Of a DNA stretch of 64,000 nt, positions 1 through 64,000 are shown one piece after another. This DNA comes from Paraburkholderia sp. Tr-20389 (GTDB lineage: Bacteria; Pseudomonadota; Gammaproteobacteria; Burkholderiales; Burkholderiaceae). Where the stretch lies: contig NZ_JAAGPD010000008.1 of the NCBI RefSeq assembly GCF_017104565.1, forward strand, positions 1 through 64,000, in the 5' to 3' direction. The position numbers were made by a program, and so were the translations under genes. Within the stretch, counting starts at the first letter, position 1. Every line of letters begins with the position of its first letter. A model generated the notes under the pieces. That model saw only the letters and a list, made by a program, of their open reading frames with translations. It was not told the DNA's origin and ran no database searches.

Positions 1-8
1 TGCCTATC

Positions 9-2009
9 TTAGGGCTGAGGCGGCGGCGTCGTGCGCTGCTGCACGGGCGCCTGGCCGAAGGCGCTGGCGGACGGCGACGTCGTCGAGCGGTTTTGCGTGC
101 TGCTGTGCTGTCCGGCAGCCGCGCCCGTGGTACCGCCACCGACGTTGCCAGGCGTGCGCACGACGGGATGCGGCGCCGGAGGCTCCAGTTCCGCGACGAC
201 GGGATCGAGCCGCAACTGGTCCGCGTGCACGTTGACGTCCGTGCCCGACCACACTTCCTGCGTATCGGCATCGGCGGCGATCTGCGGACGCACGATATGC
301 GGCGTGATCTGCAGCACGATCTCCGTCTTCACGTGATCGCCGTTGTGATTGGAGAAGAGCCGCCCGAGCACGGGCAATTGTCCGAGGCCGGGCACCTTGT
401 CGGCCGTTGCTCTGTCCTCGTCGGAAATCAGGCCGCCCATGATCTGCGTTTCGCCGTCGCGCAGACGCAGACTCGTCGACGCGTTGCGCGTGCCGATCTG
501 ATACGCGAGCGTCGTCAGTCCCGCCTGCGAACTGTCGCTCTGAATCACCTTCGTGATATTGCTGACTTCGAGATTCAGCTTGATTCCGACATCGCCGTCG
601 CGATAGACCTGCGGTTCGACTTCGAGCTTGATGCCGACATCGAGATACTGAACCATCTGCGTGTACGACGGCCCGCTCGTACTCGGCGTGCTCGAACTCG
701 AAATCACAGGCACCTTGTCGCCGATCAGAATGCGCGCCTTCTCCTTGTTGCGCGCCCGGATGCGCGGACTCGCGAGCAGGTTGGCGTCCGTGTCGCTCAG
801 CTTGAAATTGGCCGTCGCGGACAAGCCGCTCACATTGAATGCATTGATGGGCAGGTGATGCAGTTCACCCCATGTATTGGCCGTCGCCGGCGTCGACATC
901 GTGAACGAATTCGGCCACTCGATACCGAGGTCGGTCATGCGGTCGTGCGAGACTTCCAGCACCTGCACTTCCATCATCACTTCGGGTTCGGGAATATCCT
1001 GCGCGGCGATCATCTGCTCGGCCACGCGGATCGTATCGGGCGTACCGCGTATCGTGACGGTATTCGCGCGCTCGTCGACCACCACTTCCTTCAGCTTGAG
1101 CAGGCTCTTCAACAAGCCTTGAACCTGCTTCGCGTCGACATTCGAAAGCTGGAACGTGCGCACCTTCAGTTCCTGATATTCGAGTTCCTTCGCAGGTGTG
1201 GCCGGATAAATGAAGAGCGTGTTCGCGTTGAGCTGCTTCTTGTCGAGCTGGCTCTGCATCAGGATCATGTCGACGGTATCCTGCAGCGTCGCATTCGTCA
1301 CGAAGATCGTCGTCTTCAGATCGGCACGCACATCGCGATCGAAGATCACATTGAGGCCCGTCGTCTTCGACAGCGCTTCGAACACCATCCGCACGTTGGC
1401 GTCGCGGAACTGAAGCGTGACGGGCGTGCGCATGATCGACGATGCGGAGATCTTCTCCTCCTTCAACGCACGCTGCTGATTGCGCTTGTCCTGGATCTCC
1501 TTCAGCATCTGCTGCGCCATCGGGTTGGTCGGATTCTGCACCAGCACGCGATGCACGCGTTCTTCCGCGAGTGCGTACGATCCGCGCTGCATCATGCGGT
1601 CGGCTTCCTGCAGCGTCGACAGGTCGCGCCGGTCGCGGTCGAGCGCCGCGCCGATCTTGCGCCCGCGTTCGCTCGTCGGGTCGATCTGATAGGCCTCGCC
1701 GAGCTTCTGCACGGCAAGATCGTACTGATAGCTCTTGCGATACGCTTCCGCGTCGTCGAGCAGCGCATTCATCCGCGCGTCGCGATCGTGCAGATAGTCG
1801 AGCTGCAACTGCGCGTTGGTGGGATCGTCCTGACGGTTCGTCGGCGGCGTCACGCAGCCGGCCAGCATCAGCACGGCAAGCGCGATGCACCCCGCCTGCC
1901 GCGTCATCACCGGCAGGCTGCGCGTATGGGGAACGGGACCGGGCGGATAGCGCGTAGATGAGCCGCTGTCCCCGTTGCGGCTCCGATCGCGGCTGCGTGC
2001 GGCTGTCAT
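9..2009 (-). CDS. GspD/PilQ-type outer-membrane secretin, lipoprotein, with N-terminal TPR-like region
   Basis: This is the outer-membrane channel of a type II/type IV-pilus-like secretion machine. A lipobox (LMLAGC) follows a hydrophobic stretch at about residues 43-52, so the protein is probably a lipoprotein. Next come helical TPR-like repeats (about 70-190), N-type secretin domains (about 195-345) and the C-terminal secretin barrel with the VPGLG motif followed by LPVLGRLF. A Pro/Ser/Thr-rich tail ends it. The ATG at 2009 directly follows the upstream TAA and has an AAGGA ribosome site. A second in-frame ATG at 1907 would give a more conventional signal peptide but has a weak site, so the first 34 residues are uncertain. 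It is the last gene of the operon. The family is certain; the exact subfamily (GspD, MshL or PilQ) is not. Confidence 0.9.
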   Translation of the reverse strand: MTAARSRDRSRNGDSGSSTRYPPGPVPHTRSLPVMTRQAGCIALAVLMLAGCVTPPTNRQDDPTNAQLQLDYLHDRDARMNALLDDAEAYRKSYQYDLAVQKLGEAYQIDPTSERGRKIGAALDRDRRDLSTLQEADRMMQRGSYALAEERVHRVLVQNPTNPMAQQMLKEIQDKRNQQRALKEEKISASSIMRTPVTLQFRDANVRMVFEALSKTTGLNVIFDRDVRADLKTTIFVTNATLQDTVDMILMQSQLDKKQLNANTLFIYPATPAKELEYQELKVRTFQLSNVDAKQVQGLLKSLLKLKEVVVDERANTVTIRGTPDTIRVAEQMIAAQDIPEPEVMMEVQVLEVSHDRMTDLGIEWPNSFTMSTPATANTWGELHHLPINAFNVSGLSATANFKLSDTDANLLASPRIRARNKEKARILIGDKVPVISSSSTPSTSGPSYTQMVQYLDVGIKLEVEPQVYRDGDVGIKLNLEVSNITKVIQSDSSQAGLTTLAYQIGTRNASTSLRLRDGETQIMGGLISDEDRATADKVPGLGQLPVLGRLFSNHNGDHVKTEIVLQITPHIVRPQIAADADTQEVWSGTDVNVHADQLRLDPVVAELEPPAPHPVVRTPGNVGGGTTGAAAGQHSSTQNRSTTSPSASAFGQAPVQQRTTPPPQP

Positions 2010-2618
2010 TTATTTTCCTTCGCTTTGCATTGAGACGACTTGCCTCTGGTTCAGCGGCAGATAGGTCAGCACCACATCGCCGTCGGAGATCGACTCGACC
2101 CGGTATTGGCCATCGACGACTTCGCCTTGCGACACGATCAGCAACTCATCGCCACGGCTCAGGAAGACGCGCGGCTTGAGCGTCGAACCGTCCAGCTTGC
2201 CGAGGTAGACGTAGGGCACGGGAGGTGCCGTGGGCGGCGGCGGAGGTTCGGGCGGCGCCTGCACGACGGGCGGCGGAGGCGGCAGCCATGAGGACGCGGC
2301 GAACGGGTTGTTGCGCGATTCGAGCGACATCGGCTTGCGCAATGCCGCGAGCTTTTGCGCCGGCGTTTCCGCTGCATGCGATGCAAGCGGGGCCGGCTTA
2401 CTGTCCGGCTGCGACGCCCCATGCGCAGAGCGTGCGCGCACATGCGCGGCGGCATCTAGAACAGGCGCAGTCGACGCCGGTCCGCTGCGATGCGCGAGCG
2501 GCACCGCAGTCACCGCAGCCGAAGCATCGCGCGGCATGCGCCACGCTCTCACTGAAAGCGCGATCGTCGCAATCAGACACAGGCCAAGCACGGCGCGGCG
2601 AATGAATAGCTGTTTCAT
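2010..2618 (-). CDS. PilP/GspC-like bitopic periplasmic linker protein
   Basis: The 202-residue protein has one N-terminal membrane segment (about residues 8-24). A long low-complexity Ala/Pro periplasmic linker ends in a nearly pure proline run around residues 120-140. A small beta-rich C-terminal domain (about 142-202, starting YVYLGKLDG) has the look of the HR domain of GspC or of PilP. Such proteins connect the inner-membrane platform to the secretin. The ATG at 2618 overlaps the preceding gene's stop (ATGA), and the secretin start follows immediately after its TAA, so translation is probably coupled. Assignment rests on architecture and position, because sequence identity in this family is low. 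Confidence 0.7.
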   Translation of the reverse strand: MKQLFIRRAVLGLCLIATIALSVRAWRMPRDASAAVTAVPLAHRSGPASTAPVLDAAAHVRARSAHGASQPDSKPAPLASHAAETPAQKLAALRKPMSLESRNNPFAASSWLPPPPPVVQAPPEPPPPPTAPPVPYVYLGKLDGSTLKPRVFLSRGDELLIVSQGEVVDGQYRVESISDGDVVLTYLPLNQRQVVSMQSEGK

Positions 2619-3181
2619 GGCCGCGCCGTCCCATAGACGAGTTCGAACCGCACGCGCGCATCGAGCACGCTGCCGTCGACGGCAGGCCGTTCGACATGAA
2701 TCTCGCGCAACGCCGCATTCGGCAGACCGTTCAGCACCGACGCGAGAAAGCGGCGAATCGCGCCGTACTGATCCTTGACGGGCAACAGCATCTGATAACG
2801 CACGTAGCGTCCGCCCGACTCGGCGACGACGAGGTACTCCGCGGAGCCGACGGTCAGGCTGTTCTCGCTGGCATGCGCGAGTATTGCGGCGATGTCGTCT
2901 GCGCTGCGGGCGAAGGGCGGAAACAGATCGGGCAATGACGCCAGCGTCGCGGCATCCGCATCCGCGCGTGCTTCCGCTTCGGCTTGCGGCTTCTTCGCCG
3001 CAGCCTTGGGCCGCGCGTCGGATGCGAGGCTGAGCGTGTCCGCATGCATGCGCATCGCTGCATTCATCGCGACCACTGCCGCGCACAGCACCAGCAACCC
3101 CGCCAGCCCAGCCACACCGAAGCGCCGCGCCAGCTCGAAGCGCAGCGTCAGGAGGCGGTCGCGCAGCGCATCGGCATTCAT
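2615..3181 (-). CDS. PilO/GspM-like inner-membrane platform protein
   Basis: A 188-residue bitopic protein: short Arg-rich cytoplasmic N terminus, one membrane span at about residues 22-42, a Lys/Ala/Glu-rich linker, then a ferredoxin-like periplasmic domain (motifs YVRYQMLLPVKDQYGAIRRFL and ALREIHVERP). PilO and GspM proteins have this layout and pair with PilN/GspL to couple the cytoplasmic ATPase to the secretin. The ATG at 3181 was chosen over an in-frame ATG at 3193 because it overlaps the upstream stop as ATGA and is preceded by GGAG at good spacing. The name is by architecture and synteny; no unique motif proves it. Confidence 0.7.
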   Translation of the reverse strand: MNADALRDRLLTLRFELARRFGVAGLAGLLVLCAAVVAMNAAMRMHADTLSLASDARPKAAAKKPQAEAEARADADAATLASLPDLFPPFARSADDIAAILAHASENSLTVGSAEYLVVAESGGRYVRYQMLLPVKDQYGAIRRFLASVLNGLPNAALREIHVERPAVDGSVLDARVRFELVYGTARP

Positions 3182-3708
3182 GACCGGCTCCATACGGCAG
3201 TGACCTGAAACCGGACGGGCGTGCCCGGCACGTTGTTTTCGATTTCGTGGTCATTGAGCACGGCTTCGCGCAACAGCTTGCTCGATTGCAGATAGCGCAG
3301 GTACGCGATCATTGCGTCGAAGTTCTTCGCTTCCGCCGTGATGCGAATCTGGCTTTGCACCGGATTGTGGTCGATGCCGATCAGCGCGACATCGTGATCC
3401 GGATAGTCTTCGAGAATCGACAGCAGGTCTTGCCACGGCACCGTCAGTTCGCGCAGCACCGCGAGGCTCTGTTTCTCGGCATGAATGGCCGCCGGGGTCG
3501 CGGGCCTGGCGACATGATGCGACTTCGCGAACAGGCGATGCCGCACCTGTTCGATCTGCTCCTGCACGCGACCGTTGTCGTCGTACGCCTGCCACAGAAA
3601 GACGCCGCTCGCGAGCAGCAACACGAGCGCGATGATCAGCAAGGCCAGCCCCGCGGGCGAGATGCGCGGCCCGCTGTGCATGAAGTCGATGTCGAGGCGC
3701 TGGTTCAT
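3178..3708 (-). CDS. PilN-like inner-membrane platform protein
   Basis: A 176-residue bitopic protein with a short N-terminal tail containing LDIDF, a membrane span at about residues 17-38, a coiled segment and a periplasmic alpha/beta domain. In pilus systems PilN binds PilM with its N-terminal tail and pairs with PilO in the periplasm. Here the neighbours are the putative PilM-like and PilO-like genes, each joined by a 4-base ATGA overlap. This is how the C-terminal half of GspL is split off in some type II/IV systems. Function is inferred from layout and gene order. Confidence 0.7.
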   Translation of the reverse strand: MNQRLDIDFMHSGPRISPAGLALLIIALVLLLASGVFLWQAYDDNGRVQEQIEQVRHRLFAKSHHVARPATPAAIHAEKQSLAVLRELTVPWQDLLSILEDYPDHDVALIGIDHNPVQSQIRITAEAKNFDAMIAYLRYLQSSKLLREAVLNDHEIENNVPGTPVRFQVTAVWSRS

Positions 3709-4604
3709 TGCGCGTACTCCAGCAGACGGCGCGCCGTGTTATCAGCGGCTTCGCGGCTGCTCGACGCGTACACCGACACGCTCGCAAAGCGCGCTTCGAG
3801 CGGCGCGGGATCGACGTCGATGCCATGCAGCGCGAGCGCGCATGCTTCGCGCGTTGCATTCGTGCGCTCCGCACAGTGCTCGAATGCCTGCTCGGCGAGC
3901 GCGGCGATACGCCCGGGATCGCGTGCATCGTCCGGAAACAGGCGTTGGGCATCGTAGCCCGCCCAGCGTCCCGCTTGAATCAACACCGCCTGCAACAGTT
4001 CGTCGGCGGCGAAGATCAGCATCGTATCCGGCTGCTGTGACGTATCGAGCGCGCGGTTGAGCATCTCCGGCAGACACAGCTTCAGCGCCCGCACCTCGAC
4101 GCCCGCCGACGCGCCCGCGTCGCGTACGCCGTCAACCAGCGTGCGCGGCAACGCGCTCGCAAATGCAGCACGGCCGCCGCGCTGCACGCAGACGCGCACG
4201 CTGATGGCTTGCGCATCGACGCCATAGGTATCGGCGAAATGCGCATGCGCAACCTCGTCGATTTCCCGCGCACGCAGCGCCCGGAAATCGCCGCGCAGAA
4301 CGGCGTGATTGCCCCAGAAGTCGTCGAGTACGATGTGCGCGCTGCGAGTTTGCGAACGACCGCTTTTTGCCGATGCAGCTTCTTCTTTATCCGGCTCGGT
4401 TTCGAACGCCGCGCGCAACGCGTCGAATACGCCGTGTTCCGTATAGCACTGCTCGTTCTGCATCGACACCAAACGAACTTCAGGCTCCGATGCCGCACGA
4501 CGCGAGCCCGGCCAACGCGCCACACGTGGACCGACAGCGACCTCGCGCGTGCCGACGCCTATGCCGATGCCCTCGCCGAGCCAATCATTCGACCATCGTG
4601 ACAC
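3705..4604 (-). CDS. Putative cytoplasmic PilM/GspL-like assembly protein
   Basis: A 299-residue soluble protein without signal peptide or membrane span. A GTG start at 4604 is preferred because AGGAG lies seven bases upstream. It overlaps the end of gspE by 20 bases, and the alternative upstream extension is compositionally an antisense of gspE. Gene order (after gspE and gspF, before a PilN-like gene) is that of pilM or of a split gspL cytoplasmic domain. I do not see a convincing actin-like ATP-binding signature, so it may be a diverged or functionally different adaptor. The C-terminal half (from about residue 150) is helical and Ala-rich. Confidence 0.6.
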   Translation of the reverse strand: MSRWSNDWLGEGIGIGVGTREVAVGPRVARWPGSRRAASEPEVRLVSMQNEQCYTEHGVFDALRAAFETEPDKEEAASAKSGRSQTRSAHIVLDDFWGNHAVLRGDFRALRAREIDEVAHAHFADTYGVDAQAISVRVCVQRGGRAAFASALPRTLVDGVRDAGASAGVEVRALKLCLPEMLNRALDTSQQPDTMLIFAADELLQAVLIQAGRWAGYDAQRLFPDDARDPGRIAALAEQAFEHCAERTNATREACALALHGIDVDPAPLEARFASVSVYASSSREAADNTARRLLEYAQ

Positions 4605-6306
4605 GATTGATCTCCTCGAGGGTCGTCTCGCCTTGCCGCACGAGCTTGACTGCGGAATTGCGCAGCGTCTGCATGCCCTGGCGGAACGCGGCAGCCTTGA
4701 TCTGCGAGAGCGGCGCGCGCTCCGACAGCAACTGACGCAACTCGTCGTCCATACGCAGCGCCTCCGCCACCGCGCGGCGCCCGCGATAGCCACTGCCACG
4801 GCATGCCGCACAGCCCCGCCCGCGCCGGAACAGATAGTCGCCGGCAGTCGCCGGATCGATGCCCGAGCGTGCGAGTGCGTCGGGATCCACGTTGTCTTCG
4901 GCGACGCAATCCGCGCAGCACTGACGCAGCAACCGCTGCGCGATCACGCCGTTCAGCGCGGATACGAAGCTATACGGATCGACGTCCATGTTCGTGAAGC
5001 GTCCGATCACGTCGAATACGTTGTTCGCGTGGACCGTGGTGAACACCTGATGGCCCGTCAATGCCGCCTGCACGGCGATCTGCGCCGTCTCCGGATCGCG
5101 AATTTCGCCGACCATGATCTTGTCCGGGTCGTGACGCAGGATCGAACGCAGCCCGCGCGCGAAGGTCAGTCCTTTTGCCTCGTTGACGGGAATCTGCAGA
5201 ATGTCGCCGAGCTGATACTCGACGGGATCTTCGATGGTCACGATCTTTTCGAGGCCGTCGTTGATCTCCGTGAGAATCGCGTAGAGCGTGGTGGTCTTGC
5301 CGCTGCCCGTCGGTCCCGTCACGAGCAGCATGCCGTACGGCATCGCCGCCAGCGTGCGCATGAAACGCGTGTCCTCTTGCTGGAAGCCGAGCGCCTCCAG
5401 CGTGAGACCGCCCGATGCCTGCGACAGCTGATAACGATCCAGAATACGCAGCACGGCGTCTTCGCCGAACTGGTTCGGCATGATCGACACGCGAAAATCG
5501 ATTTCGCGCCCCGCGTACACAGCCTTGAAGCGGCCATCTTGCGGCACCCGCCGCTCGGCGATGTCCAGTTCGGAAATCACCTTCACGCGCGACAGCACCT
5601 GATCCGCAACATCGCGTCCTTCGACGCGGCCCACCACCGTCAACACGCCGTCGACGCGGCACTTGATCATCAGCCCGTGCGCGCGGCATTCGAGGTGAAT
5701 GTCGCTTGCCATCATCTTCAGCGCGTCGTAGATCGTCGAGTTGAGCAGGCGTACGACAGCGCTGTCGTCGTTGCTGATGCCCTGCAACGTCAACGCGAGC
5801 GACGCAGGGTCGGCAGCGTGCTGGCTCGTCTCGTCGAACGCGAGCGAGTCCATCGCGCGCACGTCTTTCTCGCGCACCGCGAGCCACGCCGTGATGTCGC
5901 CGACACTCGCGAGCGCCCATCGATACGGCACCATCGGCCGCGCCCGCATGCGCTGCTCGATGCTGCCACGCGTGCGCCGGTCGAGCGGATCGGCGATCAC
6001 GAACAGCAGGCCGCGCGGATTGTCGGGATCGGCGAAGCAGACGCACAGACGGCTCGATGCCTCGACGAACGGCACGACCTCGAAGTCGGGTTGCAGCCCG
6101 TTCAGCGTCTGCATCGTGACAGGCCACATATGGCATTGCGCAGCGAGTTGCGCGAGTACATCGTCGGCACGCATGCTGGTCTGCGCGAACAGATCTTCGA
6201 GCGCGCGCACGCCAGAACCGTGACGTTCGGCAAGCGTGCGCAACGCTTCGCGCAGATCGACGCCGATCTTGCCGTCGCTGCCGTTCGCGCTGCCTACCGT
6301 GTCCAT
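4585..6306 (-). CDS. gspE: GspE/PilB-type secretion ATPase
   Basis: The hexameric cytoplasmic ATPase powers pseudopilus assembly. The 573-residue protein has the usual N1/N2 domains, then a RecA-like ATPase core with Walker A GPTGSGKTTT near residue 329. An Asp box (TIEDPVEYQL), a Walker B region (IMVGEIRDPETA) and a His box (TGHQVFTTVHANN) follow. The C-terminal metal-binding loop is kept as two CxxC pairs (QCCADC and GCAAC). An ATG at 6306 with GAGGG upstream was used. It lies 22 bases after gspF and overlaps the next gene by 20 bases. All catalytic motifs appear intact, so this should be a working motor. Confidence 0.95.
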   Translation of the reverse strand: MDTVGSANGSDGKIGVDLREALRTLAERHGSGVRALEDLFAQTSMRADDVLAQLAAQCHMWPVTMQTLNGLQPDFEVVPFVEASSRLCVCFADPDNPRGLLFVIADPLDRRTRGSIEQRMRARPMVPYRWALASVGDITAWLAVREKDVRAMDSLAFDETSQHAADPASLALTLQGISNDDSAVVRLLNSTIYDALKMMASDIHLECRAHGLMIKCRVDGVLTVVGRVEGRDVADQVLSRVKVISELDIAERRVPQDGRFKAVYAGREIDFRVSIMPNQFGEDAVLRILDRYQLSQASGGLTLEALGFQQEDTRFMRTLAAMPYGMLLVTGPTGSGKTTTLYAILTEINDGLEKIVTIEDPVEYQLGDILQIPVNEAKGLTFARGLRSILRHDPDKIMVGEIRDPETAQIAVQAALTGHQVFTTVHANNVFDVIGRFTNMDVDPYSFVSALNGVIAQRLLRQCCADCVAEDNVDPDALARSGIDPATAGDYLFRRGRGCAACRGSGYRGRRAVAEALRMDDELRQLLSERAPLSQIKAAAFRQGMQTLRNSAVKLVRQGETTLEEINRVTMVE

Positions 6307-6328
6307 GATGCCCTCGCCTGCCAGTGAA

Positions 6329-7531
6329 CTATTGAACGCTCGACGCGATTTCGAAGATCGGCATATACATCAGCACGACGATGCCGCCAATCACGACGCC
6401 GATGAAAATCATCATCGCGGGTTCGATCAGCCGCGAGATCAGATCGATCGCGCGCCCGACCTGCGCTTCCTGAAACGCAGCGATCCGGTCGAGCACGGGG
6501 CCGAGGCCGCCCGTCTTTTCCGCGACGGTCAACAGCCGGTACGTGATCGCATCGGCAAGCGATGCCTGCTGGAACGCGTCCGAAATCTTCATGCCGTTGC
6601 GCACCTGATCGAGCGCGCGGGCAAGCGACGCCTGATCGGAACGGCCGACCAGTCCCTTCGCCAGATCGAATGCGCGCACGGCGGGAATGCCGCCGTCGAC
6701 CAGCATCGCTGTCGTGCGAAAGAACTGCGACTGACGGAACACGCGGAAGTACTGGCCGATGCCCGGCAACGCGAGCATGCGGTCGGCGATCCAGTCGCGC
6801 GTGGACGGACGGCGCAGCATCACGGCCGCGGCGATCACAAGCGCGGCGGCGCCGATCGACAGTTCCTTGCCGTGCGCGTGAACCATGCTGCCCCACGCGA
6901 TCAGCAGTTGAGAAAGAAGCGGGAGTTCGCGCCCGCTATGTTCGAGCAGCGTTGCGAAGCGTGGAACCACGAAGGCCAGCAGAAAGAGCACGACGGCCGC
7001 GCCCACCACCAGCAGGACGGTCGGATAGATCGCCGCGGACACCACGCGGCCGCGCAATTCGTGCAGCATCGCGCTGTTGCGCGAATAACGTGTGAGGCTG
7101 TCCGCAAGTCCGCCCGTCTGCTCGCTCGCTTTCACACAGGCGACGAGCACGGCGGGAAATACGTCGTCCGCCTGTTCGAGCGCCGCCGACAACGACTGCC
7201 CTTCTTCGAGGCGCCGCAATAGCCCGCGATAGACTGCCGCCGATGCATCGCGCCGCTCGTTGCTGGCCAGCGTGCGCAGCGCGTCGACGACACCGACACC
7301 CGCCGCGAGCAGCGCCGCGAGTTCACGCGCGAAGAGTTCGACGTTCAGCTTGCCGCGTGCAATCGCGGGCGCGCGCACGCGCCATTGCGCCCCGCCGCGT
7401 GCGCCGCGCACCGATACGACGCGCAGACCTCGCGCGCTGGCGACGGCAGCCGCCGCGGCCGTCGAGTCGCTCTCGACGTGCACCGTCTGGACGGCACCGT
7501 TCGTATCGAAGACCCGCAGCACATACTTCAC
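6329..7531 (-). CDS. gspF: GspF/PilC-type inner-membrane platform protein
   Basis: A polytopic platform protein of 400 residues, the normal GspF length, with two repeated T2SSF domains (about 65-190 and 265-390). Each is followed by hydrophobic segments, and GLADSLTRYS and GGLGPVLDRIA mark equivalent positions of the repeats. Three membrane spans are visible, the last near the C terminus (IFIGVVIGGIVVLMYMPIF). The start is taken as GTG at 7531, with AGGAG six to seven bases upstream. The longer open frame begins inside the gap after the pseudopilin gene and adds a Cys/Arg-rich, unlikely N terminus. It anchors GspE and the pseudopilins. Confidence 0.93.
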   Translation of the reverse strand: MKYVLRVFDTNGAVQTVHVESDSTAAAAAVASARGLRVVSVRGARGGAQWRVRAPAIARGKLNVELFARELAALLAAGVGVVDALRTLASNERRDASAAVYRGLLRRLEEGQSLSAALEQADDVFPAVLVACVKASEQTGGLADSLTRYSRNSAMLHELRGRVVSAAIYPTVLLVVGAAVVLFLLAFVVPRFATLLEHSGRELPLLSQLLIAWGSMVHAHGKELSIGAAALVIAAAVMLRRPSTRDWIADRMLALPGIGQYFRVFRQSQFFRTTAMLVDGGIPAVRAFDLAKGLVGRSDQASLARALDQVRNGMKISDAFQQASLADAITYRLLTVAEKTGGLGPVLDRIAAFQEAQVGRAIDLISRLIEPAMMIFIGVVIGGIVVLMYMPIFEIASSVQ

Positions 7532-7590
7532 GTCGTCTCTCCTCACGCCTTGCTTCGCGCCGGCTTTGCAGCGCCGGCAACGCACGCCGT

Positions 7591-8067
7591 TCACCAGGAA
7601 GTCACGTCAGAGTTCTCGCCCGCGCCGCCCGGTTGACCGTCCTTGCCATACGAATACAGGTCGTAATCGCCATGCTCGCCGGGCGAACGGTACTGATACG
7701 GACGGTCCCACGGGTCGGGCGGCGCGTTCTTCTGCAGATAGGGGCCGCTCCAGTGCGGCGCGTCCTGCGGCTTCGTCATCAGCGCCTGCAGGCCTTCTTC
7801 CGTCGACGGATAGGCGCCCACGTCGAGCCGGTATTGATCGAGCGCCTTGCCGAGCGAATCGATCTGCGCGCGCGCGATCTTCGTGTTGGACTTGCCGACC
7901 TGCTCGAAATAACGAGGTGCGACGAGACCTGCCAGCAGACCGATGATGACCATCACCACCAACAGTTCGAGCAGCGTGAAGCCGCGTTCACGCGCGGCCC
8001 GCCGTGCACGCGGCCGGATGATTTCGCCGGATGCGGACATGAACCGCCGGGGACGCATCTCGTTCAC
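7591..8067 (-). CDS. gspG: GspG-like major pseudopilin
   Basis: A pseudopilin with a prepilin peptidase site, ERG/FTLLELLVVM, at about residues 27-38. The cleavage glycine and the Glu at +5 are present. The downstream pilin core has the GspG-type C terminus (YQYRSPGEHGDYDLYSYGKDGQPGG), typical of the calcium-binding loop of GspG. The leader is long (about 29 residues). Start is GTG at 8067 with GGAGG upstream; an ATG four codons later is an alternative. It is the first gene of the secretion operon. No minor pseudopilins (GspH, I, J, K) and no prepilin peptidase are encoded nearby, so these would have to be shared from elsewhere in the genome. Confidence 0.93.
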   Translation of the reverse strand: MNEMRPRRFMSASGEIIRPRARRAARERGFTLLELLVVMVIIGLLAGLVAPRYFEQVGKSNTKIARAQIDSLGKALDQYRLDVGAYPSTEEGLQALMTKPQDAPHWSGPYLQKNAPPDPWDRPYQYRSPGEHGDYDLYSYGKDGQPGGAGENSDVTSW

Positions 8068-8102
8068 GTTGGTGTCCTCCCTCGGACTACGCTGCCTCTA
8101 TG

Positions 8103-8146
8103 CCTGAGTGCATTCTTGTTCAGCTCAGGACGAGCGCTAAGTAGGG
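8103..8146 (-). promoter_or_regulatory. Candidate control region of the secretion operon (inverted repeat plus GTAGGG half-site)
   Basis: Upstream of gspG lie an inverted repeat, CCTGAG-N15-CTCAGG (8103-8129), and a GTAGGG half-site at 8141-8146. Read on the minus strand the half-site is GTCTCCCTACTTAGC. It resembles elements in front of the SCO gene and of the copper-oxidase operon. No clear -35/-10 pair can be defined by eye. Confidence 0.35.
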
Positions 8147-8192
8147 AGACCCGTGCAAACGGATGGGTAAAGCCCCTCCAGTTTTCGACGGC

Positions 8193-8885
8193 CTAGATGA
8201 AGTAGTTCAACCCATTCGACGTATCGTCGGGCAGCGCGAGTACGCCCAGATCGAGCGCCGCGCGCACGAGTCCCGTTGCGTTCGATACCCCGAGCTTGCG
8301 CATCAGGCTCGCGCGATGTTTCTCGATGGTCTTGGGACTCAGGCGCAACTGCTCGCCTGCCTCGCGATTCGTGCAGCCTTCCGCGACGAGCCGCAGCACG
8401 CTGCGCTCGCGGCCCGTCAGCGCGCTCCATGTCTGCGCGTGCTGCGTGTTCGCCGCGAGGCCGCGCGGTTCGCCATGCCGCGCGCCGTATTCGTCGAGTG
8501 TCGCGTTACGGCGGCCTAGCATGACGAGACGCATCGCCTCGACGAGTTCGTCGAACGATGCGTCCTTCAACACATAGCCGTCCACCCCCGCGGCCAGCGC
8601 CTCGCGCATATGCATGTCGCTGGCGTGGATCGTCAGCGCGATGATGCGTATCTGCGGTGTCTGCCGCTTGATCTGCGCGATCGCTTCGACGCCGCTCTTG
8701 CCGGGCATCGACAGATCCATCAGGATCAGATCGGGCAGCAGCGTCGCGGCGAGACTGCATGCTTCGAGGCCGTCCCTCGCCTCGCCTGCGACGCTGTACT
8801 GCTGCAGCCTGCGAACCATCGAGCAGAGCCCGCCGCGCAGCAGCGGCTGATCCTCGGCGATCAACACCCGGTGGATCTTGTCCAC
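8193..8885 (-). CDS. NarL/FixJ-family response regulator
   Basis: A 230-residue two-component regulator. The receiver domain (about 5-120) shows the acidic pair (IAEDQ), phospho-acceptor Asp in [13 protein letters not shown], and Thr/Lys positions (ALTIHAS, YVLKDASFDEL). A LuxR-type helix-turn-helix (about 158-215) has LTGRERSVLRLVAEGCTN and SPKTIEKHRA. GTG at 8885 is chosen as start because GGAGG lies seven bases before it. The gene sits 22 bases downstream of the SCO-type copper chaperone gene and probably shares its transcript. The likely partner is the divergent histidine kinase at 10208. Probable targets are the secretion and oxidase operons, inferred from position. Confidence 0.92.
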   Translation of the reverse strand: MDKIHRVLIAEDQPLLRGGLCSMVRRLQQYSVAGEARDGLEACSLAATLLPDLILMDLSMPGKSGVEAIAQIKRQTPQIRIIALTIHASDMHMREALAAGVDGYVLKDASFDELVEAMRLVMLGRRNATLDEYGARHGEPRGLAANTQHAQTWSALTGRERSVLRLVAEGCTNREAGEQLRLSPKTIEKHRASLMRKLGVSNATGLVRAALDLGVLALPDDTSNGLNYFI

Positions 8886-8907
8886 GTTGCCACCTCCGCG
8901 CAGCACT

Positions 8908-9930
8908 TCACGATCCGTTGCTGGCGACCACCTCGTGATACGCGCTCAACAGTTCATCCGGTGTCGCAAGGCCGTCGAGGCGCAGCCACGGCTTGCCGGG
9001 CGCCGCGCGCAGGAACGCGACGGCCGTATGGTTCATCTTGTCGCCGCGATAGACGTTGAATGCGCGCTGTGCGGCCACACTCGCGTCGACCGTGCCCGTG
9101 TAGTACTGCCACTCGGGACCGGCGCCGAAGCGCTCCGCGTAGGACTTCAGGCGCGCTGGCGTGTCCTGTTCGGGGTCGATCGAAATCGACACGATGTGCA
9201 CCTTGTCGCGCTCGCTGCCCAGTTGCTCCTGAAGTTGCTCGAAAGTCTGGGTGACCATCGGGCAAATCGTCGTGCACGACGTATAGATGAACGTCAGCAC
9301 CACCGGGCGGCCGTCGTTGAGTTCGTCGGCGAGCGAGACGGATTTGCCGTCGTCGCGTACCAGCGTGACGGGCGGCAATGCGTAGTCGGCCGTCGTTCGC
9401 GTCGTGCCGGGCGCCATGTCGTGATGATGCGCATGCATGTCCGGCTCGTCGGACATCGAATGCTGTTCCTCTTTCGCCTGATCGTCCTGCGTCGGCGCGG
9501 CGCCGGCAGGTGTCGTGGCTTCATGTGCGTCGTGTGCCGCGGGCATCGGCATGTCGGCGGGCATTGCGTGGGCTTCGTCTGCTGCCGCTTGTTCGGTCGT
9601 GGCGTTCGTCGAAGCGGCTGCCGTTGGCTCTTCGGTTGTGGTGTTCTTCGCAGCGGCTGCTATCGCGTCTTCGGTTGGCGTGTCTTTCGCAGCGGCTGCC
9701 GTCGCGTCTTCGTTCGTGTTGTTCTTCGCCGCCGCTGCGGCCTCTTTCATCACGCGCTGTTTGGCCGACATGCCCTGCATCGCGGCATCGTCGGCGTTGG
9801 CCTCGTCCATGTTCATCGAGGCATCGTGATGATCGGCCGGCATCTTCGCATCGGCGCCGACCGCGGCTTGCGCGACGAGTCCCGCGCCTGTCAGAATGAG
9901 CGCACCGAGTATGCGCGTGTGCGTGTCCAT
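8908..9930 (-). CDS. SCO1/SenC-family copper chaperone with long His/Met-rich, repeat-containing N-terminal region
   Basis: SCO proteins are thioredoxin-fold copper donors or redox proteins. The 340-residue protein has a signal peptide (cleavage around AQA). A variable region of about 150 residues, rich in His, Met and Ala, carries a 13-residue tandem repeat. The SCO domain is at about 185-335, with the copper ligands Cys219 and Cys223 (SCTTIC) and His301 (MNHT). Typical SCO proteins are about 200 residues, so the extension is unusual. His/Met clusters (HSMSDEPDMHAHHHDM) look suited to bind copper. The ATG at 9930 has GAGGAGG upstream. Co-transcription with a response regulator and proximity to copper-oxidase genes suggest it loads copper into those enzymes. 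Confidence 0.9.
   Translation of the reverse strand: MDTHTRILGALILTGAGLVAQAAVGADAKMPADHHDASMNMDEANADDAAMQGMSAKQRVMKEAAAAAKNNTNEDATAAAAKDTPTEDAIAAAAKNTTTEEPTAAASTNATTEQAAADEAHAMPADMPMPAAHDAHEATTPAGAAPTQDDQAKEEQHSMSDEPDMHAHHHDMAPGTTRTTADYALPPVTLVRDDGKSVSLADELNDGRPVVLTFIYTSCTTICPMVTQTFEQLQEQLGSERDKVHIVSISIDPEQDTPARLKSYAERFGAGPEWQYYTGTVDASVAAQRAFNVYRGDKMNHTAVAFLRAAPGKPWLRLDGLATPDELLSAYHEVVASNGS
9583..9738 (-). repeat. Four imperfect 39-bp tandem repeats inside the SCO gene
   Basis: Four in-frame 39-base units encode 13-residue repeats of the type AAAAK-x-T-x-T-E-D-x-x (AAAAKNNTNEDAT, AAAAKDTPTEDAI, AAAAKNTTTEEPT, then a weaker AAASTNATTEQAA). They form a flexible Ala/Thr/Glu linker between the exported N terminus and the SCO domain. 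In-frame units of this kind commonly vary in number between strains. Confidence 0.8.
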
Positions 9931-10039
9931 TGCAACCTCCTCGTCATGACGCAACGGGCTGCGAACCTGGGGCCGGCGCGCAATTCGCCCTTGCTCGTGT
10001 CAGTCTCGTCAAACAGGTGAAGAGCGTCATTGGATGAAG

Positions 10040-10057
10040 CTACCCAAAGCAGGGTAG
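10040..10057. promoter_or_regulatory. Perfect palindrome CTACCC-N6-GGGTAG in the SCO/kinase divergent promoter
   Basis: CTACCCAAAGCAGGGTAG is a perfect 6+6 inverted repeat with a six-base spacer. It lies 110 bases upstream of the SCO gene start and 150 bases upstream of the kinase start. Spaced inverted heptamer-like sites are typical targets of NarL-type regulators, two of which are encoded next to it. It shares sequence with elements at 8141 and 28786. Confidence 0.5.
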
Positions 10058-10133
10058 GAGACTTCCACCTGAGGGTTGCTCCGCCGCTCACGGTCAGATA
10101 TTCCCCGTACGGATCGCAGCATGTGCCCCGTTG

Positions 10134-10152
10134 CCGCGCATCCCGTGCGCGG
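10134..10152. promoter_or_regulatory. Inverted repeat upstream of the histidine kinase gene
   Basis: CCGCGCA-TCCCG-TGCGCGG is a perfect seven-base inverted repeat with a five-base loop, 55 bases upstream of the kinase ATG. It could be an operator or an RNA hairpin in the leader. GC-rich hairpins arise easily by chance at this base composition, so function is not established. Confidence 0.25.
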
Positions 10153-10207
10153 CCTACAATCGTCCGGCGGCTTGAGAGTTTTTCGGGTCAACCAGCCAGG
10201 AGCGCCC

Positions 10208-11329
10208 ATGCATGCCATTACGCCGCCTGAACCGCCCGTGAGGCTGCGCGATCTGATCGACGCGATGCGCAGGCTGGGCAGCGCTGCGCGCAATGCGCAG
10301 CCGCATGCCGCGCATGTCAGCGACGCACGCGGCGCGGCACTCGCCGTGACGACCTGCGACGGCGCAATCGTCAGCGTGAACCGCAGCGCCACCGTGCTGT
10401 TCGGCTATGCAGGCGCCGAGCTGGCAGGCAAGCAGTTCGCCGACTTCGCACACGACGACGACCGCGCGCACGTCGAACGTGAGTTCCACGCCAATGCCGC
10501 TGAAGCGTTTCGTTCATTCGACGTCACGCTCGCGGGCCGGACGGGGCATCGTCTGTTTTTGCGCGTGTTTCAGCAGAGCATTGCATCGGGAGGCACGGGC
10601 GCGCCGCTGCGCCTGTTGATGTTCGTCGAGCCGCTCACGTCATCGAAGATCGACGGTTCAAGCGACTACGAAAGCAGCGCCTTCACCACCTGGCTCTTCA
10701 TGGGCCAGCAGCGCGAACGCGAACGGCTCGCCGCCGAACTGCACGACGGTATGGGCCAGGCGCTGACGCTGATCAAGCTGATGGTGGAAGACGCACGCAT
10801 GCGTCTGCGCGCCGGTCATACGGACGACGCCGTGCAGCTGCTCGATTCGACCGTCCTGCAGATCCGCGACACCATCGGCGAAATGCGGCAGATCTGCGGC
10901 GAATTGCGGCCGCTCGCGCTGGAGCGTCTGGGGCTGCCTGCCGCATTGAGCACGCTATGCCGTCGCGTCGAGAAGAGCGTCGAGACGCTGAGCGTCGCAT
11001 TCGCGTGCGGCGTCGAGGACGGCGAGATACGCGACCATCTGAAGGCTGATATCTTTCGCGTCGTTCAGGAAGCGCTCAACAACATCGTCAAGCATGCCGA
11101 CGCGTCAGAAGTGCGCGTCGATTTACAGCGCGACGGCGCACATCTGCTGCTGTCGATTCACGACAACGGCAGCGGCTGCGACAACCATCCGCTGCGTTCC
11201 AGCGATGCACGCTCGAACGGATTGGGCCTGATCGGCATGCAGCATCGCGTCGAGGCACAAGGCGGCGCATTCGCCCTGAACCCCGGCGATGACGGCGGCA
11301 CGGAAATCACCGCGCGCTGGCTTCTATAA
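10208..11329 (+). CDS. Soluble PAS-domain histidine kinase (NarX/DesK-type HisKA_3)
   Basis: A 373-residue sensor kinase with no signal peptide or membrane span, so it senses a cytoplasmic signal. A PAS domain occupies about residues 40-150 (VTTCDGAIVSVNRSATVLFGY). The HisKA_3 phospho-acceptor helix carries the His in ERLAAELHDGMGQAL (about residue 180). A HATPase domain (about 270-372) has an N box (VVQEALNNIVKHA) and G boxes (DNGSGC, GLGLIGMQHRV). The ATG at 10208 has AGGAG five bases upstream; the longer open frame has no such site. It is divergent from the SCO/regulator genes and convergent with a second NarL-type regulator, suggesting one kinase serving two regulators. Confidence 0.9.
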   Translation: MHAITPPEPPVRLRDLIDAMRRLGSAARNAQPHAAHVSDARGAALAVTTCDGAIVSVNRSATVLFGYAGAELAGKQFADFAHDDDRAHVEREFHANAAEAFRSFDVTLAGRTGHRLFLRVFQQSIASGGTGAPLRLLMFVEPLTSSKIDGSSDYESSAFTTWLFMGQQRERERLAAELHDGMGQALTLIKLMVEDARMRLRAGHTDDAVQLLDSTVLQIRDTIGEMRQICGELRPLALERLGLPAALSTLCRRVEKSVETLSVAFACGVEDGEIRDHLKADIFRVVQEALNNIVKHADASEVRVDLQRDGAHLLLSIHDNGSGCDNHPLRSSDARSNGLGLIGMQHRVEAQGGAFALNPGDDGGTEITARWLL

Positions 11330-11337
11330 CGCTTCAC

Positions 11338-11354
11338 GCGCGCACCGTGCGCGC
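11338..11354. terminator. Possible shared terminator hairpin between convergent genes
   Basis: GCGCGC-ACCGT-GCGCGC forms a short GC-only stem in the 30-base gap between the kinase stop and the convergent regulator stop. There is no U-tract, so this is a weak candidate. Confidence 0.25.
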
Positions 11355-11359
11355 CGCTG

Positions 11360-12154
11360 TCACCCCGCCGCCGCCGTGCCCGTCATGCGCGGCAGCGCGC
11401 CGCTCTCCGCCGTGCCGTGATCGTGACTGGCCTCGGTCTCGTCGACACCCGTACACGTCAACCTCTCGTCGGAATCCGGCTCCGCGCATTTCGACGCGAG
11501 CGACGTCAGCAATCCCATGCTGATCGCCGCGAGCACCAGCCCTGTGACGTTTTCGATCTCGAGTTTGTGCATCACGCTGGCGCGATATTTCTCGATCGTT
11601 TTCGGGCTCAGGTTCAGATACTGCCCGACCTGCCGGTTCGTGCGCCCTTCTGCGATCAGCTTCAATACGCTGCGCTCGCGCGCCGTCAGCAGGTCCCACG
11701 CTTTCTTCGGCGCGGCGATCTCGCGGCCCGTCACGAACGAGTCGACCATGAACCCGTACACGTCCGCGCTCAAATGCTTCTTGCCCTGCATCACGGTACG
11801 CATCGCGAAGAGCAGCTCGTCGAACGACACGTCCTTGAGCACATAACCGTCGACGCCCGCGCGCAACGCCTCGCGCACGTATTCTTCGCTCTGATGCACC
11901 GTCAACGCGATGATGCGAACGTTCGGCGAACGCCGCTTGATTGCGGCCGTTGCGTCGATGCCGTTCATGCCTCGCATCGACAGGTCCATCAGAATCAGGT
12001 CGGGTGCAACGGACATCGCAACCTGACAGGCTTCCTTCCCGTCCCGCGCTTCACCCACCACTTCATAGTCGCTCTGTGTCGACAGCATCGATCGCAACCC
12101 GCTGCGCAGCAGGTCATGATCTTCGGCAATGATGATTCTATGTTTGATGTTCAC
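11360..12154 (-). CDS. NarL/FixJ-family response regulator with His/Glu-rich tail
   Basis: A 264-residue response regulator. The receiver domain (about 5-122) has [16 protein letters not shown] and [12 protein letters not shown]; the LuxR-type DNA-binding domain (about 150-210) has [18 protein letters not shown] and [13 protein letters not shown]-terminal extension of about 45 residues after the helix-turn-helix contains Cys, Asp/Glu and His and is not part of the usual fold. It is closely similar to the regulator at 8193 (shared SFDEL and SPKTIEK segments), so the two are paralogues. GTG at 12154 has AGGAG six bases upstream. The convergent kinase is the likely phospho-donor. Confidence 0.92.
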
Positions 12155-12712
12155 GTTCGGCTCCTCGGCTCCGACATCTGATGTGGCTCAGATCGGCGAG
12201 CACAAATTTCTTCTTCTTTCGATTGTTACTTTCTCGAACATTACGTTAATATTTCGATATGCTAACGTCTTGCTGCGGACTCCATTTCCAGTAAGCTTTG
12301 GCGCTGAAACAGCAAGGATCTTGCCAATCTTGCGCAGCCCTAAGGCGTGGATGGGCGGCTAAGAACTTGTCAGGTATCGGTAAAAATTGCCTTCAAAAAT
12401 GTTTCATTTCTGATCGGTTTCTTTCCGTTTCGCGATTCCGTAATAAGTCGACATAAGTTGATTGCTACGCACAGTCGCCTGTATTCGAGAAGTTTTCACT
12501 CAGACTTCACGCGGTGTTCCGCTGCTTCCGCCTTCCGCCTCGACCGCGTCCCATTGACCCGCCCAGGACGCTGGCGTCCGCAACAGGCTGACCTGTAACG
12601 TTTCTGTACAGTGGGTGAAGGCCCTCCGCCCGCGCGACCGAAAAAGGGGAACTCGCCCCATTGCCGCCCCCTGGATCCCGCACCAGAATCAGAACACCAG
12701 CGGAGACCCATC
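12155..12712. other. Intergenic region, AT-richer than its surroundings
   Basis: About 560 bases without a convincing gene. The part at 12200-12290 is markedly AT-rich (for example TTACGTTAATATTTCGATATGC) and probably holds the promoter of the minus-strand regulator. Short open frames here have no ribosome sites or family features. The GGAG site for the transglycosylase lies at its right end. Confidence 0.5.
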
Positions 12713-13354
12713 ATGCGCGGGCATGCAGCGACACGACCGGCCCACTCGGCGACCGCGCCAGCCGTCGTAGTCGGGGCCGTGCTGTGTGTGTGCATGCAGG
12801 CGGCGCAGGCAGATATCTTCGGCAAGGTCGATCGCACGGGCGCAGTCGTGTTGACCGATACGCCGGGCAAGGCGGGCATGTCGGTGATCGTTGCCGCGCC
12901 CGTCCCGGTCGACCGTGCAAAACAGCCCGGCGGTTCGCGCGCCACGTCCGGCGACACCGCGCAGTTCGACACGGTGATCGCGGAAGCCAGCGAGACTTTC
13001 CATCTGCAACCCGAACTCCTGCATGCCGTCATCGACGTGGAGTCGCGCTATAACCCGAACGCCGTCTCCGACAAGGGCGCACTCGGTCTCATGCAACTGA
13101 TGCCGGATACGGCACGCAGATTCTCCGACGGCAACATGTTCAATCCGCGCGACAACGTGCTCGCGGGCGCGCGGTATCTGCGCTTCCTGCTCGATCTGTT
13201 CAAGGACGATGTTGAACTGGCGCTGGCCGCGTACAACGCGGGAGAGAACGCAGTGATACGCGCGGGCTACCGCGTGCCGTCGTTTCCCGAGACCCGTTCG
13301 TACGTGCCGCGCGTGCTCGAAAAATACCGGCGGCTGCTACCCGCCAGCGGTTGA
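12713..13354 (+). CDS. Exported lytic transglycosylase (SLT domain) with DUF4124-like N-terminal segment
   Basis: Cleaves peptidoglycan glycan strands, probably locally to let an envelope-spanning machine through. The 213-residue protein has a signal peptide (cleavage after VCMQAAQA). A short DUF4124-like beta segment (DIFGKVDRTGAVVLTDTP, about 33-50) precedes an SLT domain (about 85-205) with catalytic Glu in IDVESRYNPNAVS and the GALGLMQLMPDTA and ALAAYNAGENAV motifs. The ATG at 12713 has GGAG seven bases upstream; the open frame further upstream adds 34 residues with no signal-like features. It stands between the regulatory genes and the convergent copper-oxidase operon. Confidence 0.9.
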   Translation: MRGHAATRPAHSATAPAVVVGAVLCVCMQAAQADIFGKVDRTGAVVLTDTPGKAGMSVIVAAPVPVDRAKQPGGSRATSGDTAQFDTVIAEASETFHLQPELLHAVIDVESRYNPNAVSDKGALGLMQLMPDTARRFSDGNMFNPRDNVLAGARYLRFLLDLFKDDVELALAAYNAGENAVIRAGYRVPSFPETRSYVPRVLEKYRRLLPASG

Positions 13355-13380
13355 GCATCTAACCGCGGACCAGGCAGGCA

Positions 13381-15039
13381 TTAAGGCACGATCCAGTCGC
13401 TGTCGGCCACGACGCGCAACCTGTCGGGCTCCGCAAAGCGCACGATGTATCCGCCCTTCGACGCGAAGCGCTGCCCCGGCGCAAGCGTCAGGCGCGGATA
13501 GTAGCCCGTGAGGATGCGATGCTCGAGCATGTCGTCGATACGCTCGACGAGATAGTCCCGCACGAACGCATCCACCATGTGACTCAACGTTTCCGCGAGC
13601 AGCCCGCACGCGAGATAGGTATCGGCCTGCACGCGTTCGTCGACGACGGGAATATGGCGAATCGCGAACCAGCCGAATGCATAGTCGACCCGCACGCGCC
13701 GCCCTTGCGGCAGATCGACGGGATAGGCGAGCCGGGCGTTGGTGCGCCACTTGGCAGGCAACGGCGCGCGATCCAGACCGCCCATGATTCCCGACACATA
13801 CACCGCTGTCGATGCGGGCGGCGCATCGCCGAGCGCGGCAAGATCGGGCGGCCGCAGCCATAGCATCAGTGCGTCCGCATGCGGCGCATGGTGAAGCGCC
13901 GTCGCAACGTTCGCATTGGGAGGCAGCGCGCGATTGTCGACAGCGATACCCTGCTTGCGCAGACTGGTCGCGAGCATCTGCGCGGCGGCTTCGCCGCTGT
14001 CGCCCGCCCGATACAGTTGCAGCACGCTCCTGACGGGCCGCGCCGTCGGCGAACCGGCCGGCTCGCGCATCCGTTGCGCAATCAGCTGCGCTTCGAGCAA
14101 CACGCCCCGCGAAAAATACATCGAATAAGAGTCATGCTCGCTTTCAACGGGCACTTCGACATTCGGAAACAGACACGGCACCTGCTCGCGTTCGCAGAAG
14201 TCGTGAACAGGTGCCCAGTTACGTCCGCCCAACCCCGATAGCACGGCGAACACCGGCTGCTGCGCCAGATAGCGGCGCAGCTGCTCGTCCCATGTATCCG
14301 GCGCGCCGTGTAGTTCCCATACGTGCAACTCCCAACGGCGATTGACCATGAACATCATCTTGCGCGACGAGCGCAGCGCGGGCGTCGCGCCCAGCGGCGC
14401 TGCGTTCTTGTCGGCGAAATAGTGTTGCAGCACATCGAGCATGCCGCGCCGTTTCACGGGATCGGCGTCGGGTGTGATGATGGTCGCGAAGTGCAACACC
14501 GTATCGGTCACACCGGGCGCTCTGCGCCGGTCCAACGTCCTCAGATAGTCGATCAGTGCGCGCATGTCTGCATCGTTGAGCGCGAATTGCGGCATCAGAT
14601 ACCCAAGCGGCCTGCCTTCGGAATCGATGCCTTCGCGGATCGCGCGCGCAAGCGTCGCTTCCGTATACGGTTGACGCGCCGTGCGCATGCCGTCGATGAA
14701 CGGCACCGTGAGTTCATCCGGGCTCTGGGCGCTCGGACGAAACAGATACTGCGCAGCGATCGGCGGAATCGTCGTGTTGCCTTCCTTCGAGCCGAGACCG
14801 CTGCGCCGATGGCAATTCGCGCACGCAGCGGCCGCACCGCGCATCGCGAGCTGCTGATGATGTGTCGCCTCGACGGGAAGGCCGTCGCCTGCGATGCCGT
14901 CGCGAAAGATCGACTCGCCGGTATCGACGGGAGGCGTCGCGTACGCGCCGGGCGAGGACAGCAGCAAACCCGCTGTGAACGCAAACGCCGGCAGCAGCCG
15001 CCGCCACTCACGCGCTATCGCGACGAGACCGCGCGCCAT
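13381..15039 (-). CDS. Exported cytochrome c fused to a periplasmic-binding-protein-like domain
   Basis: A 552-residue exported protein. After a signal peptide (about 1-35, cleavage near AYA) comes a class I cytochrome c domain with haem motif CANCH (Cys73, Cys76, His77) and a probable axial Met in YLMPQFALND (about residue 150). From about residue 190 to 535 there is a type 1 periplasmic-binding-protein fold, as in amino-acid ABC receptors (FADKNAAPLG, FAVLSGLGGRNWAPV, AVYVSGIMGG). Start is the ATG at 15039, two bases after the upstream stop; it has no good ribosome site, so translation may be coupled. It is the last gene of the copper-oxidase operon. Role is inferred: electron transfer linked to recognition of a small molecule or partner. 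Confidence 0.85.
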   Translation of the reverse strand: MARGLVAIAREWRRLLPAFAFTAGLLLSSPGAYATPPVDTGESIFRDGIAGDGLPVEATHHQQLAMRGAAAACANCHRRSGLGSKEGNTTIPPIAAQYLFRPSAQSPDELTVPFIDGMRTARQPYTEATLARAIREGIDSEGRPLGYLMPQFALNDADMRALIDYLRTLDRRRAPGVTDTVLHFATIITPDADPVKRRGMLDVLQHYFADKNAAPLGATPALRSSRKMMFMVNRRWELHVWELHGAPDTWDEQLRRYLAQQPVFAVLSGLGGRNWAPVHDFCEREQVPCLFPNVEVPVESEHDSYSMYFSRGVLLEAQLIAQRMREPAGSPTARPVRSVLQLYRAGDSGEAAAQMLATSLRKQGIAVDNRALPPNANVATALHHAPHADALMLWLRPPDLAALGDAPPASTAVYVSGIMGGLDRAPLPAKWRTNARLAYPVDLPQGRRVRVDYAFGWFAIRHIPVVDERVQADTYLACGLLAETLSHMVDAFVRDYLVERIDDMLEHRILTGYYPRLTLAPGQRFASKGGYIVRFAEPDRLRVVADSDWIVP

Positions 15040-15041
15040 GA

Positions 15042-15863
15042 CTAAGGCGCGGGACGCAGCGCAGGCATGCCGCTCACGCCCACCGCCACGGTTGCGTGGC
15101 GCCCCGGTATCGCGGGCTTGATGAACATGGCTTCGTCGAACGGCGGGTTCACCGACACGCGTTCGAGCACGAGCCTGTCTTTTTTCGCAGCGCCCACCAC
15201 ACTGCTTTCGATCACGAACGGCACCTGCAAGCCATCCACTTCCCGAAAGTCGCGATACGTCACTTCGACCATCACCGGCGTGCGCGACAGGGTGGGTGCT
15301 TCGCGGTCGTACTTGATATCGAGGAACGACGCGGCATCGACCCACACATGCCGGTGCGCGCCCGACGGCAAGGTGACGACGAGCCGGTACGCGTTCTTGC
15401 CTTCGACGCTCTCCATGCCGTCGAGCGCGACCGAGATACCCTTCGCCGCATGATCGAGCAACGGACCGTCGATCACCTGCTCATCGCGCGCAAAACGGAT
15501 TTCGGCTGGCGCATAAGCCTGCACATCCGGCGCGCCGCTGGACGAAGGCCGGATCTTCCAGCCTTCCTTGCCGTCGAAAATACGCACGATCCGCTGACTC
15601 ATCGCCGTGATCTCGAAGCGCGTGCTGCTGGGCCGCCGCAACGCGAGCACGAACGGCGCGTTCGGCGTCGGCGCATTCGCGCTTTCGACATGCCCTGTCC
15701 AGAGCATCGTGCGAACCTGTCGCCAGGCTTCTTCGCCGCCGCGCGCGGCGGCGTTCTTCGCGATGATGTCGTCGACCGTGAGGGGATGCTCGGCGGAGGG
15801 CATCTGCGCCCATGCGAATGCGGATACGCAGCCCGCCAGCAACCATGTGACGATGCGCTTCAT
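15042..15863 (-). CDS. Exported LolA-like (outer-membrane lipoprotein-sorting fold) protein, copy 1
   Basis: A 273-residue exported protein with a signal peptide (about 1-19, FAWA/Q) and a beta-sheet fold resembling LolA/LolB-type lipoprotein-sorting proteins. Recognisable segments are DDIIAKNAAARGGEEAWRQV, FDGKEGWKIRP and VTYRDFREVDGLQVP. It is paralogous to the next gene upstream, sharing the AARGG, GWKxRP, DGPLxDxAAKG and HVWVDAxSFL positions. In many proteobacteria such proteins accompany exported enzymes and may chaperone them or bind hydrophobic ligands. No copper ligands are apparent. The function here is unknown; the operon suggests periplasmic handling of the secreted oxidases. Confidence 0.8.
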   Translation of the reverse strand: MKRIVTWLLAGCVSAFAWAQMPSAEHPLTVDDIIAKNAAARGGEEAWRQVRTMLWTGHVESANAPTPNAPFVLALRRPSSTRFEITAMSQRIVRIFDGKEGWKIRPSSSGAPDVQAYAPAEIRFARDEQVIDGPLLDHAAKGISVALDGMESVEGKNAYRLVVTLPSGAHRHVWVDAASFLDIKYDREAPTLSRTPVMVEVTYRDFREVDGLQVPFVIESSVVGAAKKDRLVLERVSVNPPFDEAMFIKPAIPGRHATVAVGVSGMPALRPAP

Positions 15864-15903
15864 GATCGGAACCCTCGTTCGAATACTCCGCTTACCTGGC
15901 CGC

Positions 15904-16719
15904 TCACTTGGCCGCGACCTTGGCGGGCGCGGGTGCGGGTTGCCCTTGCGCGGGCAACTGGGGCTTCGCGAACAGCGTATCGTCGGCGGGCTGATTCACC
16001 GTGACATGCTGGATCGTCATCTGATGCTTCTGCTTGACGCCCGTCACCTGCGTCTCCAGAAGATGCGGCACCGTCAGCGCGCCTTCGCGCCGGAAATCGC
16101 GGTAGTAGACAGCGACGTTGTGCATGCGGCCATCCAGCCGGCGCGGATCGCCTTCGACCTTCACTTCGAGAAAGCTCGACGCGTCAATCCACACATGCCG
16201 CTGCCGCTGATCTTTCGTCGTCAGCAGAATCTTGTACGCGCGATGTCCGTCCACTGTCTCAATGCCCTGAAGCGCGACCTGGCTGCCCTTCGCCGCGTAG
16301 TCGATCAGCGGTCCGTCGAGATCGGCCGTCTCCGCCGCGGACTTCGCTTCCGCGGACGTATAGGGTTCGGCCACATTGCGTCCGAGGAACGGCCGCACCT
16401 TCCATCCTTGCGCGCCGTCGTAGACCTGATACGCGATCTGGTTATCGAAGTTCAGTTCGAAGCGGCTCTTGTGCGGGCGCTTCATCGTCATCACGAACGG
16501 CAGCTTGACGGGCTTCGTGCCGCCCACGTCGATCTGTCCGCTCATCGTCATCGTCGTGACGGCGCGCCACGCTTGCAGGCCGCCGCGCGCGGCCACGTTG
16601 CGCTCGACGATCTGCGCGGCGCTCATGCCGCCGCCTCCCGCAGCCATTGCAGCCTGCGAAGCGGCGATCGCAGCCAGCGCGACCGTGGTGCCAGCCATCA
16701 TCAGAATGCCCCGATTCAT
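15904..16719 (-). CDS. Exported LolA-like protein, copy 2
   Basis: A 271-residue exported protein, paralogue of its downstream neighbour. It has a signal peptide (cleavage after AAMA), then AAQIVERNVAARGGLQAW, a beta-rich body with GAQGWKVRPFLGRN, and a C-terminal Pro/Ala tail with three AP/QP units. The ATG at 16719 has AGGAG at good spacing; the much longer open frame upstream reads through the next gene on a wrong frame and was discarded. Two adjacent but diverged copies suggest either a heterodimer or two different clients. No enzyme motif is visible. Confidence 0.8.
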   Translation of the reverse strand: MNRGILMMAGTTVALAAIAASQAAMAAGGGGMSAAQIVERNVAARGGLQAWRAVTTMTMSGQIDVGGTKPVKLPFVMTMKRPHKSRFELNFDNQIAYQVYDGAQGWKVRPFLGRNVAEPYTSAEAKSAAETADLDGPLIDYAAKGSQVALQGIETVDGHRAYKILLTTKDQRQRHVWIDASSFLEVKVEGDPRRLDGRMHNVAVYYRDFRREGALTVPHLLETQVTGVKQKHQMTIQHVTVNQPADDTLFAKPQLPAQGQPAPAPAKVAAK

Positions 16720-16754
16720 CTCTGTCTCCTCGATGTGTTGCCGCGCGCACCGCT

Positions 16755-17243
16755 TCATTGAACGACCAGTCCGTCGATATGGAACGAACCGATCAGCACG
16801 TTGACGCGGTCCCCCGCCTTCACCACGTTGCCCTTGTTCGAAAACACCATCCAGTACTGCTGGCCGACTTCGAGCGTGCCCGTTTGCCGCAACTGGCCGA
16901 TGTTGTCCATCACGGGCACTTCGAGCAGCACATGATTCGCCTCGCCGTACAGATACGGCGTCGCCGCCTTGTCGCCGAGCAGCTTCGCGAGCGCCGGGTC
17001 CGTCACGCGATAACTGAAGCGCAGCAGGTTGCCCGACGCGGTGCGCCGCACGCTCATGCTGTCGATGCCGCGCATCGACTGATAGAACGTGCGGGCATGT
17101 GCCGTCAGCTTCATCGGCTCGTAGTGCGACGCGTGCGAGGCACCGCCATGCGCCGACACCTGCCGGGTCTGCTGCGCCGCTGCGGGGACCGCCAGTGCGG
17201 CGGCCCAGCCGACCCATAGCGCCGCGATGGCGAGGCCTCTCAT
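16755..17243 (-). CDS. Small exported protein of unknown function
   Basis: A 162-residue protein with a clear signal peptide (cleavage about AAAQQ at 23-24), a short His-rich stretch just after it (HGGASHASHYEPM) and a compact beta-rich body ending IGSFHIDGLVVQ. I do not recognise the family. The His cluster next to genes for copper proteins could bind metal, but that is speculation. Its ATG overlaps the stop of the 2726-residue exoprotein gene as ATGA, so the two are translationally coupled and possibly assemble together. Confidence 0.75.
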   Translation of the reverse strand: MRGLAIAALWVGWAAALAVPAAAQQTRQVSAHGGASHASHYEPMKLTAHARTFYQSMRGIDSMSVRRTASGNLLRFSYRVTDPALAKLLGDKAATPYLYGEANHVLLEVPVMDNIGQLRQTGTLEVGQQYWMVFSNKGNVVKAGDRVNVLIGSFHIDGLVVQ

Positions 17244-20200
17244 TGCACCGCTCCCGTGACGGGCGCGTTCGCCTGCTGCCCGCTCGCAGCCGCACCCCCG
17301 AGCGCCTGATTGATGAGATCGAGCAGCGCGCCCGGGCCGAGCGGCGCATTGCTGCCCGCGAACAGGCCCGTGCGCGGCAACTCCACTGCGCCGACGTCGT
17401 AGGCGCCGCTCTGCGGACGCTGCGTGCCGAAGAAGTCGTGGTTCGGCGCACCCGCATTGGTGCCGGCATTGACGGCAGGCGAGCCCGTCTTGATCGAGTA
17501 GTTGCCGAGCGGCACACCGTAGCCCGTGCTGCCCGAACTCACCGTCATGTTGAAGAGCGACAGCGGTCCATACGACATGTTGATCCACTGATTGCCTTCG
17601 TCCGGTGTCGCCGACGGCAGCAGACCGAACAGCGGGTTGGGCAGCACGGTGTCCGCGATGCCGGGCGGCACCGCGTAACCATTGCCGCCGCCTTCGGGCG
17701 GCACGCGCGCGCCGTTGCAGTACTGGCTCACCACGTTCGGATTCGCGTTGTTGTTGTGCGCGTTCGGGTAGTCGCCCGCATCCGTGATGATCGAATACGT
17801 CGGTGTGAGCCGCATGCCCGACGAGTGATCCGACGGCTTCGTATCGCCATAGGTGCCGATATCCCAGTACACCGCGTTCGGATCGCAGTAGCCCGTCTGA
17901 TGACCCGCCTGGTTCAGCGTCGGGTTCAGCGTGACGATGTTCTGCAAGCCGGGGATGTTCGGATTCAGCCCGCCCACGGTGATATAGAAGGTACGGTTCT
18001 GCCAGAACACGTCGTTCGTCAGCACAGGGAACGAGAAGTGGCTGCAGTCCTGTCCGGTCGGGCATCCGGCGTTGCCCGCCGTGAATGCCGTCAGGAAGTT
18101 CTGCGTGTGCTTCGCCGTTTCGAGGCCGGACGGCTGCATCGTCGACGTGGTGATCGGGCTGCACGTCGTTTCCGAGCCGACCGTCGTGCAGTTCGGCGGA
18201 CCGACGTTGGCCTGCGCAGCGAGCGCCGTGTTGAACAGCACGCCCGCCGACGCCGTCGAGTCGTTCGACATCACCGTGTTGTTGATGAAGCTCACCCGCA
18301 CGGCATCCTGCAACGACACGCCGCCGCCCGACCAGCCCGCCACGTTGTTCGCGATGATGTTGTTGATCACGCTCACCTGGTACCAGCGATTGCGGTTGCG
18401 CGGGCTGCGCTGAACATCCGTGCCGTTGATGTTCTGCAGACGCAGGCCGCCGCCCTTGCCGCTTTCCGCCGTGTTGCCGACGATCAGATTCCCGTCGATC
18501 ACGAGGCCCGGCCCGACGCCATCGGAGAGCTGCGGCGCACAGTCGATATCCACCGCCGAGTTCTCGCAGAATGTTCCGTCGGGCGGCACGCCCTGGGCGA
18601 TCAGCCCACCGCCGTAGGTCGGCAGCGTCGGGTTGTTGCTCTGGTTGAACAGGATCCAGTTGTGCGACAGATCGCCGTTGTAGCTGAAGCCGAAGTGCGC
18701 GACACCGCCGCCGTCGCCGCTGCTCATGTTGCCGCAGACCCAGTTGTAGTTGAAGTGATAGTTGTCCGCACCCGAGCAGAACGTCACGCCCGCTGCCGAC
18801 GAAGGCGTCGTCGAGTTGATCTCGTCGCCGTACGACGCATTGGACGTCACCGAGTTATGGTGCACGTTGACATGCGTGTTGTACGCGAACGGTTCTTCTG
18901 TGAAGCCATCGGCTGCGATCGTGCCGTCGGGCACTTCCACCTGGCCTACCGTGATGCCGCCCGTCAGCGTGCCTGCATTGCTGAACACGCGGTTGTTCGA
19001 CACCTCCGTATAGTGGTTCCAGCCGTGCAGGAAGATCCCGCCGCCGCCCTGCGAGCTGTTGGTGAACGTGATGCCGTCCACCCGCGACGGATTGCACAGG
19101 AAGTTGCTCGAATACGTGTTGCAGTCGGCATTGCTGGCCGTGAGCGGCACGCAGACGCCATTCGCCGTGCAGTTCGGATCGGCCTGCAGCTTGCCGCCCA
19201 CGCGCACGTCGCGCACGCCCTTGGCGAGCACGGTGATGCCGGCACCTTCATACGCGCCCATCAGCGTCGGCTCCATCAGCAGTTCGCCGAGATTGCCGTT
19301 GAGCGTGTTGTCCCAGCCCACCGTCGGTTCAAGCGGAATCGCGTCCACCTGGCGCTGCATCGCCGTCGGGCATGAATACGCGCCCGAAGGATCGTACGGA
19401 TTGCTCGACGAGATCGTGCCACCGTTGAGCGACACGCCGAACAGGCACGCAACCTCTCTGCGCCACGGATCGACCTTGCCGGACGGATGCGTGTTCGCGT
19501 TCACGACCACGGAAGGCGCGCCCACGCCTTGCAGGCGAACCGGCTTCCACATCAGCAACATCTCGCTGTAGTTGCCCGGACCGACGATGATCAGGTCGCC
19601 CGGCGTGGCTTTGTCGATGGCGGTCTGAAGCGCGTTGCTCGTACCGTTCTCGCCGTTCACATAGGTCGGCGCCTTGCCGCCGATCGTCACCGTCACGGTA
19701 TCGATCGACTTCTTGCCGTTGCCCGACGTGATCACCAGTTCGCCGCAGCGCGTCGTGGTGTTGACGCCGCGCTGCTGGATCGTGCAGCTCGACTGGCTGG
19801 CCGACAGCGTCGGCACCGTGACATTGATCTGCGTATCCGACCACGAATTGACGTGGGCATTCACGCCGCCGATCGTCACCGTTCCCGTACCCTGCGCCGT
19901 GCCGAAGCCATAGTGCCGCGTGACGAACTTCTGGTTATACGGCGACGACGTTGCGGCAGGACCGCCGTACGCGTGGTTCGGCACCTGCTGGTCGCCGAGC
20001 GCCTTGATGGTCAGCGTATGGCCTGCCTGGCTCACCCACGGACCGGCACCGCCGTTGCTGGTGTCGCCCGTCACCGACGAAATCGACGGCGTCGCATCCG
20101 GATAGGCGCAATCGGGCGGGTTGTAGCCGTCCGCGAACGCGGACACGGGCACCACAGGCGTATCCATGTATTGCGTCTGTCCCGGCATGAACGGTATCTC

Positions 20201-23200
20201 GTAGCAGAACTGGCTGTACGCGGGGTTGAACAGCGGATCGCGAATCGTTTGTCCCGGATGCGCGGGGTCCGGCATGTCGGGATCGTTCATGCAGGCGACC
20301 ATCATCGTCGGCGCATAGCCCGTCGGATTCGGCGGATTCACTTCCCACGTCGAGTAGTTCATCCCGTTGAAGATGCCCCACGAATCCGAGTAGACGCGGC
20401 TCACTTCGTTGCCCGCGAAGTCCTTCAGCGAAACGGGCACGTTCGGCACCGCGAACTTCTCGCCGAACTGCGGCGAATACGGATCGAACTCGGACGAGAA
20501 GTCGTCGAGCATGAAGCCCGTGAAATGCGCGGCCACGTGCGTCGAACTGAAGACCCAGAATTTCGCGAGCACGGACATCTGGTCGGTCAGCACGACTTCC
20601 TTGCGGTCGCACAGATGCCGCGATGCACCCGCGAACGGCGCGACTTCCTGCGACCCCGGGAACAGACTGATGTAGTCCGGCACCACCCGCAGCGCACCGA
20701 CGCACGGCCAGAACGTTTCGACGCTGCCCGTGTCGCCTTCGTGACGCGGCGACGAACCGAGCTCGGTGGTCGGGTTCTGCGCATTGTTGCGGTTGTACGT
20801 CGCGTTCACGGCCGCCTGGTCGGGCAGGATGAAGATGTTGCCCAGACCGCCGAACTGCTGCGTGACGGGCGCGATGTAGTTGTCGCCGATCAGGATATTC
20901 TTGTCCTCCTCCTTCACCAGCTCATAGCCGGGCGGCACGATGATCTCCACCACGTACTTGCCCGGAGGCAGCATGTACGAGCCATCCGCTTGCTTGCTGC
21001 AGATCGAGCAGTTCGAGTTCGTCGGCGTGCCTTTCGACGGATCGCGGCTCGTTACGCTCGGGAACTGGTACATCCCGTCGTACGGTGCGGGCTGCAACTG
21101 GTTGAATGCGTGCATGCCGTCGTAGCACTTGAATTGCGAGTGAGCAGGCAGCGCGCGCTTTTGCGAATCGAGCCATTGCGGGCTGTCCTTCAGCGTGTAG
21201 AAGAACGGATCGGTGGTTTCCTGACCCGGACAGTTCATGTTCGGCATGCCGTCCGAGCGGAAGCCCTGGGCCCAGTCATCCCAGCTGCTGGTCGTCGTCG
21301 TGTCGACGAGCTTGAGGCTCTGCGTGCCGTCGGCAGCCGTGCCTTCGGCGTACAGGTTGACCGTCACGTTAGGCACGTCGGGCGTCCAGCTCGTGTGAAT
21401 CAGCAGCGCGGGATCGTCGAACGGGCGGGTCGATGCGTAGATCACTTCGCCGTGAATGCCGCCGTTCTCGTTGGCCCCATACGGCGCCTTGCCGAACTCG
21501 ATGAACGAGTTCTGTCCCGAGAAGCCCTGCCAGCCCATCGTCGTGACCCACGGCGGATCGATACGGCCCGTCGACGGGTTAGTGCCCGTGCGGTCGTTGC
21601 AGTCCGCATCGTTGCAGTAGATCGCGCCGGGGACGCGCAGTGCGGACGGGAGATGCGACGTCGCCGATTCCTTCGTGTTCGCGTAGTTCGCGGCAATCGA
21701 CGAGCTTCCGCCGCCTGGCGTGCCGTCGGGCGGTCCGCCCGCGTCGTACACGACGTGCACGCCCGTCTGTTTGTAGCGCGTCGTGTCGGCCTCGGCGATG
21801 TACCAGTTGAAGAGCGGGAACACTTCGTTGAATGACGCGTAGCCGTTCAGGTCCGTATTGTTGAAGTTCGAATAGCTGCCGTCGCGGAAGCGGATATTGG
21901 TCGGCACCAGCGCGAGACCCGGCTCGCTGTCCTGCGACACGCCATCCCCATTCGAGTCCATGAAGGTGCGCGTATAGAGGTTCGTATGCCATTGCAGCAC
22001 GGGCAGATCGCCGATGTTCTGCATCTGTCCGCCCTTCAGCTGCACGGCCGTCGCGAGACCGTCGACGATCTGGTCATTCCACTGGTCGAACACCGTGATG
22101 CGGAACAGACCGTCGGGCAGGCCGTTGATGGTGAACGTGCCGTCTGCGTTGCACTTCGTGAACGCGATGTCTTCGAGATCCGGATCGCCGACGCTCACAT
22201 AGCACTGCGTGAAGCTCAGCGAATCGCGCGAACCGCTGCTATAGAGGTTCTCGTTAGGCGGACGGCTGTAGTGCAGATTCGTGATCTTGCCCGTCACGCC
22301 GTTGTTGCACGCGACGCCCTTGCACACGCCCGGCAGCCGCGCGTTGATGATCTTCGGATTGGCGAAGCCGATCGTCACGTGGAAGCCCGCCGGTCCGAAC
22401 TCCTGGAAGTAGGCGGGCCCGCCCACCTTGATGAACGCGTCATGCGCCTTCTGGCCGTCCAGCGTGTTGGTCTGCAGCCATTCCTCGCCCTTCGCGATGC
22501 GATCGGCAGCCGGCGTCGCGACAACGCCGTAGCGCCCCGGCATCAGGTTCGCGATGATCGCCTGGCCCACGAGCGGCGACATCGTCTTGCCGTCCGATTC
22601 GAACTTCGGGCAGGTCGGAATCATGCCGACCAGTCCGTCGTTCGCGGCCTTCGTGATCGGGCAGGCATCGAGTCCCGTGCTCGGGTCGATCGTGCCTTGC
22701 AGCGAATTCGACAGCGGCATGTTGAACATGTCGTAGGTCATCTGGCCGGTCGCATCGCCCGTTCCGCCCGCATCGTCGAACAGCTTGATTTCGAAGCCGC
22801 CGAGACCCGGCTCGCGTGCCGTGCCGAATGCATCGGTGCCGCCGCTCACGTCGACTTCGCCGTTCACGGGTGCGTCGTCTTCGAACACGAACACGGAGAT
22901 CTTCGCTGTCTGCAGCGGCGTCTGCTGCAACAGAACGTTGACGGTGTGCTGCGAGGGCGCGACAGGCGCGCCGCCCATCGCGTGGCCGCACGTGCCCGTG
23001 CCCGGTGCGAAGTCGGCGCCGCCGGGACCGGACGGGCAATCCTTCGCGATATCGAACTGCCGTTGCGGACCGTCCGGATTCTTCGGATCGACGGGTTGCG
23101 GTGCACCTGCTCCGTTCGTGAAGGTGTTGCCGGCGTCGCCGGGAAGAATCGACAGGTAATAGTGTTTGGTCGGATCGAGCGCGACCTGCGACGGATCGAC

Positions 23201-25420
23201 CGCCGTTTGCTGGGCTACGCCCGTGCGGCACACGCCGTTGCCGACGTCGCACACGGTTGGCACGTGTGTGTTCGTCGTGGGATCGAACACCGTCTGTCCC
23301 GACTCGCACGACACCGTGCCCACGCACCCCGCCGCGACGACGGGCATGTAGCTCGTATGGAAGCTCGTTCCCAGGCTCGGCACGGGTAGCGGCGGGCAAG
23401 TCGAAGGCCGCGTGCCCGAATTGACCTGGCAGGCGGGATCGATCTGGAAGGTACGGTCTTCCTCGATGATCCAGCGATAGTCGTTGATCGCCGTACCCGT
23501 CTTCGCGTCCTTCACCGCGACCACCAGGCCGCTGCCGCCCTTGAAGGTGACGGTGACCGTCGCCGGCGCGCTCGCCGTGTTCTGCGAGTTGACGGCCGTG
23601 TAGTGGAACGTGACCGTCGACGTTGCATTGCCGACGGGCGGGGCTGATGGCGTGACATTGAACGAACCGTCCGCATTGAGCGTCACCGTGCCGCCCGATG
23701 CGCCGCCCGAGATCGAGGCCGTCAGGGGCAGGCCCGCCGGATCGCGGTCGTTGCTGAGCACGCCGGGTGCGCCGATATGCAACTGTGACGCGATATTGCT
23801 GCTGAACGCATCATCCGATGCGACGGGCGCGCCGGAGAGGCAGCTCGAACCCGCCGTGCACGCGGCAAGCGTCACGGTCGCCGTCAATGCCGGGTTGCCG
23901 TTGGCCTGATAGACGAAGCTATCCGATGTCGTTCCCGAGTTCGGCACGTAGGTGAACGTGCCGTTGGGGTTCAGGGTCAGCTTGCCGCCCGTCGGCTGCG
24001 TCAGGACCTGCACGCCATACACGCCGACGTCGTTGGCCATCAGGCCCTTGCCGGGATCCGAGACGCTCAGCGTATTGCCCGCGACGAGGAAGTACGAATC
24101 GGGGTTCGCCTTCGCGTTCGAGTTGCCTGCCGCGGAAGTCGGCAGCGCACCGCCATTCACGCTGATATAGGCCTGCATGCCGCCGTCGCGCTGGTTGTTG
24201 GTCGACAGGCTCAACTGCCGGTCGAACACGGGCAACGCGAGTGCGCCCGCCGCGGGCGAGTTCATCATCACATCGTAGGTCTTGCCGGCCGCGAGGAACA
24301 CGGCGCTTTGCACGCGCGGCGTGCCCGGCAGCACGTTGCCGTCTTCCGCGATCAGCGAGAAGCCGGACACGGGCGGCAGGCCCGTCTGCGCGCCGACGAC
24401 CGACGGCACGTGCATGCGCAAACCCGCGTTCACGAAGCGCAGCAGCACCTGGCCCGTCGTCGTCGTGGTGGATGCAGGCGCCGTGACAGGGAACGACGAA
24501 CCGTTTGCATTCGATCGATCGAACGCGACGCCGTTGATCAGGTAGTAGCGCGGGTCGTAGTTGACGGCGGGCGGATAGCAGGTGTTGTACGTTGCCGAAG
24601 CGGGATCGCCGCAGCCGCCCGACAAGCCGGACCACACGCGCGTTTCGCTGAAGCCGGGATTGGCGACCGCGTTGGCGACAGCCTGATTCTGCACCGGGTC
24701 GATTTCGCCGAGCACGAGCGGCAGGTCGGCATCGTACTTGATGTCGGGATGGCTCGGGTTGGCCGGATAGGCCAGTCCCTGCGACGTGCCGGCGACGGGC
24801 GGCGTCGTGACCACGAGCACGCCATACAGCCCCATCGGCCCTTGAATCGACGGATGCGTGCCCGATTCGATCAGATACGTGCCGGGGCGCAGGTTGTTCC
24901 AGGTCAGCGCCGTCGTCGAGCCCGTCTTCACTTCCGTCGAAAACGACTGCACGCGCGGACCTTGCGCGGGCGGCGTGAAGCTCGCGCCGCTGCCGGTACC
25001 GGCGATCGGCCATGTCGTCGCGGTTTGAGTGGGGTGTACGGGGCTCGGCGTCGATGTCGCCGTTCCGCCGAGACCGGCGCCGAGCTGGCCGACGATCACG
25101 AGCGAGGTCGGCACCTGCGCGGGCAGATTGTTGGTCAGGTTGATCGTCAGCGAGCCGGGCGGCGTCGTGATGACCACGGGCGACCAGTTCGCGCCCGCGC
25201 CGGAATTGGCGGCTGCGCACGTTGCGGGCGCTGCGGCCGCCGCCGAACATGTATAGCCCCACATCGGGACGATCTGCCCATCCGGAAGCGCTATCGTCTG
25301 CGCCTTCGCGGTCAGCGTCACGTTCTGCGCGCAGACCATTGCGCTCGCCGTCATCAGCGCCGCCGCCGCGACGCCCTTCACGAGACCGGCAAGCGTCCTG
25401 TTGAAATCGCTGGTTCTCAT
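17240..25420 (-). CDS. Giant (2726-residue) secreted mosaic protein: degenerate multicopper-oxidase domain, Ig/cadherin-like, Sdr-like, IPT and beta-helix segments
   Basis: Exported (signal peptide about 1-31, VCAQ). Residues about 32-400 are a multicopper-oxidase-type cupredoxin pair (GTYLIESGTHPSIQGPMGLYG, FSLIAEDGNVLPG). The His pairs expected at the copper sites are not there. Cadherin/Big_9-like repeats follow at about 440-525 and 530-635, then Sdr/Cna-B-like or carboxypeptidase-regulatory-like segments (about 840-1300; FMDSNGDGVSQDSEPG). An IPT/TIG-like fold lies near 1800-1880 and a right-handed parallel beta-helix at about 1915-2550 (GDLIIVGPGNYSEML, VSNNRVFSNA). The C terminus has PQSGAYDVGAVELP, as in surface beta-helix proteins. 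ATG with GGGGAG upstream. It lies 20 bases after the second oxidase gene. Likely an extracellular scaffold or partner of the two smaller oxidases, exported by the type II-like system. Confidence 0.85.
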   Translation of the reverse strand: MRTSDFNRTLAGLVKGVAAAALMTASAMVCAQNVTLTAKAQTIALPDGQIVPMWGYTCSAAAAAPATCAAANSGAGANWSPVVITTPPGSLTINLTNNLPAQVPTSLVIVGQLGAGLGGTATSTPSPVHPTQTATTWPIAGTGSGASFTPPAQGPRVQSFSTEVKTGSTTALTWNNLRPGTYLIESGTHPSIQGPMGLYGVLVVTTPPVAGTSQGLAYPANPSHPDIKYDADLPLVLGEIDPVQNQAVANAVANPGFSETRVWSGLSGGCGDPASATYNTCYPPAVNYDPRYYLINGVAFDRSNANGSSFPVTAPASTTTTTGQVLLRFVNAGLRMHVPSVVGAQTGLPPVSGFSLIAEDGNVLPGTPRVQSAVFLAAGKTYDVMMNSPAAGALALPVFDRQLSLSTNNQRDGGMQAYISVNGGALPTSAAGNSNAKANPDSYFLVAGNTLSVSDPGKGLMANDVGVYGVQVLTQPTGGKLTLNPNGTFTYVPNSGTTSDSFVYQANGNPALTATVTLAACTAGSSCLSGAPVASDDAFSSNIASQLHIGAPGVLSNDRDPAGLPLTASISGGASGGTVTLNADGSFNVTPSAPPVGNATSTVTFHYTAVNSQNTASAPATVTVTFKGGSGLVVAVKDAKTGTAINDYRWIIEEDRTFQIDPACQVNSGTRPSTCPPLPVPSLGTSFHTSYMPVVAAGCVGTVSCESGQTVFDPTTNTHVPTVCDVGNGVCRTGVAQQTAVDPSQVALDPTKHYYLSILPGDAGNTFTNGAGAPQPVDPKNPDGPQRQFDIAKDCPSGPGGADFAPGTGTCGHAMGGAPVAPSQHTVNVLLQQTPLQTAKISVFVFEDDAPVNGEVDVSGGTDAFGTAREPGLGGFEIKLFDDAGGTGDATGQMTYDMFNMPLSNSLQGTIDPSTGLDACPITKAANDGLVGMIPTCPKFESDGKTMSPLVGQAIIANLMPGRYGVVATPAADRIAKGEEWLQTNTLDGQKAHDAFIKVGGPAYFQEFGPAGFHVTIGFANPKIINARLPGVCKGVACNNGVTGKITNLHYSRPPNENLYSSGSRDSLSFTQCYVSVGDPDLEDIAFTKCNADGTFTINGLPDGLFRITVFDQWNDQIVDGLATAVQLKGGQMQNIGDLPVLQWHTNLYTRTFMDSNGDGVSQDSEPGLALVPTNIRFRDGSYSNFNNTDLNGYASFNEVFPLFNWYIAEADTTRYKQTGVHVVYDAGGPPDGTPGGGSSSIAANYANTKESATSHLPSALRVPGAIYCNDADCNDRTGTNPSTGRIDPPWVTTMGWQGFSGQNSFIEFGKAPYGANENGGIHGEVIYASTRPFDDPALLIHTSWTPDVPNVTVNLYAEGTAADGTQSLKLVDTTTTSSWDDWAQGFRSDGMPNMNCPGQETTDPFFYTLKDSPQWLDSQKRALPAHSQFKCYDGMHAFNQLQPAPYDGMYQFPSVTSRDPSKGTPTNSNCSICSKQADGSYMLPPGKYVVEIIVPPGYELVKEEDKNILIGDNYIAPVTQQFGGLGNIFILPDQAAVNATYNRNNAQNPTTELGSSPRHEGDTGSVETFWPCVGALRVVPDYISLFPGSQEVAPFAGASRHLCDRKEVVLTDQMSVLAKFWVFSSTHVAAHFTGFMLDDFSSEFDPYSPQFGEKFAVPNVPVSLKDFAGNEVSRVYSDSWGIFNGMNYSTWEVNPPNPTGYAPTMMVACMNDPDMPDPAHPGQTIRDPLFNPAYSQFCYEIPFMPGQTQYMDTPVVPVSAFADGYNPPDCAYPDATPSISSVTGDTSNGGAGPWVSQAGHTLTIKALGDQQVPNHAYGGPAATSSPYNQKFVTRHYGFGTAQGTGTVTIGGVNAHVNSWSDTQINVTVPTLSASQSSCTIQQRGVNTTTRCGELVITSGNGKKSIDTVTVTIGGKAPTYVNGENGTSNALQTAIDKATPGDLIIVGPGNYSEMLLMWKPVRLQGVGAPSVVVNANTHPSGKVDPWRREVACLFGVSLNGGTISSSNPYDPSGAYSCPTAMQRQVDAIPLEPTVGWDNTLNGNLGELLMEPTLMGAYEGAGITVLAKGVRDVRVGGKLQADPNCTANGVCVPLTASNADCNTYSSNFLCNPSRVDGITFTNSSQGGGGIFLHGWNHYTEVSNNRVFSNAGTLTGGITVGQVEVPDGTIAADGFTEEPFAYNTHVNVHHNSVTSNASYGDEINSTTPSSAAGVTFCSGADNYHFNYNWVCGNMSSGDGGGVAHFGFSYNGDLSHNWILFNQSNNPTLPTYGGGLIAQGVPPDGTFCENSAVDIDCAPQLSDGVGPGLVIDGNLIVGNTAESGKGGGLRLQNINGTDVQRSPRNRNRWYQVSVINNIIANNVAGWSGGGVSLQDAVRVSFINNTVMSNDSTASAGVLFNTALAAQANVGPPNCTTVGSETTCSPITTSTMQPSGLETAKHTQNFLTAFTAGNAGCPTGQDCSHFSFPVLTNDVFWQNRTFYITVGGLNPNIPGLQNIVTLNPTLNQAGHQTGYCDPNAVYWDIGTYGDTKPSDHSSGMRLTPTYSIITDAGDYPNAHNNNANPNVVSQYCNGARVPPEGGGNGYAVPPGIADTVLPNPLFGLLPSATPDEGNQWINMSYGPLSLFNMTVSSGSTGYGVPLGNYSIKTGSPAVNAGTNAGAPNHDFFGTQRPQSGAYDVGAVELPRTGLFAGSNAPLGPGALLDLINQALGGAAASGQQANAPVTGAVQ

Positions 25421-25439
25421 CGCGATTCTCCCCGTCTCT

Positions 25440-27077
25440 CTAATTGCCTTCGTTGATCGTGAACGCCTGCGGATCGACGAGCATCATCATCATCATTCCG
25501 CCAGGGAAGATGTTGTTCGTCGTGATCTCGCGCTCATTGTGCGAATGCCACATGTAGGCGAAGCCTGCTTCCGATGTCGGCGAATTCGCGATCGTGCCGC
25601 TCGGCGGCGTGGTGCCCGTGTACGACGTCGCGCGAACCGTCGCGTCCGGACCGAGATACGGACTGCCGCCATACCACGCGCCGTTCGTGAGAACGCGCGC
25701 GTCGGGCAAGGTCACGGGGCCGCCGCTGCCGACATTGCCGAACGGATGCGCTTCGAGCGGCTTGTTGTGATCGGCGCACCACTCGTAGTAGTTGGGCGCT
25801 TTCGGATCCGCCGTGTAGTAGCCGTTCGCATCGGGAATGCAGACACTGCCGTCGCCCGCCGTGTGCCCATAGACGTCCCAGTTCAGGCCCTTGCCCGTCC
25901 AGTAGAAGATGCCGTCCATCGCGAGGCCGGGCGTCGTGGTCGTCGTGAAGAGCAGCGGTCCGGCGAGCTTCGTCGCGTCCGTCTTGCTCAGGATCAGATT
26001 GCCGTCGCGAGCCAGCACGCGCACGTGATTGCCGTGCTCGTGGAACGGATGCTGCCAGCGGCCCGAGCCGATCACGCGCAACAACACCAGCTCGCCCGGA
26101 TGCATGTGCGGATTGCCGTTGTACGGCTGATGCGGATACTGCTGCGCATAGTTGGGGTCCATGTCGTCGGGCATCGAGCGGCCGTTGATCATGAAATACG
26201 CCGGGTGATACGGCTCCGTTTCGACGGACATGCAGCCCGTCGGCTGCGAGCACGATTTGCTCGCTTCCTGTTCGGCCTGCGCGTGAATGCGCGGATCCAT
26301 CTCGGAGAACTGGAACAGGTACTCGCGGTCGTAGCACGCGGACGGATGGTTGTATGCCGCCGCCGCATTGCGGAAGTCGGGCTGGCCGTCCGGCAGCGAG
26401 GCCTGCACGGCGCGGCAGCCGGTGGGCACGGCGAGCGCGCCGGGCGCCGAGGTCGGCAGCACGATGATCGCGCCCGACAAGCCCATCTCGACCTGCAGAT
26501 CGCCTTGCGTGCCACTGTAATAGGCGTGCGTGCCGGGGGTCGACGCGACGAAGCTATACGTGACGCTGTTGCCGTGCGTCGCCTCGCGCGTGAGCAGCCC
26601 AGGCACGCCCGTCAGCGCGGCAGGACACGTGCCGTCCGGGTTGAGCGCGGCGGCGCAGACCTGAAAGCCCGGAAACAGGATCGACGTATTGCCCGCCGCT
26701 TCGGGCAGGTTGTTCGTCAATGTCACGGTGACCGTGTCGCCCTGCTTCACGATCAGCGTCGGCCCCGGCACCTGCATGCCGGGGCAGTTCGCACCCGGAA
26801 TGCCCGCCGGCGAAAAGCCCGTCGGCGCGGTGCGGCAGCCGTAGCCCCACGCGTAGACACTCGAACCGTCCGGCTGACTGATCCGGTCGGCTTGAGCCGT
26901 GAGATCGAAGCTCGTTCCCGTGATGCCCGGCGCTGCTGCGCGCGCGTGCTGACAGAGCAGCACGACGACGAGCAGTGCGTAGAACGACACATGGAACAAC
27001 GCCTGCAACGGCGTGAAGCGCAGCGAGCCGCAGCGCGCAGCGGTCATGCGCCGGAAGTTGTCGATGATGGTGCCCAC
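25440..27077 (-). CDS. Multicopper-oxidase-like exported protein carrying the C-terminal half of the trinuclear copper ligands
   Basis: A 545-residue exported cupredoxin protein; an N-terminal hydrophobic segment (about 27-47) ends in ARAAA. It keeps the third and fourth oxidase copper motifs: HPFHEHGNH (His343, His346, His348) and MWHSHNERE (His511, His513). In the fourth motif the type 1 Cys is Ser512. The two N-terminal motifs are lost: NTSILFPG replaces the usual HWHG, and GTHAYYSGTQ replaces YHSH. A run of five Met follows at about 528-532. GTG at 27077 has AGGAG upstream, ten bases after the previous stop. By itself it should not form a complete trinuclear site, which suggests pairing with the 519-residue neighbour. 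Extracellular metal or phenolic oxidation is possible; the substrate is unknown. Confidence 0.88.
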   Translation of the reverse strand: MGTIIDNFRRMTAARCGSLRFTPLQALFHVSFYALLVVVLLCQHARAAAPGITGTSFDLTAQADRISQPDGSSVYAWGYGCRTAPTGFSPAGIPGANCPGMQVPGPTLIVKQGDTVTVTLTNNLPEAAGNTSILFPGFQVCAAALNPDGTCPAALTGVPGLLTREATHGNSVTYSFVASTPGTHAYYSGTQGDLQVEMGLSGAIIVLPTSAPGALAVPTGCRAVQASLPDGQPDFRNAAAAYNHPSACYDREYLFQFSEMDPRIHAQAEQEASKSCSQPTGCMSVETEPYHPAYFMINGRSMPDDMDPNYAQQYPHQPYNGNPHMHPGELVLLRVIGSGRWQHPFHEHGNHVRVLARDGNLILSKTDATKLAGPLLFTTTTTPGLAMDGIFYWTGKGLNWDVYGHTAGDGSVCIPDANGYYTADPKAPNYYEWCADHNKPLEAHPFGNVGSGGPVTLPDARVLTNGAWYGGSPYLGPDATVRATSYTGTTPPSGTIANSPTSEAGFAYMWHSHNEREITTNNIFPGGMMMMMLVDPQAFTINEGN

Positions 27078-27087
27078 GGCTCATCTC

Positions 27088-28647
27088 CTAGGTGCAGGAC
27101 TTCGTGCTCGGGTCCACCGCGTGGCAGATGTGGACTTCCGTCATCAATCCGCCGAAGTTTTCGGCATCGTTCGACAGGTGGTCGAGGTTCGGCGTGTACA
27201 GATAGAAGATCGATCCCGGCGTATAGCGAGTGGTATCGCTCGCGTCGAGGATCACGTCGATCGACTCGCCGCCGCCCAGCGTGATCGAGTTGGTCAGGTA
27301 GGTCATGTCGTTGCCGGCAAGATCGCGCAACAGGCGCGCATTGATACCGATCACATGCATCGGTATGCCCAGCGATGCGAGCGTCTGGAACTCGCTCACA
27401 TCGAGGTCCGAAATACGCAGCAGTGCCTTGCCGCCCGCCGGGATGTTGATCAGCGCGGGCAACGGTTGCGAGAAGTGCTGCGTGCCGTCCGCGACAGGCG
27501 TCTGCATCGGACCTTGCGTGACGGTATCCGGATAGCTGCGGCCATTGAGAAGGAAGTACTTGTCCTTCATGTCGGTGAACGGCTCAGGATTGAACGTCAT
27601 GCCCACGAAGTGGAAGTTCGGATCGAAGCCGTGAATCTGCACGGGATACTCGACGTCATAGGCCGTCGAACCGTCGCCGTCGTTATACGCATACAGCGTC
27701 GGCGTGCCGCTGCTGTTCTTCACGTGCATCACGCTGTTCTGCGGCGGCAGCGGCGTCGAACAGAGAATGTCGTTGCCGCACGCGGTGCGCAGGTCTTTCT
27801 GCTGCAGAAGCAACGCGTTGTAGAGCGTGCCGCTCGATACGCGGTTCTGCCGCGGCCTCACGAAGATCTGGCCGACCATGCCCATCTGCAAATGCTCCGG
27901 CGGCGTGATGTGGCAGTGCCAGAAGTAGGTGCCGGCATCGGGCGCGAGATAGTAGTAAGTGAAGCTCGCGCCGATATTGATCGCGACCGACGCGTCGGGC
28001 ACGCCGTCGTAAAACGCGGATGCATTCGGATAACCGTGGAAGTGCACCGTGTGCTGCTCGAACAGATCGGGGCGCATGATCATCCCGACGTTGGTCAGCG
28101 TGAGGAAGAACTCGTCGTCTTCGTCGATGGCCATCGTCGGCGCGGGCTCGTTCCCGTTCATCACGCCTACGTCCATGATCTGCCGTGGATCGACGTGCCC
28201 CGTCAATTGCCCGGGCGGCGTCGATTCCGGGTCGGGCACGAGGCCGATCGCGCCGTTGTAGTTCGGATCGGCGGCCGTGCCGACCACATTGAACACCGAC
28301 GCGAACTCGGTGCCGGGCAATCCCTTCTGGATATCGGCGAGGCCGGACAACGGGCCAAACGCAAACAGATAGGTCTGGGTGCCGTCGGCCATCGTCGCGT
28401 AGCCGTCGCCGCCGGAGATCTGCTGGCATTTGATCGCGCCGTTGGTGACGCCCGTCGGGGTCGACGTCTGACCGGTAACGGACGGGCCCGTGTAGGCAGG
28501 CTCACCCGCGCCTGCCGGCAGAGCTGTCGGGTGCAAGGTGGTAGTGGGTGGACATTGCACCCTGAACGACTGCGCGAACGACGGCAACGCAAACAGCAGC
28601 AGCAACAGCGCCGCCACGCCGTTGCGGTATGCGAGGGTGCTGGACAT
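27088..28647 (-). CDS. Multicopper-oxidase-like exported protein carrying the N-terminal half of the copper ligands and a type 1 Cys
   Basis: A 519-residue exported protein (signal peptide about 1-25, PSFAQ). It has the first oxidase motif as VHFHG (His202, His204) and the second as FWHCHITPPEHLQMGM (His244, Cys245, His246, His252, Met257). The latter also reads as a type 1 copper loop, C-x6-H-x4-M. In the C-terminal half, positions equivalent to motifs three and four have lost their His pairs (GIPMHVIGIN, NFGGLMTEVHI). This is the mirror image of the downstream 545-residue protein. A type 1 site in the first domain recalls two-domain laccases and NirK. ATG at 28647 with GGAGGT upstream; it is the first gene of the operon. 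Confidence 0.88.
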   Translation of the reverse strand: MSSTLAYRNGVAALLLLLFALPSFAQSFRVQCPPTTTLHPTALPAGAGEPAYTGPSVTGQTSTPTGVTNGAIKCQQISGGDGYATMADGTQTYLFAFGPLSGLADIQKGLPGTEFASVFNVVGTAADPNYNGAIGLVPDPESTPPGQLTGHVDPRQIMDVGVMNGNEPAPTMAIDEDDEFFLTLTNVGMIMRPDLFEQHTVHFHGYPNASAFYDGVPDASVAINIGASFTYYYLAPDAGTYFWHCHITPPEHLQMGMVGQIFVRPRQNRVSSGTLYNALLLQQKDLRTACGNDILCSTPLPPQNSVMHVKNSSGTPTLYAYNDGDGSTAYDVEYPVQIHGFDPNFHFVGMTFNPEPFTDMKDKYFLLNGRSYPDTVTQGPMQTPVADGTQHFSQPLPALINIPAGGKALLRISDLDVSEFQTLASLGIPMHVIGINARLLRDLAGNDMTYLTNSITLGGGESIDVILDASDTTRYTPGSIFYLYTPNLDHLSNDAENFGGLMTEVHICHAVDPSTKSCT

Positions 28648-28707
28648 AGGACCTCCGCTGAGGAGTCAGTCAGCGCGGGGGGCGCGCTTCCGCCGGGCAA
28701 TGCGAAC

Positions 28708-28740
28708 ACGGGAAGGGGCAACATCGATACACCTTCCCGT
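28708..28740. promoter_or_regulatory. Perfect 9-bp inverted repeat in the leader of the copper-oxidase operon
   Basis: ACGGGAAGG-N15-CCTTCCCGT, 60-93 bases upstream of the first oxidase start. The exact symmetry and 15-base spacer suit either a dimeric regulator operator or a leader hairpin. It is the strongest dyad in the 320-base gap between this operon and the divergent glycosyltransferase gene. Confidence 0.45.
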
Positions 28741-28785
28741 ATCTGGATTCTGTAGATGGACGAAGATCGACGGGATGGGGCACCT

Positions 28786-28804
28786 CCCTACATTTGCAGT
28801 AGGG
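28786..28804. promoter_or_regulatory. Palindrome CCCTAC-N7-GTAGGG upstream of the copper-oxidase operon
   Basis: CCCTACATTTGCAGTAGGG is a perfect 6+6 inverted repeat about 140-157 bases before the first oxidase ATG, a usual distance for an activator site. Read on the minus strand its core (GTCAACCCTACTGC) matches parts of the elements at 8141 and 10040. A NarL-type regulator is the natural candidate to bind it. Confidence 0.5.
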
Positions 28805-28967
28805 TTGACCCAATCGAGGCGTGGGGAACGTGATGGACGCGGTTAGCGCGTGAAGGGATGGTGACGGCAAACATCTAGACCTTGTCGGATCGGCGGCGCG
28901 GTTGGTGCGTAGTGTCGAATCACAGGAAGCCGCACGTGCTGGCGCAAAGCTTCGGGAGGAGACGCGA

Positions 28968-29918
28968 GTGACCGATGACCAGAACACCCATCCTTTGGTG
29001 AGCGTCTATATTCCGACGAAAAACCGGCTGCCGCTTCTGCAAAGGGCGGTCGCGTCGGTCTTGCAGCAGACCTATCCTCATATAGAACTGGTCGTGGCCG
29101 ACGACGGCTCAACGGACGGCACGCGCGAGTACCTTCGCGAACTCGCCGCATCGGGGAAATGCGTGGCCGTTTTCCTGCCGGTAAGCGAAGGCGCCTGTGC
29201 GGCGAGAAACGCAGCGATCTCACTGACGACAGGCGAGTTTCTTACCGGCCTGGACGACGACGATTACTTCCTTCCTCAAAGAATCGAATGTTTCGTCCAG
29301 CGATGGATGGAGCTTTCCGCACATGGCGAAACCGACGGCATCGCCGGGCTGTTCGATTCGGCGCGCTGGATCGGCCATGCAATGGAGCGGACCCTTTTCG
29401 ACCGCGCCTGCGCACACCCGAGCGATCTCGCGGCCGCATGCGCCGTCGGTACGCAGGTATTCTCCACACGCGAGAGGTTCGCCGCTGCCGGTCTCTTCGA
29501 CAACGCGATGCAGATCTGGCAAGACTGGGACTTATGGCTGCGGATGGCGCATCGGTATGGACAATTCATCGGCATCCGCACCTGCACTTACGTGATCGAC
29601 GCGACGCATCAGCGTGAGCGGATCTCCGACCGGTCCGAATCGGCCGTGCGGCGCGCAGCACAACTCTTTGCCGCCAAGCACTATGCATCGGCGCCGATTC
29701 AGCGGTTCCGGATACGCGCGGTGTTTGTCGATTACCCGCAGGTTCGGCTCGGTTTGCTTGAACTGGCGGGGCTGTTCGCCATAGGAAGCCGGAGAGCCGT
29801 CGGCAGATATCTGCTTCGGCACACGGTTGGCCCCGATCTGTACGACCAGATACGCCGACGACTTTCCGGCTGGTCCGTTTTCTTCGTGAAGCTGAGGTCG
29901 GGCGGATTGCGCCGGTGA
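28968..29918 (+). CDS. Family 2 glycosyltransferase
   Basis: A 316-residue GT-A glycosyltransferase. The N-terminal nucleotide-sugar fold has VSVYIPTKNRLPLLQRAV and ADDGSTDGTREYL; the metal-binding DxD region is LDDDDYFLPQR (about residues 96-106). A further catalytic-type segment is QIWQDWDLWLRMA. No signal peptide or membrane span, so it acts at the cytoplasmic face. GTG at 28968 with AGGAG seven bases upstream is preferred to the upstream alternative. It is convergent with rmlB and transcribed apart from the rest of the polysaccharide genes. The transferred sugar cannot be told from sequence. Confidence 0.88.
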   Translation: MTDDQNTHPLVSVYIPTKNRLPLLQRAVASVLQQTYPHIELVVADDGSTDGTREYLRELAASGKCVAVFLPVSEGACAARNAAISLTTGEFLTGLDDDDYFLPQRIECFVQRWMELSAHGETDGIAGLFDSARWIGHAMERTLFDRACAHPSDLAAACAVGTQVFSTRERFAAAGLFDNAMQIWQDWDLWLRMAHRYGQFIGIRTCTYVIDATHQRERISDRSESAVRRAAQLFAAKHYASAPIQRFRIRAVFVDYPQVRLGLLELAGLFAIGSRRAVGRYLLRHTVGPDLYDQIRRRLSGWSVFFVKLRSGGLRR

Positions 29919-29940
29919 ACGCGGCGCCGCGATCCGTTTC

Positions 29941-31002
29941 TCAGGCGTCGATCAGATCATCCACGCCCGCCAGCTTAAGATACTCGCCCGAAGTTACGTC
30001 GCTGACCCAACGCTGATGAGCGAGGTACCAGTCGACTGTTCTTCTTAGCCCGGTTTCGAATGTCTCTTCCGGCGTCCAGCCGAGTTCGCGCTCCAGCTTG
30101 CCGGCATTGATCGCGTATCGGCGGTCGTGCCCGGGGCGATCGGCGACAGCCGTGATCTGCTCGCGGTACGGACCCGATGCCTTCGGCAACCGCTCGTCGA
30201 GCAGGCGGCACAACGCATGCACGACGTCGATGTTCGCCACTTCGTTGCACCCTCCGATGTTGTAGGTTTCGCCCGGCCGGCCTTTCGCGAGCACCGCGCG
30301 GATCGCCTTGCAGTGGTCGCCGACATACAGCCAGTCCCTCACATTCAGTCCGTCGCCGTAAACCGGGAGCGGCTTGCCGGCCAGTGCTCGGGTTATCGTC
30401 ACCGGAATCAGCTTCTCGGGGAACTGGTACGGGCCGTAGTTGTTCGAGCAGTGTGTCGTGAGCGTCGGCAAGCCATACGTGTGATGCCACGCGCGCACCA
30501 GATGATCGGAACTCGCCTTGGACGCGGAATAGGGGCTGTTCGGCGCATAAAGACTGCTCTCCGAAAAGGGCGGCGCCTGCATCGACAGCGAACCGAATAC
30601 CTCGTCTGTCGAGACATGCAGGAAGCGAAATTCGTCCCGGGCCGCGGCCGGCAATGCTTGCCAATAGTGACGCGCCGCTTCGAGCAGCGTAAAGGTGCCG
30701 ATCACATTGGTTTGCATGAATTCGCCGGGACCGTGAATCGATCGGTCGACATGGCTCTCGGCCGCGAAATGAAGAATCGCCCGTGGCTGATATTGCTCCA
30801 GAAGGTAATCCATCGCCTCCCGGTCGCAGATGTCCTCGCGCACGAAGATGTGACTCCGGTCGCCGCGCAATGATTCGAGCGTACCGAGGTTGCCCGCGTA
30901 AGTCAGCTTGTCGACGTTCACGACCGTTTCATCCACGGTGTTCAACCAGTCGATGACAAAGTTCGCCCCAATAAAACCCGCTCCACCCGTTACCAGAATC
31001 AT
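29941..31002 (-). CDS. rmlB: dTDP-glucose 4,6-dehydratase
   Basis: Second step of dTDP-L-rhamnose (and related deoxysugar) synthesis. A 353-residue extended short-chain dehydrogenase with NAD-binding [10 protein letters not shown] near the N terminus. The dehydratase-specific region [11 protein letters not shown] and the catalytic [15 protein letters not shown] follow, then [17 protein letters not shown]. All are as expected for a full-length RmlB. ATG at 31002 with GAGG upstream. It lies 61 bases after rmlA. The genes for the last two rhamnose steps, rmlC and rmlD, are not in this window, so either they lie elsewhere or another dTDP-sugar is made. Confidence 0.95.
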
Positions 31003-31063
31003 GGTCGCCTCATCAAGCGTTATCGACGTGCCGCGTTGGTTGGAAAGTGCGAAGATGTTTGCC

Positions 31064-32017
31064 TTAAGAGACGCGCCGAATACGCCCGCTCCCGACGTGC
31101 TGAGGCGCTGATTCGATACCGGATTCCCGTGCCGGCCATGCGACCCGGTCCTGCGCGATGTCCGTCAGGTATCTTCCGTAAGCCGACTTCGACAGCGGTC
31201 TGGCGAGCGCCTGCAACTGGTCGCCGTCGATCCACTGCATGCGAAACGCGATTTCTTCCGGGCACGCGACCATCATGCCCTGCCGTTTCTGAAGCGTGGC
31301 GATGAACGTGGACGCATCGATCAACGAGTCGTGGGTGCCCGTATCCAGCCAGGCGTAACCGCGTCCCATGATCTCGACATGCAATTGCTGGCGGCGCAGA
31401 TAGTGCACGTTGACGTCCGTGATTTCCAGCTCGCCGCGCGCGGACGGCTTGATATCCGCCGCGATGTCGCAGACCTGTCTGTCGTAGAAGTAAAGCCCCG
31501 TCACCGCATAGCTCGAACGCGGCTTGGCCGGCTTTTCTTCGATTGAAAGCGCCTTGAATTCCGGGTCGAACTCGACGACACCGTAGCGCTCCGGATCATT
31601 CACATGGTAGGCAAACACGGTCGCGCCGTCGTCGCGATCGTTCACATGAGCAAGCTGCTTGACCAGCTCATGTCCGTAGAAAATATTGTCGCCAAGAATC
31701 AGCGCAGAGTTGTCGTTTCCGACGAACGAGCGGCCGATGATGAACGCCTGCGCGAGGCCGTCCGGCGCTGGTTGCACCGCGTATTGCAGATTCATGCCCC
31801 ACTTGCTGCCGTCACCGAGAAGCGCCTGAAACCGCGGGGTATCTTCCGTCGTCGAAATGATCAGTACGTCGCGTATGCCCGCCACCATCAGCGTGCAAAG
31901 CGGGTAGTAAATCATCGGCTTGTCGTAGACGGGAAGAAGCTGTTTCGAAACCGAATGCGTTACCGGATACAGCCGCGTACCCGACCCGCCAGCGAGGATG
32001 ATTCCTTTACGAGCCAT
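31064..32017 (-). CDS. rmlA: Glucose-1-phosphate thymidylyltransferase
   Basis: Makes dTDP-glucose from glucose-1-phosphate and dTTP. Signature [36 protein letters not shown] at the N terminus, plus [31 protein letters not shown] and the C-terminal [20 protein letters not shown]. The ATG at 32017 has GGAGG at ideal spacing and starts the usual [11 protein letters not shown]; the longer frame upstream is discarded. At 317 residues it is slightly longer than the common 290-300, with a divergent C-terminal tail after KSAYGRYL. It precedes rmlB in the same operon. Confidence 0.95.
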
Positions 32018-32083
32018 GACCGCCTCCTCAAATCCATATCGCCTGATTACAGTGGTTGACGACGCGCGCATGCGCAATGCGCT

Positions 32084-33043
32084 TCATATTCCTTCTTTCT
32101 GCGGCGAACCCTTCATATAACCAGCCGGCGCCGTGCACGAGACGCTGAGGCCGAGTCGCAATCCCGACGCGATGCCGCGCAATACGCTCTTGCGCCCCGC
32201 CACCGTAAAGCGCGGATATTTGTAGAGCATCGCGAGAAGCGAATAAGCAATCGGAACGGCGGAAGAAAACGTCCCAAGACTCTTTCGGCTGAAGTAAATG
32301 CGGTTACGCGTGACATAGAAGAGCGTGAACGGACTCTCGCCGCCGCCCGTCGAAAAGCTGACCTTATGCGCCACTTCCGACGAAGGAACGTAAAGCAGCC
32401 GGATACCCGCCTTGTTCATGCGCCATACGAAATCGACGTCGTCGTAATACACGAAGTACTGCTCATCCATCACGCCAACGCGCGAGAATACGCTCTTGTG
32501 CAGCAACGTGAAGCACGTTGGGGCGTACTCCGTGACGAATTCCTGATTGAACTGGCCGCGATCTTCGACACCGTCGCCCACGTGTTTGACGACCGCCTTC
32601 ATCCTCGAAATGAAACCCCCGGCGCACCAGATCCGATTGGTGCCGTGATAGAAAATCTTCGGACACGTCGCCAGTACGTCGCCTTTCCCATTGCGATCGA
32701 CGAGTTCCGCGATGGTCCGCACGCCCCTGAATTCGACATCGTTATTCGCCAGCAGCACGTACTCGCACCCGTCGGCGAGCGCCAGTTCGATTCCCTGATT
32801 GTTGCCGCGCGCGACGCCGAGATTCGCGTTGTTGAAGATCACGCGCGTCTCGATTCCTACTTGATCCGCCAGCTTGCGCGCCAATACGCTGCCGCTGTCC
32901 GTCGCGCTGTTGTCGATCACATACAGCTTGAGATTCACGTCCTGCTGCACGTCGAGAGACGCGAAGAAGTCGTCGAGTACGTCGTCGGACTGGTATAGAA
33001 CCGTGACGACGCCGATCAGCGGTCTCGAACGGTCGATAATCAT
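32084..33043 (-). CDS. Family 2 glycosyltransferase (rhamnosyltransferase-like)
   Basis: A 319-residue GT2 enzyme. Key segments are GVVTVLYQSDDVLDDFFASL, VIDNSATDSGS, GVARGNNQGIELA and the acidic metal-binding region LLANNDVEF. MDEQYFVYYDDVDFVWRMNKAG follows, as in WbbL/rhamnosyltransferase-type members. A hydrophobic C-terminal segment (SSAVPIAYSLLAMLYKYP) may associate with the membrane. ATG at 33043 with AAGGAG seven bases upstream. Lying beside rmlA and rmlB, it may transfer the dTDP-sugar they help make; donor specificity is inference. Confidence 0.88.
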   Translation of the reverse strand: MIIDRSRPLIGVVTVLYQSDDVLDDFFASLDVQQDVNLKLYVIDNSATDSGSVLARKLADQVGIETRVIFNNANLGVARGNNQGIELALADGCEYVLLANNDVEFRGVRTIAELVDRNGKGDVLATCPKIFYHGTNRIWCAGGFISRMKAVVKHVGDGVEDRGQFNQEFVTEYAPTCFTLLHKSVFSRVGVMDEQYFVYYDDVDFVWRMNKAGIRLLYVPSSEVAHKVSFSTGGGESPFTLFYVTRNRIYFSRKSLGTFSSAVPIAYSLLAMLYKYPRFTVAGRKSVLRGIASGLRLGLSVSCTAPAGYMKGSPQKEGI

Positions 33044-33069
33044 CTCGCTACTCCTTGGGGATATTCCCG

Positions 33070-34209
33070 TCAGCTTTGGTAGAGTCCTCGCGACTTCATT
33101 TCGGTGACGCTCTTGTCGTAGGTATCCGGCGCGATGTCCTGTCTTTCGACCCACGCGGCGAAACGCGCGATGCCTTCGTCGAAAGAGACTTTCGGCTGGA
33201 ATCCGAGCCGTTCTCGCGGCCGGGTGAGGTCCGCGTAGTTGTGCCGGATGTCGCCGAGGCGGAACGCGCCCGTCACGTTGATAGGTACGTTGCTGCCGTA
33301 CAGATCGCGCAGCTTCGTCGCCACGCCCAGCACCTCAGTACGCTCTCCGGAGCCGATGCCGAAGATCTGATGGTCCGCATTAGGGCTCAGAAGCGCTGCC
33401 ATCGTGGCATCGCAGACATCGTCGATATAGACGAAATCTCGGCTTTCCAGCCCGTCTTCGAATACGTTGATCGGGTTGTCGTTTTTAATCCGCGTCGAAA
33501 AGATCGACAGGATGCCGGTGTACGGATTCGACAATGACTGGCCGGGGCCGTAGACGTTCTGGTATCGCAGCGCACAGCCTGCGATCCCCAAGGAGCGGCA
33601 TACCGTCATCACCATCTGTTCCTGGTTGTATTTGGTGATGCCGTACACGGACGAGGGATTGATCCTCGAATCTTCGTCGGTAGGCAGACATTCCATTTTT
33701 TCGCCCGTACGCGGACACATGAAATCGAAATGCCCGGCACGCATTTCGTTTTCCTCGCGCGCGCCAGGATAGACGATTCCCTCTGCCGGCGAGCGATACT
33801 TCCCTTCGCCATAGATCGCGCGCGACGAAGCGACCACGACCTTCTTGACCGTGTGCCCGGTATTCTTCACCAGCACGTCGAGCATCAGCGCAGTGCCGCG
33901 CACGTTGACCTTGATATAGCGGTCGACCTCGTACATCGACTGGCCCGTCCCCGTCTCCGCCGCGAGGTGCACGATTGCGTCTTGTCCTCGCATCGAGCGT
34001 TCAAGTGTTTCGCGGTCCAGCACCGAGCCTTCGATGAAGCGCACCTGATCCTTCACCGACAGAAACAACGCGGATTTGTTGTAGGGATCGTCGCCGTGAA
34101 TCTGGGGTGACAGATTGTCGAGCACCGTCACCGTCACGTTTTGGCTCACCAGCTTTCTGGCGAGATTCGAACCGATAAAGCCGGCACCACCGGTAATGAG
34201 CACTTTCAT
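33070..34209 (-). CDS. NAD-dependent sugar-nucleotide epimerase/dehydratase
   Basis: A 379-residue extended SDR protein with [19 protein letters not shown] at the N terminus. The active-site Ser region is VVVASSRAIYGEGKY and the catalytic Tyr/Lys motif is VYGITKYNQEQ. ALRYQNVYGPGQSLSNPY is typical of UDP-glucose/GDP-sugar epimerases. The middle carries a Cys-containing insert (MCPRTGEKMECLP, about 170-183), seen in some epimerases of this type. ATG at 34209 with AAGGAG ten bases upstream. It presumably makes a nucleotide-sugar donor for the polysaccharide; the exact substrate is not predictable. Confidence 0.88.
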   Translation of the reverse strand: MKVLITGGAGFIGSNLARKLVSQNVTVTVLDNLSPQIHGDDPYNKSALFLSVKDQVRFIEGSVLDRETLERSMRGQDAIVHLAAETGTGQSMYEVDRYIKVNVRGTALMLDVLVKNTGHTVKKVVVASSRAIYGEGKYRSPAEGIVYPGAREENEMRAGHFDFMCPRTGEKMECLPTDEDSRINPSSVYGITKYNQEQMVMTVCRSLGIAGCALRYQNVYGPGQSLSNPYTGILSIFSTRIKNDNPINVFEDGLESRDFVYIDDVCDATMAALLSPNADHQIFGIGSGERTEVLGVATKLRDLYGSNVPINVTGAFRLGDIRHNYADLTRPRERLGFQPKVSFDEGIARFAAWVERQDIAPDTYDKSVTEMKSRGLYQS

Positions 34210-34278
34210 ACTTGCACCGCTCCTTAAGGTTCCAACCGTGATCCCTGACGTCCGATCCTCAGGGGGGAAGACCACGCG

Positions 34279-35526
34279 TCAGCGACTGTCCAACGCCTGT
34301 ACGACGCCCTTCGAGTGCAACGTGTAGGCCATTGCGACAACCACCGCCGTTTGCGTGATGAGCACCGCAGCCGCAGCGCCGACTGCAGCAAACCACGTTG
34401 CAAGAAAGTAGATCAACACGACGTTCAATGCACCGGACGACAACAGGATCCGGCTGAACTGGTTCTTCATGCCGAGGGGCAACATGGCCTGCACGCCAAA
34501 GATGTTGGCCAGTCCCGCCATGAGCGGAAGGAAGGCCATCCAGCGCAATACGTCGGTAGTCGGGATGAAATGCGCGCCGTACAGAACCTTCACCGCATAG
34601 GGCGCACTGACGAAAATGGTCAGGGAGACGGCGAGCATGATGGTCCCCTGCGCCGCCAGCAATTTCCGCAGCAAGACCATCGCGTCGTCTCTCGCGTGAT
34701 GCATCAGATAGCTGATGCGCGGATAAGCCGCGTTCGACAGAGGCGTGATCATGCCGATGCCTGCTTTCACCAGCTTGTCCGCTGCGGCGAAGTAACCTGC
34801 CTCGACATTGCCGGCGACGAAACCTAGCACCACCGTGTTCGTGTAAGCGTAGAAGTTCACCGAGAACACTGCGACGAACACTTGCCATCCCGCCCGACAC
34901 GCCGCGACGATGTCGGCAACCGACGTACGGAAGCGCCCCACCTCCTTGCGTAAAAGCACGTATCCGAGAATGACGACGCTCGCCCCCATGGTCACAGCGC
35001 TGTTGATGCCCATCGCCCAGTAGATGTCCGACTTCGTCCGAACAAGCAGGAACATGGCTGGCAGGCTGAGTACGCGGCTCGTGAGCGTCACCATGCTCAG
35101 CAGCTTGAGCTTCTCCGTACCTTGCATGTACCAGCCCGGACACAAGCTGGCTCCGAGCGCCGTGCCATAGCCAATCGCCAGCAACTCCCGGTCATCCGCG
35201 AGACGTCCGACAATGAACGTCAGCGCCATGAGCGCAATGAATCCCGCGATCGCAATCAGGATCTGGGCGGTCAACGTGGTCCAGAACAGTTCCGTGCGCT
35301 TCTCGCGATCGTCGCGGTGAACCGAAATCTGCGGCGTGACTGTCAGATCGAATCCATACTGCGCGAGATTGACGAAGTACATGATGATCGCCATCGCGAC
35401 GCTGAGACGACCGAATCCTTCCGCAGTCAGCACGCGCGTCTGCCAGGGCACGATCAGCATCGGCACCACGTATGTCGAAATCTGCACCAGCAAAAGAAAG
35501 GCGGCGTTTTTCCTCACCGACGACAT
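34279..35526 (-). CDS. Wzx-type polysaccharide flippase (MOP superfamily)
   Basis: A 415-residue polytopic protein with about 12 hydrophobic spans. The N terminus (VRKNAAFLLLVQISTYVVPMLIVPWQTRVLTAEGFG) is the classical start of Wzx/RfbX O-unit translocases, and YGFDLTVTPQIS matches the second conserved block. It moves lipid-linked repeat units across the inner membrane. Start ATG at 35526 with GGGAG five bases upstream; the longer frame overlaps the upstream hydrolase gene and was not used. Together with the Wzy-like and Wzc-like genes it marks a Wzx/Wzy-dependent pathway. Confidence 0.92.
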   Translation of the reverse strand: MSSVRKNAAFLLLVQISTYVVPMLIVPWQTRVLTAEGFGRLSVAMAIIMYFVNLAQYGFDLTVTPQISVHRDDREKRTELFWTTLTAQILIAIAGFIALMALTFIVGRLADDRELLAIGYGTALGASLCPGWYMQGTEKLKLLSMVTLTSRVLSLPAMFLLVRTKSDIYWAMGINSAVTMGASVVILGYVLLRKEVGRFRTSVADIVAACRAGWQVFVAVFSVNFYAYTNTVVLGFVAGNVEAGYFAAADKLVKAGIGMITPLSNAAYPRISYLMHHARDDAMVLLRKLLAAQGTIMLAVSLTIFVSAPYAVKVLYGAHFIPTTDVLRWMAFLPLMAGLANIFGVQAMLPLGMKNQFSRILLSSGALNVVLIYFLATWFAAVGAAAAVLITQTAVVVAMAYTLHSKGVVQALDSR

Positions 35527-35552
35527 GGAAACTCCCAATATCCGAGCTACGA

Positions 35553-37220
35553 TCAGCGCACGACGGCCTCTGGGACCAGGTAGGATGGCAACGGTCCAAG
35601 CCGCCACTTCAGCCCTGACGCGGCGGCAGTCACGGGAGACTCGGCACCCTGCCAGTCACGTTGCACATACTTGCCCGCAGGCACTTGCACAGAGACAACG
35701 CGAGCGGCGTTCTCCGTCGTCCATCCGACGATGACAGGCTCTGCATTGCCGTACTGAAACACCTTCACGTTGTCTTCGTCGACGAGTGCTGTCTGCCATT
35801 TACGGCTTCCGAGCGTGGCGGCAAGAACAGCCGAAGCGACAAAGGCGGGCTTCGGAGAAAGGTCCTTTCTCAGCATGCCGAAGTTGTCTTCTTTGTTCGA
35901 AGGGTCGACGCCGTCATCGACGAAGTCGTACCAGAACATGACCTTGGCAGCGCCGTACCGCCTCGACAGCAGATAGCTCCTGACCAGATAAGCCGCCTGA
36001 GACGTCTGATCGAGTCCAGCCGAATCCGGGCTCGACGGCCAACCCAATTCGGTGATCCAGAGCTGTAGGCGCCTTCCGTCCGTACGCGGATTCTGTTCAG
36101 CCATCTGACCCAGATAAGGCCATGCCGTCGGAATGCTGACGGACCCAATGGCGGCACCCGCAGTCGGATACCCCTTCTCCGGCGTGTGCGGCGACATATA
36201 CGGATGAACGCTGAACGCATCCTGGTAGTCGAGTGCGCCGCTTTTCTTCATCTCCGCGAGACAGTCTCCGCCGGGACCACCGCCGGCGCCGCCTCCGCCG
36301 CACGAAACCACGGTGGCCTGCGGGCTGCGCTCCTTGATCTGCACGTAGACGGTTTTCAGCAACGCCACGTAGTCGGGATAGCCGATCTGCGCGAAGGCCG
36401 GCTCGTTCCAGACTTCCCAATGCTTGACCGTCGCGCCATAGTGACGAACCACTTCATCGACATAACGAACGAAGAACCGTCGCGCCTCCGGCGTCTTTGG
36501 GAAACTCTGGTCCCCACCGAAGAGTGCCGGATAGGCTTTCGCATTGCCATACGCCAGCACGACCAGCGGCGAGATCCCGAGCTTCGATGCGTGATTCAGA
36601 TAGTCGTCATAGTTTCGTGGGAAAACAAACGCGCCCGGCTTCTGTTCGATCTGATCCCAGTAAAGCTCATCGCGTATCCATGAAAAGCCGGCAGTCTTGA
36701 CGAGCGGCAACACGACTTCCGGCGAACCCTTTCCTTGTGCGAAATGCGTGACCACGCCGAAATCCGGAAAAGGCGAACGTCCGCGTTGGGGAATTGCTGC
36801 GACGTTGACGCGCTTTGAGGCTATCGTTTTTCCATCCGCGGAGAGCAGCGTGGCGTCCACCAGAAACAGCCCTGTGCGCGGAATCGCAACGCTGACCGTC
36901 GCGCCGGCACCTTCGCGCGTCAAGGTGATCGCCTGCCGATACGAGGCAATCGGATCGCTCACCAGCGCGCCATCGGCGTCATAACTCAAGAGTGAAGTTC
37001 GAAGCGTCGCGCCGCCGGTTTGCTCCTGAGGCGGTATGCCGAACTCGATCTTCATGTTCCCGGCGCCATGCGCGATCAGCGAGCCCGACGGATTGTTCAC
37101 ACTGAGCGTCGCTTCGGCGCTCAGCGCATCGGACATGCCTGCGCACGACATCACGACTGCTGAAAGCAGCAGCACACGCATCGATGTCGTCAAACAGTTC
37201 AGGACACGACCTGCGGGCAT
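35553..37220 (-). CDS. Exported PslG-like glycoside hydrolase (GH39/clan GH-A)
   Basis: A 555-residue protein with a signal-like N terminus (MRVLLLSAVVMSCAGM, possibly cleaved at ALSAEA). It has an N-terminal beta domain and a TIM-barrel hydrolase domain. The acid/base Glu is in HWEVWNEPAF (Glu273) and the nucleophile Glu in LWITELGWPSS (Glu391), the spacing expected for clan GH-A. A C-terminal beta domain follows. PslG, encoded in the Psl exopolysaccharide operon of Pseudomonas aeruginosa, has this layout and trims the polymer. ATG at 37220 has AAGGAG five bases upstream; an in-frame ATG at 37244 overlaps the wzy-like stop but has a poor site. It probably edits or releases the polymer in the periplasm. 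Confidence 0.87.
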   Translation of the reverse strand: MPAGRVLNCLTTSMRVLLLSAVVMSCAGMSDALSAEATLSVNNPSGSLIAHGAGNMKIEFGIPPQEQTGGATLRTSLLSYDADGALVSDPIASYRQAITLTREGAGATVSVAIPRTGLFLVDATLLSADGKTIASKRVNVAAIPQRGRSPFPDFGVVTHFAQGKGSPEVVLPLVKTAGFSWIRDELYWDQIEQKPGAFVFPRNYDDYLNHASKLGISPLVVLAYGNAKAYPALFGGDQSFPKTPEARRFFVRYVDEVVRHYGATVKHWEVWNEPAFAQIGYPDYVALLKTVYVQIKERSPQATVVSCGGGGAGGGPGGDCLAEMKKSGALDYQDAFSVHPYMSPHTPEKGYPTAGAAIGSVSIPTAWPYLGQMAEQNPRTDGRRLQLWITELGWPSSPDSAGLDQTSQAAYLVRSYLLSRRYGAAKVMFWYDFVDDGVDPSNKEDNFGMLRKDLSPKPAFVASAVLAATLGSRKWQTALVDEDNVKVFQYGNAEPVIVGWTTENAARVVSVQVPAGKYVQRDWQGAESPVTAAASGLKWRLGPLPSYLVPEAVVR

Positions 37221-37240
37221 GAAGGCTCCTTGCTGTTCCG

Positions 37241-38434
37241 TCATGACATGCTCTTGCGAGGGATCGAATAAGGCATCGGCGCGAACGATTTCCACGCGGG
37301 CTGGCGATTCACTCCTCTCAGATACTTCGCGCTGTACGCGGAGAACCGTGGCCAGTAGATGGTCAGGTAAGCGAGCGGCACAAACGACGTAACGGTCGTA
37401 ATGCTCACTGTCGCGGTCAGCAGCAGGAACAGGAGCATGACGAAGCCGTCGCTGGCAGTCAGCGCGACCACGCCGAACAGGATCACCGCGCTGAACAATC
37501 CCATCTCGGCGACGTTCGCCGGCAACCCGGCGAACGTCACCCCTGCGCCCTGTACGTCCCGCTCGATAAGATGCACGTATGGCAAGTACCGGTAGTGCGA
37601 GATTAGATCGTTTGCATTGATCCCGTGAACGACGTCTTCCAGATTCGCATCGAACAGGAAAGCATATCCACTGAGCCGATGCCCGAACGTCTCCGAATCG
37701 AAGAAATTGAAACGCGCGAGATATGCGCCTATCAGCGCAAAGATTGCCGTATATGCCAACAGAACAATCAGAGGATGGATCGTGCGTATGCGATCGCGCA
37801 GCGGGTACAGCGCGGCGAAGATCAGAAACACAAACGAGGATTTGGAAAAGCTGATGAACAGGCCGATGCAGTAAAGCACGATCATCTTGCGGCTCGTCGT
37901 CCCTCTGATGATGTCCGCGACGAACGATCCCACCAGCAAGGATGAAAAGAACCCCGCTTCCCGCGAGAACCCTGACACGCGCGAAAAGTAGAAGATTTCA
38001 TAGAAGTTGGTGTTGGTTTCCGTCGCATACTCGCCCCACAGCATTTTCGACAGGTTCTTCGGTCCAAGCTGTATCGACAGACCCTGATCGACGTAGTAAA
38101 GGACGAACTGCGCCAGAGCGAAAATCACGTTGATCGCCATCCATTGATGCAGATAATCCAGGCCGCGCTCGGAGCTATACAAGAGATAGCCTACGCACAC
38201 GGCGATGGACAGTACCCGGACCGCCACCGACGGCGAGCCAATGAAGCTGACGATCAGCGCAACGCCCAAGGGCCCGCTCCATCGGCGGAACGTGCTGCCG
38301 GCGAAGCGTGCGAAACCCGGGTCCAGAAACGGGATGACGACATAGACGTATACGGTGACACCCGATATCTGCGGATTGAAGATCACGCAGGTAAAGAACA
38401 TATAGAACAGAATCGATATCACCTTGGGGTACAT
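37241..38434 (-). CDS. Wzy-like polysaccharide polymerase
   Basis: A 397-residue membrane protein with about 10-11 hydrophobic segments and a long periplasmic loop around residues 255-315 (LFDANLEDVVHGINANDL), the layout of O-antigen polymerase/ligase (Wzy/WaaL) proteins. Sequence is poorly conserved in this family, so the call rests on topology and on its place between the GT4 and hydrolase genes in a Wzx/Wzy-type cluster. The segment FSREAGFFSSLL (about 155-166) is a typical Wzy-family arginine-containing motif. The start gives the usual short cytoplasmic tail before the first span. Confidence 0.75.
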   Translation of the reverse strand: MYPKVISILFYMFFTCVIFNPQISGVTVYVYVVIPFLDPGFARFAGSTFRRWSGPLGVALIVSFIGSPSVAVRVLSIAVCVGYLLYSSERGLDYLHQWMAINVIFALAQFVLYYVDQGLSIQLGPKNLSKMLWGEYATETNTNFYEIFYFSRVSGFSREAGFFSSLLVGSFVADIIRGTTSRKMIVLYCIGLFISFSKSSFVFLIFAALYPLRDRIRTIHPLIVLLAYTAIFALIGAYLARFNFFDSETFGHRLSGYAFLFDANLEDVVHGINANDLISHYRYLPYVHLIERDVQGAGVTFAGLPANVAEMGLFSAVILFGVVALTASDGFVMLLFLLLTATVSITTVTSFVPLAYLTIYWPRFSAYSAKYLRGVNRQPAWKSFAPMPYSIPRKSMS

Positions 38435-38470
38435 CGATATCTCCGTTAAAGCGCCGTTGAGCGGAGCGCA

Positions 38471-39655
38471 CTAGCGCGCGCGGCTGATCGTCTCCAGCAG
38501 GCGGCTCGCAGACTTCGCCCACTGATATTGCTTCGCGTGTTCGCGACCGCGGGTTCGATACATGGCGCGCATTGGCGCGTCGTTCATCATCGCCGTCATC
38601 TTCTCCGCGATGTCCTCGACGGAATAGGCGTCGCAATAGAGCGCGGCGTCGCCGCATACCTCCGGCAACGAAGCCTCGCGAGACACGATCACGGGACAAC
38701 CGCAATACATCGCCTCCAAAGGCGGAAGCCCGAACCCTTCATAAAGCGAAGGAAACACGAAAAAGGCCGCGTTCTCATACAGCGCCTTCAATTCGTTGTC
38801 GGACACGTAGCCCGCCCAGACCACCTTCTCCGCCTCGCCGCCGGCACTGGTTCCGCTGTTGCCGAAGATGCGCGCGTTGTTTCCGCCTGCCAGCACGAAT
38901 TTGAAGTCGTCGCGCAGTTCGAGCCGCTCGATTGCCGCAAGAAGACGTGCATGATTCTTTCCGCCGGCAAGGCTGCCTACTGCCAGTCCATAGCGGTCCT
39001 TCTTCAGATCGAGGCGCGAGACCACACCGCTATCGCTTTCTATGCGGCCGAAGTGATCGGCGGCCAATTTGACGACGGAAACCTTGGAATCCGGCACTGC
39101 AAGCGCCGCGCGAATCCGTGACTTGGAGAACTCCGACACGGTGACGATATGTCTCGCATTGAGTTTCAACGAGAAGAAGACGAACCTGTACCACCATCGG
39201 AACTTCCTCGAATAGCCAGACGGTGCATCGAACACAGCCATGTCATAGATCATCACGACATGCCGCCGCTTGATGACCGGGCCGACGTTGCAAAGGCTAA
39301 GCAGAATGTGACGCCCCGATGCGAACGGCAAGGCCAGTTGCTCCCAAAGCGTTCCTTTGAGCCACGAAAATGCCGTTCGGGTCTTGAACGGTGCGGTCGC
39401 TGTTTTGGCATCGACGGGCACGATCACCGAAAATTGCCTATGCTCCGCCTTTGCACGCTGTAGCGCGGTGGCGAATTCGTAGGCGCAGCGCTGCACGCCC
39501 GTCATCCGTTGGCTCATGAACTTGCCGTTGATGACGAAGTCTTCGTCCGGCGCGTCGCGTTCCGCCATGACTCCGTTTCCGGATCGGTCGGAGATGACGC
39601 TCCCTGATGCCGTAGAAAGTGCACCAGGATCAGTTCTATGTGGCGTATCGAGCAT
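38471..39655 (-). CDS. Family 4 (GT-B) glycosyltransferase
   Basis: A 394-residue GT-B enzyme. The N-terminal acceptor half carries the [13 protein letters not shown] loop; the C-terminal donor half has [36 protein letters not shown] and the EX7E motif in [24 protein letters not shown]. These are typical of mannosyl/rhamnosyl GT4 enzymes. ATG at 39655 with a GGGGG ribosome site. The N-terminal 30 residues before [13 protein letters not shown] look non-conserved, so a later start is possible. It lies between the tyrosine-kinase and polymerase genes. Confidence 0.9.
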
Positions 39656-39707
39656 GATTTCCCCCTCTACCGTGATCTACGGAGCCGATGCGACCATCGC
39701 GTCGGAC

Positions 39708-42131
39708 CTACGCATTGCGTTGCATCTGGCTTGCAGTTGCGGTGTAAGCGCTCGCATAGGCATGCCATCGCTTTTCACTCCGCCGTTGCGGCATCGCGTT
39801 GAAGACAGCGCCGATGAGATTGGCGCCCGCGCGATCGAGGCGCCTCAACGTCTCTTCCAGTTCGGATTGGGTCTGCACGTTCGGACGAAGCACCAGCAAC
39901 GTGGCGCCCGCATGCGCGGCAAGAATGTTTGCGTCCGTTACGGCGAGAACGGGCGGTGTGTCGACGATGACGAGATCGAATTGCTCGCTGGCAAGCTGAA
40001 GCAGGTTCCGCATGCGCTGGGTCGCCAGCAACGCCGATGGATTAGGCGGATACAGGCCCGTCGCGAGCAGAGACATACCGTCGATGCAGGTAGGCTGAAT
40101 CGCGCGCAGCGGCATGACGTGACCCGCCAGCAGCTCGGCGAGACCGTTCGACGCCGGCAGCCCGAAATGCGAGGCGAGCACGCCACGACGCATATCGGCA
40201 TCGATCAGCAAGACACGCTTGCCTGTCTCGCTGGCGAGCACGGCGAGATTCGCCGAGACGAAGCTCTTGCCGGTGCCGGGCGTCGCGCCCGTCACGAGCA
40301 GGATCTTGTTCGGCGCAAGAGCGACCGCGCACTCCAAAGCCGTCCGCACATCGCGCAACTGTTCCATCGCCAGATCCGCCGGCCGATACAGGGCCAAAGG
40401 CGTTCCTGTCACGTGCCGCTTTCTCGCGAACGACGGTGATCTGGCGTGGTTCGATGCGTCGTGCGACGCACGATGAAAATGAGCACCGATACCTGGCTCA
40501 CGAAGCCCTTGAGACTCGATTCCGGCAGCGTCGATTGCGCCGACGTGATCGGGCGTATGCGACTCGCCGCCCATCTTGTCGCCTGCGTGTGTCTCCGGCG
40601 ACGCAATACGTTCCGCGCCATAGTCGAGCCGCGCCTGCTCGTTGCTGAACCGGATCGCACCGAACACCGGCAAGCGCAAACGCCGTTCGACGGAAAGCGG
40701 CTCGCGTACGCCGTTGAAATACTGCTGTCGCACGAATACGAACAACACGCCAAGGATCACACCCGCTCCAGCACCCGACACAACGATCAGAAGACGCTTC
40801 GGCTTGACGGGCTTCGACGGCCACAGTGCCGTGTCGACGATATGCACGTTGCCCAGCGTCCCCGCCCGCGTCACGTCCAGTTCGTGCGACTTGTTGAGCA
40901 TCGCGAGGTAGATGTCATTGGCCGCCTTTACGTCGCGGGTCAGGTCGGCTGTCGTACGCACTGCTAGCGGCAAGGTGCTGAAGCGGGCTTCGAATCCTTC
41001 CTTTTCGCTGATCAACTGCTTGAGCTGATTGTCGGCTGTCCGCACCTGAGCGCTGTCGGCTGTGAACTGCTCGAGCAGCCGCGTGCGTTGCAGTCTCACA
41101 TTGGCAATCTCGCGCGCGAAGTCGAGACTGCCCTGCAAATACATCGTGCTCTCGGGATCGGGCTTGATCGTCCCGACTGCCGTCTGGTAGTCGCTCAGGC
41201 GCACTTCCGCCTGCCTGAGTTCATCGCGCAAGCGCGGCAGTTCGCCGTCGACGAACGCCAGCGTCTCGCTCGCTTCTTCACGCCGTTGCGCGATGTGCGC
41301 GGCGACATAGGTTTTCGCAATTGAATCGGTGACGCGCATGGCGAGCAGAGGATCGCTGCTTTCGTAGAGGATCTGGATGACGCCCGTGTCTTTGCCCAAC
41401 TCCATCACCTGCAATTGCCGATGCAGCCGCGCAATCGCATCGACATCGCTATACCGCACGACCGTGAAGTGTGTGCCCGGCCGCGCCGCCATGCGGTCCA
41501 CCGTGATCGACACGCCGTCGCCCGTGGCCGGGACGCCCACCGTGCCCGCGAGAATCGGGCGCCCGTTCTGGTCATCGAGCCGGTATCGTCCGCCTTCGAG
41601 CACCAGCATCCTGAGCGGCTCGTTCTCCAGATCGCGCGGTACTCGCAGCGACGTCAGATGCACGTCCTCACCGCCCCATGCAAATGACCGAAGGCCGAGA
41701 ACGGGTGGCATGGGTGTGCCACGCGTCGCGAACAAGCCGGTGATTTCCGCGAGCAAAGGCACCTGGCGCGGCGTGACCGAAACGTTCAGCCGGTACTGTT
41801 CGATCACCGGCAGCAACACGTTGCGGCTCTGAACCATTTCGATCTCGACGTCGGTCGGCAGCTTCAGAGGGACCGGTTGTGCAACCTGCGGCGCTTGCAA
41901 AGCAATGCCGAGTCCATTCGGGTTCGGCAGATCGACGCGCAGTACTGCGTTGGCGTCATACATCGGGGTCGCGAAATACGCGTTCAGAATCGACGCCACG
42001 AACACCAGTGCGGCGATAAACGTCACGACCCCGATGTTGTCGACGATCAGCCGCCCCAAGTCACCCGCGACGAACGCATCTTCATCGCCGCGGCCCGGCT
42101 CACCCTTCATCCCGATGTTCCGTACGCTCAA
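39708..42131 (-). CDS. Wzc/BceF-type polysaccharide co-polymerase and tyrosine autokinase
   Basis: An 807-residue inner-membrane protein controlling chain length. Wzz domain with first membrane span at about 32-52, long periplasmic coiled-coil (about 280-420), second span near 460-482, then the BY-kinase domain. Walker A is GATPGTGKSFVSANLA (about 612-627), Walker A' is RVLLIDADMRRG and Walker B is FDLVIVDTPP. The C-terminal tyrosine cluster is small: only two Tyr in WHAYASAYTATAS. Start is probably TTG at 42131 with AAAGGAG seven bases upstream; the next ATG is seven codons in. No partner Wza export channel or Wzb phosphatase gene is present in the window. Confidence 0.9.
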   Translation of the reverse strand: MSVRNIGMKGEPGRGDEDAFVAGDLGRLIVDNIGVVTFIAALVFVASILNAYFATPMYDANAVLRVDLPNPNGLGIALQAPQVAQPVPLKLPTDVEIEMVQSRNVLLPVIEQYRLNVSVTPRQVPLLAEITGLFATRGTPMPPVLGLRSFAWGGEDVHLTSLRVPRDLENEPLRMLVLEGGRYRLDDQNGRPILAGTVGVPATGDGVSITVDRMAARPGTHFTVVRYSDVDAIARLHRQLQVMELGKDTGVIQILYESSDPLLAMRVTDSIAKTYVAAHIAQRREEASETLAFVDGELPRLRDELRQAEVRLSDYQTAVGTIKPDPESTMYLQGSLDFAREIANVRLQRTRLLEQFTADSAQVRTADNQLKQLISEKEGFEARFSTLPLAVRTTADLTRDVKAANDIYLAMLNKSHELDVTRAGTLGNVHIVDTALWPSKPVKPKRLLIVVSGAGAGVILGVLFVFVRQQYFNGVREPLSVERRLRLPVFGAIRFSNEQARLDYGAERIASPETHAGDKMGGESHTPDHVGAIDAAGIESQGLREPGIGAHFHRASHDASNHARSPSFARKRHVTGTPLALYRPADLAMEQLRDVRTALECAVALAPNKILLVTGATPGTGKSFVSANLAVLASETGKRVLLIDADMRRGVLASHFGLPASNGLAELLAGHVMPLRAIQPTCIDGMSLLATGLYPPNPSALLATQRMRNLLQLASEQFDLVIVDTPPVLAVTDANILAAHAGATLLVLRPNVQTQSELEETLRRLDRAGANLIGAVFNAMPQRRSEKRWHAYASAYTATASQMQRNA

Positions 42132-42185
42132 GTTCGTACTCCTTTAGAACGAAATTGCTCGTTTGCACATCCGTGATCGATAAAC

Positions 42186-43220
42186 TCAGAAGGAACTGCC
42201 TTTCTCGTTCCGAGCAAGGTCTGCATCGACCATCATCTTGCATAGATCTTCAAGTGTGGTCTTACATTCCCACCCAAGTTTTTCCCTTGCTTTTCCCGGA
42301 TCGCCGACCAGAAGTTCTGCCTCGGCAGGACGATAGAACTTCGGATTGACGCGCACTCTCACCGTGCCGTTTGAGATGTCGATGCCTTCTTCCTGCGCGC
42401 CGCGGCCGCGCCACTCGATCTGCGTTCCCGCTGCCTTGAACGCCATCGTGACGAAGCGGCGCACCGTCTCCGTACGATTGGTCGCCAGTACGAAGGTCTC
42501 CGGCTCGTCCACCTGGAGCATGCGCCACATGCCATGCACGTATTCCTTCGCGAAGCCCCAGTCACGTTTGACATCGAGATTGCCCAGTTCAAGCACATCC
42601 TGCTTTCCGAGCTTGATCTTAGCGACCGCGTCAGTGATTTTTCGCGTGACGAATTCACGTCCGCGCAGCGGCGATTCGTGATTGAACAGGATTCCGGGCG
42701 ACGCAAAGATGTTGTACGACTCCCGGTAGTTGATCGTGAGCCAGTGCGCGTAAAGCTTTGCAACGCCATATGGACTGCGCGGATAAAACGGCGTTTCCTC
42801 GTTTTGAGGCGCCGCCCCGACCTTGCCGAACATCTCCGATGTCGACGCCTGGTAGTAGCGAATGGACGAATCGAGTGTGCGGATCGATTCGAGCAGATGA
42901 AGCGCGCCCGCGCCCGTGATCTTCGAGGTTGTAACGGGCTGTTCGAACGAAGCGCCGACGTAGCTCTGGGCAGCGAGGTTATAGATTTCGCGTGGCTTCG
43001 TTTTTTCGATCAGGCGTATCGTCGCGCCAAGATCCGTCAGATCACATTCGACAAGATGAAGATTGGGATGCCCCAGCACGCCTAGTTCTTCCATGCGCCA
43101 GAAATTCGACGTGCTTCTGCTGCGAAAGGTGCCAAACACCTCGTAGCCGCGTTCGAGCAGCAGTTGAGCAAGATAGGCGCCGTCCTGTCCGGTGATGCCC
43201 GTAACAAATGCATTCGTCAA
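42186..43220 (-). CDS. gmd: GDP-mannose 4,6-dehydratase
   Basis: Converts GDP-mannose to GDP-4-keto-6-deoxymannose, the precursor of GDP-fucose, GDP-rhamnose or perosamine. The 344-residue protein starts [29 protein letters not shown] (NADP-binding site). It has the catalytic [12 protein letters not shown] and [10 protein letters not shown] motifs, the [17 protein letters not shown] block and the usual C terminus. The start appears to be TTG at 43220, with GGAGAGG just upstream; no suitable ATG exists at the conserved N terminus. The enzyme making the final deoxysugar (for example GDP-fucose synthase) is not in the window unless the epimerase at 33070 does it. Confidence 0.94.
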
Positions 43221-43339
43221 TTTCCTCTCCTTTGCCGGAATTTCGCGGCAGGTTCGCGATGCACGGTCTACAGCGTTGGTCGGATTCCTTCCACTCGAAC
43301 ACCCCGTAGGCGCACGCACGAGCGCCTGCAGCCGACGCT

Positions 43340-45574
43340 TCAACTTTGCAGAATGCGATGCGCCGGGTTGGCGGACCATACGAGATCGAGATCGCGTAAC
43401 GAACCGATGTGATGTGAGCGCCCGCGGCTCGCCGCGATCGTCGTGCCGACCTCGTGCATGAATGCGTGTTTGAAAGCCGCGACCGAAAAGCGCTCGGCGT
43501 TCGCACGGCAAACGGCGGCACTGATCTGCTGCCCCTGACGTTCGAAACAGTCCACGGCCTCTAGCAACGACGCCGTGCTCTGCCGGAAAAAGTGCACCCC
43601 TGTCGGATGCGGTTTGCCAATGGGCGTAACGGTTTCCAGTGCACCGCCTTTGCCGTATGCAATGACCGGCGTACCGCAAGCCTGGGCCTCGACGACCACG
43701 ATGCCGAAATCTTCCTCGGCCGCAAAGACGAAGGCCTTCGCGCGCTGCATGTGATCCTTCAAGACCTCGAACGACTGGTATCCCAGCAGCGTGACGTTCG
43801 GCCCTGCTTGCGCACGGATTTTCTCCATTTCCGGTCCATCGCCAATCACGACGAGACGCCGCTCCGGCGTTTTCGAAAACGCCTCGACGATCAGATCGAC
43901 GCGCTTGTAGGGAACCAGGCGCGACGCGGTGAAATAGAAATCATCCTTCTGACTGCATACATCAAAGCGCTCGACGTCAACGGGTGGCGCGATCACCGTC
44001 GCTTCGCGCCGATAGGTTTTCATCATCCTGCGTGCGACGAAATCTGAGTTCGCGATCAGACTGTCGACGCCATTGGCCGAACGTGCGTCCCAGCTTCGCA
44101 TGTAGTGCAATAGCGCACGCGCAGCCCAGGACTTCGGTCCTCGCGTCAGATGCGACTCGCGAAGATACTGATGCTGAAGATCCCACGCATAGCGCATCGG
44201 TGAATGCACATAGCTGACGTGAGTCTGGTCGGGACCAACGAGCACCCCTTTTGCTACGGCATATGAACTCGTAATGACCAGGTCGTAATCGGAAAGGTCG
44301 AATTGCTCGATCGCGAGCGGCATCAGCGGAAGATATGCGCGATATCTACGCCTCGCAAAGGGCAGCTCTTGAATGAACGAGGTCGTCACGACCTTGCCGC
44401 AAACAGGATCGCGGTCTTCGAGAAAGTCGACGAGGCTGAAAAGATCCGCATCGGGGAAGCAACGTATGATCTGTTCGAGAACTTTCTCTGCGCCGCCAGC
44501 CGTCACGAGCCAATCGTGGACGATCGCCACTTTCATGTTCTGCACATCGCTGATCGTCGCTGCGCTACCGGTTGCCAATGCGCGGTCCTGAACGACGCCG
44601 CGTTGCGCCAACTCGTCGTAACCGTCGCCCGGCACGCGGGCGGAGCCCAGATCGGCCCAACCCGCATCGAGCAGCACAACGACACCTGGCGGCAGTGATT
44701 CGTCGATGCCGATCCGTTCCATCACCAGATGATCGATCGACGCCGGCGGTGAACGGTTGAAATGCTGCGGACTAACGTAGAAATACGGCGCATCGCTCAT
44801 GCCGTTTTCGATAGCTTCTACGCACGCACGGTACATGGCGGGCTGAAGCCGATTGACGGCCTCGAGCCACACTTTCGCGCGCATGACGAATATGCCGCTA
44901 TTCCACCAGTAACCGCCGGACTGCACGTAATCTGTGGCCAACTCGGCGGCCGGCTTTTCGACGAAACGCTCGATGTTGCGTGCCGTGCCTGCTAGCGACG
45001 CACCGAACCGGATATAGCCGTAGCCCGTCTCGGCTCGCGTGGGCGGCACGCCCAACGTCACGATTGCGCCGTCGGCGGCATAGCGTGCGGCAATCGAGAT
45101 CGCTCGCTGGAAAGCCTCGACGTCGGCGATCGCATCGTCGACCGGCATGGCGACGATGATCGGATCGGCACCGTCGCGGGACAGGGCCGCTGCGGCAAGC
45201 GTGAGCGCGGGGGCCGTGTCGCGCCGCGCCGGCTCCACCACGATCGAGGAATGAACGCCCGCGGCACGGGTCTGCTCCTCGGTAATGAACCGATGCTCGT
45301 CGCCGCACACCACGACAGGAACAGGAGCCAGGCGCCACGGACCGGAAAGATTCCGCGTGCGCGCGACGGTGGCCTGCAACAGCGAATTGTGCCCAAGCAA
45401 ACCGGCCAACTGCTTTGGGTACTGCTCTCTCGACATCGACCAGAGACGAGTGCCCGCTCCACCCGCAAGTATCACCGGCACCATTTCGACGGAATCGGAA
45501 TGCAGGAACGCGTCGCTCTCGCAAGCATCGTGGCCGTCATGTTTCTCCATCATCTTTTCGTCACGCACGATCAT
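43340..45574 (-). CDS. Fusion of a truncated mannose-1-phosphate guanylyltransferase with a GT4 glycosyltransferase
   Basis: A 744-residue open frame joins two enzymes. Residues about 30-330 are ManC/CpsB-type nucleotidyltransferase ([63 protein letters not shown]). This part stops after [13 protein letters not shown], so the rest of that module and the usual C-terminal mannose-phosphate isomerase cupin are missing. From residue 347 the frame continues as a GT4 transferase ([24 protein letters not shown]) with the donor-site segment [28 protein letters not shown]. The internal Met at 44536 has no evident ribosome site, so one fused polypeptide is more likely than two. First gene of the polysaccharide operon. 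It could supply GDP-mannose and use it. Confidence 0.85.
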
Positions 45575-45976
45575 TTTTGGACTCCTACGTGAATTACCGG
45601 CCGCGGCTAGCGCAATTGTCTACGTGAGCATCTGAACGGGAAAAAGCACTCCTATAACTGCATTGAAAGTCGCATCGCAAACCGTACGAAACTGACATCC
45701 CTGCTTGATTCACTGATGCGTTTATATGCAGTGCATCATACTTGACAGACCACGCTTCAATATTCATTGGCCGAATCGTGCCCGACGTTGTCTGATCCGT
45801 TTGCACACAGGTGGCAAAGACGCGACGCTAAAGACAGAGGAATAGATAACATTTGTATGACTTGAATCGATTACGTCATTTAACTGTCAAATTGCACATA
45901 CCAATTCGTTTGCAACGCGAAATATTTATGTTCATGCTCTGCAATACACTTAAGTCATTCGAAAAAGGATCAACGA
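45575..45976. other. Divergent promoter region of the polysaccharide operon and the PAP2 gene
   Basis: About 400 bases without a gene and clearly AT-richer than the flanks (45830-45960 especially). It should hold the promoter of the minus-strand polysaccharide operon and that of the plus-strand PAP2 gene (AAAGGA site at 45964-45969). A 19-base element at 45722-45740 recurs upstream of the GlxA-like regulator. I find no recognisable JUMPstart-type sequence. Confidence 0.5.
45722..45740. repeat. 19-base element shared with 48862-48880
   Basis: TTATATGCAGTGCATCATA here and TTATTTGCGGTGCATCATA at 48862 match at 17 of 19 positions. Its core ATGCA-G-TGCAT is a perfect dyad in this copy. It lies about 150 bases before the polysaccharide operon start. 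Candidate binding site for one of the AraC-type regulators encoded between the two copies. Confidence 0.45.
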
Positions 45977-46597
45977 ATGTGGCTGGCTATCAGCAATCTC
46001 GGGGACGCGGCCTTGACACTGCCACTCGCCGCCGTATGCATCGCCTGGCTGACGCGCTCGCTAACGGGGTCGAGGGTGGCCTTCTTATGGTCCGTTCTGC
46101 TTGTTGGCGCAATGTCGCTTGTCGGCCTGAGCAAGGTTCTCTATGCGGGCTCTGGCATGCAGATAGAGGCAATCAGCTTTCGCATGATTAGCGGACATAC
46201 CATGTTGGCGTCGGCGGTATGGCCAATGTCGTTTCTGCTCACGCTGCACGACGGCAGAGCAAACAGACGGAGCGCGGCATTGTATTCGGGCGTCGCCATT
46301 GCCACACTGATCGGCGTCTCACGTGTGTTCGATGAGGCGCACTCGGTGTCGGAGGTCATAGCAGGCTGGACGCTCGGCCTGCTCGTGACGGTATTGTTGA
46401 TGCGCCAGAAGCCGCCGCTATTACCGACCAGACTGCGCCCCTTCGTGGCGGGTTCGCTGTTGACTGTATCGGCCGTCGCGTACGGACATCATGCGCCGAT
46501 CCAGGCGGCAATCGACAGGTACTCGCCGCTGCTCTGGGCAGGCTTCGGCAAGAACAATCCGACAGACGCTTGCCGGGCTTGCCTCAAGCCTCGGTGA
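45977..46597 (+). CDS. PAP2-family membrane phosphatase-like protein
   Basis: A 206-residue polytopic protein with about five to six hydrophobic spans. The phosphatase signatures are recognisable but not canonical. Motif two reads RMISGHTM (Pro to Ile before SGH), and motif three is SRVFDEAHSVSEVIAGW with the catalytic Arg and His but Glu instead of Asp. Such enzymes dephosphorylate undecaprenyl pyrophosphate or phosphatidic acid, which would fit a role beside a polysaccharide operon. ATG with AAAGGA seven bases upstream. The 3' end overlaps the convergent AraC-type gene by 14 bases. Confidence 0.75.
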   Translation: MWLAISNLGDAALTLPLAAVCIAWLTRSLTGSRVAFLWSVLLVGAMSLVGLSKVLYAGSGMQIEAISFRMISGHTMLASAVWPMSFLLTLHDGRANRRSAALYSGVAIATLIGVSRVFDEAHSVSEVIAGWTLGLLVTVLLMRQKPPLLPTRLRPFVAGSLLTVSAVAYGHHAPIQAAIDRYSPLLWAGFGKNNPTDACRACLKPR

Positions 46598-47339
46598 GTG
46601 CACGCGAGCTCTTTCCGTTCTGGAATCGGTATTCGGTTGGCGACATGCCAAAACGCTTTCGAAAGATCTTCGCAAGGCGGGTTCCGCTCGTCATTCCACA
46701 GCGCCGCGCAATCTTGTCTACGGGGAGTTCGCTTTCGATGAGCAATTGACAGCTCTTTTGCAGCCGCGTTTGCAGCAGGTACTCAGAAGGCGTCATGCCG
46801 AACTCCTGGCGAAAGCGCCGCAGAAAGTTTCGCTCGCTCATTGCTACAGTGCGCGCGACATCCGCGACTGTGACGACGTGCTCCAGATTCGACTTTAGAA
46901 AGCTCGCCGACCCGTGGATCCTTTCGGGGATTCCCGCTTCCTCGGACGTAGAATCCCGTTGCACATGCGTCGCTCTTTCACCGAACTGAAAATGTACCTG
47001 TACTGCTTGCGTACACGGATTTTCAGTACCCGCTCCCGTCAACAACCATCCTTCGACGAACATCTCATACGGCGGCGGCCCTTGCTCCACCACCGATGCG
47101 AGAAGGCGGCAAGAAAATGGCCGAAGCAACAGTCGCATTCCATCATGATTCGTGGAGACCACCAAGGGGGCGTCGGTCGCTACGGATTCGATCAGATGCA
47201 CTTGCCGTTCAACGGCGTGCTCGACAGGTATCGAAACGGTAGCCGGCAACATCTGAGCCGGGACGTCTGACACCGCATGATGATCGTTCCAGTACTTCCC
47301 GGCCACGAGGGCCGGGTCCTTCTCTTCGAACTTGCTCAT
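46584..47339 (-). CDS. AraC-family transcriptional regulator
   Basis: A 251-residue regulator with the AraC-type double helix-turn-helix at about residues 150-245. The first helix is in VTVADVARTVAMSERNFLRRFRQEFGMTPSEYLLQTRLQ; the second in LPVDKIARRCGMTSGTRLAKIFRKRFGMSPTEYR. The N-terminal 130 residues show no recognised ligand domain; they may be a shortened remnant of the DJ-1/PfpI sensor seen in GlxA-type relatives. The DNA-binding part is similar to that of the next regulator (SELPVDKIAR and SPTEYR shared), so the two are probably related. Start ATG 47339 with AGGAAG upstream. Confidence 0.88.
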   Translation of the reverse strand: MSKFEEKDPALVAGKYWNDHHAVSDVPAQMLPATVSIPVEHAVERQVHLIESVATDAPLVVSTNHDGMRLLLRPFSCRLLASVVEQGPPPYEMFVEGWLLTGAGTENPCTQAVQVHFQFGERATHVQRDSTSEEAGIPERIHGSASFLKSNLEHVVTVADVARTVAMSERNFLRRFRQEFGMTPSEYLLQTRLQKSCQLLIESELPVDKIARRCGMTSGTRLAKIFRKRFGMSPTEYRFQNGKSSRALTEA

Positions 47340-47580
47340 TTCGCTTCCTCGTATTCAACGTGGCCACGAAACTGCCGCTACAGACGAAGTGGCCTCTCAT
47401 CACCGAGAAGCGTGGGATCGACCTATCCCACGTCACACGAATGAAATGTACGGAGCTTCAATCGAGCACCTGAAACTGAAGGCGCGCAATGCGAGCGCGA
47501 ACCCGGTGCTACGGATAAGAGATGGACGCAACTGAATTTGCAATCCACAAAAAACCACAAGACTTTTTGGGCTGCGTAAG

Positions 47581-48582
47581 CTAGATACCTGCTTCCCGCC
47601 GTGTTTTTATCCGGTACTCGGTCGGCGACACATTCAATTGCCGCCGAAATACCTTTGCCAGCCGATCGCCGCTGCTCATTCCCGTATGCCGCGCGATCTT
47701 GTCGACGGGCAACTCGGAATGCGTCAATAAGCTGCAAATAATCGAGAACCGTGCACGCATCAGATAGGCGGAAGGCGTGACGCCCACTTCCAGCTTGAAG
47801 CATCGCTGAAAATTTCGGGTGCTCATGTCGACCACGCGTGCCGCATCTTCGATTGAGATCGGACGCTGGCAATTTTCCGTCAACCAACGCGCCGCGATTT
47901 GCACCCTGTCGTCGGATTCGCTATCCGGACTGCCGCCCAAAAGCGGTGACAGCGCCGGCAAGGTGTCAGGCATCACATATTCGGCGACGCTGCGCGCACA
48001 CGCATCGCCAAGATCACGCTTGAGCAGGATCAGCGCGCCCTTCATGAGTTCGAGTCGAACAGTCGTGCGTTCACCCTCCTCGCCGTTCGACTCGCCCACT
48101 GCGCCGCTCTCGAAGCCGACGGGTTGCGGCTCAGCATTTGCGCATGCCAATTGAAACAGCGTATGACCTTCACCGAGCGGCCGTACTGCGATCATGTTCG
48201 CGTGTACGCGACGCAACCACGCAATGAGACGTTCGTCGCGTGACGCGGCATTTGCACCGGCGCCATCCGAGACGAACAACGCATCGAAACCCTGGCAGTG
48301 CCACGAATCGAGCCCATCCGTCCAGACGCCGATCGAGGACGAACATCTCACGTTTCCGCCCGTTGCGGATAGAAAGCCGAGTTCATATCTCACGTTGAGA
48401 TTCGCGTTCGACGCGACTTCGTTCGCGGCCTGAAAAATCTCGCCGATCATGACCGTCACCGCAAACGAACAATCTTCGAATAACAGGATTGCCACGCGAC
48501 GCGTGACAGGCGTGCACTGCACATTGGGTTCGGGCATTTGCACCCAATCCGTTAAAGGTGATTCCAGACTTGCACACGTCAT
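47581..48582 (-). CDS. GlxA-type AraC-family regulator with DJ-1/PfpI-like domain
   Basis: A 333-residue regulator. Residues about 28-190 form a DJ-1/PfpI-like (class I glutamine amidotransferase-like) fold, starting RRVAILLFEDCSFAVTVMIGEIF. The nucleophile-elbow Cys usual in the enzymes is not evident (FVSDGAGAN), so it is presumably a sensor. Residues about 225-325 are the AraC-type DNA-binding domain (ISIEDAARVVDMSTRNFQRCFKLEVGVTPSAYL and GMSSGDRLAKVFRRQLNVSPTEYRIK). It lies 240 bases upstream of the other AraC gene in the same direction. Targets may include the polysaccharide operon, whose promoter shares an element with this gene's upstream region. Confidence 0.9.
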   Translation of the reverse strand: MTCASLESPLTDWVQMPEPNVQCTPVTRRVAILLFEDCSFAVTVMIGEIFQAANEVASNANLNVRYELGFLSATGGNVRCSSSIGVWTDGLDSWHCQGFDALFVSDGAGANAASRDERLIAWLRRVHANMIAVRPLGEGHTLFQLACANAEPQPVGFESGAVGESNGEEGERTTVRLELMKGALILLKRDLGDACARSVAEYVMPDTLPALSPLLGGSPDSESDDRVQIAARWLTENCQRPISIEDAARVVDMSTRNFQRCFKLEVGVTPSAYLMRARFSIICSLLTHSELPVDKIARHTGMSSGDRLAKVFRRQLNVSPTEYRIKTRREAGI

Positions 48583-48861
48583 GAGCCTTCCCCTTGACCA
48601 TTGCGGGTATGGAAAGAACTGGGTAGATGCGCACGAAAGGCCACATCCCTGGCTTTTTGAACGTTCAGGCGATCGTTACTGCAACACTCCCGTCTTAGAT
48701 GGCAGACGACGTAGTGTTGCCTCGGGAGATTTCACTGCCATTACCAACTACGATGACCGAAAAAGGCGGGCGTATTGTTCTTTCGATGCACCAACTGACA
48801 GCCTTTGTGCCCTATCAGGCGTGGCCTTTTTAGACGCCAGACCCTCTGCGTCGGAAACTGC

Positions 48862-48880
48862 TTATTTGCGGTGCATCATA
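48862..48880. repeat. Second copy of the 19-base element
   Basis: TTATTTGCGGTGCATCATA, 17 of 19 identical to 45722-45740, in the same orientation. It lies 280 bases upstream of the GlxA-type regulator start. See the first copy for the proposed role. Confidence 0.45.
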
Positions 48881-49173
48881 GATTGGATGCGTTGCGCATC
48901 CTTATTTGTGTCGCGAATTTCCGATAGCTTGTCGGATGTTCCTACACTTTGTTTTAATTCGGTCGCCAATCATGGTTCTAGAGTGGCCTTTCTGCGTGTA
49001 GCGGCAATCTTCTGACGTTAATGGATCGTGTTTGTTCGTGACCGATTTTTGCACTGAACAAACTGGTAGCAAGATCGGCAGTGCATTCATTTAGGTCAAC
49101 AATGTGACGGCCGTTTCAAGTGCTCATTTTCGGTGCCCTGCACTTTCTGGAAGCACGCTTGACGTGCATGCCG

Positions 49174-49449
49174 TTAGTGCTGTTCGTGTGGCGCAGGCTT
49201 CAATGTTTTGCGCATGAAGTGTCGTTCGCGCTTGCAATGAAATCCTGAAAGGCGCGTAAAAGAAATAAAGGCCCGGCTCACTCGAACGAGGACGCAAGCC
49301 GCCCGTTGATCCGCCAGACGATCGACGCAGAAATCGGTCCGCATCGCAGGGCGAGCCGCGAGAACCGGCGAAGCGCCAATACCGAAAGGTGTACAAGTTG
49401 CCATGGCGACGATCGCGACCGGATTCCACTCAACTATAGGCACCGTCAA
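49174..49449 (-). CDS. Doubtful short open frame, possibly a gene remnant
   Basis: A 91-codon frame with a TTG start (49449) preceded by AGGAG. The first 55 residues (PIVEWNPVAIVAMATCTPFG) are protein-like and vaguely recall the start of thiolase-fold or ketosynthase-like proteins. After about residue 58 the composition turns random. It could be the 5' end of a broken gene downstream of the decayed LysR gene. I do not assign a function. Confidence 0.25.
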   Translation of the reverse strand: MTVPIVEWNPVAIVAMATCTPFGIGASPVLAARPAMRTDFCVDRLADQRAACVLVRVSRAFISFTRLSGFHCKRERHFMRKTLKPAPHEQH

Positions 49450-49486
49450 TCTCCTACGAAGCGCAAGCGAAAATGCGTAACCTGCG

Positions 49487-49980
<494 letters not shown>

Positions 49981-49983
49981 TCA

Positions 49984-50339
49984 ACCGCCCGGCCTCCCCT
50001 CATAGGCCATCCCTTCAGGCGGCACCATAAAGACGATGCCATCGGCGACATTCAAATGGCCCCCGAACGGCCATTGTAGATTCAAGACTTCATATTGTCG
50101 TAGCCCAACATTCAGAGACGCGCTCGCAGCCGCGCACGCGCGGGAATCTCGTAGTTAACCGGCTTTCCGCCCGACGGACGTCACGTCCACTACGATTCGC
50201 GCCGCACAATCGCGCCCCCTCCATTCCTACAATCGACAGACTGGACGTGCTGCCTTCCAGCACTCGAACTCCATTCATCCGATCCGCCGTGCATGCGTTG
50301 TCCTTCTTGCGAGCCGACGTCAACGACCTTCCGCATCAC
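49984..50339. other. Intergenic region upstream of the type III genes
   Basis: About 350 bases. On the minus strand 50140-49984 holds an open stretch in frame with the LysR remnant (containing YEVLNLQWPFGGHLNVADG), probably the tail of another broken gene. The right part must contain the sctQ promoter. I looked for an hrp_II-type TTCG-N16-TTCG box and found only a single TTCG at 50196. Confidence 0.4.
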
Positions 50340-51503
50340 ATGACGGACGACCCGCATCGACACGACGCGGATCGCGTCACGCCGCTCGATGTTTCGCCGT
50401 TTCTCCCCCGCCTGTCGCCCGCAGCGGCGCGGGGACTGACAAACGCCTATGCAGCCAGCGCACCGCTCGCGATTTGTCTTGCCAAACAAGCCTATGAGAT
50501 CACGTGGCGCGCCGACGCCGCCCCCTTCGCCGACGCCAATGGTTACCGCTTCGTCGTCGGACCGGCACAGGGCACCGTATGGATCGATCCTTCTGCAGAA
50601 GCGGAATGGCTCGGCGATGCCGCCGCGCCCGGCGTGCCGGCCGTGCTGCGCGCCGCATTGCTGGCCGATCTATGCGCGCCGCTAACGAAGGCGTTGCAGA
50701 CGCTTACGCGTCAGCGCGTGGAGTTGCTGCCGCCCGCTTCCGGACAGCCAGCGGATTCATCCATCGCAGCCTTGCACTTCGAATTGCGCCGCACCGACGA
50801 CGGCTGGCTCTGTCACGGTGCCCTGCTGTTCGACGTGCCAGACGCACTCGACGTATTTTTCGCCAGGCCACCTTCCTCCGCCGCCACCCCGCGCGACACG
50901 CTGGCAAGCCGGTTCGCTGCACTACCCGTACCGCTCACGTTCGAACTCGGCCGCACGACGCTGATGGCGCACGAACTCGCCGACGTGGAGTCGGGCGACA
51001 TCATCGCGATCGAACACTGGCACACGCAGGGACAAAACCTGCTGTGCGCTGCGCACCTGCCATCAAGGCCTGCATGGGAGGTGCTCGGCAAACCGTCGGG
51101 CAACCGCATCGTCGTCGAACGAATCAGGGAGATGCCTTTGGAACCTACGTCATCGCAGGACGCGGCCCGCGCGCACACAACCGCATCGCAGGATTCATCC
51201 GCGCAGCCTGCCGCCACCACCGCGCAGCCACCGCAGTCCACACGCCAGTTCGAAGGACTTTCCATCGAACTGACGTTCCAGTTACCGTCGTGCACGATGA
51301 CGCTCGGCGAGTTGGGCACGTTGCAGCCAGGCGCCGTGATCGAACTGGAACAGGGCATCAATCAGAGCGTGATCCGCATTGTCGCGAACGGTACGCAGAT
51401 CGGCGCGGGCCATCTGATCGCCGTCGGCCAGAAGCTCGGCGTCCGGGTCACGGCGCTCACGCCGCCCGTCGCTCAGCCGCCGCGCGAGCGCCAGGATGGG
51501 TAA
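50340..51503 (+). CDS. sctQ: Type III secretion C-ring protein SctQ (HrcQ/FliN-like)
   Basis: Forms the cytoplasmic sorting platform of a type III secretion machine. The 387-residue protein has a poorly conserved N-terminal half and two SpoA domains. The first is around 195-260 (LPVPLTFELGRTTLMAHEL, DIIAIEHW). The second, about 300-375 (LSIELTFQLPSCTMTLGEL, GAVIELEQGINQSVIRIVANG, IGAGHLIAVGQKLGVRV), is the FliN-like C terminus. A Ser/Thr/Ala/Gln-rich linker separates them. ATG at 50340 is taken as start; its ribosome site is weak and an upstream GTG (50247) is possible. The stop overlaps sctR by eight bases. No sctN, sctV or sctL lies upstream in the window. Confidence 0.88.
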   Translation: MTDDPHRHDADRVTPLDVSPFLPRLSPAAARGLTNAYAASAPLAICLAKQAYEITWRADAAPFADANGYRFVVGPAQGTVWIDPSAEAEWLGDAAAPGVPAVLRAALLADLCAPLTKALQTLTRQRVELLPPASGQPADSSIAALHFELRRTDDGWLCHGALLFDVPDALDVFFARPPSSAATPRDTLASRFAALPVPLTFELGRTTLMAHELADVESGDIIAIEHWHTQGQNLLCAAHLPSRPAWEVLGKPSGNRIVVERIREMPLEPTSSQDAARAHTTASQDSSAQPAATTAQPPQSTRQFEGLSIELTFQLPSCTMTLGELGTLQPGAVIELEQGINQSVIRIVANGTQIGAGHLIAVGQKLGVRVTALTPPVAQPPRERQDG

Positions 51504-52164
51504 CCTGCCGAATCCTGTCTCGCTGATCGCCGTTATCGTCGCGCTCGGCATCGCGCCGTTCGCCGCGCTGATGGTGACGAGCTACACCAAGCTGGTGGTC
51601 GTGCTCGGCCTGTTGCGCTCGGCGCTCGGCATCCAGCAGGTGCCACCGAACATGGTGCTCAACGGTATCGCGCTGATTCTGTCGCTGTTCATCATGGCGC
51701 CCGTCGGCATGAATATCCGCGATGCGTTGCAGCAGCGCGATTTCAATCCGTCCGGACAGTTGTCGACCGCCGATATCGGCGCGCTCGCCGATGCCGCACT
51801 GCCGCCCATCAAGGACTTTCTCACCGCGCACACGCGCTTGCGCGACCGCGAGTTCTTCGTCAAGACAGCAACCAGTGTGTGGCCGAAAAGCCGCGCCGAG
51901 GGTCTCAAGGACGATGACCTGCTGGTGCTGGTGCCGAGCTTCACGCTCGCCGAACTGACGAAGGCGTTCCAGATCGGTTTTGTGATCTACATCGTATTCA
52001 TCGTCGTCGATCTGCTGGTTGCGAACATCCTGCTCGCGCTCGGCATGCAGATGATTTCACCGACGACGATCTCGGTGCCGTTCAAGCTGCTGCTGTTCGT
52101 CGCGCTCGATGGCTGGTCGCTGCTCGTGCACGGTCTCGTGCTGTCGTACAGGGTGGCGGGATGA
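51496..52164 (+). CDS. sctR: Type III secretion export-gate protein SctR
   Basis: A core inner-membrane export-gate subunit (SctR/HrcR/FliP). The 222-residue protein starts within the last codons of sctQ. Conserved blocks: PFAALMVTSYTKLVVVLGLLRSALGIQQVPPNMVLNGIALILSLFIMAPVG, DLLVLVPSFTLAELTKAFQIGFVIYIVFIVVDLLVANILLALGMQM and PFKLLLFVALDGWSLLVHGLVLSY. Four hydrophobic segments and the full length are intact. Normally sctS and sctT follow directly; here the next gene is a lytic transglycosylase, so the gate genes are split. Confidence 0.95.
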   Translation: MGNLPNPVSLIAVIVALGIAPFAALMVTSYTKLVVVLGLLRSALGIQQVPPNMVLNGIALILSLFIMAPVGMNIRDALQQRDFNPSGQLSTADIGALADAALPPIKDFLTAHTRLRDREFFVKTATSVWPKSRAEGLKDDDLLVLVPSFTLAELTKAFQIGFVIYIVFIVVDLLVANILLALGMQMISPTTISVPFKLLLFVALDGWSLLVHGLVLSYRVAG

Positions 52165-53060
52165 ACGGCGCGGCGCGCAAGCACCTTGCGATGTGTGCGC
52201 TCGCTCGGGTCGTCTGCGTACTCACGTGCGAGGCGACCTTACTGGCCGTATTCGTCGAACGCAACGCAGTTGCGCAAACGAACGCTCCGCGCGCGGGCTT
52301 CACGCAGCTTGCGCGCAGTTGCGCCGCGAATGTCGATGTCGTGACGCTCGCCGCACTCGTGCGCACCGAGTCGGGTTTCAATCCGTTTGCGATCGGCGTG
52401 GTGGGCGGCCATCTGGATCGCCAGCCTGCATCGCTTGCCGAAGCGCTCGCGACAGTGCGTGCGCTGGAAGCCCGCGGCTTCAGCTACAGCATCGGACTCG
52501 CGCAAGTGAACAATCGCAACTTCGCGAAGTATGGCGAGACGGCCGCGTCGCTCTTCGAACCTTGCCGCAACCTGCGCGCGGCCGCCGCGATTCTCACCGA
52601 TTGCTTCGCGCGTTCCAGCGCCGCGCGTGGCGATCCGCAGAGCGCCTTACGCGCCGCGTTGTCATGCTATTACAGCGGCAACTTCACCACGGGCTTTCGC
52701 GCAGGCTACGTCGGCAAGGTGGTGATGAACGCGCGTATCAATGCGATACGCGGCAGCGTCGAGGCGATTCCCGTCGTGACGGACGCGCATGCGCCACCGC
52801 TTTCAAGCCAGGCGACGCTCGATGCAAAAGTCGACGAGACGTTGAATGAAGCGGGCCGAAAGCGCGGCAATGCTTCCCCTGGCGAACCTGTTCCGCAAGG
52901 AAGCGACGACGCGCGCCCTGCCCTCGCACCTGTCAATGCGATCGGCACGACCAGAAGCAAAACGCCGTCATGCAGCCCGCATCCGCTCGTCGCGATGTGC
53001 CGGGGCCTCAGCGCGGCACAGATTCATGCGTTGTGCCTGCGCTGTCTCGATGCGCGCTGA
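52161..53060 (+). CDS. VirB1-like lytic transglycosylase linked to type III secretion
   Basis: A 299-residue exported muramidase-like protein; its ATG overlaps the sctR stop (ATGA). A hydrophobic N terminus (about 8-38, ending NAVAQ) precedes a VirB1/SLT-type domain at about 50-190. The catalytic Glu is in LAALVRTESGFNPFAIG, followed by YSIGLAQVNNRNFAKYG and ALSCYYSGNF. A low-complexity linker and a Cys-rich tail (CSPHPLVAMCRGLS, CLRCLDAR) follow. Comparable enzymes (Hpa2, IpgF, VirB1) open peptidoglycan for secretion apparatus assembly. The coupling to sctR supports that role. The Cys-containing tail is unusual and could form disulfides. Confidence 0.88.
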   Translation: MNGAARKHLAMCALARVVCVLTCEATLLAVFVERNAVAQTNAPRAGFTQLARSCAANVDVVTLAALVRTESGFNPFAIGVVGGHLDRQPASLAEALATVRALEARGFSYSIGLAQVNNRNFAKYGETAASLFEPCRNLRAAAAILTDCFARSSAARGDPQSALRAALSCYYSGNFTTGFRAGYVGKVVMNARINAIRGSVEAIPVVTDAHAPPLSSQATLDAKVDETLNEAGRKRGNASPGEPVPQGSDDARPALAPVNAIGTTRSKTPSCSPHPLVAMCRGLSAAQIHALCLRCLDAR

Positions 53061-53227
53061 AGGACGCCGGTCGTAGCGCAAACCCTTCAATCCACTACGA
53101 CAAGCGCGCCGACTACGGGATGCCGGAGTCCGTGCGCCCGCATCGGACGCGAGAATCCCTTATTGCTGCGCTCCCGGAGCCCGCGTAAGGCCCGCGCGCG
53201 CCCTGCCGCAAGCGTTGGAGATACGAC

Positions 53228-56200
53228 ATGTCCCTGATGGCCGTTGACGGCGGCGGTTCCACCTACGTGCCGCCTCCATCGAATCCCGACAAGCCCAAGC
53301 CCGCGAACACAGGCGCAAATGGCAGCAATGCCGCGCCCACCGCGCAACAGCAGGCGCTCGCCGCCGCGAAGGCGGAAACGGCTCGCCTGCTGAAAATCGC
53401 GCAGCAGGAAATGGCGACGCTGCAGCGCCTGCGCAACCAGGGCGCGAAACAGGCCGATATCGACGCACAGATCAAGAAAGCCGGTCAGGCGTGGGGGGCA
53501 GTGCAGGCGGCAGCCGAAAACCAGATGCGCGTTTCCGCCGATGGCGGCGGCGACGCAAAGAAGGCGATTTCGTCGGCTGCAGCCGACGTTCGCGCGCTCG
53601 ACAAGGACGATCCGATCCTCGACGAAGTCGTCACCGATTCGCAAAACACGGTGACGCCCGAAACGGCCGTGCAGCGCACGACGAACGAAAAGGCCTTTCA
53701 GTTCGCGCTCGCCGCGCAGACCGATCAGGACGCGACCGACAAGGTCAACGCGTACAACGCCGAGACGCCTGCGCAACAGCAGGCCGACGGCGAGGAATAC
53801 GCCTACAGCATCCGGCAGGACAAGAGCACCGCCGACACCGGCGCGAACAATGCCTACGACGCGCTAGAAAAGGCGCTGCGCCACGAATACAGCGTCGAGG
53901 CCGCGACGCTGCGCCTGCACGATGCAAACGCAGATTATGCAGCGTGGCAGAAGGAACCTTCCGGCGCACGCCGCGCCGATGAAGCCGACGCGGCACAGGA
54001 ACTGTCGCAGGCACAAACGCAATACGACAAGGTGACGGCAGGCGACGACAGCGCGCTCGACTACGTCACCGCCGACGAGCAGAAGCAGGCCGTCGCGACG
54101 GTCAAGAACCAGCATCCGGACGCGTGGTACGGCAGCGTCGTCGATATGCTGGGCCAGCAAAGCGCGCTCAAGCGTGACATCTCGCTCGTGAATCCCGACG
54201 ACCCGTCGCTGTCGCCGCAGATGAAGCAGCTCGCGCAGAACGATCCCGTGACGTTCGCGCTCTTGCAGGAAACCGGTCAGACGATCGATCCGAACGCGCC
54301 CGGCCTGTCGCCGAAAGAAAAGGAACTCGCGCAGCAAAACCCGCTTGCACTCGCCTTCGTGCGGATGACGGGTGTCAACGTCGATCCGGCGAAAATGACG
54401 CCCACGGAAAAGAAGCAACTCGATCAGCTTGGCCTCTTCCAGTACGCATGCGCGCACGCCGACCCGAAGTCCGCCGGCGTGCAGAAGATGCAGATGCTGA
54501 TGGCGGCCGCACCCGACGTGCGTCTGCAATACACGAAGCAACAGGTCGATCTGCTGATGCAGGACCCCGGCCACAACGCGAGCGCCGCGCTCAAGGTTCT
54601 CAACACGAACATGAACGCGACGTTCTCGATCAGCGACCGCGAGCAGATGTGGAACGAAGCCGGCCTGCCCCACTTCAACCAGAAGTACGTCGAAAGCCAG
54701 ATCGACCCGCTGATGGTGAAGCCCGACACGACCGCGAACGATCCCGACAGCGTACGTGCGCGCAACGACAGCACGATGAACGCCGACAAGGTCGGCAAGT
54801 GGATGCAAGCGACGCTCGACATGAACGACGTGCCGCCCGAATTCGCCGGCGTCGTGATCGATACCGTCAAGCACGATTTCAGCGACAAGTGGATGCAGTC
54901 GAACACGGGCACGCCTGCCATCGAGCGTGGCACCGATTTCTACAAAGGCTTGAGCCAGGCCGTTTCGCTCGCCGACCTGCAGCCGACCGATACGGGCGTG
55001 CCCGTCGCGCGCGAGAACGACGTCGCGAGCTGGCTGATGAACGAAGACGGCAACGCGAAGTCGATGATCTACACGCTGCGCGGCGACAGCACGTCGTATG
55101 GATTCGACAGTGTGCGCGACACCGTGAGCGGCGGCTACGGCCCCGCGCTGTCGCAGGCGCTGCTCAAGCAGATGCAGGGCGACGACCGCTTCAAAAGCGG
55201 CTTCGCAAACGACTTCCAGCTGATGCTGAGCCAGGGCATGGAGAAAGCCCAGAGCAAGGTCGACAGCGCGAACGCCGACGCGAGCTACAAGATCTTCCAG
55301 ACCGATCCGTCGAAGGTCCTGCAACCCTACTTCGACGACTTCCAGCAGCACTTCGACAACCAGCCGCACACCTTCGACGCCGGCTCGAGCCAGTTGACGA
55401 ACTTCGTCGGCGTGGGGCTCGGCATGCAGCCCGACGACCCGTCCGTCATCCCCACTGACAATCAGGACAATCCGTCGATGGGCATGCTCGAACAGCTGAT
55501 TGTCAATAACGTCGCGTTCAACCAGGGCAAGTCGCTTTTCGCGAGCAACGGCAATGCGACGAAGATGATCAATACCGTCACCGACCAGATTCGCAAGGTC
55601 GGCGGCGATCATGCCGTGGTGACGCTGGTGCCGACGTACTACGTGTCGAAGGATTCAGGCGCGAGTCCGAGCGCCCTCTTCAAGGTGCAGGTGAACGGCA
55701 GGCCGGGCGAGTTCAAGTACATCGACGACCGCGGCTGGTCATACGACAAGCTCGACGACTACCAGCACAACAACGGCCTGTCCGACAGCGCAACGCTGTA
55801 TGTGCCGAAGAATCTGACGCTCGGCGCGGCGTCGTCGGGTCCGGCGCAATACGATTCCGTCGCCGCGCACATCACGTCGGGCTGGCAGCACGTCGAGCAC
55901 GTGCTGGAGATCGGCACGGGCATACTCGCGGCGGTGGGCGGCGTGGTGCTCGTGGCGAGCGGCGTGGGCGCCGTCGAAGGCGGGCTGCTGCTGGGCGCCG
56001 CGTGGACGGCCGTCGGCGCGGGCATGGCGGTCGGTACAGGTGTTGCCGTGCAGGATCTCGTCAATCTGAACGATCACGGTCAATCTCTCGGTTTCGGTAA
56101 CGCACAGGCACGCTCGGACTGGATCAGCCTGATCGGCAGCGGCGCGGGTGTGTTCGGCGGCGGGCTCGGCATGGCCAGCAAGTCACTGATGGAATCGGCC

Positions 56201-59200
56201 GCGCTGCTCCGTTCCGTCGATGAAGCCTCGGGCGCACTCAGCACCGTCAGCCGCACGTCCGGCGATGCGGCGCTCGTCGGCAACAGCGGCCGGTTCGCCG
56301 AAACCGCGAACGCGTTCGAAGGCACGGCCGCCGTCACGAGCCGCGCGGCGTCGATCTTCAACGTAGTGGGCGGCCTGTCGGGCGCCGATCTTTCACTGGA
56401 ACAGGGCACGTCGCTGCTGAAGAACTGGGACGCGATGTCCGACTCCGACCGCATCGACCAGCTGTTCACGTTCGGCCTCGGCATCGCGCAGATGGGCGCG
56501 GGCTCGAAGACCCTCATGGACCGCCCGATCCGCACGCTCTTCAACGTGCCGGACGCGCCGCGCCCCGTTACGAACATCACGTTCGACGACGCCGACGTGA
56601 TGAACACATCGCGCCTCGGCACGGCGGCAATCGAAAACCAGCGGCGCCTCAACGGCGACTTCGGCGACCCGCGCGGCCGCAACAGCAATACGGTGAATCT
56701 GGATGGCAACGAGCACCTCGACGGCATCGACGCATTCGAAGCCGACAAGGGACTCGACGCCAAGGCCGCCGCGGCGCGCCGCGTGCAGAACGGCAAAGCG
56801 CTAGGCACCGACGCCGCCGATGGCGACGCCCTGCTCGTACGTCTTGCGCCCGATGCCGAAGGTGATGCGGGCACACCGCACGTCGTCGACCCATCCGCCG
56901 CCGATCCCGCCGCCGCGAAACAGCCTGCGAACGTCGCGGACCCGCAAGCCGCGTCGTGGTCGATTCCGGCGAACGTGCGGGCCGATCCCGTGATGCTCGA
57001 AGAGACCGTCGTCGCCGCATTCGAAAGCGGCAGCGGGCTCGATCAGGTGGAGTTCTACATTTACGCGCTGCAGGACGAGGAAGGCCATGCGCGCGCCATC
57101 GATGAACACGGCTTGCCCGCCACGGACAAGGGCGATTTCGTCGCCGACCTGCACGCGTCGCGCAACGACGAACGCCGCGCCGCGCTCGCCAGCGATCCGC
57201 AGGCGCTGGCCGCACACGACGCCGATCCGGATACCGGCGAGCCGCTGAACCTGACGCGCTACACGTCGCTGCACGATGCGCTTGTGCTCGGCCGCGAAGG
57301 CACGCTGGCCGGCCGCTACGGCATCGCAATGGTGGACCGCACCGCGCTCGCGCCGGACGGCTCCGCGCCGCCTGAAGCGATCGTCGGCAGGCTGGTGCCC
57401 GACGCGGCGGGGACCAACGTCAACCTGTCGCTCGACCCCGCGTTTCAGGGCGATCTGCGCATCCGTTATCCGCGTGCATTCGAGCCCGGCAAGCCGCTGA
57501 TTCGCAGCGAAAACGGACAGCGCATCGACGCCGTCAATCCGCTGTTCGGACGCGCGGAAACGCAGTGGGCCGCCTACCCGCGGCGCGAAGCCGACCTCGC
57601 GATCTATGCGCCCGACCTGCTGCGCGACGAGAACCAGTTGCCCAACGGCGAGCGCCCGCAACTGCCCGTCCCGCCCGGCCACTTCGCGGTGTATTGCCAC
57701 GCGTGGACCGATGCGTTCTCGGATGTCCACGGCAATCCATTCGACGCGCCGCAAATGGCCGACATGATCCGGGCGGCAGGCTGGGACGGCAAGTCGCCCG
57801 TCATCCTGTATGCGTGCGGCACGGCAACGCGCGTCAACCCGCTCGCGCAACTGCTGGCGAGCGTGCTGGGCGTCGACGTGTACGGTGCGAGCGGTTTCGT
57901 CGCATGGCGCGCGCACGCCGACGAGAACGGCCGCGCGACGACGGGCTACACGAGCGGACTGGTGATCGAGCCGGGCGCGTACGACCGGATGGGACGCGTC
58001 GACGAATCGGTGACGGACGCGCCGGGCATGTTTCGCTTCAGCCCGGAGCTGCCCCTCCTCAACCAGCATCCCGCCGCGATCGACTGGCGCGGTGAACAGG
58101 CGCGTCCTGTCGTCAATCGCTGGGGCGACGATGGCGGCGCGACGGCTTCCGCGCGCGCGCCGCTCAGCGTGTATCTGTGGGGCGTGCTCACGAAGCGCGG
58201 CGCGATCGTCAATCCGCGCACGGGCGCGCCTGCGAGCGCCCTCGACCTGACCTTCGCGCTCGAATCACTCACGCAACGCGGCTACACGCCGGGCACGCCC
58301 GTCGCGCTCGACGGTGCGGCCAGCGGCGCGGACCCGGCGCTGATCCAGGCTTTCTCCGATCTGATCCAGACGCCCGTCTACGGCCGTCTCGGCACGACTG
58401 ACGCGAGCGGCTGGCGCCGCGTCGATCCCAATCCGAACCGGCGGCTCGCGCGCTTCGAGATCGAACCCGATACGCAAGGCAAGTTTTCGCCGGGCGGCGC
58501 GCAGCCGATCAAACTCAATGCGCTCGAACTGCGTCCCGTGCCGGGCACACGCGTCGTCAATCTGCTCGGACACGAGGTTGCGCGGCAATACCTGAAAGTG
58601 TCCGGCTACGATATCGCGGAAACGCATGGCACGAAGCCGGACAACGTCGCCGAGGACAACACCGTCGCCGTGATGCACGACGGCCCGAGGCTGACGGCGG
58701 AACGCTTCGTTCAGGCGCTGATGGAAGACGACGCTTACACGCCCGGTAACGGCGTGCTCGTGACGGGCTGCTATCTCGGCTCGGGCGGCTATCCGTGGGC
58801 GCGCGATCTGGCGTATCACCTGCAGGCGCCCGTGATCGCCAGCATCACGAGCAACAGCACGCGCGGCACGGGCGCGCTGACGCTGCATCCGCTCGAGCCC
58901 GAGATCGGCGTGCCCGGGAGCGATCCCGATGTCGGCACGCGGCTGTATCTGCATTTGCCCGATGCGCCCGAAGAAGGCTTCGAGCCTGAGATTTCCAGGT
59001 ATCGACGCGAGCACGGCATCGACGCGACCACGCTGCGGCCGCCCGTCGAGCCCGTGGAAGCCGCACGCCCGATCGCCGGGGAGATCGACCCGAACGAGGA
59101 TTCGGGTCGGCGCGGCATCGATGGTTCACCGGACGAGCCTTCGTTCATGACTCCGCGCGCGCTCGGTCAAGGCAGCGAATCTGCGGATTCCTCCGCGCTC

Positions 59201-62200
59201 GAACCGGTCACGCCCGAGCCACTCGAACCCGACGCGATCTTCACCGCCGACGAATGGGCCGCCCGCAACGACGACAACTATCTGTCCGGCAAGACCCAGG
59301 CGCACTATCCGACTGGCAGCAAGGCCTACACGCGCCGCGACGTGACGGCCGACGGCAGCGGCATCGTGACGACCCTCGCGGGCGACCGCCCGGCACTGAT
59401 GCAACCGGGTTTCGACGACGTGACCGGACTCGCCGCAACGGATCATCCCGAGTTTCTCCGTCCCGCCGATACGTTGCTGATGCCGCCCGACGATCCGCTG
59501 CATGCCATCGGCGCGCGTGGCCTGATGTCGCCGCCGGGGCATCACGTGATCTTCGGGCACGGCATTTCGCCGGACGACATGCTCGGCCCACACGGCGTGC
59601 CGATCGGCGTCGATGAAGTCGCTGCGCGCGTCGCGCCGCTGCTCGAAGACGGCCAGGACGTCACGCTGTATTCGTGCTACGCCGGCTCCGACAAGGCCGA
59701 TCCGTTGCGGGCAAGGCGCGCGAATCGCGGACCGAGGGTGAACGCCGCCTTCGCCGATGCGCTCGCACAGCGCCTGTCGGATGCGACGGGCCGCCCGACG
59801 ACCGTCTGGGCGCCGGGCGATATCCTGCTAGTCGATCCCAACGGGACCGTGTCGGTGCGCCTAACGCGTTTCACCGGGCAGGTCGAGCGCACGGGCACGC
59901 TGATGACGACGTTCCGCGCGCGGCCTGCTTATGTGCGAGGCACTCGGGCATCCGCGGGACATGCGGTTGCCGAAGAACCGACACCGACGCCCGCCGAGAA
60001 ACCCGCCACGCCGCAAGTCAGCGATCTACGCCTGACGAACGCCGCATACGACTTCTCCCCGCTCGCCAACGACACATTCGATTCTGTCTCGCTGGAGCAT
60101 CCTTTCGCCGACGCGCTGACGTCGCGTCCCGGCGTGTTGAGCGACGTCGCGCGCGTCACGCGTCCTGGCGGCGAGATCACGCTGTCGCGCCCCAGCGGCC
60201 TGCTCGACGAGCCGCACCCGTTGCAAGCGCTCGAACACACGATACACGCCCTTCGCGACGCCGGACTCACGAATCTGCGCGCGGAGTTCGTGACGCTCGG
60301 CGACGCGAGCATCGAACTGGGCGACGGCGTCGATATCGGCGCGCTCGATCCTGAAGACGGCTACTTCCGTTTCAGCGGCACGGTGCCACTACCCGACGAG
60401 GCGGCATCTGCTGCAAGTGAGCCGGCAAGCGCGAGCGTGTCCGATCTCGACTACGCATTCGCCAGCCAGGAGCCGGCGCAACACACCGTCAAACACGTGT
60501 ACGTGAGCGCCGACGCGCTGCCGGATGAATCGGCCATCGCACCCGACGCCGATCCGCGCGAGCGCTTCGAAGCGCGCATGCAGGCGAACCTGGACGCAGT
60601 CGCGCAGACGACGGCCGTGCAGGTCCGCACGCTGTCATCGCTCGGCTACGATCCCGCCGCGGAACTGCATCTCGACACACCCGAAGGCATCCTGAGCAAA
60701 CCTGCGGGCATCGACATGTACGTCGTGCAGACCCGCGATGAAGCGACAGGCACGACGTCATACTGTCTCGCTGCCATCGACGAAAACGGCTTGCCCGAAG
60801 GCTATGCCGCCGTGAACGGCAACGGCATGCGCGCGCTCGCGATGACGCGGCGCGGCCCGTTGTGGCCCGTCGCGGGCGCGGCCGATCCCGCGCCGCCGAC
60901 GCCTGCCGCACGCGTTCCCGATCCTGCATCGACCTCGGCGACGGCTGCGGTCGCGCGGGAGCAGCGCGCCGCCGACTGGCTCGACGAACACGATCTGCGC
61001 ACGCTGCAACGTATCGACGGCGCGCACGTGCCGATGCTGTCGGGACTCGTGCGCCGTCTGGGCCGCAACGCGCACGTGCTGATCACCGAGCACGCTGCAC
61101 ACCCCGGCGCCGATCAGGAACACGCGCAACCGGCATTCATCGCGTCGCTGACGACGGACGAACACGGCGTGCTCAGTTCGATCGAACCAACACAAGGCAA
61201 GTCCGTGCCGCGCGCGCTCACGAAAGCGCTGACAGGAACGGGCGATGCCGGCATCGCCGCGCGCAGGAAGTACGACTTCTATGTGTCGCCTGTTGCCGCC
61301 GATGACCTCGCGCGTTTCGGCGGCCCGGCGAAGATCGAAAGCGAGACGATGATGGGCAAGACGTCGTGGCGCGTGACGCCGTCCGGCAAGCCCGTCGACA
61401 CTGCCATCGTCGGCGATATCACGGAGTTGTCGGAGGCGTTGCGATTCCGGCGCCCGAGTCACGCTGCGCACGCCGCCGATGCGCAGCAGCGCATCTATGC
61501 GGTCGAGGAAAAAACGGGCAAGGTGCTCGGCTACGCCGAACGCAATCTCGATCACACGTGGACCTATTACGAGAAAGCGAAAGCCGGCGATACGAAGATC
61601 GGCCCGCAGGATCTGAGCGCCGCGTTCCGCCGCCGTGCGCGCGGGATTCCCCTGGGCCGGGCGGGACGGCGCGGCGTGACGTTCGTCGTCAGCGAGACGG
61701 CGCCGTCGGCGCTCGATCGCGTGGGCGGATTCAGGCCCGCTGAAAAAAACGAAGTTTCCGTACCGGCGACGAGCGAAGGCGCAAACCAGCCCGAAACCAA
61801 GCCGCGCCGCAAATCGGGCGACGTGGTGCAGTTGCAGGTCGCGCGCGCCGACGAAGCCGCGCGGCGCACCTGGGCGCACGTGCGCGGCCGCGAAACCGCG
61901 AGCGCCGACCATCCCCTCGTCGAGCCGAACCTGCTGCCCTCGACCGATAGCCGGAACCTGCATGCCGTCGACTTCAGCGGCCACAATGCGCTGCATCTTC
62001 TGCGCGCGATCCAGCAAGATTCGATCGACAGAAACCACACGATCTACGTATTCGACACGAAGGACACGCTCGCCGAAGCGATCGGCAAGCCACGCGGCAT
62101 CATTGCGTGGCGCGACGAAGGACTGCGCTGGTTCGACAACGTCAGGCAGGCGAACAACGTCAATCATCAAGGCATGAGTCTCGACGAAATGCCGATCGGC

Positions 62201-64000
62201 ACCGACCGCTTCGGCGCGAACGTGCACTTTCTGCTGACGCGTCTGACGCCGCGCGAATTTCTCGCTGTCGCGAAACCGACGCGCCTCGCCGCCCTCACCT
62301 CGCGCGCTCAAACGCTCCGACGGCAATGGGCCGCCACGGCGGAAACGGGCAAGCAGAACGCCGCGTTCAGGCAGCGCGCGGAACAGATCAAGGCGAGCTA
62401 CGAAACGGTGCGCCGCGAGGCCGACGATCTGCGCCACGAGATGCAGAACTCGCTCGGCACGCGCAACCGTCGCAAGAGCGGCGCGAATCTGGCGCACGTG
62501 CGCTCGCCGATGAAGATCGAGCCGTATCAGCCGGGGCTTGCATCGACGACGGTCATCGAATCGAATCTGCGCAGCGGCGCGGCAAAGCTCGACCAGTACT
62601 TTCCCGAGTCCGAGCGCATCGAGGCGTTCAACGCGCGCATGGGCGGTCCGAAAGGACAGCGCCTGATTTTCACTGGCGGACGGCAGACCATCATGTCCGA
62701 CGCGGTGATGTGGAAGAGCCTCGGCAACGATCTGAAGGTTGCGCGCGAAGTCTCGACGTCGTCGCCGCGCTTCTTGCCGGTTTCGCGCAAGTCATTGGGA
62801 CGGAAATTCGGCGCGGCGACGGTCGCCGACCGGCGAATGATCCGCTACTTCGTGCGTCACGATGCGGCGATTCAGGACCGTATCGCACCGATGGCGCGCT
62901 CGTTCTCGCTGCGCGACGATCCCGCGCTGATGACGGCGCAGATCGAACGCTATGGCGGCGTGATGCCGATGGTGTCGCTCGTCGTCGATCCGCACTCGCT
63001 CAAGGCCGCGCTCGGCAAGCCGCACGACCCCGAATTTCTCGAACGCGTGCGCGCGCTCGGCGATCAGCAGCATGCGCGCTTCGACGGCGCAAAAGGCGTG
63101 ATCGAGCCGGGTCCGGACTCGGAAGGCGACGCGCTGCAACTCGACGATCTGGATTACCTCGGACGCTGGCTCGACGAAGCGTCGAAATCGGGTTTCGCGA
63201 TCCGCCTGGAAACGGCGCCCGCGCGTGCACTCGTCGGCAAGGACAACCGCTTCCAGGCCGGCACCAACGACGACTACCACGACTACGTGCGCGTGTTCAG
63301 TGCGCTGGAGAAGTGGGCGAACGCGAACCCCGATGCGCCCGCGCCGAACGTGATGGTCACCTTCCACGGCTGGGACGCCGTGCCGGAATCGGTGCCGGGT
63401 GCGGGCCACGCGCGACTGCTGGAAGCCGTGCTCGCGCGCAAGGGGCTCGAATGGGTGCACATGGGGCTGTCGTACGGCACGCACGGCGCCGACTTCATCG
63501 CGAACCAGGACCTGACGACACGCCTTGCACAGATGATCGTCGACTATCGCAACGCACCCGATGTGCTCGCGCGTCTGCATGGCGCCGACTCGCTCACGCG
63601 CGTGTTCGAGCGTGTCGACCGGCAGACGCTCGCAGACCAGCATCAATTGCTGTTCGCGGAGATCGAGCGGATCGGTGGATCGCAGGGAATGAAACCGGCC
63701 GAGATCGACGCGTTGCGTCATCAACTGTACGAAGGCAACACGACCGCGTTCCTCGACAGCGCGCGCAAGGCGACGATCGAGTATGCGCGGCCGCAATGGC
63801 AAACAGGCGACAACGCGCCGGCCGGCAAGACCGAACGGCTCGCGCGCGCATTCGCACAGCGCTGGATGGAAGACACGGGCGATGCGTTGACGACGACGCG
63901 GCCGGCGACGCGCGCCACCGCGAACGATCCCGCTCCGACTGCATACTGGCGCTCCGTGGTCGCAGACCCGGTGCTCAAGAACGACGGCACCAAGCCGCTC
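53228..64000 (+). CDS. Giant putative type III-secreted protein (partial, at least 3591 codons) with three caspase-like His/Cys modules
   Basis: Open from ATG 53228 (GGAG seven bases upstream) to the window edge without a stop. No Sec signal; the N terminus is Ser/Gly/Pro/Asn-rich (MSLMAVDGGGSTYVPPPSN), as in type III substrates. A coiled helical region (about 35-330) and an alpha-rich region (about 330-890) follow. A Gly/Ala-rich hydrophobic hairpin lies at about 890-950, with a second glycine-rich segment at 965-990. Three similar folds have a strand ending in His and, 31-39 residues on, a strand ending in Cys: His1491/Cys1530 (VYCHAWTD, VILYACGTA), His1817/Cys1848 (VAVMHDGP, VLVTGCYLG) and His2111/Cys2150 (HHVIFGHGI, VTLYSCYAG). 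Further mixed domains fill 2200-3591. It recalls giant uncharacterised effector-like proteins of Burkholderiales. Function unknown; protease-type toxin is a reasonable guess. Confidence 0.85.
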   Translation, partial: MSLMAVDGGGSTYVPPPSNPDKPKPANTGANGSNAAPTAQQQALAAAKAETARLLKIAQQEMATLQRLRNQGAKQADIDAQIKKAGQAWGAVQAAAENQMRVSADGGGDAKKAISSAAADVRALDKDDPILDEVVTDSQNTVTPETAVQRTTNEKAFQFALAAQTDQDATDKVNAYNAETPAQQQADGEEYAYSIRQDKSTADTGANNAYDALEKALRHEYSVEAATLRLHDANADYAAWQKEPSGARRADEADAAQELSQAQTQYDKVTAGDDSALDYVTADEQKQAVATVKNQHPDAWYGSVVDMLGQQSALKRDISLVNPDDPSLSPQMKQLAQNDPVTFALLQETGQTIDPNAPGLSPKEKELAQQNPLALAFVRMTGVNVDPAKMTPTEKKQLDQLGLFQYACAHADPKSAGVQKMQMLMAAAPDVRLQYTKQQVDLLMQDPGHNASAALKVLNTNMNATFSISDREQMWNEAGLPHFNQKYVESQIDPLMVKPDTTANDPDSVRARNDSTMNADKVGKWMQATLDMNDVPPEFAGVVIDTVKHDFSDKWMQSNTGTPAIERGTDFYKGLSQAVSLADLQPTDTGVPVARENDVASWLMNEDGNAKSMIYTLRGDSTSYGFDSVRDTVSGGYGPALSQALLKQMQGDDRFKSGFANDFQLMLSQGMEKAQSKVDSANADASYKIFQTDPSKVLQPYFDDFQQHFDNQPHTFDAGSSQLTNFVGVGLGMQPDDPSVIPTDNQDNPSMGMLEQLIVNNVAFNQGKSLFASNGNATKMINTVTDQIRKVGGDHAVVTLVPTYYVSKDSGASPSALFKVQVNGRPGEFKYIDDRGWSYDKLDDYQHNNGLSDSATLYVPKNLTLGAASSGPAQYDSVAAHITSGWQHVEHVLEIGTGILAAVGGVVLVASGVGAVEGGLLLGAAWTAVGAGMAVGTGVAVQDLVNLNDHGQSLGFGNAQARSDWISLIGSGAGVFGGGLGMASKSLMESAALLRSVDEASGALSTVSRTSGDAALVGNSGRFAETANAFEGTAAVTSRAASIFNVVGGLSGADLSLEQGTSLLKNWDAMSDSDRIDQLFTFGLGIAQMGAGSKTLMDRPIRTLFNVPDAPRPVTNITFDDADVMNTSRLGTAAIENQRRLNGDFGDPRGRNSNTVNLDGNEHLDGIDAFEADKGLDAKAAAARRVQNGKALGTDAADGDALLVRLAPDAEGDAGTPHVVDPSAADPAAAKQPANVADPQAASWSIPANVRADPVMLEETVVAAFESGSGLDQVEFYIYALQDEEGHARAIDEHGLPATDKGDFVADLHASRNDERRAALASDPQALAAHDADPDTGEPLNLTRYTSLHDALVLGREGTLAGRYGIAMVDRTALAPDGSAPPEAIVGRLVPDAAGTNVNLSLDPAFQGDLRIRYPRAFEPGKPLIRSENGQRIDAVNPLFGRAETQWAAYPRREADLAIYAPDLLRDENQLPNGERPQLPVPPGHFAVYCHAWTDAFSDVHGNPFDAPQMADMIRAAGWDGKSPVILYACGTATRVNPLAQLLASVLGVDVYGASGFVAWRAHADENGRATTGYTSGLVIEPGAYDRMGRVDESVTDAPGMFRFSPELPLLNQHPAAIDWRGEQARPVVNRWGDDGGATASARAPLSVYLWGVLTKRGAIVNPRTGAPASALDLTFALESLTQRGYTPGTPVALDGAASGADPALIQAFSDLIQTPVYGRLGTTDASGWRRVDPNPNRRLARFEIEPDTQGKFSPGGAQPIKLNALELRPVPGTRVVNLLGHEVARQYLKVSGYDIAETHGTKPDNVAEDNTVAVMHDGPRLTAERFVQALMEDDAYTPGNGVLVTGCYLGSGGYPWARDLAYHLQAPVIASITSNSTRGTGALTLHPLEPEIGVPGSDPDVGTRLYLHLPDAPEEGFEPEISRYRREHGIDATTLRPPVEPVEAARPIAGEIDPNEDSGRRGIDGSPDEPSFMTPRALGQGSESADSSALEPVTPEPLEPDAIFTADEWAARNDDNYLSGKTQAHYPTGSKAYTRRDVTADGSGIVTTLAGDRPALMQPGFDDVTGLAATDHPEFLRPADTLLMPPDDPLHAIGARGLMSPPGHHVIFGHGISPDDMLGPHGVPIGVDEVAARVAPLLEDGQDVTLYSCYAGSDKADPLRARRANRGPRVNAAFADALAQRLSDATGRPTTVWAPGDILLVDPNGTVSVRLTRFTGQVERTGTLMTTFRARPAYVRGTRASAGHAVAEEPTPTPAEKPATPQVSDLRLTNAAYDFSPLANDTFDSVSLEHPFADALTSRPGVLSDVARVTRPGGEITLSRPSGLLDEPHPLQALEHTIHALRDAGLTNLRAEFVTLGDASIELGDGVDIGALDPEDGYFRFSGTVPLPDEAASAASEPASASVSDLDYAFASQEPAQHTVKHVYVSADALPDESAIAPDADPRERFEARMQANLDAVAQTTAVQVRTLSSLGYDPAAELHLDTPEGILSKPAGIDMYVVQTRDEATGTTSYCLAAIDENGLPEGYAAVNGNGMRALAMTRRGPLWPVAGAADPAPPTPAARVPDPASTSATAAVAREQRAADWLDEHDLRTLQRIDGAHVPMLSGLVRRLGRNAHVLITEHAAHPGADQEHAQPAFIASLTTDEHGVLSSIEPTQGKSVPRALTKALTGTGDAGIAARRKYDFYVSPVAADDLARFGGPAKIESETMMGKTSWRVTPSGKPVDTAIVGDITELSEALRFRRPSHAAHAADAQQRIYAVEEKTGKVLGYAERNLDHTWTYYEKAKAGDTKIGPQDLSAAFRRRARGIPLGRAGRRGVTFVVSETAPSALDRVGGFRPAEKNEVSVPATSEGANQPETKPRRKSGDVVQLQVARADEAARRTWAHVRGRETASADHPLVEPNLLPSTDSRNLHAVDFSGHNALHLLRAIQQDSIDRNHTIYVFDTKDTLAEAIGKPRGIIAWRDEGLRWFDNVRQANNVNHQGMSLDEMPIGTDRFGANVHFLLTRLTPREFLAVAKPTRLAALTSRAQTLRRQWAATAETGKQNAAFRQRAEQIKASYETVRREADDLRHEMQNSLGTRNRRKSGANLAHVRSPMKIEPYQPGLASTTVIESNLRSGAAKLDQYFPESERIEAFNARMGGPKGQRLIFTGGRQTIMSDAVMWKSLGNDLKVAREVSTSSPRFLPVSRKSLGRKFGAATVADRRMIRYFVRHDAAIQDRIAPMARSFSLRDDPALMTAQIERYGGVMPMVSLVVDPHSLKAALGKPHDPEFLERVRALGDQQHARFDGAKGVIEPGPDSEGDALQLDDLDYLGRWLDEASKSGFAIRLETAPARALVGKDNRFQAGTNDDYHDYVRVFSALEKWANANPDAPAPNVMVTFHGWDAVPESVPGAGHARLLEAVLARKGLEWVHMGLSYGTHGADFIANQDLTTRLAQMIVDYRNAPDVLARLHGADSLTRVFERVDRQTLADQHQLLFAEIERIGGSQGMKPAEIDALRHQLYEGNTTAFLDSARKATIEYARPQWQTGDNAPAGKTERLARAFAQRWMEDTGDALTTTRPATRATANDPAPTAYWRSVVADPVLKNDGTKPL

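Follow-up and report, generated by a model that had tools for sequence, protein, structure and literature searches.

Can the trinuclear copper site of a multicopper oxidase (MCO) be divided between the products of two neighbouring genes? The question is raised by two genes on the minus strand of the window, by which we mean the whole 64,000-nucleotide stretch that was analysed (Paraburkholderia sp. Tr-20389, contig NZ_JAAGPD010000008.1, positions 1 to 64,000). They encode proteins A and B, which an earlier note had regarded as two halves of one oxidase; its ORF positions and all its residue numbers for A and B proved right when re-read from the sequence. A and B are 10 nt apart, and A, B and the following gene for protein C lie almost gapless on the minus strand. 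The features of the locus are as follows.

27088..28647, minus strand: protein A, 519 aa, ATG start, two-domain MCO-like
28036..28053, minus strand: first motif of A, H199 (type 1), H202 and H204 (trinuclear)
27877..27918, minus strand: second motif of A, H244 C245 H246...H252...M257, type 1 Cys/His/Met and trinuclear H244/H246
25440..27077, minus strand: protein B, 545 aa, GTG start, two-domain MCO-like
26034..26051, minus strand: third motif of B, H343 / H346 H348
25539..25547, minus strand: fourth motif of B, H511 S512 H513
17240..25420, minus strand: protein C, 2726 aa, directly downstream of B
24146..25420, minus strand: N-terminal part of C, about residues 1-425 (~400), third two-domain MCO-like paralogue
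17240..24145, minus strand: remainder of C, with Ig/cadherin-like, SdrD_B-like and choice-of-anchor Q regions and a weak TIG region
16755..17243, minus strand: protein D, 162 aa, family not assigned, kept across the module
15042..16716, minus strand: proteins E (~15904-16716) and F (~15042-15863), mutually related and LolA-like
13381..15036, minus strand: protein G, start approximate, with a cytochrome c domain, kept across the module

Pfam multicopper oxidase domains match A and B; the N-terminus of C has no multicopper oxidase match in Pfam, and NCBIfam has no model at cut-off for A or B. The N-terminus of A is hydrophobic and resembles a secretion signal, as judged by eye from the sequence and not by a predictor. 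E and F both match LolA_like below the Pfam cut-off, and G has a weak periplasmic-binding-protein-like match besides its cytochrome c domain. One more Cu-oxidase_3 protein is encoded elsewhere in the genome of the window. Of three plasmid records consulted, two carry no gene table and one annotates A to F as 'hypothetical protein'.

Protein A contains only two HxH motifs, H202/H204 (QHTVHFHG) and H244/H246 (WHCHITPPEH), with C245 between H244 and H246. The second-motif stretch, WHCHITPPEHLQMGM, holds H244, C245, H246, H252, M255 and M257. The type 1 ligands H199, C245, H252 and M257 and the four trinuclear His (H202, H204, H244 and H246) all fall in the first cupredoxin domain, and the second domain has no ligands. 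Protein B is the reverse: its trinuclear His, H346/H348 (QHPFHEHG) and H511/H513 (WHSHNE), are in the second domain, and the first is ligand-free. The fourth motif of B has S512, so it lacks the type 1 Cys. The N-terminal part of C has neither an HxH motif nor a type 1 Cys. The trinuclear His thus number four in A, four in B and none in C. The earlier note had stated that A keeps motifs 1 and 2 and has lost 3 and 4, and that B keeps 3 and 4 and has lost 1 and 2; this is confirmed, and the pattern is conserved in homologues. Both the third paralogue C and an additional HxH in B, H324/H326, had been overlooked there. H324/H326 lies just before the third motif and is His in 83/85 and 85/85 distinct B homologues, respectively; we know of no ligand position to which it corresponds.

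The fate of each ligand was followed in a joint alignment of six complete type C two-domain MCOs (2dMCOs) with 10 rows each of A, B and C. At motifs 1 and 2, the ligands of A are kept in 10/10 rows and the site is lost in B and C. In B, motif 1 reads T/V/S, L/V/I and P, and at motif 2 Ser stands for Cys and Gly for the last His. A His remains at the first motif-2 position in 3/10 B rows and 1/10 C rows, a point weighed against the arrangement proposed below. At motif 3, the ligands of B are kept in 10/10 rows and the pair is lost in A and C. B carries an insert of ~100 residues that leaves motif 4 mis-aligned in the joint alignment, so this motif was taken from separate comparisons with solved structures, in which YTP of A replaces HDH. 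The register of A at motif 3 differs between two alignments, and neither retains the pair in A. In one of them A H431, which is His in 49/87 distinct A homologues, aligns with B H346.

Conservation was examined in 94 loci, 14 from matches in the genus and order of the window and the others being the best 80 of 459 from one named-genome scan. The loci come from Paraburkholderia, Burkholderia, Trinickia, Pandoraea, Collimonas, Cupriavidus, Acidobacteria (Granulicella, for example) and MAGs labelled Proteobacteria. There were 87 distinct sequences of A, 85 of B and 83 of C. A H199, H202, H244, C245, H246, H252, M255 and M257 are present in 87/87, and H204 in 86/87 with L144 as the exception. The 80 loci were collected with the patterns EH[LM]QMGM (A H252-M257) or MRPDLF.., so the conservation of H252-M257 is partly built in; the patterns include no trinuclear His and nothing of B. 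B H343, H346, H348, H511, S512 and H513 are present in 85/85. C has no HxH in 81/83, counting its first 520 residues only. The same complementary pattern occurs in the divergent clusters L180 and L194, which are outside these counts, and L180 has exactly the same ligands at 31-37% identity to A, B and C of the window. The whole set from A to G, its motifs unchanged, is also present in Cupriavidus metallidurans CH34. Taken together, the putative ligand motifs of A and B are conserved and not a product of chance.

A few loci are decayed. L072 and L148 are one Paraburkholderia mimosarum locus fetched twice, with A in two frames, a B of 361 aa and no C; its A fragment (L072) is counted among the 87. 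Only an A remnant, a 101-aa frame, remains in L073. B is in two frames in L156, which is excluded from the 85, and C is in two frames in L071. The C-termini of A are identical in seven pairs of loci.

The genes keep their order. A frame of A of at least 380 aa was found in 93/94 loci, and in all 93 the next gene on the same strand is B, which is broken or shortened in three of them (L156 and L072 = L148). C comes next in 89/93; it is missing at the contig ends L119 and L135 and in the decayed locus counted twice (L072, L148). A and B are both unbroken in 90 loci, 88 of which have room for C, and C is next downstream in 88/88. The median intergenic gaps across loci are 10 and 17 nt. No A-B fusion was found in the 94 loci or in the 7 matching genomes among 399 of the order; two long overlapping frames, in L118 and L119, are in another reading frame. 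In L076, L077, L180 and L194, which are divergent clusters, the gene for the giant protein precedes A and B, and these are followed by a short C (634-693 aa), D and then G. Most of the giant part is thus separable from C, and the two are fused in the lineage of the window. D and G are common to near and divergent clusters. E and F are found in the nearer clusters; L068, L071 and L075 have weaker matches to a single stretch, and the LolA-like genes were not found in L076 or L077.

The module is patchily distributed. Among 35 genomes of the genus of the window, full-length A occurs in six and pieces in two. At the order level 7/399 genomes match at E 1e-25, the window's own included. At the phylum level 19/398 match at 1e-15, strongly only in the genome of the window and in G470; ten of the other 17 were read, and these are single-chain proteins with all four motifs.

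The closest solved relatives of A by sequence are 3g5w and 2zwn; those of B are 2zwn in one search and 3gdc, 3g5w and 2zwn in another. We take 3g5w (Nitrosomonas blue copper oxidase) and 2zwn (metagenomic laccase) to be type C 2dMCOs, and their motifs fit that label. The first domains of 3g5w and 2zwn show the ligand pattern of A, and motifs 3 and 4 of B match the second domain of 2zwn, which likewise has no Cys there. The AF2 monomer models of A and B were poor (mean pLDDT 56.5 and 62.6, from 48-row alignments of similar sequences). Foldseek with the poor model of A gave a three-domain ascorbate oxidase first, then 7rab and 3g5w, with 2zwn among the best; with the poor model of B it gave 2zwn and NirK entries first. 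NirK is a trimer whose inter-subunit copper site is a mononuclear type 2 site. A and B are two-domain relatives of NirK but, unlike it, they jointly retain all eight trinuclear His, and the NCBIfam NirK model scores far below its cut-off. The entry 9cck was considered as a heteromeric NirK and rejected: its title names one protein, though its chains have two lengths.

According to PMC13151041, 2dMCOs are trimers in which each trinuclear site combines ligands of domain 1 in one protomer with ligands of domain 2 in its neighbour, and types A, B and C differ in the location of the type 1 site, which in type C is in the N-terminal domain. A has two cupredoxin domains with the type 1 ligands in the N-terminal one, as in type C. 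A and B share with this type the fold, an N-terminal type 1 site with HCHx5H and an expected inter-chain trinuclear site. The earlier note had considered the type 1 Cys of A to be moved; its position is not odd, since an N-terminal type 1 site is the type C arrangement described in that source. In known type C 2dMCOs, however, both halves are in one gene, whereas here the eight trinuclear His are not in one polypeptide but in two genes, accompanied by a ligand-free third paralogue, and one site is expected. Another system considered was the MofA operon of Leptothrix and Rubrivivax, also a multicopper oxidase operon of Betaproteobacteria that includes a cytochrome c gene; it was rejected as the closest system since, according to PMC8218464, all four motifs are in one protein and the partner genes differ. 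The p-cymene-induced 'multicopper oxidase type 3' of Burkholderia xenovorans was set aside, as it is listed as CopA-like.

The paralogy of C is seen in direct comparisons. C of the window is 26% identical over ~330 residues to the B homologue of L064, and the short C and B within a divergent cluster are 34% identical (E 1e-27). A maximum-likelihood tree with 44 rows recovers one clade for each of A, B and C (100/100, 99/97 and 100/100), and B and C are sisters (99/97). The separation of A+B+C from other 2dMCOs has only 78/48 and is not firm, and the tree carries a long-branch warning. The inner branching is near-identical among the three clades, with L074 placed differently in B, and pairwise distances in A, in B and in C are correlated with one another across 82 loci (r 0.89-0.95). 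These correlations point to co-inheritance and not to contact, and inheritance as a linked operon could suffice for them. dN/dS is below 0.21 in every part, the ligand-free domains included, in three comparisons, so A, B and C are all under purifying selection. It is lowest in A domain 1 in two of the three and in B domain 1 in the third; in two of three, C has 0.17-0.21 vs ~0.03 for A domain 1. These dN/dS values are rough, obtained with NG86 in most cases and with domain borders sliced on ungapped codons.

It is strongly supported by the ligand patterns that A and B together would restore a type C 2dMCO ligand set, with the trinuclear site shared between two gene products. A domain 1 would hold the type 1 copper together with four of the trinuclear His, and B domain 2 would supply the other four, which places one trinuclear site at the A/B interface. 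If A domain 1 faces B domain 2 in a ring, B domain 1 and A domain 2 would each need a partner, and C is the natural third. A three-subunit ring needs this third member, and so we propose an asymmetric A:B:C ring in which the B/C and C/A interfaces would be structural only. The usual route from the type 1 to the trinuclear copper runs through the Cys flanked by His. Since C245 is between H244 and H246, this path would stay within A: electrons would enter at the A type 1 copper and pass through C245-H244/H246 to the trinuclear site, where O2 would be reduced to water. C would tie the enzyme to the giant surface-type protein, and the partners would be D and G, the latter a cytochrome c/binding protein, joined in nearer relatives by the two LolA-like proteins. 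We consider this arrangement as a whole, with the N-terminal part of C as third subunit, a single site at the A/B interface, electron flow to O2, the tie through C and partner genes D-G, to be probable. Ligand complementarity, conservation, co-occurrence, gene order, paralogy and purifying selection were observed; the assembly with its stoichiometry, its loading with copper, its activity and its place at the surface are inferred. With secretion-like N-termini, a giant surface-type partner and a cytochrome c gene, the system points to oxidation outside the cytoplasm, and the most likely class of substrate would be metal ions or phenolics. In L180 a SCO1/SenC copper-chaperone-type gene lies ahead of G; its presence inside one divergent cluster was counted in favour of the proposal.

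The earlier note had proposed that the two proteins form an obligate heteromer whose first subunit holds the type 1 site. Its shared trinuclear site and the place of the type 1 site are strongly supported, since the losses are complementary and conserved, the genes are adjacent and the proteins are homologous to trimeric 2dMCOs; the pair as the unit seems incomplete, as the ligand-free paralogue C follows and A:B:C is more likely. A and B might nevertheless make the enzyme without C, as A2B, AB2 or larger rings, with C only an anchor that happens to share the fold. The faster evolution of C than of A in two of three dN/dS comparisons fits this, as does a second split system, designated s1/s2, which has two MCO-like genes only, among the frames listed beside it. 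Of 200 genomes of the order, three, which belong to a single genus, have s1/s2; it consists of a 321-349 aa protein with motifs 1 and 2 and no Cys and an adjacent 917-948 aa protein with motifs 3 and 4 and the Cys. Its proteins form their own clade (100/99). By their motifs they too would divide a trinuclear site between two genes, but here the type 1 site falls to the second protein. As no third MCO-like gene was seen among the frames listed beside s1/s2, the argument from a ring to C as a member does not apply generally. An enzyme without C is nonetheless improbable, as C is a two-domain paralogue and the sister of B (99/97), is the next gene in all 88 loci where A and B are unbroken and there is space for it, and persists as a short gene where the giant part is encoded elsewhere.

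It may also be asked whether there is a trinuclear site at all. Loss of copper sites is known in the superfamily, for example in factor V (PMC3600357), and A could be a type 1 blue copper carrier on an MCO scaffold, with B and C structural or binding another metal. This would leave the joint retention of four His in A (86-87/87) and four in B (85/85), in divergent clusters too, without a reason, and we regard it as quite unlikely. Least credible, and very nearly negligible, is that A and B are each homo-oligomeric with a site completed by non-canonical His. Candidates for such ligands exist: A keeps H346 (87/87) and H490 (85/87), B keeps H265, H326 and H437 (85/85), and A H431 falls on B H346 in one register. 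However, the non-canonical His are isolated and are not HxH pairs at ligand positions, the motif 3 pair of A is kept in neither register, and in the most divergent B, that of L180, the positions of H405 and H437 are not His in the alignment shown. The earlier note had named other His completing a site in either protein alone as a check; the search for them was negative. Beyond its first domain A has only isolated His (H39 in 84, H151 in 82, H339 in 82, H346 in 87 and H490 in 85 of 87), and B domain 1 has no invariant His (H168 in 48/85, H184 in 57/85).

The A:B:C ring resembles the six-domain oxidases, which, according to PMC3600357, consist of three two-domain units and retain at most one trinuclear site. 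The ligand pattern of A+B+C would fit three such units with one trinuclear site. Ceruloplasmin, hephaestin and bacterial MnxG are single polypeptides, whereas A, B and C are three genes, separate in the loci examined, and not six cupredoxin domains in one chain. The bacterial six-domain MCOs have ligands in domains 2 and 3, in contrast to A domain 1 and B domain 2 here. In open-licence full texts we found no description of a heteromeric or split multicopper oxidase, which is weak evidence of novelty with subscription journals mostly outside that scope.

In conclusion, A, B and C probably form an obligate heterotrimeric MCO, a 'ceruloplasmin in three polypeptides', that arose by duplication of a homotrimeric 2dMCO with complementary loss of half-sites and whose third subunit is tethered to a giant surface protein; a similar split would have arisen at least one more time elsewhere, in s1/s2. 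Annotation by homology of single proteins misleads here, as A resembles an oxidase and B and C resemble degenerate ones. The set of C. metallidurans CH34, with the same motifs, allows testing in that known laboratory strain. If the proposal is true, the catalytic metal cluster of a multicopper oxidase is assembled between different gene products, and duplication with complementary loss becomes directly testable. It would provide a natural counterpart to the proposed step from trimeric 2dMCOs to single-site six-domain enzymes such as ceruloplasmin and MnxG.

The second domain of B (window 25440-27077), the 545-residue multicopper oxidase-like protein, carries an insert of about 100 residues (residues ~393-505), within which WDVYGH and ADHNKP are conserved. 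The His residues of these two motifs are not conserved in the most divergent member, L180.

A second split multicopper oxidase was found in other genomes at the following loci:
L158, 4881-8733, second split multicopper oxidase
L161, 3990-7740, second split multicopper oxidase
L162, 5962-9751, second split multicopper oxidase
At these loci, the first gene encodes motifs 1-2 of the four His ligand motifs, and the adjoining gene encodes motifs 3-4 together with the type 1 Cys. The C-terminal part of the motif 3-4 protein of L161 was weakly matched by beta-propeller models.

In the window's lineage, C and the giant surface-type protein are encoded by one fused gene (window 17240-25420). In the divergent clusters, the giant surface-type protein has its own gene, located upstream of A (L180 2987-13636; L194 3815-13456). 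A copy of the module is decayed in Paraburkholderia mimosarum (L072/L148), where A is split into two frames, B is short and C is absent, and also in another genome of the same genus (L073), where only a remnant of A of about 86 residues is left.

Adjoining the module, the genes at window 28902-35607, named by reading of their translations, look like putative sugar-nucleotide, glycosyltransferase and polysaccharide export genes. G (window 13381-15036) has a cytochrome c domain joined to a region weakly matching periplasmic-binding proteins, and its gene co-travels with the oxidase genes.
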